From NCBI GenBank assembly GCA_947306305.1, contig CAMZGI010000004.1:1-37724 (forward strand): a DNA stretch of 37,724 nt, given 5' to 3'. The stretch's first letter is position 1, and every line of letters begins with the position of its first letter. Below, in pieces: positions 1-37,724 of the stretch. The notes beneath the pieces were generated by a model. The model saw only the letters and a program-made list of their open reading frames with translations, ran no database searches and was not told where the DNA came from. Source of the stretch: an uncultured Fibrobacter sp. (GTDB taxonomy: Bacteria; Fibrobacterota; Fibrobacteria; Fibrobacterales; Fibrobacteraceae). The position numbers and the translations under genes are program-made.

Positions 1-230
1 TAACAAGTCATTCATGCGGGAGGGGCCCCAGCTCGGAGTTGACGCCTACGGCGTCCGCCGCTACGGTTCGGTCATACAGGTCTGCGAGCAGCCCTGTGCG
101 ACACTCACCTTGCAGGCTTTTGCGAAGACAATTATCCTTGGCCGACGCTTATTGCAATACAAGATTCTTTTCATTCCGTTTTTAAACAGAAAAGCCCATC
201 TCGCACCCTGAATTTTTCTAAATTGCGCAC

Positions 231-1397
231 ATGAAACGCTTTTTTCTTTTATGCCTCAGTTTAGCAGCGCTCGCAAACGCATCGTTCAAAATAACGATAA
301 AAGAGCACCGCATCGAAGCCGGTCAAACGTTCCATTTGCAACTGATAGTCCCATTAAAATACCTGCCACAAAATAGAAGCAAGCCGCAGCTCAAAACCAC
401 CAACGGCTTTAAACTGCTTGCGCTAGACAGCGCAAAAGAAGAAATTCCTTACGATTCGTTCTTCAGTAGGCTAAACAAAGATCAAAGCGGAGCACCCGAC
501 ATCGCGCAAGTCTATACGTTCGAGGTGAAAGCCCCGCAAAAGACCGGTCGGTTAGTCCTCGGATCGCTCCTTTGGAAAGCGAACGGCAAGCTGAGCATCA
601 TTAGCGACCAACATCAGGTAACACTCTTCCGTGCCGCAGAAGCCCCAGCCTTAGAAGCAAGCATAATTTTAAGCAAACAAAGCGTTTATGTAGGCGAACA
701 GTTCAGCATCGGCTACGAGTTGCACTCGTACGAAAACGTTATAAGCAACTCTCTATACCCCGACAGCGTAAACTTCGGCGATGACTTCGCCTCTTTCAGC
801 AACGAAGATCCTAAAATAGAAAGCAACCCCATCGAAGGCACCAACGAAAATCAGTTAACGTCACAACTTGTATGGTGGCTCTCCCCGAACAAAAGCGGGA
901 CTATCCAAATTCCGCCCCTCCTGTTCAACTACACCTCAAAAACCATTCTCGGAACCACTCGCGACACAGTCGAACAAGTGGCATACACCGCTCCTATCTC
1001 CATTAAAGTCCTCCCGCTCCCGAACAGAGGCAAGCCCTCCAGCTTCTCGGGAATGGTCGGTTCATACAAATTCAGCGCAAACTTGGACCGCACCAATCTT
1101 AAAATGGGCGATTCGCTCACATTAACCTTCAACATCAGCGGCGACGGCGCGATAGGGGAAATCGCAAACCCGAAACTTCCCGAATTAAGAAACATCCGTT
1201 GGGAAATCTCCGAAGCAAAAGCAAACAAGAACATCGAAGATTCAAAAGTCGTCACCTCGAAAGAAATCAAAGCGATGCTTTATCCGCAGAGCACGGGAAC
1301 GTTTAAAATCCCAGCCATTACGTATTCTTGGTTCAACCCCGCTATCAAAAGATACGAAAAAGCATCCGCAGGTCCGTGGACCATCGAAGTCGAGTAA
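231..1397 (+). CDS. BatD-like protein, short paralog (388 aa) lacking the C-terminal TM/cytoplasmic part
   Basis: Signal peptide MKRFFLLCLSLAALANA; collinear with the next ORF (IEAGQTFxLQxIVPL, GKPxxFSGMVGSYxFxA, IPAITYSWFNPA, AGPWTIEVE). Confidence 0.8.
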   Translation: MKRFFLLCLSLAALANASFKITIKEHRIEAGQTFHLQLIVPLKYLPQNRSKPQLKTTNGFKLLALDSAKEEIPYDSFFSRLNKDQSGAPDIAQVYTFEVKAPQKTGRLVLGSLLWKANGKLSIISDQHQVTLFRAAEAPALEASIILSKQSVYVGEQFSIGYELHSYENVISNSLYPDSVNFGDDFASFSNEDPKIESNPIEGTNENQLTSQLVWWLSPNKSGTIQIPPLLFNYTSKTILGTTRDTVEQVAYTAPISIKVLPLPNRGKPSSFSGMVGSYKFSANLDRTNLKMGDSLTLTFNISGDGAIGEIANPKLPELRNIRWEISEAKANKNIEDSKVVTSKEIKAMLYPQSTGTFKIPAITYSWFNPAIKRYEKASAGPWTIEVE

Positions 1398-1450
1398 AAA
1401 TCCAGACATAGCCCCCATCTCGCTCGCTGAAATTTGGTAAATTATGTGGC

Positions 1451-3262
1451 ATGAAACGATTTTTGCTTTTATGTCTCGGTTTAACAGCACTTGTAAACGC
1501 AAAACCATCTCTCCAAGTCGATAGCGACCGCATCGAAGCCGGTCAGACATTCAATTTGCAATTTATTGTCCCCTTGCAAGAACTGCCGCAAAATAGGGGC
1601 ACGTTCCGTTTGGACACAAAAAACAACTTCAAGCTTCTCGGAATCGACAGTTCCGACCAAGTCATGCGTCCCGACATGGACGACATTTTCAATTCGTTCT
1701 TCGGTGGCGGCGGAAGGGCCTACAAAGCCCGAGTCTATTCGTTCAAGATTAGAGCCCCTAAAAAAACGGGTTTGCAAGACCTTGGACAGCTGATTTGGAA
1801 CATCGGCGGCGAACCGAACATCATAAGCAACAAAATTCCAGTCAACGTGCAGCGTTCCTATAACGACGACGCGCTAGCCGTTAGCCTCACCCCGAGCAAA
1901 AAATCCATTTACGAAGGCGAGCAGTTCAGCGTAACGCTCAGCCTGCACACATTCGAACATTTCCAAGGCGGTCTCCAAGCGACCGACATGAGCACAGGCA
2001 ATGATTTCATCGTCCACCGCAACGACCTTTCGAACATGGAGTTCAAGCCCGTCGAAGGCACCCGCCGCGAAATGAAAGCCACCACGCGATTTGCATGGCT
2101 AAGCCCGACCAAGAGCGGCGACTTGCAAATTCCTCCATTCAAGTTCAAGTACACCAAGCTCGGCGAGCCCAAAGTTGTCGAAGAAAAGAAGCAAATGGGC
2201 AGCATGTCTTTCTCTAGCCGTAGCGTCAAGCAGGAATCCATCGAAACGGAAACCTCCACCGCTCCGCTGAACATAACCGTTCTCCCCCTCCCGACCGAAG
2301 GCAAGCCCGAAAACTTCTCTGGGATGGTCGGCTCTTACAGCTTTAACGCCGACTTCGACAAGACGAACCTCAAGGTGGGCGAAGCCCTCACGCTTTCCAT
2401 CAACATCACAGGCGACGGCACTCCAGGGACAATTACCGACCCCAAGCTCCCCGACTTCAGCGAATTCCGCTCCGTGCCCCCCGAAAACAGCATCAACAAA
2501 AAAGTCAAAGGCGTAAAGGTCATTACCACCAAAGAAATCAAGGTCTTCCTTTACCCCAAGAAAAAAGGCACGTTCGAAATTCCAGCCATTACATATTCTT
2601 GGTTCAATCCTGCAAAGCGTAAATACGAAACAGCAGCGGCAGGCCCATGGACAATCGAAGTCGAAAAAGGCGACGCCCCAGCCGAACCGATTTACCAGCC
2701 GTCCGCGACAACAGGCACTTCCGCTCCCGTCGTTCAAAAGCAAGAAATTGAATTCCTCGGCAGCGACATCCGCTTTATCCACCCCATTACAGACAAATCC
2801 GAAACAACGACTCCGCACAGAAGCGTAACGTTCTGGGTTTTGTTCCTCGCCGCGATTCCGTTCTACTTGATCGCAAACTTCGCCATTACACGCAAGCGCA
2901 AGCGCAACAGCGACACAGCGCTTGTCCGCAAAGGCAAAGCAAACAAACTCCTCAAGGAAAAATTTGCAAACGCCCGCGAAGCGCTCAAGAAGGGCGACGG
3001 CAAGGGATTCTACGCGGCACTCGAAAACGGGCTTATCGACTACCTCAGCAACTTGACGAACATCGAATTCAAGGGCATGACCCGCCCGCAAATGAAGCAA
3101 GAATTAGCCAAGTTGAAAGTCAAGAGCGAAACCATCGATGCCATCGACAGCTGGCTCGAAAAGTGCGCATTCGTCCGCTTCGCGCCGGTTTCTACCACGA
3201 CCGAGGAACAGTCTTTAATGCTTGCAGATGTCGAAAAACTTTGCGAGGCTTTGAAACTTTAG
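1451..3262 (+). CDS. batD: BatD-like protein (aerotolerance operon family), full length, 603 aa with TM segment
   Basis: Signal peptide, BatD-like repeats, TM segment (SVTFWVLFLAAIPFYLIANFAI) and a helical C-terminal tail; followed by a BatE-like gene. Confidence 0.85.
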   Translation: MKRFLLLCLGLTALVNAKPSLQVDSDRIEAGQTFNLQFIVPLQELPQNRGTFRLDTKNNFKLLGIDSSDQVMRPDMDDIFNSFFGGGGRAYKARVYSFKIRAPKKTGLQDLGQLIWNIGGEPNIISNKIPVNVQRSYNDDALAVSLTPSKKSIYEGEQFSVTLSLHTFEHFQGGLQATDMSTGNDFIVHRNDLSNMEFKPVEGTRREMKATTRFAWLSPTKSGDLQIPPFKFKYTKLGEPKVVEEKKQMGSMSFSSRSVKQESIETETSTAPLNITVLPLPTEGKPENFSGMVGSYSFNADFDKTNLKVGEALTLSINITGDGTPGTITDPKLPDFSEFRSVPPENSINKKVKGVKVITTKEIKVFLYPKKKGTFEIPAITYSWFNPAKRKYETAAAGPWTIEVEKGDAPAEPIYQPSATTGTSAPVVQKQEIEFLGSDIRFIHPITDKSETTTPHRSVTFWVLFLAAIPFYLIANFAITRKRKRNSDTALVRKGKANKLLKEKFANAREALKKGDGKGFYAALENGLIDYLSNLTNIEFKGMTRPQMKQELAKLKVKSETIDAIDSWLEKCAFVRFAPVSTTTEEQSLMLADVEKLCEALKL

Positions 3263-3386
3263 AACAGTCAATCCCGCCACAGCCTGCCCTGAGCACAATC
3301 GAAGCGAGCGGGAATCTCTTGAAGTAACTTGATGGATCCTATCGCGTTGCTCCAGGATAACAGAATGACTCTAGAAGGAAGATTTT

Positions 3387-4157
3387 ATGAAACTGAATAG
3401 AATTTTTATAACGATTGCGACAGCACTTTTGCTTATGGCAACAGCTAGTGTTGCAGCCCCCACATGTAAAGGCATCAAAGCCGGAACCAAAGCGTATAAC
3501 GAAAACGATTTTGAACGCGCCATTGACGAATGGCGTACATGCGTCGATGAAGGAGTCGTCAACGCAGACCTGTTCTACAATCTAGGCAACGCCTACTACC
3601 GCAGCGGAAAAATCGGCTTCGCCATCTTCTATTACAAGTCGGCACTCCGCCTGCACCCGAGCGACGACGACATCCAGCATAACTTGAACTTTGCTCAAAC
3701 AAAGACCAAGGACAAAGAAGAAGACGAAGAAGAAAATCCGATTCTCGAAGGCTTGAAGGATTTGCACCACGCCATTTCGCTCAAGAGTCAAATGAACATT
3801 TCGCTCGTCCTCTTTTGGGCAATCGCGCTCGTGATTCTCGCCCGCCGCTTTGTAAACGGCAGCCGCGGAAAGAACATCTGCACAGGTGCCGTATTTGCAA
3901 TGAGCATCGTCCTTTGCACCATCGGCGCTAGCGCTCTCTACAAAATGGTTGTCCTTGAAACAGACATTACAGGCGTTGTTACCGCCAACAGTGCCGACGT
4001 GACTAGCGCCCCGAGCGACAAGTCGCAAACGCTCAACACGCTCAGCGAAGGAACAAGCTTCGAGGTCGTTGGCGAACAAGGTAACTTCGCCGAGATCCGC
4101 CTCGGCGAAAAAATCCGTGGCTTCGTGAAACTCAGCGACGTAGGAATCGTGAAGTAG
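3387..4157 (+). CDS. batE: BatE-like TPR protein with TM segments and C-terminal SH3-like domain
   Basis: TPR-like YNLGNAYYRSGKIGFAIFYYKSALRLHPSDDD; TM segments; C-terminal GTSFEVVGEQGNFAEIRLGEKIRGFVKLSDVGIV resembles bacterial SH3. Confidence 0.75.
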   Translation: MKLNRIFITIATALLLMATASVAAPTCKGIKAGTKAYNENDFERAIDEWRTCVDEGVVNADLFYNLGNAYYRSGKIGFAIFYYKSALRLHPSDDDIQHNLNFAQTKTKDKEEDEEENPILEGLKDLHHAISLKSQMNISLVLFWAIALVILARRFVNGSRGKNICTGAVFAMSIVLCTIGASALYKMVVLETDITGVVTANSADVTSAPSDKSQTLNTLSEGTSFEVVGEQGNFAEIRLGEKIRGFVKLSDVGIVK

Positions 4158-4250
4158 CTATGGGCAATGAGGTGTGAGGTCGCTTCGCTTTGAGGGATGT
4201 GCAGCGACTTGTCATCCCGAGCGAAGTCGAAGGATCTGGGCTTGAATCAT

Positions 4251-4285
4251 CCTCACGAAGGTGAGGCACCATGAACTCTATGGTG
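4251..4285. repeat. Two adjacent small intergenic hairpins
   Basis: CCTCAC-gaag-GTGAGG followed directly by CACCAT-gaactct-ATGGTG. Confidence 0.6.
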
Positions 4286-4322
4286 CGACAGACCTCACTA
4301 CTCACTACTCAAAAATCAAGAC

Positions 4323-4823
4323 TCACTGCTCAAGGCTGACTGGCTTTTCCCACGGGCTCACCCAACTGGAGTCTATGGGGATGACTACTGCTTCCGGGAA
4401 TTTTCCCGGTTCTTTTTTAGGAACGACAGCTTCTACAATAGCCACCGGAAGAATCATAACGTCAATCATCCCGGCAATAAAGAAAAAACTCACATCGGAC
4501 CTAGATGTTCTAGACAATAAAAACGGCCAGCGATGCAACAGCCAAGGGTTAAATTCGTACGAATCTTCGCCACGATTAACAAACAATCGCCCGTAAGTTC
4601 TTTCATTTTTTCGAGCTTCCAATTCAACTTTATCTTTTTTTAAAGAAACCGAAACGACGCAGCCATAGCTTGTAGGGCAAGCCAGCTCCCCATCGCAGTA
4701 AATGGAGTAATCGTCTCTGTAATTCGACACAAGAACTTTCATGTCAGATGTAGAGGCGCACCCGACAAAAAGCGAGGACAACGCGAGCAAAAGAACAATC
4801 AATAAGCGGCGAAAAGATTTCAT
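4323..4823 (-). CDS. Small hypothetical lipoprotein (about 166 aa from the internal Met)
   Basis: The MKSFRRLLIVLLLALSSLFVGCAS lipobox starts at 4823; the ORF-track start at 4943 would place 40 aa ahead of the signal peptide. Confidence 0.65.
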   Translation of the reverse strand: MKSFRRLLIVLLLALSSLFVGCASTSDMKVLVSNYRDDYSIYCDGELACPTSYGCVVSVSLKKDKVELEARKNERTYGRLFVNRGEDSYEFNPWLLHRWPFLLSRTSRSDVSFFFIAGMIDVMILPVAIVEAVVPKKEPGKFPEAVVIPIDSSWVSPWEKPVSLEQ

Positions 4824-4988
4824 TTGAACGTAATATACCAAATTATAGAGACGCAAACTAATGGGGAATCTCCAAGACATCCGACTAGATGGCGGATCAG
4901 GTTCGCCATGACGCGGGAAGCGAAGATGACACGTTTGCCTCACTGCTCATTGCTCATACCTCAAAGGGCCGTAGGACCGACCTCACAG

Positions 4989-6056
4989 CTACACAATCTG
5001 GCCGCCACCAAGCACCATGTCGCGATCGTAAAAGACGGCACACTGACCAGGTGTCACAGCAAAAAGCGGCTCGTCAAAGACGGCGACAGCCTTATCCTCA
5101 TCGACAATCGTCACTTCGCAACCGACAGGACGTTGGCGGTAACGCACCATGCCTTCGGCACGGAACGAAGTTCCGACCTCTCGGCGACCGCCGTGCCATT
5201 CGCAATTCATCATTTCCACGTGGTCAAAGCAAACAGCCGACTTGTCACCAGTCACTAAAATATCGCCCGTTTCGGGATCTACGTGTTTCACAAACGCGGG
5301 CACGCCAATCGCCACGCCAAGCCCCTTTCGCTGCCCCACGGTGTATTTGTGGAACCCGTCGTGCGTATTCCAAACTTTGCCCTTTTCATCGACAAAGCGG
5401 CCCGGGCGCGTCATCTCGCCAAAGCGGTCCTTGAGGAACTCCGTGTATTGCGAGCCGTAAATATCAAAGCAAATGTCCTGGCTGTCGCCCGTCTTCGCGT
5501 TCACGAATCCGTTCTGTTCGGCGATTTCGCGAACTTCGCTCTTCACATACGTTCCGAGCGGCGTGAGCACATGATTGCGGCGTTCATCGGGAACCCAGAA
5601 CAAAAAGTAGCTCTGGTCTTTGCCGGGGTCGCGTCCGCGTAAAAGCCTGCGAACGCCATTAATTTCTTCGATACGCACATAATGCCCTGTCGCCAAAAAA
5701 TCGGCACCCAAGGATTTTGCGTAATCCATCATCCAGCCAAACTTGATAAAACGGTTGCAGTAGCAGCAAGGGTTAGGCGTTCTCGCACGCGAAAAGTCCG
5801 CATGGCAACGTCTCAGGACTTCGCCAGTAAAAGCATCGGAGCAGTTCGCCACATGGTGTTCAATGCCCAGCTTTTCAGCAATCATCTTTGCACGGAGCAC
5901 GCTCGGGTCGTTTTCGGCATCGAAGGTGCTATCGACATCGGGCAAAACGCGGAGCGTCACGCCCACGACTTCATAGCCCTGCTGTTGCAAAAGCAAAGCG
6001 GCAACGGACGAATCCACGCCACCGCTCATACCGACAACTACTCTCAGCTTACTCAT
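4989..6056 (-). CDS. mnmA: tRNA-specific 2-thiouridylase MnmA
   Basis: VGMSGGVDSSVAALLLQQQGYEVVGVTL PP-loop, TPNPCCYCNRFIKF, ATGHYVR, GKDQSYFLFWV, TVGQRKGLG. Confidence 0.97.
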   Translation of the reverse strand: MSKLRVVVGMSGGVDSSVAALLLQQQGYEVVGVTLRVLPDVDSTFDAENDPSVLRAKMIAEKLGIEHHVANCSDAFTGEVLRRCHADFSRARTPNPCCYCNRFIKFGWMMDYAKSLGADFLATGHYVRIEEINGVRRLLRGRDPGKDQSYFLFWVPDERRNHVLTPLGTYVKSEVREIAEQNGFVNAKTGDSQDICFDIYGSQYTEFLKDRFGEMTRPGRFVDEKGKVWNTHDGFHKYTVGQRKGLGVAIGVPAFVKHVDPETGDILVTGDKSAVCFDHVEMMNCEWHGGRREVGTSFRAEGMVRYRQRPVGCEVTIVDEDKAVAVFDEPLFAVTPGQCAVFYDRDMVLGGGQIV

Positions 6057-6105
6057 TTTTCAACCTCATGGATTCTTCGTTGCTACGCAACAGTTCCTAG
6101 TTCTG

Positions 6106-6153
6106 AGTTACTAGTTACTAGATTTTTTCTTTTAGATTCTTCTAGTAACTAGT
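6106..6153. repeat. Dispersed palindromic repeat, copy 1 (AGTTACTAG...CTAGTAACT)
   Basis: agttactagttactagattttttcttttagattcttctagtaactagt; reverse-complement copy at 25996-26040. Confidence 0.8.
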
Positions 6154-6198
6154 CCGAAGGACGAAGTAACTATTAACTAGTAACTAGCGGCTACGCGG

Positions 6199-9100
6199 CT
6201 AGTCAAAGCGCAACATCAATGCAAGTTCGAACTGGAGAATCTGGCGCATGTGAGCCGTCTCGTCATCCAACTTTTCATGGATTTGCCTATACTCGATGTA
6301 AGAACTCAGCGAAGCCATCTTGTTGAACGTGTAAGAAGCGCTCGGGCGGATAAACCATTCGTGCACGCGCGACGGAACTGTGCGGTAAGAGAGCTCCAGC
6401 TTCGGCTTATACACCGTGCGGTATTCTTCCGGGATACCCGAATCATAAGACCACTGCTTAAAGATTCCATCCGTTCCAGATTCCGCATTGAACTTGTCAT
6501 AGCCGTTCACAGGCGTATATTCCTTGCGGATAGTCTTCTTGTAGTCGTAACCAGCAGTAAGCTTCAAGTCAATATTGTTCTTGAGCTTAAAGTACCACTT
6601 CCAAAGCTGGAATCCCTTGTCGAGCTTGAGCGGATACGTGATAGTAAAGTCGTCGCCGACGTTAATCGCAAAGTCGTTGTAGAGCGCAGTCGGAATCCAC
6701 GGCGTTTCAAGGAAGTAGCTCGTCGTATCCGTGCAATTCGTGACCGATTCATCCGGGAAGCACGGGTTGCCAATCACTTCGTCCTTCGGGCGGCGGTCCG
6801 TCGATTCAATCTTCATGCGGACGCTGTTTTCGATACGCAAATTGCTCTGCGTGAGGAACGAAATTCTCACAAGCGGGTTGAAGTTCCAAACGTTAGCCCA
6901 AGAATCTTCGGCACTCTGGAACGGACGCTTCGTCACCGTGCGGCTATAATCAAAGCGATTGCTCAAGCTCACGCTGCGGAAGCTGTTGAGGAACGAAACC
7001 TTTTGAGCGATATTCGGGATAGAAAGCCCAACGCCGATTTTCGGGAGCGTCGTCGTCGTATCGATGTAAAGCGGATATTCGCGAGACTGCGCAAAGTCTT
7101 CTTTCCATTGGAAATCGCCCGTCAAAGAAATATCCCAGAACGGCAGCGTAAGCCCTGTCGAAATCTGCAACGAACGAGACACAGAATTGCGGAAACTGCC
7201 CTGATAAACGAGCGTATCCACATTCTTGTTTCTGTACTGCGAGAATCCAGTAAAGTCATCGCGGCTGGTAAGCCCCATGTCGCCAGTCATAATATTCCAA
7301 AGACCGCGTCCACGATGACCGTTGCCAAAGCCCAAACCATAGAGGTAATACTGGAACGGAGTCACACCCTGTTCTTCGTAGAGCTGTGCCAGCGTAAAGT
7401 TTTCACCGACAGTGTTCGTGCTTGCATTCCAGTTGAACTTCACTTCGCGCCACTTGAGCTTGTTCAAGAAGCTCGATACTGCATTTTCCTTTCCGAACAA
7501 ATCCGCCAACTCCAAAATCTTGAGCGTCGGAGTAAATTCAAAGCGGTTCGTCTGCGAAATCGTCCAGTAGTTCTTCGCGACATTCGTCTGGTCGTAAAAA
7601 TCAAAGTCGTCCGGGATGCTCTTCTGCTGGTTAAAGTCAGAGGAGAACTGCATATTGAACGGAATGAACGGAATCAGCTTCGGGTTGAAATTAATTCTCA
7701 ACTGCTGGTTTCTAGAACGTTCGTTACGCAGAATGCCGTATGCACGACCGTATTCGCGATGGCCCACGCTATCGACCTTGTAGAATTCCGTCGTATCGTA
7801 GCGGATTTCGTAAGAGTCCGGGTTCTGGAGGTCAATCTTCAAGTCGCCCTTCGCAACGGTATCCACCGGGATAATCACAAGACTGTCGCGAGACACGTAA
7901 ACCTTTCTATCCGAGTGGTCGTGGTCAAAAATGTAACCGCTAGCAAAGAGTCCGCCTTCGGCGGTGGTAAAGAAGTTTTCCTTGGTGAATGCTTCGCGGT
8001 CGCCACCGCCAAACATGTCACGCCTGATGTTAATCGCGTAATTAGCCGAGAGGAACGAGAAAATGTTCCAGCGCATGTTCAACTTGTGGTTGAGTTCAGC
8101 AGTGTAAGTCACCACCTTATCGACCTGCGGTTCCACAAAGTCAGGGTCGCGAGTCTGGTTCACATAGCGCACATAGTTAAAATCAAAGAGCGTCAAGTCG
8201 AACGTCTGCGGCCACGGTTCAAATTCAGTCTTCGAAAGATCCTTGAGCCAAGAAATCTTTTCCAAGCCTTCGAACGGCTTGAACTTGAACATGCTAAACG
8301 TGCCCAGCTTATATTCTAGCAACGTATGGTAAGAATACGTGGAGTCGGACGAAGTCGTCGCGCGACCTTCGGACTGGTGGTAAGAATAGCTGAGCGCCGG
8401 ACGTTCCAAGAAAGCCTGCTTAAAGAATTCGCCAAGCTTGGAATCGCTAGCCTTGTAATCCTTGTGGTAGCTCACGCTAAAGCTCTTTTCGCTCACAAAC
8501 GATTGGTAGCCCTTGGATTCAGCAGAGTCTCTCAATTCATTTTCTTTTTCATCCGAAGTCACGGCAAGATCGTTCTGGAACATGTCGCCCGTCAAATCGA
8601 CAAAGCTGCTCTTACGCAAAATCATGTCGTCCGTCGGCTTCATGTACGGGCGCTTGGTCATGCTGTGGTAGCTAAACGACATCGGGATGTGGAATCCCAA
8701 AGAATCGTCTAAGAACTTGTTGAGCGCAATAGAGATGTCGGCAGAAACATCGAGCTGCGAAGCAGCCGTGGCAATGTCTGGCTTCGGAGAACGTCCCGAC
8801 GAAGAAAGTGTCGCAAAGTCGCCGTCTTGGTAACGCACTGCGCCCGAAAGCGAAATAAAGTCTGCAAAGTTCACCTGGCCATTGACACGAGCCGCATAGC
8901 CCCATTCCGTATCCATTTCAGACAAGCGGAGGTCATTGAGCCAGAACGTACCTTCAAGATCCTTCGGCGAAGCGTTGGAGTCCGCAATAATCACAAAGCG
9001 AATCCAATCGACCTTCGTGATAGAGGGGTTTCCCACCAAGCGGAGCTGTTCTTCACGCTTTTCTTCGCGTTCGCCTTTCAGCTTTTTCACAATCGGTTCC

Positions 9101-12100
9101 AAATACGGCGGATGGCGGCCACGCTTCAAATCCGAGAAATCGACAAGGTCCATCGCAAAGGCGTTGTCAATCCAGTTCTGTTCGTGGCAATCTTCGCGGC
9201 GGCCCTTCAAAGTATCCGATTCGCAGTTGTACCAAATCGGGCGGAAGCTCCATTCGTAATAGTCGTTGGAACCATCAATAGAACCCTCGCCGAATTGCAA
9301 TGCAAAACGTACCGGGACTTTATCCGTCTTCGACTTCGAATCATGGTGGATTTCCATCTTCAAAGACTTGTAAGACGAGAAGTTCTTTGTATCCGATTCA
9401 AACAAGCGAGTCACGCCCACTTCCTGCCCCGGACTCATATTGTGGTAATCCAGCACAAGCGCAGTTTCTTTCAGCGGAGCGTTAGAGTCGGCATCGCGTT
9501 CGGTCACCGTATTTGGAGACTTGTAATACTTGTTGGAATTTTCACGGTTGTTGATGGTCGAAACCTTGAGGTAAGTCGTATCGCGAGTAGCAACCGATTC
9601 CGTCACGCGGTTTTCGACACCGTTCACTTCGACAATCTGCGAATGTTCCGAAGAAGTCGTGCGATAAAGGTCGGCAACCGTCGTTTCTTCCCAAGCGTTG
9701 CCCAGAACGCCAAGGCTTACAATCTGCACCTTCGCTTCCGAGACACCCGGAGCAAGGCTACCCAGCCACACACGAGTGAAGTGGGATTCCGCAAGAATTT
9801 CCTTATAGCCGTTTCCAGACGGAGAGACAATCGTATCGTACTGGCTCAGCGGAATACGCCACTTGCGCCAGCCGTTATAAAGCTTTTCGAAATTAGCCGA
9901 GTTCGTATCGGACAAGTCAATGCGGTAACGGACAAAATTAATATCCGTATCGAGGGAGCCGTTCTTGTTGATATCTTCGGTATCGTAAGCGCGTTCGCCC
10001 AAGTTGTTTTCGGTTCCGTTAATATTTACCGGCGGGTCGCTTTCTTCGTCGTAGTCCTTGAAGTCGTCGCGAGCAATATCCGTCGTCGAAGCGCCTACGT
10101 TCGAGACCGTATAAACAGAGTCCCTACAATCCGCAAAGCGGCAATCCCACTTGATTCTGTCTTCGTCTGCGCCAGTCTTTCCGTCAAGACCCCTGTCGTG
10201 CTGCGCGGTCGTCATGCCAATCTGGTTTTCGCCATCGTATTCGCCGTTCGGCCTGTGACCGTTAATCGAAATATCTTCGCTGACAAGACCCAAGTCAATG
10301 TAAATAGAGCCAGAGTTACCGCGAGCGACAAGCTCGATGTACTTCATCTCGCTCATGTCCTGATAATACGAGCCGTTCGGGCGCATGATACCGCCCCAAG
10401 AATTGCCCATCAAGTTATCGTTCGGACGCAGCGTCATCTTGAGCACGGTCAAGTGCTGGTTATCGACATCGGAGTTGCCGACGTTCGGATAAATGTACTT
10501 GTAAAGTTCCGTGTTGTTGCTATGCCAGATAAATTCGCCCTGATGGCGGAAGTCCTGATTTGCAATATAGGTCGAATAAGACGTAGAGTCGTCGCCGCCC
10601 GGAGGAGACGCCGGATACCAAGACAACCTAGACAGCGGATACACAAGACCCGTCGCAGTCGATTCAAAGTCTTCGACAAGAGCTGTCGTGGTTTGGCTCG
10701 TATTCGCATTGTGGCGGCTCCCTGCAAATTCCGCTTCGAATCTCCAGTTCGATTGAGCAGTCGTGTTGATGCCAGGAATTGCGTTCACCAAGTCCGTGAG
10801 AGCCTTCGAAGAATCTTGCAAGCGGAGGTTCACGCCCCAGAGGAAGCTCGAATACGGTTCGTTGCCAAGCGTCGGGACTTCTGCAGTCGTGCTCTGGCTC
10901 CTGTAAAGAGCCGTAACGCCAAAGACAGAACCAGCGCCTAAGCCGTACAAGTCCAAAGGCAATTCCGCACGAGCGCCCAAAAGCAACTTGTTGTCGATTT
11001 CGAACAAAGGTTCACATTCAAACTTGACCTTGATTTCCTTGTTCGGGTCAAGAGCGCGTTCGCTCAAAAGTTCAATCTGCCCCAACTCGTAGTTGACTTC
11101 GTAGTCCGTTCCACGGATAAGCGTCGTAGAACCAGCAGTCACCTTTTCAGACCCCGGAGAAATATCCATGCAGCTACCGCTGTTCACGGAGTAGCTCGAA
11201 TTCGGGTCGCGCACGCTAATCGTAGAATTGCGGCGCTTGCCCACAGATTCAAAGTAGAAACGGTTCGTGTAACGCTGGAGGTTATAGACCGGCAACGTAT
11301 AAAGTTGAGCCATCGCCGCAGAAGAATCCAAGTTGCGCAACGGTTCCAAGCAGTTCTGCTTTGCAAGTTCAACAGGATTAGAAACGCCCTTGTAAATGGA
11401 ATCTGTAAACTGTTTACAGGGGAGCCACATTTCGCCAGTGTAGCTACCCGAAGCATCCTTCGTGAAAATCGTAGCGTCGCTAGTCAAAGGCGTTCCGTTC
11501 TTTGCATCGGCAAGACCAAGCGTCTTGAGATAAGAGCCCGAAATGCCAGACTTGTCCTTCATGCGCAGAACAAAGTTGCTCGAACTTGCATCCGAAATGC
11601 CAATCGAATACACGTTACGAAGCATCAACTTGTCGATATCCGTGAGTTCCGAAAGCGAAGCGTCCCACTGGATAAGCACAGCCCTGCCGCCATCGCGAAG
11701 CGTCGTTCCGACACGGCCAGTTCCATCGCCGCTCCAGCTTGCAGCCACAAGCGTATTGCGGTTCACGCCATTAATCTTTACAATACCCGTTCTGGAATCA
11801 TAAGTAAATTCGCTCGACGGAATCTCGACCATGCGATTGACAACCTTCTCGACAGTCGCTCCCTGCGGAGTCGTATAAACAACCGTCACATCGTCAATAA
11901 CATCGGACGAGACGTTCAACGCGCTTCTCTTGTACAACCTCAAGTTCGTCGCAGCGTAGTTCGGAGTCGTATTGCCCTTAATAGCTTCGTCAATGTACTT
12001 GTTCCTCGCCTCGTGGTTCAAGAAGTAATAACGGTATGCAAGGAACTGCTTGTCCGTCACCTGGAACTCAGTCGTCGATTCGTTAGCCTTGATGGAGTAT

Positions 12101-13473
12101 TCTTCTTGCTGACCGCCATCCTGAGATGCAATCGTCGTAAGCCTCCAGTCGCCCAGCTTCCATTCAGCCTTGATACCGAACAGGCCCTGGTGGTTTTCGG
12201 AGTAACCCGTAAATTCCGTACCGGCAAGCGACAAGTTCGTAGTACCCGCTTCGACTCTCTGCAAGATGTAGTCTTCGAATTCGCCCTTGAACGATTCTTC
12301 ATAAACCACGCGAACTTCGTTCTGCGAACCAAGACCTTCATCCACATTCTTGATTTCGACCGTGATGTAAGGACCGATCTTACCTTCGACCATGAAGCTC
12401 GGGTTGTAGTCCAACGACGGAGACGGCCAGAGGCTCGTCTTGGTGCTGCCTTCGGCATCGTCCTTTTCGCCATAACCCTTGAAGCGGACATCCATCGAAC
12501 CCTTGAGCATGAGCTTCGGTTTGTTGAAGCCAAAGTCCTTCATCCACGCAGGCATGTTCACCGGAATCGAGATATCAAAGACAGAACCCGTTTCGGGAGC
12601 TTCGTAACCACCGTCGCTCTGCCCCACCAGTCCATTGAGCCACAAACGCTTGCGGCCAATATCGTACATGTCAGAGACGTAATCTGCAAGTTCGGGGTAA
12701 TGCGAAGTCCAAAGGACAGTCGTATCCGTGCGGGACACCGTGTTCACACGCTTTTCGGTCACGTCGATTTCACGAGTCGCCACGTCAATTTCGTGCGAGA
12801 AAATCTGCCCCTTCGAGGTATTCATCAAGCCACGACGCATGCCAATGCCACCCATCGGGAGCAATCCGTCCAACGGGGATGTCGATTGGGGAGTCGGGAG
12901 ATACTTGACCGCAGGAGCCCAATCTTCCGTACCGACATCGCCAGCAGCTTCGGCTGAAGCCTCAGAAGCTTTAGCCACAGGAGCGTTCTTTGCAGAAGCA
13001 CTCGATGCAGGAGTCGAGACCACGACCGTAGCAGACGATACAGGAGTCGTGGACGGCTTCGGAGCCACAGAAGACGACGAACGAGCAGGCGAAACCTGCG
13101 CAGAAGAAATCGGCACCGCCGCTACAGGAGCAACCGACGAAGACGAGACTCGCTCAGGCGAAGATTCGGCCTTCACCGACGACGAAGAGACCTTAGCAGG
13201 CAAGGGCTCTGCTTTAGCCGAGGACACCGGCGTAGCCGATGAGGCTGGCACAGCCGCCTCTGACGAAGACGAAACCGCCACCGACGGTTGAGCCGATGAA
13301 GCAGGCACCGTCGAAGAAGTGCTTACAGACGGCACGTCCTGAAAAAGTTCATCGTCAAAAAGAGATTCATACGAACTAAGGGTTCCGTCCTGAGACCAGA
13401 CGGACCCCACAGCGACAAAGCTGCAAGCAGCAAAACCCCAAAGGGTGGATTTTAAAAACTTTCTAAAATGCAA
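6199..13473 (-). CDS. sprA: SprA-type type IX secretion outer-membrane translocon (2424 aa) with Ser/Ala/Pro-rich N-terminal region
   Basis: Very large OM protein with signal peptide; SprA-like segments (e.g. DYEVNYELGQIELLSERALDP, LVEDFESTATG...PLSRLSWYPASPP); beta-barrel-like C-terminus ending in FELALMLRFD. Confidence 0.9.
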   Translation of the reverse strand: MHFRKFLKSTLWGFAACSFVAVGSVWSQDGTLSSYESLFDDELFQDVPSVSTSSTVPASSAQPSVAVSSSSEAAVPASSATPVSSAKAEPLPAKVSSSSVKAESSPERVSSSSVAPVAAVPISSAQVSPARSSSSVAPKPSTTPVSSATVVVSTPASSASAKNAPVAKASEASAEAAGDVGTEDWAPAVKYLPTPQSTSPLDGLLPMGGIGMRRGLMNTSKGQIFSHEIDVATREIDVTEKRVNTVSRTDTTVLWTSHYPELADYVSDMYDIGRKRLWLNGLVGQSDGGYEAPETGSVFDISIPVNMPAWMKDFGFNKPKLMLKGSMDVRFKGYGEKDDAEGSTKTSLWPSPSLDYNPSFMVEGKIGPYITVEIKNVDEGLGSQNEVRVVYEESFKGEFEDYILQRVEAGTTNLSLAGTEFTGYSENHQGLFGIKAEWKLGDWRLTTIASQDGGQQEEYSIKANESTTEFQVTDKQFLAYRYYFLNHEARNKYIDEAIKGNTTPNYAATNLRLYKRSALNVSSDVIDDVTVVYTTPQGATVEKVVNRMVEIPSSEFTYDSRTGIVKINGVNRNTLVAASWSGDGTGRVGTTLRDGGRAVLIQWDASLSELTDIDKLMLRNVYSIGISDASSSNFVLRMKDKSGISGSYLKTLGLADAKNGTPLTSDATIFTKDASGSYTGEMWLPCKQFTDSIYKGVSNPVELAKQNCLEPLRNLDSSAAMAQLYTLPVYNLQRYTNRFYFESVGKRRNSTISVRDPNSSYSVNSGSCMDISPGSEKVTAGSTTLIRGTDYEVNYELGQIELLSERALDPNKEIKVKFECEPLFEIDNKLLLGARAELPLDLYGLGAGSVFGVTALYRSQSTTAEVPTLGNEPYSSFLWGVNLRLQDSSKALTDLVNAIPGINTTAQSNWRFEAEFAGSRHNANTSQTTTALVEDFESTATGLVYPLSRLSWYPASPPGGDDSTSYSTYIANQDFRHQGEFIWHSNNTELYKYIYPNVGNSDVDNQHLTVLKMTLRPNDNLMGNSWGGIMRPNGSYYQDMSEMKYIELVARGNSGSIYIDLGLVSEDISINGHRPNGEYDGENQIGMTTAQHDRGLDGKTGADEDRIKWDCRFADCRDSVYTVSNVGASTTDIARDDFKDYDEESDPPVNINGTENNLGERAYDTEDINKNGSLDTDINFVRYRIDLSDTNSANFEKLYNGWRKWRIPLSQYDTIVSPSGNGYKEILAESHFTRVWLGSLAPGVSEAKVQIVSLGVLGNAWEETTVADLYRTTSSEHSQIVEVNGVENRVTESVATRDTTYLKVSTINNRENSNKYYKSPNTVTERDADSNAPLKETALVLDYHNMSPGQEVGVTRLFESDTKNFSSYKSLKMEIHHDSKSKTDKVPVRFALQFGEGSIDGSNDYYEWSFRPIWYNCESDTLKGRREDCHEQNWIDNAFAMDLVDFSDLKRGRHPPYLEPIVKKLKGEREEKREEQLRLVGNPSITKVDWIRFVIIADSNASPKDLEGTFWLNDLRLSEMDTEWGYAARVNGQVNFADFISLSGAVRYQDGDFATLSSSGRSPKPDIATAASQLDVSADISIALNKFLDDSLGFHIPMSFSYHSMTKRPYMKPTDDMILRKSSFVDLTGDMFQNDLAVTSDEKENELRDSAESKGYQSFVSEKSFSVSYHKDYKASDSKLGEFFKQAFLERPALSYSYHQSEGRATTSSDSTYSYHTLLEYKLGTFSMFKFKPFEGLEKISWLKDLSKTEFEPWPQTFDLTLFDFNYVRYVNQTRDPDFVEPQVDKVVTYTAELNHKLNMRWNIFSFLSANYAINIRRDMFGGGDREAFTKENFFTTAEGGLFASGYIFDHDHSDRKVYVSRDSLVIIPVDTVAKGDLKIDLQNPDSYEIRYDTTEFYKVDSVGHREYGRAYGILRNERSRNQQLRINFNPKLIPFIPFNMQFSSDFNQQKSIPDDFDFYDQTNVAKNYWTISQTNRFEFTPTLKILELADLFGKENAVSSFLNKLKWREVKFNWNASTNTVGENFTLAQLYEEQGVTPFQYYLYGLGFGNGHRGRGLWNIMTGDMGLTSRDDFTGFSQYRNKNVDTLVYQGSFRNSVSRSLQISTGLTLPFWDISLTGDFQWKEDFAQSREYPLYIDTTTTLPKIGVGLSIPNIAQKVSFLNSFRSVSLSNRFDYSRTVTKRPFQSAEDSWANVWNFNPLVRISFLTQSNLRIENSVRMKIESTDRRPKDEVIGNPCFPDESVTNCTDTTSYFLETPWIPTALYNDFAINVGDDFTITYPLKLDKGFQLWKWYFKLKNNIDLKLTAGYDYKKTIRKEYTPVNGYDKFNAESGTDGIFKQWSYDSGIPEEYRTVYKPKLELSYRTVPSRVHEWFIRPSASYTFNKMASLSSYIEYRQIHEKLDDETAHMRQILQFELALMLRFD

Positions 13474-13522
13474 CGGTCACAAAATACAAAAACGGAACGT
13501 TCAAAATTTGCACCGATAACAT

Positions 13523-13560
13523 AGAAAAAAAGAAACGCACCCATTTTTACGGATGCGTTC
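13523..13560 (-). terminator. Rho-independent terminator downstream of the AIPR gene
   Basis: Minus strand reads GAACGCATCCgtaaaaatGGGTGCGTTTCTTTTTTTC: stem with a G-T wobble followed by a T run. Confidence 0.75.
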
Positions 13561-13595
13561 CAAAATTGATTTCGAGGCCCTTTTTAAAGGATAAA

Positions 13596-15488
13596 TTAGA
13601 GGAACACCTCGATACCGCCGCGGCACTTTTCCCAAGCAGGGTTCTTTTTGCACAAGAGTTCAATCATCTTGTCGTAAGTAGCCGTGTTGGAGAAGCCCTT
13701 CCACAAGCGACGTTCCACAGATTCGCCCGAATCCTTGTCAATCGTCGTGATGGTATCGTAGTAGTTTGCGTTATCCTTGAATTCAGAAATGAGAATGTTC
13801 TTCAAGTCGTCCGTGTAGATGCGGGATGCATACTTGAGGATGGAATCGTTGAAGTTGAGTTCGTTTTCGACGAGCCATTCAAAGTCCTGAATCGGATTGC
13901 CGTAAATGAGCCAGTGGCGGAGAGCGAGAGCAACCACCAAGTCCTTCACTGCGCTGCGGAAGATGAACTTGTCTTCGAGACGGCCATTCCACGTGATGCG
14001 GGTCAGCGGGTTATCGTCGTTAGCTTCGATAGACACGCCCTTGCCCGGAGTGACCTTGCGGATCTTGATCGGGAGACGGCTAAGGAGCTGCCATGCCTTC
14101 GTGAAAGCGATAGTCTTGCGGACGAAATCCTTTTCCTTTTCGGGAGCCACGCGCACAAACGCGCCGAAGCAACGCTGGTAGAGCGTTTCCTTGTCAAAGA
14201 TGCAGTCGCTGGAGCGGCATTCGCTGAGCTTGCCATCCATCATGAACAATGTCTTAGCAAGTTCCGGACGCATACGCACTTCGAGCTTACGGGTACGAGC
14301 TTTAAGACGCACGCCATCCTTGTAAACGTAAGTAAAGCCTTCTTCCTGATAACGCTGCCAAATGAAGAACTGCAAATCGTCAGCAGCGCGCAGATGGTAG
14401 CTGAACACCGGGTTCTGGCGGTTGTTAGCCATAGTCACCTGGTTCAAGAAGTTGTCGGCACCCTGATACGGCACAACGACCTTCACGAGCACCTGCGGGT
14501 TCACCGGATGCTTGCTCTTCTTGGCATACTGTTCATAAGTGAAGAGGGACTGGGCACCGTTAATAATCTTCGGACGTTCGATGAAGAGAACCTTCTTGCC
14601 ATCGCGATCCTTCAAACGCAGGTCGTCGCCCGTAAGCGTCATACCATTGTGGAGGAACGGGAAGTCATCGACGTTCACATTCTTGTCGTCGTTGCGCTCC
14701 ATCGTCTGGAAAGCATCGATAAGAGCAGCGTTCGTATGGGTGAGGTTGCCCAAGTAAGTACGAATGTTGGAGCTCACAATAGCCATGTTGTGCTTCGTCT
14801 TGAGACGCTTGCCCAAAGCAACATGGTAGTCGAAAATCGTGCGGATCGGGCAGAAGCCGAGGAAAAGCTCGCCGTGATCAGAAGTGAGGTGAAGCGGTTC
14901 GGAATCCATCTCGATTTCAAGCTTGTCGTCTGCAGAACGGAAATCGCGAGTCAAGTCGTCGTGTTCGGCAATAATTTCGAGCTTTGCCTTCACGTCGGTC
15001 TTCCAAAGCATCAGCTTGCGGCGCATGTCCTTGAGAGTGCGTTCCAGTTCGGAATCGGTAATGTCACGGCTTGCGCGAGTGCGGAGCACCGTGATTTCCA
15101 AGGTTTCCATGTAAGGACGGCTTGCAGGAGTATTTTCGTCTTCTTCCGCTTCTTCGTCGGTAATCTTGTTGACCGCCCACGGGTCGGCTTCTTCGCGAAG
15201 CGAGAGGAAGAACGGATTGGTCGGGTCGCTAGTGCGGAACACTGCAATCTGAAGCTGCTTCAAATCGGCGTTCAGATGCGCAACCACCTTTTCGAGCGGA
15301 GTATCTTCGTCCAAAAAGATGAAGAATTCCATAAAACCCTGAGAATATTGGAAGCCATGGAAGCATCCATTTTCATCTAGGTTTAAGTGCCGGAGTGCCT
15401 TAATTCTATCGTTCGGGTCGTTAGGGTTCAAGCTCAAGAGGCTAGCGACAAATGCTAAGCGGCGTTCCTGCGATTTTGTTAGTTCCAT
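13596..15488 (-). CDS. AIPR-family (abortive infection phage resistance) protein, 630 aa
   Basis: AIPR-like core: NIRTYLGN...FLHNGMTLTGDDLRLKD...RPKIINGAQSLFTY...VLVKVVVPYQGADNFLNQVTMANNRQNPV. SD-like GAGGA upstream of ATG. Confidence 0.8.
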   Translation of the reverse strand: MELTKSQERRLAFVASLLSLNPNDPNDRIKALRHLNLDENGCFHGFQYSQGFMEFFIFLDEDTPLEKVVAHLNADLKQLQIAVFRTSDPTNPFFLSLREEADPWAVNKITDEEAEEDENTPASRPYMETLEITVLRTRASRDITDSELERTLKDMRRKLMLWKTDVKAKLEIIAEHDDLTRDFRSADDKLEIEMDSEPLHLTSDHGELFLGFCPIRTIFDYHVALGKRLKTKHNMAIVSSNIRTYLGNLTHTNAALIDAFQTMERNDDKNVNVDDFPFLHNGMTLTGDDLRLKDRDGKKVLFIERPKIINGAQSLFTYEQYAKKSKHPVNPQVLVKVVVPYQGADNFLNQVTMANNRQNPVFSYHLRAADDLQFFIWQRYQEEGFTYVYKDGVRLKARTRKLEVRMRPELAKTLFMMDGKLSECRSSDCIFDKETLYQRCFGAFVRVAPEKEKDFVRKTIAFTKAWQLLSRLPIKIRKVTPGKGVSIEANDDNPLTRITWNGRLEDKFIFRSAVKDLVVALALRHWLIYGNPIQDFEWLVENELNFNDSILKYASRIYTDDLKNILISEFKDNANYYDTITTIDKDSGESVERRLWKGFSNTATYDKMIELLCKKNPAWEKCRGGIEVFL

Positions 15489-15693
15489 TTTTTCCTCAAT
15501 AATTACACTGCAAGACCAATATACAATAATATTATATATTGGAGTATTCTCGTAATTTGCACCCTAAAAATAGTTTCAAATCACAGCATTTGCGTGCAAA
15601 AAAAGATAAAACTTTCATTTTTTTAGGTAAAACCTCCCTTTCAAGTGTACAAATGTATAGAAAATTTTATTAAATAGGGCAAAAACCGTGCAA

Positions 15694-15714
15694 AAGCGGA
15701 GCAAGAGTCCGCTT
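15694..15714 (-). terminator. Weak terminator-like hairpin between the AAA+ and AIPR genes
   Basis: AAGCGGA-gcaagag-TCCGCTT, 7-bp stem; short T run on the minus strand (CCGCTTTTG). Confidence 0.35.
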
Positions 15715-15744
15715 AAGACAGCTTAAAATTATGTAAAATTTAAC

Positions 15745-18093
15745 TTACAACCCCATGTGGCGGCCCTCGCGAGAGTCCTTGCAAGCGACTTCGTGCTTTA
15801 ACGCATCGAAGATTTTATCGGCAGAAAGCTCCGACTTGTCAAAGAACCGGAACGTTCCATAAACCGCATTGAAATCGCCGGGAGCAAGTTGCCGCAATTC
15901 GCGGACAGCGGCAGGGCATGCAAATTCCGGGAAAAACGCATTCCACATGGATTCGGCCCCATCGGGCTGCAAATACCCGAACTTAATTTTCATGGCAAAG
16001 CGGCGACGCGATGCCTGATCCAGATTGTCGTTGAAGTTGGTTGCCGCAATGAAGATGCCCTTGAAGTTTTCCATCTGCGTCAAAAGCTCGTTTACTTGAG
16101 TGACTTCCCAACTGTGATCAGCCCCTGCACGTTCTTGAATCATGCTATCGGCCTCGTCCAAAAAGAGTATCGCATTCTTTTCTTCTGCTTCGCGGAACAT
16201 CTTGCGGATATTCTTTTCCGTTTCGCCTACATAGCAATTCAAAAGGTCGCTCGCCTTGCGGATTATCAACTTGCGGTTCAAATCGCGGGCGATGAACTTC
16301 GCGAGTTCCGTCTTGCCCGTTCCCGGAGGACCGTAAAAAAGAACGTTGAGCGAATCAGGCTTGTCCGCAGGCCGCATCTTTTTCCACTTTGCGTCAAAAG
16401 ATTTCATCACATGCTGCACATAGCTCATTTCGCAATCGAGGTTCAGCACGTCCAGCACATAACTCGGCGCATGAGATTCCTTGTCGCGAGAAGCATATTC
16501 CAACGACAAATCCAAAAGCGTCGTTTGGGCAGCAGCAATTTCACGCACAACCTCGGCTACGTCTATTTTGCAACCGCTTTTCTTGAGCATCTTTGCCCCG
16601 GCAATCGCCTGCGTAATCCCGCCCGCCGTAATCGGGTACGTATCCGCCAAATTTTGGACAACCTCTGGAGCAAGCAACTTAGCTGCATGCTGTTCCTTAA
16701 TCACAGAACGCCACATATCAATTCGTTTTTCCGATTCCAGCCGTTCAAAACGGAGCGAATAATCAAAACGACGCAAAGAACTCGCCTCGATAAGACCTAT
16801 GTTATTCGAAATCCAAATGACAGGAACACAAATCTGTTCCAAGAAAAAGTTAAGAGCCCCCTTTTCGCAGCAATTCAAGATAAGGTCAGCCTCATCGACA
16901 AGCAAAATCGCCTTTTGATTCTTGTACTTGTTCGCGGCAAAGAGAATGCTCCCCATTCTTTCTGCAATCGGAGAACCCTTGATGGAATCTTTGTGCACAC
17001 CGTTGGTGCTGACATTAGTCATGACAAGCGGACACTTGAGTTCATGAGCAATCGCCTTTGCAAGTTCCGTCTTTCCCGTACCCTCCACGCCGTAAAAGAA
17101 AACATTCAGCCTAGAGCCCACAGGATTGTTCTTCAACATTTCGAACATCAATTCAACCTTAGGATTACCCTTGCAAAGCTCGCGATAAGAAACGCATTTT
17201 CCTTTGTACGTCCGGCAATACAGGCTATCCAAATCATTGCCCGAACGACCATCCAAAAAATAACCAATGCGGCACGAAATATCGAGATCGTCATCGAGAA
17301 TGTTCATGCGTTTCAAGACACCATCGTTTGCAATAGCTTTTTCGATATTCAATTTAGGATAAAAAGCCGCGAAAATTTTAGATAAATTGCCATCCTCAAA
17401 TTTTCGATATCCATTCATACTGCTAATATTTTCACAAACACTCTTGTTCTTAAAAATCCAAGAAAACGCAACAAGCTCCAATTCAGTTTCGTTCAAATTC
17501 AGCGTTTTTTGCAAAAGCTTCAACCGTATCCAATAAGAATCCTTTGAAACATCCGAATTTTCCTCGATGAGCAAATAAAGTTCCCGCTCAAAACTTTCGA
17601 AAAACACCTTTTGAGCACTGGCATCAAAGATAGGTTCATCATTAAGACAATTGCGGACAACCCGATTCACATCATCGCTCGCACCAGAACTCTTGATAAA
17701 CTTGTTGAAGGACTGCACCGCTTTACGGCGGCGTATGTACAGAACCGATTTTCCTTCAAGCTCTTCGTCGCAATCATCGCCATCATCAACGCAAATGGAC
17801 TCCCACGGCATAACCTTATCTTTTTTCTGTTTGACCTGCGTTTTTTTCACCTTTTCATCTTCGAGCCGGTTCTTATACTCAAAATGCTCGGACATGCTTT
17901 TCAAAACATGCTTCGCGTTCGCTCTCGGGAGTATCCCCAAGCAATCGTCAACCTCTGGCCTTGCATTTCCACAACGCAAAGCACGGACCCAATATTCGTA
18001 ACCCTTGAGCGTGACAAAGTCAAGCTTTGCCTTTTTTGTAAAGACGTTTTTGTCCAAGTCCTTGAGGACATTTTTAAAATAATTTTCAGCCAT
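15745..18093 (-). CDS. Tandem AAA+ ATPase (two AAA modules, 782 aa)
   Basis: Walker A GVEGTGKTELAKAIA with Walker B AILLVDEAD; second Walker A GPPGTGKTELAKFIA with Walker B AILFLDEAD; Arg-finger-like SLRRFD and SRRRFAMKIKF. SD AAGGAG upstream. Confidence 0.9.
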   Translation of the reverse strand: MAENYFKNVLKDLDKNVFTKKAKLDFVTLKGYEYWVRALRCGNARPEVDDCLGILPRANAKHVLKSMSEHFEYKNRLEDEKVKKTQVKQKKDKVMPWESICVDDGDDCDEELEGKSVLYIRRRKAVQSFNKFIKSSGASDDVNRVVRNCLNDEPIFDASAQKVFFESFERELYLLIEENSDVSKDSYWIRLKLLQKTLNLNETELELVAFSWIFKNKSVCENISSMNGYRKFEDGNLSKIFAAFYPKLNIEKAIANDGVLKRMNILDDDLDISCRIGYFLDGRSGNDLDSLYCRTYKGKCVSYRELCKGNPKVELMFEMLKNNPVGSRLNVFFYGVEGTGKTELAKAIAHELKCPLVMTNVSTNGVHKDSIKGSPIAERMGSILFAANKYKNQKAILLVDEADLILNCCEKGALNFFLEQICVPVIWISNNIGLIEASSLRRFDYSLRFERLESEKRIDMWRSVIKEQHAAKLLAPEVVQNLADTYPITAGGITQAIAGAKMLKKSGCKIDVAEVVREIAAAQTTLLDLSLEYASRDKESHAPSYVLDVLNLDCEMSYVQHVMKSFDAKWKKMRPADKPDSLNVLFYGPPGTGKTELAKFIARDLNRKLIIRKASDLLNCYVGETEKNIRKMFREAEEKNAILFLDEADSMIQERAGADHSWEVTQVNELLTQMENFKGIFIAATNFNDNLDQASRRRFAMKIKFGYLQPDGAESMWNAFFPEFACPAAVRELRQLAPGDFNAVYGTFRFFDKSELSADKIFDALKHEVACKDSREGRHMGL

Positions 18094-18144
18094 GCGAATA
18101 CTCCTTTTTATTTTTCTTGATACTCAAAATCTAGATATTCACTG

Positions 18145-18159
18145 CGACAAATATTGTCG
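18145..18159. promoter_or_regulatory. Operator-like inverted repeat upstream of the tandem AAA+ gene
   Basis: CGACAA-ATA-TTGTCG, perfect 6-bp arms, about 50 bp upstream of the start codon. Confidence 0.35.
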
Positions 18160-18180
18160 TAATTGAAGGTAATTTTACAA

Positions 18181-18196
18181 CGTGACAAAAATCACG
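18181..18196. promoter_or_regulatory. Second inverted repeat upstream of the tandem AAA+ gene
   Basis: CGTGA-CAAAAA-TCACG. Confidence 0.3.
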
Positions 18197-18307
18197 CTGA
18201 TGCAAACCAGACACATCATTTCAGACATCAAGAAACGCTTTTCAGTGAACAAAATGCGAATAGGGCTAAAAACCGTCATCCACACGCTGAAATTTTACAA
18301 AAGTTGA

Positions 18308-18658
18308 CTTTTAACACGAAATGACTCATATTTTCGTTATAAAAGTAAACCTTATTGTGCGGAATCGACGTCATACATTAAAGAAAAATGTACATGCTTT
18401 TACGTCGATTCAAAACTGTTCAAAGTAGGACTAACTCAGAAAAAGACGACATTCGGAAATTTAGTTCCTTGCTACAATGCAGAACGAACAATATGCGACA
18501 TTCTTAGAAGCCGCAATCGAATGAACGAAGAAACGGTTGTCGCCGCCATAAAAAACTACGCGGCAAAGCCCGACAAGAATTTATTCAGCCTGTATGAGTA
18601 CGCCACTAAATTCTCGGTACTTTCCGCTGTCAAAAGATACATGGAAGTTCTACTTTGA
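18308..18658 (+). pseudogene. 5'-truncated AbiEi-like (type IV TA antitoxin) remnant
   Basis: 117 open codons without an early ATG: ...CFYVDSKLFKVGLTQKKTTFGNLVPCYNAERTICDILRSRNRMNEETVVAAIKNYAAKPDKNLFSLYEYATKFSVLSAVKRYMEVLL*, matching the AbiEi C-terminal pattern (ERTICDxxRSRNxx...YxxxKxKNLxxLxxYAxxxxVxxxxxxYLEVLL). Confidence 0.7.
18362..18411. repeat. Long imperfect hairpin inside the AbiEi-like remnant
   Basis: GAATCGACGT ... ACGTCGATTC perfect 10-bp arms, 30-nt spacer with inner partial pairing (CATACATT / AATGTACATG). Confidence 0.6.
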
Positions 18659-19282
18659 AACAACGAACAGCAAACGCGTTCAAAAACACCCGAAACAACG
18701 ACATGGGCATCATTTTTTTACATAGCTATTTGCAATAGAAGCCACATTTTTCATAGGACTTTTACAGTTTCTGCCCCCTCCTCAAAATTCTCACACCGCA
18801 TAAAGCGGCATATTGGTCAACGCATCCTATGTCGAAAAGCATTTTTCGACACATAGGGCTTCTATACGGCACCCAGCGTTCCCATCCGCAGCCGTATTCA
18901 CTTTTTGAACCATTCGGGTTCATGCACAATGTTTTCTGCAATCTTTTTGAGGCAGCGTTTGCCGAGCCGTCGGTCAAGCAGAGCTAACAAGCGAATAAAA
19001 TAATTCTCATTTTGCAAGAATTTTTCGTAAGGAAACACATTCAAATAATCGTTGCACAAATTACATTCTGCAAACAACTTTATTCATAATATTCTCAGAA
19101 GACGTTTCGCAAGCATCAAAATCTTTCTTGCAGTCGAAACCGCGACAAATACAATCGTGGTCAATAACGGCATAAACAATGTGAACCCTCTCAAATCTGT
19201 TGTACTCGCTGCAACGGATTTTTCTACGCAACAGGTCTGTTTTAGGGAATTGAATCTATATTAAAGAAAAATGGAGTGTACG

Positions 19283-21325
19283 ATGATATTAAAAAAATTA
19301 CCAGTATTAACTGTTTCCGCAGTTTTGAGCTTTGTAGCATGTTCCGACGACCAAGGCGTTGGCCCCAACAACGAGGTATCCAACAACGATGTCCCCGGCT
19401 ACGAAGTTCCTGGCAATGAAATTTCCAGTTCCAGCATTATAATCCCCGGCACGGAGCTTTCTAGTTCCAGCCTTATCCTCCCCGGCACCGATTTTTCTAG
19501 CTCTAGCTTGATTCTTCCGGGTACCGAAATTTCGAGTTCCAGCATTCTTCCGAACACTGGTATTTCCAGTTCCGGCTTCACGCCTCCCAACAACACAGTC
19601 TCCAGTTCGAGCCTCGCAGTACCAAATAACGGAACTTCTAGTTCCAGTGCAGTAGTACCCAACAACGGCGGCTCGGGCGACAACGAAAACGATTTGGAAG
19701 ACGCAAGGACTTTGAACGGCACGCAAATCCTTTTGAAAGTTTCTGGAACAACGGCGACTGTCGAAAACAACAACGGCTGCGTCGAAGTGGCAGACAAGAG
19801 CGCAACGATTACTTGCCCAGGCGCATACTACGTCACCGGCGAATCGTCCGACTTCCAGCTTGTGGTAAACACCCCGGCAGCCGAAAAAGAAGGCAACACG
19901 GGCATCTACCTTTACAATGCAACTTTGAAGAGTTCCAACTCCCCCATCCTCATCAAGAACGCCGACAAGGCGGTGCTCCACTTGGTGAAGGGCACGACCA
20001 ACGTGATTGAAGACGGCAACGGCAGCCATGCGTTTACAAACGTTGGCGGCAAGCAAGACACGGCAAAGGCAGCAATTTATTCTAAAGACGACATGAACAT
20101 CAAGGGTGCAGGCAAGCTGACCGTCAAGGGCAACTTCAAGAACGGCATCCAGTCCAGCAACGACCTTAAAATAAAGAACGGCGACATCACCGTGGTTGCA
20201 AACGATGACGGCATCAAGGGCAAGGGCAGCCTTGAAATTTCGGGCGGCACCTTGAACATTACCGCCAAGGCGGGCGACGGCCTCGAAAGTGACGAATGCG
20301 TAGAAGACAACAGGGGTGAATTCAAGGACACCGTAGCACACAAGGGCATTGTCGAGATCTCCGGTGGCGACATCACTATCAAGGGACACAAGAGCGGCAT
20401 CAAGGCAGCCAACTACATTCTCGTGAGCGATTCTACCGAACCTTCGAAAATCAAGATTGAATCCCCCAACAAGGGCATCTCTGCTGAAAAGTACATCTAT
20501 ATCAATGGCGGCACCATCGACGTGAAATCGGATTCTTCTGCGATTCGTACCAACTGGCAAGTTTACATGAACGGCGGCGACGTGACCATTTCGACAAAGA
20601 AGAAGGGCATCCATGCGGATTCCGCTCTGTACTTGAGAGGTTCCACAGTCAACGTTGTAACATCATTTGAAGCTATAGAAGCGTTCAAAATTTTTGCCGA
20701 AGGCGGCGTGACCTCCGTGTTCGCCACTAACGACGGTTGGAACGGCGGTGGCGGCCCCAAGAACAACAACAGTTCCATGGCAATGTTCAGCGAAAGCAGT
20801 GGTTACATCACCATCACCGGTGGCTACCATTACATCAGCGTGAAGGGCAACATGGTTGACGGGTTAGATGCTAACGGTACTGGAAAAATGACCGGCGGCG
20901 TGGTGATTGTTGAAATTACCGGCCAAAGCTACGAGAATAGCGGCATGGGCGGCTTCGGTGGCGGCGGTATGGGCGGCGGCTTCAACTTCGGCGGCGGTGG
21001 CTGGGGCATGGGCGGCCAGCAGGGCGGCGGAAACAACTGCGGCGCATATAACTTTGCCGGCGGCCTCATCGATACCGACGACGGATTTACAATTACCGGC
21101 GGAGTCCTCCTCGCGTTTGGCAACTACACGATGGATGTTCCCGGCTGCACAGCTTTGACTTACAACAGCAATAACTACTATGGTTCCGACAAGGCTGCTT
21201 TCAAGCCGACATACCAAGGCAATTACATCCTTTACGGTGGCGAAGTCAAGTCTGCAGCTCAGGTGCAGACCAGCGGCATGAAGGAATTCAAGTTCCCCAA
21301 TGGCGTAAGCTACATGTACAAGTAA
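19283..21325 (+). CDS. Secreted lipoprotein with poly-Ser linker and beta-helix carbohydrate-binding domain (Cthe_2159/DUF4353-like)
   Basis: MILKKLPVLTVSAVLSFVAC lipobox; SSSS repeats; KAAIYSKDDMNIKGAGKLTVKGNFKNGIQSSNDLKIKNGDITVVANDDGIKGKGSLEISGGTLNITAKAGDGLESDE; Gly-rich loop. GGAG spacing favours start 19283 over 19271. Confidence 0.8.
   Translation: MILKKLPVLTVSAVLSFVACSDDQGVGPNNEVSNNDVPGYEVPGNEISSSSIIIPGTELSSSSLILPGTDFSSSSLILPGTEISSSSILPNTGISSSGFTPPNNTVSSSSLAVPNNGTSSSSAVVPNNGGSGDNENDLEDARTLNGTQILLKVSGTTATVENNNGCVEVADKSATITCPGAYYVTGESSDFQLVVNTPAAEKEGNTGIYLYNATLKSSNSPILIKNADKAVLHLVKGTTNVIEDGNGSHAFTNVGGKQDTAKAAIYSKDDMNIKGAGKLTVKGNFKNGIQSSNDLKIKNGDITVVANDDGIKGKGSLEISGGTLNITAKAGDGLESDECVEDNRGEFKDTVAHKGIVEISGGDITIKGHKSGIKAANYILVSDSTEPSKIKIESPNKGISAEKYIYINGGTIDVKSDSSAIRTNWQVYMNGGDVTISTKKKGIHADSALYLRGSTVNVVTSFEAIEAFKIFAEGGVTSVFATNDGWNGGGGPKNNNSSMAMFSESSGYITITGGYHYISVKGNMVDGLDANGTGKMTGGVVIVEITGQSYENSGMGGFGGGGMGGGFNFGGGGWGMGGQQGGGNNCGAYNFAGGLIDTDDGFTITGGVLLAFGNYTMDVPGCTALTYNSNNYYGSDKAAFKPTYQGNYILYGGEVKSAAQVQTSGMKEFKFPNGVSYMYK
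19421..19672 (+). repeat. In-frame degenerate tandem repeat (about 12-aa unit) encoding a Ser-rich linker
   Basis: ISSSSIIIPGTE / LSSSSLILPGTD / FSSSSLILPGTE / ISSSSILPNTG / ISSSGFTPPNNT / VSSSSLAVPNNG / TSSSSAVVPNNGG. Confidence 0.85.
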
Positions 21326-21351
21326 GACATTTTTCTTAAGCCCATAGGAAG

Positions 21352-21379
21352 GCGGAGCTTCACGAAGCTCCGCTTTTTT
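21352..21379 (+). terminator. Rho-independent terminator after the carbohydrate-binding lipoprotein
   Basis: GCGGAGCTT-cacg-AAGCTCCGC followed by TTTTTT. Confidence 0.85.
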
Positions 21380-21531
21380 GCGTTCTAAAAACTTTTTCAA
21401 AACGACAATATTTACCGCAGTAGAAATGCAGTTTTTAGGGAAAAAGGTAATTTCCACAGATAACGAGATTCCTTTTGCTTAAAAGATAGTCCAACGCTTC
21501 CCCCCTCTTTTATATCCTGATTCCGCTTGCC

Positions 21532-22872
21532 TTATAAAAACATTGCAAAGAAGATAGGTATCAACAGGACATCGTCTTCTTTTCTTATGTCTTTAGAATA
21601 GACCAGGTATTTTTGCAGAATCCGACGTGAGAATTTCTTCGCGAAAGCATCGAGAGAAGCGTGAGCCTTGTGACCAGAAGATTTTACTTCGATGGGACAA
21701 ATCTTTGAAGCCCGTGAAATTATAAAATCAATCTCGTAATTGTGCTTTCCGCTTTCTGTAGGCCACGTGTAATAATACAGTTCGTTCCCTGCCGTTTTCA
21801 GCATTTGCGCAACCATATTCTCGTACACATAACCTAAATCGGCAGAGAGTTTGTCGGATAAAAGTTTGTTATAAATAATGTTCTCGGTGAAGTCTTTATC
21901 CCCAAAAGCAAGCGTTACAAACAGGCCTGTATCGCAAAGGTACATTTTGTAATAATCCATATTCCCATGTAAAGATAGTCCGACACTTGGGTCATTTGCA
22001 TGGTGAGCAAATAGGACTACTTGCGAATCTTCCATATCTTGCAACTGTTCTTCGACTCGGTCTTGTTTGCCTTGCTCAATGACACTCGAAATCTTATAGC
22101 GAGACGCATTGCTGTTCAACTGTCCCGGTATCGCAAGGAACATTTTGGTCATTTTGCCGGTCGGATCAATTTTGCGGAAATCTTCGGCGTAAAGGTCTAT
22201 AATCTCCCGCTTTACGGTATCTACGCTGCTGAGGTCATGAGTCTTAATATAAGCCAGCACCGATTGCGGCATGCCGCCAATCAACATATAAAGTCGAAAA
22301 TCCCGCAGGAGTTTGCGAACCAGGGCGTCTCCCAAGGGCTTCTTTTTTTCAAAAGTTTCGCGGAGCATGGGCACGGTAAATTCATCGCCAAGAGCCCAAA
22401 GGAATTCTTCATAATCCATTGGAAACAACGTAACCTTCGTTTCTTCGCTGGGAATTCTAATGCCTTCGACATTTTTCTTTATCGATATGAGCGAGCCGGT
22501 TTCAATATAATCGAAACGACCATCTTTGACCAGTTTTCTAATCGCTTGCCGAGCGCGAGGGCAATATTGAACTTCATCGAAAATAATGACGGATTTTCGG
22601 GGAGTCAGCTTTTGTCTATAATAAAACTGAAGTTGCGTGAACAGGTAATCCAAATTCGAGATGTCATCAAATAAGCGAACAACATCCTCTGGCGCTTCTG
22701 TAAAGTCTATGAGAATGTACGACTCATATTCGCGCTTGGCAAATTCCTCGGCAAGCGTTGACTTTCCGACGCGGCGAGCACCTTTGATTAAGAGTGCCGT
22801 GCTGCCGTTGCGTTCATTTTTCCAATGCAGCATTTTGTCGTAGAGTTTCCGTTTGAAAGCGGGTGTTTCCAT
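21532..22872 (-). CDS. AAA_14/DUF4143 family ATPase
   Basis: Walker A KGARRVGKSTLAEEFA; KSVIIFDEVQ; FIETGS-like YIETGSLIS; C-terminal nuclease-like EIDFIISRASKICPIEVKSSG. Confidence 0.9.
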   Translation of the reverse strand: METPAFKRKLYDKMLHWKNERNGSTALLIKGARRVGKSTLAEEFAKREYESYILIDFTEAPEDVVRLFDDISNLDYLFTQLQFYYRQKLTPRKSVIIFDEVQYCPRARQAIRKLVKDGRFDYIETGSLISIKKNVEGIRIPSEETKVTLFPMDYEEFLWALGDEFTVPMLRETFEKKKPLGDALVRKLLRDFRLYMLIGGMPQSVLAYIKTHDLSSVDTVKREIIDLYAEDFRKIDPTGKMTKMFLAIPGQLNSNASRYKISSVIEQGKQDRVEEQLQDMEDSQVVLFAHHANDPSVGLSLHGNMDYYKMYLCDTGLFVTLAFGDKDFTENIIYNKLLSDKLSADLGYVYENMVAQMLKTAGNELYYYTWPTESGKHNYEIDFIISRASKICPIEVKSSGHKAHASLDAFAKKFSRRILQKYLVYSKDIRKEDDVLLIPIFFAMFL

Positions 22873-22916
22873 TCTAGGCTCCGTCTGTAACGCTTTCTCC
22901 TAAATATACATCTTTT

Positions 22917-23028
22917 TGCCGAATTTCTCACAAAAAATTACGTCTAAAATGCCGAATTTCTCATAAAAATTGACCGTATGCCGAAAATCTCATAAATTTT
23001 TATATCTAAAATGCCAAATTTCTCACCA
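22917..23028. repeat. Four iteron-like direct repeats upstream of the DUF4143 ATPase
   Basis: tTGCCGAATTTCTCAC (22917), aTGCCGAATTTCTCAT, aTGCCGAAAATCTCAT, aTGCCAAATTTCTCAC (to about 23026); GCC spacing 33, 29, 33 bp. Confidence 0.85.
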
Positions 23029-23199
23029 TTTTACATAAAAATCACGCAATTTCGCATCCTGAAAAAACATACACCATCAACGACTTAATCGAAGAAAAGC
23101 CCAATGGCTCATTGCAAGTTCGGCTTCCACTTAATCTCGTCGTACCCGAGCTTCGCCCCTAGCGACGGGCTTCTTTAATATTGCTAAATTTACGGTGTA

Positions 23200-25185
23200 A
23201 TGGTAGAAGAGCTAGAGCAAGAAGAGTACGAAGTAAAAATCGGTTCGTTTAACGGGCCGATGGATTTGCTCGTCTATCTCGTTCAGAAAAAGGAGATGAC
23301 GCTCGACCAGATTCCCATTGCTGAAATCGCAGACGACTTTTTGAAGTGGGTAAACGAGTATTCCGAAACAGACCTTTCCAAAGCGGGCGACTTCTTGTTT
23401 ATGGCGAGCCGCTTGATGGCTCTCAAGGTGCAAGAACTGCTCCCTGCCGAAGAACGCGACCCGGAAATGGAAGAGGAATATAACGAAGACCGCGAAAAGC
23501 TCATGAAAGAAATGTTGGAATACCAGCGTTTCAAGCAAGTGGCAAGCGGCCTCCAAGAAATGGAAGCGAAGAACTTCGGAACATATTCCCGCGGGCGACT
23601 AGAAAAGACGCAGAGCGACGACGACACGCTTGCGGACGCGAATATTTGGCAGCTTTTCCGCGCTTACCAGAAAAGTTTAAAGACAAAGATTTCCGAGACG
23701 ATCCACCATATCGAATTGGACTACGTGACCATTCAGGACCGTCAGCAGGCCATCAACAACTACTTGAACGTGAATGGACGAGCCCTCTTTGAAGACTTGC
23801 TCGACAACGACAGCCACCCGATTGTGGCGGCGGTGACGTTCATGGCAATGCTCGAAATGATCAAGACGGACGACATCGTGTTCCGCCAGAGCGAGTTGTT
23901 CGGGCCAATTTGGATTTACCGCAAAAAGAACAATCCCGAATACGCCGAAGAAATGGCGCACGAGACTGTATTCTTCAGCAAGGATCCCGAAGTCAAGGCG
24001 GGGCTTGTCGATACGATCCGCAGCCAGGCAATTGCACGTTCCAAGGAAAAGAGCGTGGGCGACCTTGCCGCGACGATGCGCGAAGCCGTCCTTTGGACGG
24101 AGCGTGGCAGGAACGTTACGGAAGAAGACCTCAATGCCATGCTCGAAGGTCGCGAAGATATTTCCGAAGTGCAGGAGAATCCGTTTGCCGACATGATTGC
24201 CGAAGCGGATGCCGCCGAGGGCGTTTCCGCAACGCAGCCTAGCGAGCAGCCACCAGCAAGCGAACAAGCTCCTGCGAACGAAGTTCTGAGCGAAGCTACC
24301 ACAACGGAAACCGCGACATCAGTCGATGGAAATGCAGCAAGCATTGCAAACGGAGAAGTGACGGATGCCGCAGATGCTGCGGCACCAGTCGCAGAAGACG
24401 AAGCTCCAGTTATTACAGAAACTTCATCCGAGCAAAGCGACGCAACGGGCTTCGACGACATTACGCATAAATTCGAACCGCTAGACGAAACCGCCGAAGC
24501 GGAAGAAGAATTTATCGAAGACGCTGAAGATGAATTTGAAGACTTCGACGAAGAAGAAGTCGAAAATTTCGAAGAAAAAGTCGAAGACGGAATTGAAGAG
24601 CAAGCCTCCCCTGCTCCAGCAACAACAGAAGCAAGTTTCCAAGGCATGAGCGAAGATGCGGTCAAGCAGATGAGCGACGAGGAATTTGCTGCCTTTATGC
24701 AAAAGGCTCAAGCGTTCTACGACAACGCGAATTCCGCAACCGCAACAACGTCAGCACAGTCCGCCACGGTCAAACCAGCAACTCCGAAACCTGCAACGCC
24801 AGCGACACACGCAAGCAGCATTGCAGACGAAACGCCGCATAGCAGCTATAGAGCTCCTGCACCAATTCAAAAAGAAGAGCCTGAAGAAGACAGGTATTCC
24901 TCTTACAGTTTCGGTAACGAAATGACGGACGAAGAATACATAGCCTACTTGAACCGCAGTGCACGAGCAAGCCGCAAGGAAGAGGCCACAAAGCCTGTAG
25001 CTCCCGTCGCAGAAAAAAACGCTGAAAAGCCAGCCGCAGAAAAGCCTAAGAAAAAGTCATTCATGCCCGAAGAAGACGAAGAAGGCGGAATGACCGAAGA
25101 AGAGTATCAAGCCTATCTCGCCGAACACGGCGATGACGACGAAGACGAAGAAGGCCCCGTTGTTTACGGAGCCGGGAAGAATTAG
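23200..25185 (+). CDS. scpA: Segregation and condensation protein A with long acidic C-terminal extension (661 aa)
   Basis: N-terminal ScpA pattern YEVKIGSFNGPMDLLVYLVQKKEMTLDQIPIAEIADDFLKWV...DFLFMASRLMALKVQELLP; C-terminal part rich in E/D/A/P. Confidence 0.92.
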   Translation: MVEELEQEEYEVKIGSFNGPMDLLVYLVQKKEMTLDQIPIAEIADDFLKWVNEYSETDLSKAGDFLFMASRLMALKVQELLPAEERDPEMEEEYNEDREKLMKEMLEYQRFKQVASGLQEMEAKNFGTYSRGRLEKTQSDDDTLADANIWQLFRAYQKSLKTKISETIHHIELDYVTIQDRQQAINNYLNVNGRALFEDLLDNDSHPIVAAVTFMAMLEMIKTDDIVFRQSELFGPIWIYRKKNNPEYAEEMAHETVFFSKDPEVKAGLVDTIRSQAIARSKEKSVGDLAATMREAVLWTERGRNVTEEDLNAMLEGREDISEVQENPFADMIAEADAAEGVSATQPSEQPPASEQAPANEVLSEATTTETATSVDGNAASIANGEVTDAADAAAPVAEDEAPVITETSSEQSDATGFDDITHKFEPLDETAEAEEEFIEDAEDEFEDFDEEEVENFEEKVEDGIEEQASPAPATTEASFQGMSEDAVKQMSDEEFAAFMQKAQAFYDNANSATATTSAQSATVKPATPKPATPATHASSIADETPHSSYRAPAPIQKEEPEEDRYSSYSFGNEMTDEEYIAYLNRSARASRKEEATKPVAPVAEKNAEKPAAEKPKKKSFMPEEDEEGGMTEEEYQAYLAEHGDDDEDEEGPVVYGAGKN

Positions 25186-25195
25186 ATTCTATAAG

Positions 25196-25215
25196 ATTCT
25201 CACCTTCGTGAGAAT
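25196..25215. repeat. Small palindromic intergenic repeat
   Basis: ATTCTCAC-CTTC-GTGAGAAT; the 14-nt core CTCACCTTCGTGAG also occurs (reverse complement) in the 4251-4266 hairpin. Confidence 0.6.
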
Positions 25216-25227
25216 GACGAGGCGATG

Positions 25228-25944
25228 CTAATCGTCGCGGCGACCGCCTAAAAGGCCCGCCCTATACGCCCAATAAAGCAACTGCAAAATCGAAGAAATC
25301 GCAGCAGCCACATACGTGAGCCCGGCCGCAAAAAGCACGCCAGAGACCGTATTGTATTCGCGTCCCTGCGCCACCACTTCCAAACGAGCCAAAGCTTTCT
25401 TTGCACGGGACGAAGCATCGAATTCCACAGGCACAGTCACCAGCGTAAAGAGCGTTGCAAGGGCAAAGAGCACAACGCCCACAATCGCAAGAGATTGGCC
25501 AAGAGCCTTGCCCATGCCCATAAGCATAATGCCGATAATCACAAGCCACGGTCCCAAATTAGAACCGACGTTTGCAGCAGGCACAATCGCCGAACGCAGC
25601 CACAGCGGAAAATACCCTTCGGCATGCTGGATAGCATGTCCCACTTCGTGAGCGGCAACGCCAGCGGCGCTCGCGTTGCGGCCATGATAAACTTCTGGCG
25701 ACAGGTTGAGCGTCTTGTTCAGCGGATTGTAATGATCCGAGAGAAAGCCTTGATGCTGCAATACCTTCACGTCGGTAATGCCAGCTTCCATAAGGATAGC
25801 CTTTGCCACATCGGCACCGGTAAGGCCGCTAGAAATGTGAACTTTTTGACCTGCGGCAAAGCGAGTTTTGACAAGCATAGAAACCGCCCCCGAGAGGACG
25901 AGCGTGACGAGCAAAATGCCCATGTATAAATGATCAAATATCAT
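25228..25944 (-). CDS. Neutral zinc metallopeptidase, YugP-like membrane protein
   Basis: VAAHEVGHAIQHAEGYFPLWLRSAIVPAANVGSNLGPWL HEXXH motif, multiple TM segments, LNLSPEVYHGRNASA. Confidence 0.92.
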   Translation of the reverse strand: MIFDHLYMGILLVTLVLSGAVSMLVKTRFAAGQKVHISSGLTGADVAKAILMEAGITDVKVLQHQGFLSDHYNPLNKTLNLSPEVYHGRNASAAGVAAHEVGHAIQHAEGYFPLWLRSAIVPAANVGSNLGPWLVIIGIMLMGMGKALGQSLAIVGVVLFALATLFTLVTVPVEFDASSRAKKALARLEVVAQGREYNTVSGVLFAAGLTYVAAAISSILQLLYWAYRAGLLGGRRDD

Positions 25945-25995
25945 AGTAGGTATCAGGTTTGAGGTTATAGGTACAGTTAATAGTTACTAGAACTT

Positions 25996-26040
25996 AGTTA
26001 CTAGAAAGAATCATAAGAAAAAATCTAGTAACTAGTAACT
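25996..26040. repeat. Dispersed palindromic repeat, copy 2 (inverted relative to copy 1)
   Basis: agttactagaaagaatcataagaaaaaatctagtaactagtaact; its reverse complement shares the first 26 nt exactly with copy 1. Confidence 0.8.
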
Positions 26041-26153
26041 TAGAACTATCAACTTGCGTTTTACTATTAATTTTTTTCACCTTGTAATTTACAAAAACTC
26101 TTGCGGGAGCGTCTGTGATTTGGTCACTTAAATTTGCTCATTATCGGTTGTTT

Positions 26154-27335
26154 TTACATGTCGCCGGTTTTGAAATGTGTCTTATCGCGTAAATGCGTCA
26201 AGAACAGACCTAGCACCAAGTAAAAGACCGCCTGGATTGCAAGCAAATAGAGCTTTGGAGCCACATCGTAAATGTCCGCGCCCATCTGTTCAATCGAAAG
26301 CCACGCAGGCACAGCAAACGTACTCGGCAAAATATACGAAAGCCACACCATCCAGCTCGGCATCAAATAAGCTGGCCAGCTAAAGTTCGCGAGGAACAAT
26401 ATCGGGATGGAGAAGTTCAAGAACAGCTGCATGCTCGATTCGCGACGCAAGAATACTTGCGAAATGCACATTCCAAAATTGATGACCGACGAAAGGAATA
26501 CCGCCGCAAACACCACCATCGGCAAAAGTTCCCCACGACGCGGGAAGTCAAAGAGGTTGTAGATGAAGCAATGGTAGAACAAGATAAAGCAGCAATAGTG
26601 CAAGAAATACGCTAGAGCACGCCCCAAGTAGCGGTACGGCAAACTTTCGTTTTCGACTTCGGAATAGCGGTAGTTCCGGCGGAAACGACGGTGTCCACGG
26701 GCTCCGCCCATAATGCAAATGCCGATAATCAACGACTGCTGCAAAATCACCACGAGCACGCTAGGAACAACATAATTCGAGTAACTTCCCGTGTTGTTGT
26801 ACATCGTTTGTATTGATATCGGAATCGGGTCGCGCATAGCCATCGCCTTTGCAGAGGGCACTTGCTTGCCAAGAGCAATCGCCTTGACTTTGCTAACCGC
26901 GCCAACCGTCAACGCGCATGTCGCAAAAGCCGTTCCAATCGTGCCGTGAAGCATCACATAAGCGCCATGCGTAAAGATATTGACCTTCGTCGGCTTTTTG
27001 TTCAGCAAGTCCTTTTCCATGTTTTCAGGAATGACCATGAAGCCAAAAATATCTTCGCGAGCCATGGCGGTTTCTGCTTCGAGCATGTCGTTATAAACAG
27101 CCTTGACTTCGACCTGTTGCGTTGCAGAAGCCATCCGTACAAGTTCACGGGACTTCGCCGAATGATCCAAATCGACAACGCCGACCGGAACCTTTGAAAC
27201 AGTCTGGTTCACATACGCCGTCGGGTAGTAGAACGCATAGAGGACTCCAGCGACAACGAGCAAAAGCACCGCCGCAGGGTCCGTGAAAAATTGTTTCCAT
27301 TCCGTCAAAGTCACTTTCAAAAGACGACTAATCAT
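26154..27335 (-). CDS. ABC-2 type transporter permease
   Basis: N-terminal TM then large extracytoplasmic region (VPVGVVDLDHSAKSRELVRMASATQQVEVKAVY) and C-terminal TM bundle. Confidence 0.85.
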   Translation of the reverse strand: MISRLLKVTLTEWKQFFTDPAAVLLLVVAGVLYAFYYPTAYVNQTVSKVPVGVVDLDHSAKSRELVRMASATQQVEVKAVYNDMLEAETAMAREDIFGFMVIPENMEKDLLNKKPTKVNIFTHGAYVMLHGTIGTAFATCALTVGAVSKVKAIALGKQVPSAKAMAMRDPIPISIQTMYNNTGSYSNYVVPSVLVVILQQSLIIGICIMGGARGHRRFRRNYRYSEVENESLPYRYLGRALAYFLHYCCFILFYHCFIYNLFDFPRRGELLPMVVFAAVFLSSVINFGMCISQVFLRRESSMQLFLNFSIPILFLANFSWPAYLMPSWMVWLSYILPSTFAVPAWLSIEQMGADIYDVAPKLYLLAIQAVFYLVLGLFLTHLRDKTHFKTGDM

Positions 27336-28548
27336 TTTTTCGCCTCCTGATTTTTTCTAACAACTTGCCAAACTGCAAGTGAAATTCCGCAACGGGATTA
27401 TCGTCTTCGACGACTACGGGCATTTGAGAATCATGCTTCAAGCGGTACTTCCAACGGAGTTCCATCGCAAGACTTCCAAACAAAGTCCAGAACAATGCCA
27501 TGCCAGCCATAAGCTTGATAACTTCCCAAGAGGCTTGCATTCCGACATCGCCAAGGAGCATCATTGACTGCACGCGAAGCACATGCGTCAGCGGAAGCAC
27601 AAACGCAAAGCAACGCACTGCAAACGGCATCGCCATCACGGGGAACGTCTGACCCGCAAACGCAAACGCAGGGCCGCCAATCACGCCCGAAACGCCAGTC
27701 GCAATTCGCATCACGCCAGTAACGCCCACAAAAACCATCCCAGCCCCGACGCAACTAATCACCATCAAAAGTTGCGCGACAGAGACCATCACAAATTCTT
27801 CGAAGCCCATTGGCATAAGCATGCGGTGCGTGTAAGCGTAGCTGCCCATGTATTCGAGCCAAACAATAATCACAGCAGGGACAAACGAAGCGACGCCAAG
27901 CGTAAACCAAGAACGTTCTGCGTACTGGTAAAATTCACGCACTCGCTTATCGCGAAGCGGAAACGAACCCACATACACGGCGACAAGCATTGCCGCCAAA
28001 TGGAACATCGCAGACACAAGACCAAGAACCAAGAATCCTTGATAATTGCCTTCGATGTTGCCAACCGAATGAATCTCTGTTTTAATCGGGTCGTCAAAAG
28101 ATGCGGTAAAAAGATCCGTGCCCACATCCGTAATCGCCGCACGAATTTCCTTTGTTGCAAACATGTTCGTGAGGTAATTCTGACCGCTAGAATAAACGGG
28201 AATCACAGGAGCTTCAAGACGGAGCGCTCGGCGTTCCAAATCTGTCGGAAGCACGACAAATGTTTGCAAATCGCCACGGATAACCGCATGTTCACACTCC
28301 CCCATGTCATGGCAAATCAGCTTCACATCAAGCACAGGGCTAGACTGGAGTGCACGTTCTAGGCGGTCGGCGAGTTGGCTGTTATCTTGTTTGACAACGC
28401 CTATCGGAATATGCTGCACAATTTCATTCGAAAACATCTCCAGCACAAACACAGAGACACCCACGGGAAGCACAGCAAGAATCAACCACAAAACAATCTT
28501 GTGGCTAAAGTAAATTTTCCCAGTTGTCTTTAAAAGGCCTTTCAGCAC
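27328..28548 (-). CDS. ABC-2 type transporter permease, second subunit
   Basis: IPIGVVKQDNSQLADRLERALQSSPVLDVKLI; C-terminal TM bundle; overlaps the downstream permease by 8 bp. Confidence 0.85.
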   Translation of the reverse strand: MLKGLLKTTGKIYFSHKIVLWLILAVLPVGVSVFVLEMFSNEIVQHIPIGVVKQDNSQLADRLERALQSSPVLDVKLICHDMGECEHAVIRGDLQTFVVLPTDLERRALRLEAPVIPVYSSGQNYLTNMFATKEIRAAITDVGTDLFTASFDDPIKTEIHSVGNIEGNYQGFLVLGLVSAMFHLAAMLVAVYVGSFPLRDKRVREFYQYAERSWFTLGVASFVPAVIIVWLEYMGSYAYTHRMLMPMGFEEFVMVSVAQLLMVISCVGAGMVFVGVTGVMRIATGVSGVIGGPAFAFAGQTFPVMAMPFAVRCFAFVLPLTHVLRVQSMMLLGDVGMQASWEVIKLMAGMALFWTLFGSLAMELRWKYRLKHDSQMPVVVEDDNPVAEFHLQFGKLLEKIRRRKND

Positions 28549-28567
28549 AATAACCTTCTATTCCAGC

Positions 28568-29566
28568 TTACTCAATATCGTCAACAGGGAACAGAACGCT
28601 CATGCCCGGACGGAGGTTTTCGACCTTGTGGGTCGGACGCATGCGGACTTCGAACGTCTTGAGGTCAAAGCCTGCACTTTCTTTGGAACTACGCCATGTA
28701 GCGTAATCGCCAACGGACGCGATGTAGCTTACGACCATTTCGATAGTTTTGTCGAGAGCAGGGACCTGCAAGTAGAACTTTTTGCCCTTGAACACATTCT
28801 TGAGGTAATCTTCGCGAAGGTGGAAAACTGCCCAAGAATCATTCAAGTCGGTCACTGCGATAATCGGCATGCCAGAGCCAACGACTTCGCCTTCTTCGGC
28901 AAGTTTCAGAGAAACTTCGCCAGTAATCGGAGTGCGGATTTTGGTTTCTTCAAGGTAGGCATCGACTTCGGCGGTAGCGCCTTTAGCCTGCAACACGAGA
29001 GCGTTTGCGGCGGCCTTGTCTTCGCTACGGGCGCCAGCGACAGCCTGATTGTACTGAGCACGAGCAGCATCTGCAGCGGCCTGAGAAGCCTTCATCTGCG
29101 TTTCGGCTTCGTCGCGTTTTTGGAGCGGGAGCACGCCTTCGTTATAGAGCTTCTGCACACGGTCGTAGGTGTTCTTTGCAAGCGTTGCGGCTTCTTGAGC
29201 ACGATCCGACATAGCCTTGAGCGCGGTAATATCTTCGCTGCGAGCGCCATTGCGAGCCTTGCTGGCTTGAGCCTTAGCCGCGCCGAGAGCGCCTTGAGCC
29301 TGAATCTTCTTGGCTTCTATTTCTGGGCTGCTGAGGACTGCAATCAAGGAGTCCTTGTAAACCATGTCGCCTTCGTGAACATACAGATGTTCAATACGGC
29401 CCGGAACTTTGCCTGCCACAAGCACGCGGCGGGCTTCCATCTGGCCTTGCAGGAACTGTTCACGAGGTTGCGTTGCAAACTGTTGGAGCTGGGAGATTCC
29501 CAAAATAACCAACACAATCAAAGAAAGTACAACGATAACTTTTCCAATCATCTTTAAAGCGTTCAT
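28568..29566 (-). CDS. HlyD-family periplasmic adaptor (YhiI-like)
   Basis: VAGKVPGRIEHLYVHEGDMVYKDSLIAVLSSPEIEAKKIQAQGALGAAKAQ; IRTPITGEVSLKLAEEGEVVGSGMPIIAV. Confidence 0.92.
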   Translation of the reverse strand: MNALKMIGKVIVVLSLIVLVILGISQLQQFATQPREQFLQGQMEARRVLVAGKVPGRIEHLYVHEGDMVYKDSLIAVLSSPEIEAKKIQAQGALGAAKAQASKARNGARSEDITALKAMSDRAQEAATLAKNTYDRVQKLYNEGVLPLQKRDEAETQMKASQAAADAARAQYNQAVAGARSEDKAAANALVLQAKGATAEVDAYLEETKIRTPITGEVSLKLAEEGEVVGSGMPIIAVTDLNDSWAVFHLREDYLKNVFKGKKFYLQVPALDKTIEMVVSYIASVGDYATWRSSKESAGFDLKTFEVRMRPTHKVENLRPGMSVLFPVDDIE

Positions 29567-31341
29567 TATTTATTCTCCGTTTTTAAAATTTTTTCAGCGG
29601 GTTTCGCCGTTTCAGTCTTTTCTACAGAAGTTGCAGAATCCGCAGATGCCGCTGGAGCCGCCGCCGGAACAACCGCAGGAGCAACCGTTTCCACTTCAGT
29701 TGCAGCAGGAGCGGCACTGGTAGATGCGTCTGTCGAATTAACTGTCGTTTCAACCGGCTTCACAGGTTTTTCGACAAGCAACTGTTTCGAAATCAAAACA
29801 TCGCCAGCGGTAGAAACTTCGCCAGCCGCTTCGAGGAGTCCAAGCCATGCGACAACGGCATCGTAATGAGCTTTGAGGTCAGCTACCTGCAAACGAGAAA
29901 GCGCAAGTTCTGCATCCACGACATCAAGACCTGTTGCAAGCCCTGCTTCGTAAGCCTTGTTCTGGCTGCGTAAAGCTTCGTCGGCAAGTTCACGCGTCTT
30001 GGCGAGGCTCACGAGCCTTCCCTTTGCGTGTTCCAATTCACGCCAGCGTTTTTCGACAAGGAGCTTCAAGTTGTCTATCGTTTCTTCTTCGAGGCTTCCC
30101 AAAGAGCGGTCCATCGCCTTTGCAGAGCTCACCTTGGCACGGGTGTCGCCACCTTTGAAAATATCCCATTGGAGCTTTGCTCCCACAGCCCATTCCGGTT
30201 CGAGAATGGTCAAGTCCCTGGTGTAAAGTTCCTTGTAGCCAAACAATGCAACCGTCGGGTAATAATCTGCTTGAGCGGCCTTAATCGCATTCTGGTTACG
30301 CTTGCGTTCCACACGCAATTGGCGAAGTCCCGGATGATGTTCAACCGCGAGCTGCTTGAATTCTTCCATCGTGCGAATGCCCTCTGGAGCTTCGACCGGG
30401 GTCGTCGCCGTGAGGCTCGTATCGGTGCGCAAGAGGCTTGCAAGAGCCATACGTGCCAGCGACTGGTCGCGGAGGGCGTCTTCGTAAGCGTTCTCGGCTT
30501 CGGCTAGAGCAACCTCGGCACGGAGGCGTTCGGTCTTGCTAATCTGACCGCCTTCTTCAAGCTTCTTGGAGCGTTCCAGATGTTCAGCCAAATCCTTCTT
30601 GGTCGTCTCACGCATTACGACAAGTTCTTCGCAAAGGCGGAGCGTAAAATACTTTGTCGCAACATCCATGAGGACGGTGTTCTGAGCCATTTCGAATTCC
30701 GCCTTGCGGGCGTTCACATTCTCTTTGGCAGCATCGTATGCAGAGTAAATCTTGAAGCCTGTAAAGATGGGCCAAACGACAGTGAGGCGGGCGTTAAAGA
30801 ACCAATCGTCCTGAACCTTCATATTGAAGTCGGAATTGTTGATTTGGTCGGAATACTGCTTGCTCGCCTGATCTGCATACTGCACCGCAGCATCGTTCGC
30901 ATCTTTGCTATTGACCACGCCAGTCCAAATATCGGCAGACTTGGAATCGACATAAGCTTTAGCCTTGGTCTCGTCCATGCCAGCCGCCATCGCCTTAGCA
31001 ACCGCTTCTTGGTAGGCTTTAGCGTAAGCGCCATTGTACGTCGCGAGGTAAGCCTTGGAATAGGCGGCCGCCCCAGCAATATCGCTTAAAGGCTGCTGGA
31101 TTCGTCCCAAGTCAATAGAGATGGGGTCGTTGATTTTAGTGATGCCCGCCGTGAGGCTCACCGTGGGTAAGAAACGGGCAAAAGCTTCGTTCTTGCCACT
31201 TTCGGCAATATCTACTTTCGCCTTTTCTGCCTTGATTTTCGAATTGTTCGCCATGGCCATATCCAACGCTTCTTGTAAAGAAAGCGATGCGGCGTTCGAA
31301 GCCATGCTACCACATAAAATAAATGCAAGATACCGTTTCAT
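29566..31341 (-). CDS. TolC-family outer membrane efflux protein
   Basis: ASLSLQEALDMAMANNSKIKAEKAKVDIAESGKNEAFARFLPTVSLTAGI; internal Met with signal peptide MKRYLAFILCGSMASNA preferred to the 31380 start. Confidence 0.9.
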   Translation of the reverse strand: MKRYLAFILCGSMASNAASLSLQEALDMAMANNSKIKAEKAKVDIAESGKNEAFARFLPTVSLTAGITKINDPISIDLGRIQQPLSDIAGAAAYSKAYLATYNGAYAKAYQEAVAKAMAAGMDETKAKAYVDSKSADIWTGVVNSKDANDAAVQYADQASKQYSDQINNSDFNMKVQDDWFFNARLTVVWPIFTGFKIYSAYDAAKENVNARKAEFEMAQNTVLMDVATKYFTLRLCEELVVMRETTKKDLAEHLERSKKLEEGGQISKTERLRAEVALAEAENAYEDALRDQSLARMALASLLRTDTSLTATTPVEAPEGIRTMEEFKQLAVEHHPGLRQLRVERKRNQNAIKAAQADYYPTVALFGYKELYTRDLTILEPEWAVGAKLQWDIFKGGDTRAKVSSAKAMDRSLGSLEEETIDNLKLLVEKRWRELEHAKGRLVSLAKTRELADEALRSQNKAYEAGLATGLDVVDAELALSRLQVADLKAHYDAVVAWLGLLEAAGEVSTAGDVLISKQLLVEKPVKPVETTVNSTDASTSAAPAATEVETVAPAVVPAAAPAASADSATSVEKTETAKPAEKILKTENK

Positions 31342-31413
31342 AGCTAAATAAATAATACAAAAACATGTCGCTGTCAACAATTGTAAAACGAACCAAATGC
31401 CTATTGCAATAAA

Positions 31414-31442
31414 AAAAGTTCTGACGAAATGTCAGAACTTTT
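31414..31442 (-). terminator. Strong terminator ending the lamin-tail/VTC/DUF4956 operon
   Basis: AAAAGTTCTGAC-gaaat-GTCAGAACTTTT perfect 12-bp arms; minus strand continues in a T run. Confidence 0.9.
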
Positions 31443-31467
31443 GGCTTAAAACTCAATTGGGATGAAT

Positions 31468-33183
31468 TTACTTGCCTGGAGTCGGGTCGAGAGCCTGCCA
31501 AGCGGTGTATTCGTAACCCATCGTAGTGTATTCTTTGCGGTTGAGGCTCTTGCCCTTACCATCCGTTTCTGTCAAGCCCACCCAACGGTCGCTGTAAATC
31601 GTCGCATCGGACAATTCGTAGAACCATTGCTTGGTTCCATCAGACTTGTTGGCAAATGCGTAAGGCTTCTTGATAGCGATTGTTTCACCGCGGTTCGAGA
31701 GCTTACCAGCATAGAAGCGGATAAGGACTGCGTTATCGATGCCGTAACGAGCGCGGAGCACAGCTTCCTTGCCAGAGAGGGAGTCGCCGAACAAGAGCAT
31801 CTTTCCGCCAGCAGGGAGAACGTCCGTTGCAGCGAATTCCATGTTCACGCCTTCAATCTTCCAGCCCTTAGCGGTGCTGTTCACCGTTTCGAACAAGGTT
31901 ACGTTTTCAGTTCCCTTGTTTATAATTTCGAGGAATTCCACGTCATTTGGATTGTTTTCGTCTTCGTGGTAGTGGATTTCGCTAATAAAAATCGGACCGG
32001 CCTTGAGAACCGAGTTTGCAGCACCCGGAGTTTCAGAAGCCATAGTTCCCTGAACCGTAGAACCGCCGCTCACATCGACAACACCGCTAGACTGCTTACC
32101 CGCAGAAAGAAGCAAGCTCGATTCCTTACCCGTATGAGCGCCAGCTGCGGTCTCGTACAGATAAATTTCGTCGCCGTTATCGCTCAGGTAGAGGCCGTCG
32201 CCAAAAACTTCGGCTGTAGCTTCGAGGAGCAAGAATCCCTTAGCAGGGACAACCGTATTGGCACCGCCAATCTTCCAAGTCTTTTTCTTGTTCTTGGATT
32301 CGAGTTCCCAATCCTTGACATCGACAGGAGCATCGCCGTAGTTGTAAAGTTCAATCCAGCCATCCGTCGTGCCCAAAACATAGGGCTTGATTTCGTTCAG
32401 GCGAACCTTCACTTCTTCAATAGTCTTGTCGCCGCCTACGCAGGGATTGCCGTTTTCAACGGCACTAGCGCCCCAAGAGGACGGACTAGCTTCGCTACCC
32501 GTGCCCTTATAGACAAGAGAGCGACCATTGCCATCGGCAAGGCTTGGCCAAGGAGGCAAGTTACTGAAAGCAGCGCTCACGTCGCCTTCGCCTTTAATCT
32601 TGACATCGACGACATCGCCTTCGTTGATGAGCTTTGCGACAGCGCCAGTCTTCGGATCATTATCCCACGGACCATAGACTTTGCAAGCGGCAGTCGGATA
32701 AGTCTGCTTGAACAAATTGACATCGTTCGTGACAATGACGTATTCGCCCTTCTTCAAAGCTCCAGACGGGAATGCAAAAGACACTGCACCATCCAGACGG
32801 AGGGCACTCAGTTCCATGTCGGTAATACTCGGGCCGTTCTTGATATAGACTTCGACCCATTCCAACGCAGAACCGTTCGGAGCGTTGTACATAATTTCAG
32901 AAATACCCATCTGTGCCGTAGAGGTATCAACCTGAACTTCGGGAGTGCTCGAAGAAACAGGAACGGCCGAACCGGCTGAAGAAGTCGGAACAACAGCCGA
33001 AGAAGGAGTCGGATTATCAGTGCTGCTAGTCGGTACAGTTGCAGCAGAAGAGCCCGGAACAATATCCAGAGCGCTAGAGAGTCCCGGCTCAGGAGTAACA
33101 GGGCTAGATTCTTCGGAGCAGGCAGAGAACATGCTCAACACAGAGACACAAGTGCCAACGGCAAGCCAATTTTTCGTATTCAT
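31468..33183 (-). CDS. Secreted lipoprotein with lamin-tail (LTD) domains
   Basis: Lipobox LSMFSACSEES; Ser-rich linker; LTD-like ISEIMYNAPNGSALEWVEVYIKNGPSITDMELSALRLDG, VRLNEIKPYVLGTTDGWIELYNYGDAPVDVKDWELES, FISEIHYHEDENNPNDVEFLEIINKGTENVTL. Confidence 0.85.
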   Translation of the reverse strand: MNTKNWLAVGTCVSVLSMFSACSEESSPVTPEPGLSSALDIVPGSSAATVPTSSTDNPTPSSAVVPTSSAGSAVPVSSSTPEVQVDTSTAQMGISEIMYNAPNGSALEWVEVYIKNGPSITDMELSALRLDGAVSFAFPSGALKKGEYVIVTNDVNLFKQTYPTAACKVYGPWDNDPKTGAVAKLINEGDVVDVKIKGEGDVSAAFSNLPPWPSLADGNGRSLVYKGTGSEASPSSWGASAVENGNPCVGGDKTIEEVKVRLNEIKPYVLGTTDGWIELYNYGDAPVDVKDWELESKNKKKTWKIGGANTVVPAKGFLLLEATAEVFGDGLYLSDNGDEIYLYETAAGAHTGKESSLLLSAGKQSSGVVDVSGGSTVQGTMASETPGAANSVLKAGPIFISEIHYHEDENNPNDVEFLEIINKGTENVTLFETVNSTAKGWKIEGVNMEFAATDVLPAGGKMLLFGDSLSGKEAVLRARYGIDNAVLIRFYAGKLSNRGETIAIKKPYAFANKSDGTKQWFYELSDATIYSDRWVGLTETDGKGKSLNRKEYTTMGYEYTAWQALDPTPGK

Positions 33184-33214
33184 AAGCGCCTTCCTTTTTT
33201 ATTGTTAAATCTAC

Positions 33215-34033
33215 TTAAAAATTTCCGGCGAGGCGAGTCCAATATGGGCTCTTAAAACGACGCGGATTTTCGTAAACGCGTTTCCATTCCGCAGCCGCAT
33301 TGCCAAACTTGGAGAAACCGGAGTTCTTCAAATTCAACTCGCGAATGAGGTCAAACATCCAGTAAGGCATCTGTGCCGCCGGGCATTTGAGCTCCAGCAC
33401 GGCATCGGCGCCAGGCTGAAAGAATCGCGGAATTCCCGTAGAGTGCATGTAGTGCGGATCCACGGTATAGTCAAAGCCATTTTCTTCGCGGAAGCGCATG
33501 CCTGTGTCGATCGTCACACGGGAATACTCTTCGCGAAGCCCAAACCACGCACGACGCTTGTACTGCGTCAAAAGACGCGGATGCGCATTGTGGAGTTCGG
33601 TCTTGTACAAGAAGTCCTTGAGGTACATGCGGTCTTTGTCGGTCTTGCACGGCCATTCTTCGGGCTTCATGTGCCACACTTCGCTGGGATTGATGCCCTT
33701 GATCGTGGCACGGCTCTTGTAGCAAATATTGCGGATCTTGCGTTTGCACTCAAAGTGGAACGTGCCGTCTTGCGCGGGGTGTTCACCATAAGTGCGGATA
33801 CGCATGTTGAAGCGATCCAAAAGCTGTTTCTTTTTCCAGCCAAGGAACGTCCACTTCGGGGAATCCAAATAGAGGTTCGTAATCCAGTAGAATCCACCCG
33901 GAGTAATCTTGGAATAATAGTCTTCTTCGCAGTACGGAGCCAAGAACGTGCCAATCCTATCCGCCCATTCGACGGGGATATGGTACTTGAGCTCGAAACG
34001 TTCGAGAAGGCTAAATCCGCGGGCTTCTGCCAT
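33215..34033 (-). CDS. VTC-domain (polyphosphate polymerase-like) protein
   Basis: RFELKYHIPVEWADRIGTFLAPYCEEDYY...YWITNLYLDSPKWTFLGWKKKQLLDRFNMRIRTYG...FHFECKRKIRNICYKSRATI...AVLELKCPAAQMPYWMFDLIRELNLKNSGFSKFGNA. Confidence 0.88.
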   Translation of the reverse strand: MAEARGFSLLERFELKYHIPVEWADRIGTFLAPYCEEDYYSKITPGGFYWITNLYLDSPKWTFLGWKKKQLLDRFNMRIRTYGEHPAQDGTFHFECKRKIRNICYKSRATIKGINPSEVWHMKPEEWPCKTDKDRMYLKDFLYKTELHNAHPRLLTQYKRRAWFGLREEYSRVTIDTGMRFREENGFDYTVDPHYMHSTGIPRFFQPGADAVLELKCPAAQMPYWMFDLIRELNLKNSGFSKFGNAAAEWKRVYENPRRFKSPYWTRLAGNF

Positions 34034-34035
34034 AA

Positions 34036-35439
34036 TTACCTGATTCCTTCACGAAGATGGTTTGTAACATCCTGACGGGCGAGAGCGCCGGAATAGTCCA
34101 GCAAGGACAAATAGCGGGCAAAGATATCGTATTCAAGCTTTGCAGCCTTCAAGTCGCTTTCGAGAGCGCTTTCGCGAGCACGGAGGAGCAACAGCGGATC
34201 AGAACCGGCATTGCGGGCAAACTGTTCCATAAAGCCGCTGGCATTCACTTGTTCGGCATAATCCTTCAAGACCTTCCACTGGTCGATGAGCGTGAGCACT
34301 TCTTCGGTGAGACGAGCCACCTTCTGGTTCACTTCACGGACTTCATCCAAATACTTGCTTTCGGCATCAAGCTTTTCAACCTGTTCACGGAGAGAAGCAT
34401 CCTTGTTGCTATCGAAGAACGGAAGACGGAAAGCCAAATTCAAGAAGAACTTGTCGGCAATCTTGCGATTATCGGTGTCTGGGAAAAGTTTTCTTAATTT
34501 ATAAGTAGCGTCATACCCTGCGCATTCGCCAGTTTCAGTAACCCTTACGTTACAGGCGTTCGCCATCCACTCGGATTCGTAATCGTCGTACCTTGCGCCA
34601 GACTTAATATCCTTGTATTCCAAGTCCTTGTACTTTTCCATCAAGGATTCAATCTGGAGCGAATAACCGATACCGACATGCGAAATGTAGTTGCGGTCCT
34701 TGCTTGCATCCTGTTGTGCCTTAGAAACATCGGAATCGCGTTTGCCCTTCGCGAGAGCCACGAGCGGGAAGTTTTCGTCAACAGTCACGCCGTTCTTCAA
34801 GAACTCGGCAAGCTCGTCCATCGTCGGGATGAACGAAGAGTCCAAAAAGACATTGTCGTATGCTGGAGCCCAAGCCAGCATCTTGAGTTCGGCATCGCGG
34901 AGAGCCGTGCTGTCCGAAAGCAAGTTAGCCTTAAGCGAGGCACTTTTTTCAAGCGAGGTCATCAAGTCTTCGGCATTGAACGAAGCGGATCCCGACTTGA
35001 GGTGGAGCACCTCGATACGGTCCTGGATAACCTGCAACAGTTGCTTGTTGATTTCGTTAATCTTCTGACGAAGCACATAGCGCACACCGCGTTCGTAGCG
35101 ATCGTAAAGGAGGATCGAACGTTCAACGGCAAAAGTAGCCTGCTGGTAATTCTTAACAGCCTCATAGTGAGCCTTGTCGGCATCGCGTTCGCCAAAAGCC
35201 TGCGGTGTCACACGAAGTTCAAAGTCGTGTTTGGCAAAGCTAAAGCCGTCCATCTGGTAACGGAGTTCGAGCTTGTCCCAAAGCTTAAGGTTACGTTCTT
35301 TCGCTGTTGCTTCGGCACGTTTTTCAGCAGCCTCATACCTCGGATCGGCCTTAGCGGATTCGATCAGGCGTTCCCAAGTGAGGGGGCTTGCAATAGCTGC
35401 CGCAGAGAGCGCAAGCGATATTAACGATACTGATTTCAT
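34036..35439 (-). CDS. TolC-like outer-membrane/coiled-coil protein
   Basis: Signal peptide MKSVSLISLALSAAAIAS; long helical heptad regions typical of outer membrane factors; sits next to a HlyD-like adaptor. Confidence 0.65.
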   Translation of the reverse strand: MKSVSLISLALSAAAIASPLTWERLIESAKADPRYEAAEKRAEATAKERNLKLWDKLELRYQMDGFSFAKHDFELRVTPQAFGERDADKAHYEAVKNYQQATFAVERSILLYDRYERGVRYVLRQKINEINKQLLQVIQDRIEVLHLKSGSASFNAEDLMTSLEKSASLKANLLSDSTALRDAELKMLAWAPAYDNVFLDSSFIPTMDELAEFLKNGVTVDENFPLVALAKGKRDSDVSKAQQDASKDRNYISHVGIGYSLQIESLMEKYKDLEYKDIKSGARYDDYESEWMANACNVRVTETGECAGYDATYKLRKLFPDTDNRKIADKFFLNLAFRLPFFDSNKDASLREQVEKLDAESKYLDEVREVNQKVARLTEEVLTLIDQWKVLKDYAEQVNASGFMEQFARNAGSDPLLLLRARESALESDLKAAKLEYDIFARYLSLLDYSGALARQDVTNHLREGIR

Positions 35440-35440
35440 A

Positions 35441-36547
35441 TTACTTAGCCTTCTGTTGCTGCTTCTTCAAGTTGCGGATGCTCGTTTCGCTGATGGTCAC
35501 CATTTCGCCGAGCAAGAAAGAGTTTTCTTCAGGAATCTTGATGGTCACTTCGCGACCATAGACCGGCAATTCAGGCATTTTCCACATACGAGTCGGGAAC
35601 GGGACGATACGGCTCGAAAGACCGACAACTTCGCCAATCACAGCCTTGCCGTTGCCAGCAAGCGTGGTCACCTTCACGGCTTCGCCGAGGTTCATGTTCT
35701 GGTAAATCTGTTCGTTGATGTAGCCGCGAATAAGAGTCGGAGACTTGTGGGCAAGCGTTACGATCGGAGCAAAGCTAGAGACCTTTTCGCCATCGCGAAC
35801 GTTCACGTCGCCAACGACCCAGTCTTCCTTGGCAATCTGAGTGAGTTCGAGCTGCTGCTTGCGGAGTTCGGCAACTTCCTTGCGGATGTTTGCTGCATCA
35901 ATCTTGCCGCTAGACTTTTGGAGGCGGCTGCTGCCACGGAGGAGGGCGATCTGTTCGTTAGCGCTCTTGACGGCGAGGTTCAATTCGTTCTTGAGGCTCT
36001 TGATGCGCATAGCCATGGCATCGTTGCCGTCGGACTTGGACTTGGAGTTGGAAAGGCTCTTGAGCTTAGCGGAGATGGCCTTGTTGCTTTCGTATTCCGT
36101 TTCGAGGTTGCGGATTTCGGCAGTGAGAGCCAAGCGACGAGTTTCGAGATTGGCCTTGACATCGGCGACCTTCTGGTCGATTTCGGCGGAGCTCAAGTTG
36201 CTGCGGCCTTCGATGTTATCGAGTTCGCGAGTGAGTTCTGCAAGGCGAAGAGTCAAATCAGGGCGGTTGAGCACCACGATAGTATCGCCAGCCTTGATTT
36301 CTTGACCCGGAACGACATAAATCTTGACGATTTCGGTCGGAGACGGGAGGCTGATAATCGTTTCGCTAGATTCTGCAATGCCACGGAACATAGCCGCCTT
36401 GCCCTGATACATAAAGCCAAGCAAAACAGCGATTACGACGCAGAGAATCCAAGCGATAGAAAGCTTATGGGTATAGACGTAGGCGACACCCGCATTGTTC
36501 TTGTGGGTATTCCAGAAATTGTCGAGAAGATCTTCAAGTTTATTCAT
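35441..36547 (-). CDS. HlyD/membrane-fusion-like adaptor protein
   Basis: N-terminal TM ILCVVIAVLLGFMYQG; IISLPSPTEIVKIYVVPGQEIKAGDTIVVLNRPDLTLRLAELTRELD lipoyl-like half; long coiled coil; VRDGEKVSSFAPIVTLAHKSPTLIRGYINEQIYQNMNLGEAVKV. SD AAGGAG. Confidence 0.85.
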   Translation of the reverse strand: MNKLEDLLDNFWNTHKNNAGVAYVYTHKLSIAWILCVVIAVLLGFMYQGKAAMFRGIAESSETIISLPSPTEIVKIYVVPGQEIKAGDTIVVLNRPDLTLRLAELTRELDNIEGRSNLSSAEIDQKVADVKANLETRRLALTAEIRNLETEYESNKAISAKLKSLSNSKSKSDGNDAMAMRIKSLKNELNLAVKSANEQIALLRGSSRLQKSSGKIDAANIRKEVAELRKQQLELTQIAKEDWVVGDVNVRDGEKVSSFAPIVTLAHKSPTLIRGYINEQIYQNMNLGEAVKVTTLAGNGKAVIGEVVGLSSRIVPFPTRMWKMPELPVYGREVTIKIPEENSFLLGEMVTISETSIRNLKKQQQKAK

Positions 36548-36560
36548 TTTTCAAATCTCC

Positions 36561-37244
36561 TTACATTTCCGTCGTTGCGTCTTGCATCATGAACTGGACA
36601 TCCGAAATGCCTTCAATCTTCGAGAGCATCGTGAGGATTTCGGCAGCAGGCTTCGTGGCACGGAGGCGAATCTGGTAGGCGACGTCCAGACGAGCGCCAC
36701 CATCAACCTCTCGCATCGTGATCAAAATAAACGTCTTTAAATTGCCCTTCATGATATCTTCGACCTGACCACGGACCTTGGGTTCGTTCGGGAGAGCAAA
36801 ACGGAGCATACCGTCAAAGAAGTGCTTGGTACCGAGACCCGTACGGGAAAGCAAGAAAGCTACACAGCAGAACGAGATTGTACCGCCCACGGCAGCGCCC
36901 CACGCATAGACACCGCAACCGATGCCCGCGCCTAGCGACGCGAATATGAACATAATATCTCGCGGGTCCTTGAAACTCGTACGGAAGCGGACCACCGAGA
37001 GAGCACCCATCATGCCGAGACCGCGGCCGACGTTATCGCCGATGGCCTGCATGATCATAGCAGCAGCAACAGCACTCAAGACAATACCTTGGACGAAGTT
37101 TCGAGAGTAGGATAGTCCAAGGAACGTTTTCTCATACGTCCAGCCAATCATCGAAGACAGGATGAAAGCAAGAATCAATGTGTATGCAAGCGTAATAATC
37201 GTTGCGTTTGTTGTGCTGGACTGGACAGCAAGAAGGTCAAGCAT
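36561..37244 (-). CDS. DUF4956 family membrane protein
   Basis: GRGLGMMGALSVVRFRTSFKDPRDIMFIFASLGAGIGCGVYAWG signature; SD GGAG 5 nt before ATG at 37244 (ORF-track start 37286 is less likely). Confidence 0.88.
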   Translation of the reverse strand: MLDLLAVQSSTTNATIITLAYTLILAFILSSMIGWTYEKTFLGLSYSRNFVQGIVLSAVAAAMIMQAIGDNVGRGLGMMGALSVVRFRTSFKDPRDIMFIFASLGAGIGCGVYAWGAAVGGTISFCCVAFLLSRTGLGTKHFFDGMLRFALPNEPKVRGQVEDIMKGNLKTFILITMREVDGGARLDVAYQIRLRATKPAAEILTMLSKIEGISDVQFMMQDATTEM

Positions 37245-37547
37245 AATAACTCCATTTATTAGTTTCTTTTTAGGCCATGTGTCCAAAATTTACTTAAAAA
37301 CGAGCATTTTATACTCTTTTTTATGTAAATAATGGACTAACAAAAATATTACAACCTTGTTTTGCCAAGATTCGGGCGTATTTCGCCCGCTTTTACTTTT
37401 GAAAGAGCCCTAAAAACCCACGCTAAAAATAATAAAACTACATTTTTTAGAATCTAAAAAAAATAGTTACATGTTGGTTACTGTAACAACGCATTGTAGA
37501 GAACTCAACGACTGTTTATTTTAGGAAACATTCCTAGACGAAAGAAC

Positions 37548-37562
37548 GCCCGCAAAGCGGGC
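37548..37562. repeat. Small GC-rich hairpin
   Basis: GCCCGC-aaa-GCGGGC. Confidence 0.6.
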
Positions 37563-37724
37563 TATAGACGAGAGACGAAAGAGGGATGAGGAGTGAGGTC
37601 GCTCGCTTTGACGGGCTTTGAGGTATGAGAAATTAGTTGGCAGAGCTTAGAACTTAGAGCTCAGATAAAGTCATCTTGGAGGGAGGGCACGACCGATAGG
37701 AGCCATAAAAGTCTTTATGGGCTC

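Follow-up and report, generated by a model that had tools for sequence, protein, structure and literature searches.

Linked genes for a VTC tunnel enzyme, a DUF4956 protein, an HlyD-type adaptor and a TolC-like factor in diderm bacteria: a candidate system for polyphosphate synthesis and export

The operon

The window analysed here is the whole of a 37,724-nucleotide contig (CAMZGI010000004.1) of an uncultured Fibrobacter sp., a bacterium of the gut, from an incomplete genome assembly (388 contigs, 70% complete). Five genes lie together on its minus strand, separated by gaps of 13, 1, 2 and 31 bp. The leading gene encodes a DUF4956 inner-membrane protein (227 aa; 36561..37244), and is followed by genes for an HlyD/EmrA-type periplasmic adaptor (368 aa; 35441..36547), a TolC-like outer-membrane factor (OMF) (467 aa; 34036..35439), a soluble VTC tunnel enzyme that we propose to be a polyphosphate (polyP) polymerase (272 aa; 33215..34033) and a lamin-tail-domain (LTD) lipoprotein (571 aa; 31468..33183). 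The five-gene operon is real: the open reading frames and the Pfam matches agree with the gene positions and spacing given in an initial annotation of this DNA. That annotation also called a strong terminator after the last gene, and a simple terminator scan finds one there, on the minus strand (31414..31442), with a 12-pair stem and a T-tract. The scan returned 9 terminator-like sites compared with 8.4 in shuffled sequences; the stem of this site is by far the longest. The 5′ limit of the operon has to be moved. It had been placed at TTG 37286; the most probable start codon of the DUF4956 gene is ATG 37244, since a GGAG lies upstream and the resulting 227 aa is the usual length of its relatives. 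Fusions among the four core proteins (DUF4956, adaptor, OMF and VTC) were not found; the one double match, at locus L128, is an overlap of the adaptor tail with the OMF.

The VTC protein

To our knowledge, similarity is the sole basis on which bacterial VTC proteins have been annotated. The window protein matches the VTC family (PF09359) at 107.2 bits, where the cut-off is 23, and has no segment resembling a transmembrane helix. The best matches of the VTC profile are the structures of Vtc4, Vtc2 and Vtc3, with an E-value of 7e-8 for Vtc4; with the single sequence, phmmer against the PDB gave Vtc2 as the sole match (E 0.74). Window residues R78, R80, K97 and K106 align with Vtc4 R264, R266, K281 and K294, and R160, E214, S241 and K242 with R361, E426, S457 and K458 (window numbers are counted along the printed chain, with an offset of 3). 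K16 falls beyond the aligned stretch and is matched to Vtc4 K200 by its motif. Among 118 VTC proteins from the type-A loci described below, the equivalents of K200, R264, R266, K281, K294, R361 and E426 are kept in all 118 and that of K458 in 117, the exception being an alignment gap at S241/K242. The R264A/R266A/E426N form of Vtc4 is a catalytically impaired mutant (PMC9911596) and Lys458 has been described as catalytic (PMC4641920). The loss of catalytic Arg, Lys or Glu residues, which the initial annotation had named as evidence against its reading, is therefore not seen.

Two features could set the activity apart from that of Vtc4. The position of K455 is Gly, Ser or Ala in nearly all type-A VTCs, and type-B VTCs also lack the Lys; membership of the VTC family by homology stands, because the family profile does not use K455 as a criterion. 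Some proteins of the TTM fold are hydrolases; in one of these, AtTTM3, an acidic patch takes the place of four basic residues of Vtc4 (PMC4641920). By our own positional mapping, three sites of that patch at which TTM hydrolases have Glu are basic in the window protein (R12, K106 and K216), whereas E14 remains Glu. With K455 lost and E14 retained, the activity of the VTC protein could differ. From the pattern of conserved residues, we regard polymerase activity as likely but not certain, and polyP synthesis by the type-A protein as probable.

The DUF4956 protein

The first protein exceeds the DUF4956 (PF16316) cut-off (44.2 against 30.6 bits) and is predicted to have five transmembrane helices and an ACT-like C-terminal domain. 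Its AF2 model likewise consists of five long helices and an ACT-like domain, the membrane part being of low confidence (pLDDT 63), and the PDB matches of the modelled ACT-like domain include the C-terminal domain of MgtC. Profile comparison of DUF4956 with MgtC gave an hhalign probability of 95.7 over 189 columns, and the DUF4956 protein of locus L062 is above the Pfam cut-offs of both families. The window protein itself does not reach the cut-off of PF02308 (MgtC proper), DUF4956 being its sole Pfam match, and the NCBIfam MgtC/SapB model recognises it at E 0.0016, far below the cut-off of that model. A search of PDB sequences with the DUF4956 profile returned no match, and hhalign found no alignment between DUF4956 and the long MgtC-like proteins of Fibrobacter, which form another subfamily. 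By these comparisons DUF4956 is a remote relative of MgtC, outside the MgtC family proper; it differs from MgtC/SapB proteins in a conserved RFRT-x2-KDPRD stretch and in its occurrence with VTC. Conservation is complete or almost complete at R86, R88 and the KDPRD stretch; that there is a path for a polyanion is our guess.

The adaptor and the outer-membrane factor

The adaptor matches HlyD_D23 and HlyD_3 in Pfam, has EmrA chains as its best relatives in the PDB and shows a single N-terminal transmembrane helix by hydropathy. The OMF is barely recognised by Pfam (OEP, 22.3 bits, cut-off 22) and begins with a signal-like segment. Its profile matched no PDB sequence; the AF2 model (pLDDT 83) matches TolC in Foldseek with an E-value of 4e-11, so that the predicted fold is TolC-like. 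Judged as an MFP/OMF export system, the operon thus has an MFP-type adaptor and an OMF of predicted TolC fold; it has no energised pump. The initial annotation had remarked on the missing transporter ATPase, and the same holds across relatives, where no inner-membrane pump of the ABC, MFS or RND type is conserved in the core. We have therefore not filed the core as a classic tripartite pump; it may nonetheless work like one.

A propeller-like domain, either as part of the adaptor or as the product of a neighbouring gene, was found in 46 of the 80 loci of the genome scan described below. The matches are to DUF3616, SdiA-regulated or phytase-like proteins and are mostly weak. The window has no such domain in its adaptor or beside it.

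Conservation of the core

VTC genes were found in 117 of 151 Fibrobacterota genomes searched, including 76 of 80 Fibrobacter genomes, and we examined the neighbourhoods of 60 VTC loci in this phylum. Thirty-eight, from five families, have DUF4956, HlyD, OMF and VTC genes in this fixed order on one strand (type A). Identity to the window proteins falls to ~30% for VTC, 45% for DUF4956 and 16-20% for the OMF within this set. In type-B loci, VTC and DUF4956 occur without adaptor or OMF, near Cthe_2159 carbohydrate-binding proteins or CotH proteins. The type-A VTCs group as one clade against those of Fibrobacterota type B, on a long branch with support of 0.69.

The LTD gene comes next after the core in 36 of the 38 type-A loci. 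In the window, its product matches PF00932 at 92 bits over three stretches and carries a lipobox-like LSMFSAC. Loci outside Fibrobacterota lack LTD or mostly have it as a fusion with CotH. The lipoprotein is a lineage-specific accessory typical of Fibrobacterota that lies outside the conserved core, and the initial annotation is corrected in this respect.

Using a type-A VTC alignment to scan 84,980 species genomes, we obtained 80 loci, Fibrobacterota included; the sample is biased to type A because the query used type-A motifs. These loci come from Desulfobacterota, Bdellovibrionota/Oligoflexia, Gamma- and Alphaproteobacteria, Nitrospirota and Campylobacterota, and further from Spirochaetota, Calditrichota, Planctomycetota, UBP6 and Delongbacteria. 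As far as is known, all of these named groups are two-membraned (diderm). Outside Fibrobacterota, 52 loci have at least 3.5 kb upstream: the adaptor is present in all 52, and 48 have adaptor, OMF and DUF4956 within 6.5 kb. The position of DUF4956 varies in these loci, where it either leads the operon or follows VTC. The class Desulfobacteria was also sampled independently with Pfam. VTC has a scattered distribution there (10 of 147 genomes), and nine further VTC loci comprised five of type A (one cut at a contig end), three of type B and one too short to assign. The linkage of the core, in 38 Fibrobacterota loci and about ten other diderm phyla, is far beyond chance, and the operon is far more widespread than a single window could reveal. 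The separation of adaptor and OMF genes from VTC in relatives had been named as the other result that would tell against the initial annotation; instead, they are linked in nearly all type-A relatives.

Phosphate genes and polyphosphate kinases

PiT transporters lie in or beside loci of Gammaproteobacteria (L149, L157 and L166). In a Nitrospirota locus (L164), VTC is followed by a PstS-like protein, PhoU, two permeases and an ABC ATPase. At L062, a locus without the export genes, VTC has a Na/Pi cotransporter as its neighbour, and the operon at L117 contains a calcineurin-like phosphoesterase. Phosphate transporters adjoin a minority of loci; where they do, they point to polyP as the product. 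The initial annotation had left the choice between a phosphate-containing and some other anionic polymer: the former is favoured, as polyP, by these neighbours.

In Fibrobacter, where VTC is nearly universal, PPK1 was found in 3 of 80 genomes and PPK2 in none of the 80. PPK1 is also absent from 8 of 12 other carriers, including Desulfonema magnum and Desulfoluna limicola.

Comparison with known systems

The window VTC shares with eukaryotic VTC (yeast Vtc4) the tunnel domain, the matching catalytic Arg, Lys and Glu and an expected cytosolic location of the enzyme. As in yeast, the polymer would be moved across a membrane during its synthesis. The window protein differs in having neither an SPX nor a Vtc1-type transmembrane domain and in the position of K455; its operon instead has a separate MgtC-like DUF4956 protein, an adaptor and an OMF. 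The destination would also differ, being the vacuole in eukaryotes and the outside of the cell here. With EmrAB-TolC, MacAB-TolC and HlyBD-TolC, the core has in common the adaptor family, the predicted OMF fold and the adjacency of the genes, but a polymerase and DUF4956 stand in place of the ABC, MFS or RND pump, and the VTC-linked adaptor, unlike that of tripartite efflux and type I systems, often bears a C-terminal propeller.

Genes for CotH, a polyP polymerase and DUF4956 adjoin pel loci in other bacteria (PMC7112168), and NELoc-2 of C. perfringens has VTC and CotH genes, with a VTC neighbour annotated as tubulin/FtsZ (PMC2879425) that is probably DUF4956. These cassettes resemble our loci in placing VTC beside DUF4956 and, in many scanned loci, in the presence of CotH; the type-B loci of Fibrobacterota resemble them closely. 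In contrast to type A, the published cassettes are described without an HlyD adaptor or OMF, and the window operon has no CotH gene. CotH-VTC-DUF4956 cassettes are thus already known, whereas we found no account of the HlyD/OMF-coupled form in the open-access literature searched. Our search of that literature returned nothing relevant on HlyD/OMF-linked VTC or on polyP export, and the novelty of the coupled form is accordingly not certain.

A model for polyphosphate export and its alternatives

We know of no dedicated bacterial polyP exporter. On balance, and with moderate confidence, we favour the reading that the operon encodes a machine of two-membraned bacteria in which polyP synthesis and export are coupled. 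Soluble VTC would polymerise polyP from ATP at the cytosolic face of the inner membrane. The growing chain would pass through or along DUF4956, which would replace the transmembrane channel of eukaryotic VTC, and the EmrA/HlyD-type adaptor and TolC-type factor would carry it over the periplasm and outer membrane. Translocation would be driven by synthesis, as in the yeast VTC complex, so that an ATPase would be unnecessary; in yeast, cytosolic synthesis is coupled to translocation (PMC9911596, PMC4641920). At the surface, LTD lipoproteins (in Fibrobacterota) or CotH kinases and propellers (elsewhere) may bind, use or trim the polymer. We infer the identity of the product, its export and its route from gene content and homology: export of polyP through the adaptor and OMF is likely on this basis, and DUF4956 as conduit, or anchor, in the inner membrane is our hypothesis. 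The initial annotation is thus partly supported: the core of its envelope-spanning machine agrees with the gene linkage and the catalytic residues, and the LTD lipoprotein lies outside that core.

The export parts might instead serve another substrate. In this view, VTC and DUF4956 act at the inner membrane, where they make and hold polyP or control the supply of phosphate or energy. The adaptor and OMF would then export a different product, for example an exopolysaccharide or a surface protein, that depends on polyP or CotH-type kinases for its synthesis or modification. The company that these genes keep lends this some weight: in Gram-positives, pel exopolysaccharide loci have CotH-VTC-DUF4956 genes as neighbours (PMC7112168), type-B loci adjoin Cthe_2159 carbohydrate-binding proteins, and a polysaccharide deacetylase adjoins one type-A locus (L163). 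However, no glycosyltransferase is conserved in type-A operons, and the adaptor and OMF track the type-A VTC clade across phyla, which suggests direct coupling to the VTC product. We consider such a division of labour unlikely.

More improbable still is that VTC is a tunnel hydrolase or sensor in a system for phosphate scavenging or envelope signalling that exports no polymer. The hydrolases of the TTM fold (PMC4641920), the acidic-patch E14 and lost K455, and the nearby phosphate uptake genes and propellers of weak phytase-like similarity would fit such a role; it is opposed by the Vtc4, Vtc2 and Vtc3 structures as top profile matches, by the catalytic Vtc4 residues, K458 included, and by an adaptor and TolC-type factor that are parts for export. 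There is only a very slim chance that an ordinary drug-efflux adaptor and OMF have come to lie beside VTC. They belong to the same families as those of efflux pumps, and a second operon, TolC-HlyD-ABC-2, lies directly downstream, but the core has no pump component and is identical in long-separated phyla. A coincidental efflux pump beside VTC is contradicted by that linkage.

A possible polyphosphate supply for CotH kinases

A broader version of the favoured reading, that the core is a dedicated surface exporter of polyP acting at synthesis across diderms, is the sole polyP synthase where PPK is lacking, and may feed CotH, is possible but doubtful. Isolates exist in several lineages that carry the core (Fibrobacter, Bdellovibrio, Desulfonema and Desulfoluna), so PPK-independent synthesis of polyP and its delivery to the surface are directly testable. 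The analysis further gives DUF4956 a probable role and a place close to MgtC, and it points to a possible phosphate source for surface CotH kinases: our hypothesis is that exported polyP could be their phosphoryl donor, outside the cell where ATP is not readily available. CotH is encoded in 23 of the 80 scanned loci. Pfam finds none in the window operon and 10 matches elsewhere in the same genome, and CotH is present in every Fibrobacter genome searched. In the Desulfobacteria sample, CotH occurs in 7 of the 10 VTC genomes and in 10 of 147 overall (hypergeometric p 5e-8, uncorrected for kinship), and some of these VTC-CotH pairs are linked in one locus.

Genes beside the VTC operon

Immediately downstream of the VTC operon, and separated from it by a terminator, lies a second export operon (26154-31380, minus strand) that encodes TolC-like and HlyD-like proteins and two ABC-2 permeases. 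Among the sampled relatives, this adjacency is almost confined to the genus.

In UBP6-like rumen genomes, the core operon is preceded by a C25 peptidase and followed by a conserved membrane-like protein of ~305 aa, which had no Pfam match (L146:3838-5610, L147:11479-12390). The core in Halobacteriovorax/Oligoflexia loci adjoins a ~1110-1150-aa protein with a signal-like N-terminus (L137:10943-14272, L140:10795-14124, L141:2757-6203); neither of the two scanned by Pfam (L137, L141) gave a match. Neighbours of type-B VTC genes (with DUF4956, without adaptor or OMF) in relatives include the Cthe_2159 carbohydrate-binding family, one member of which (684 aa; 19271-21325, plus strand) also occurs in the window.

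Other genes in the window

Two further features are on the minus strand: a 2424-aa protein (6199-13473) with similarity to SprA_N, which is related to type IX secretion/gliding; and an AIPR-family protein with an adjacent double-AAA ATPase (13596-15488 and 15745-18093). AIPR proteins are frequently linked to phage defence.
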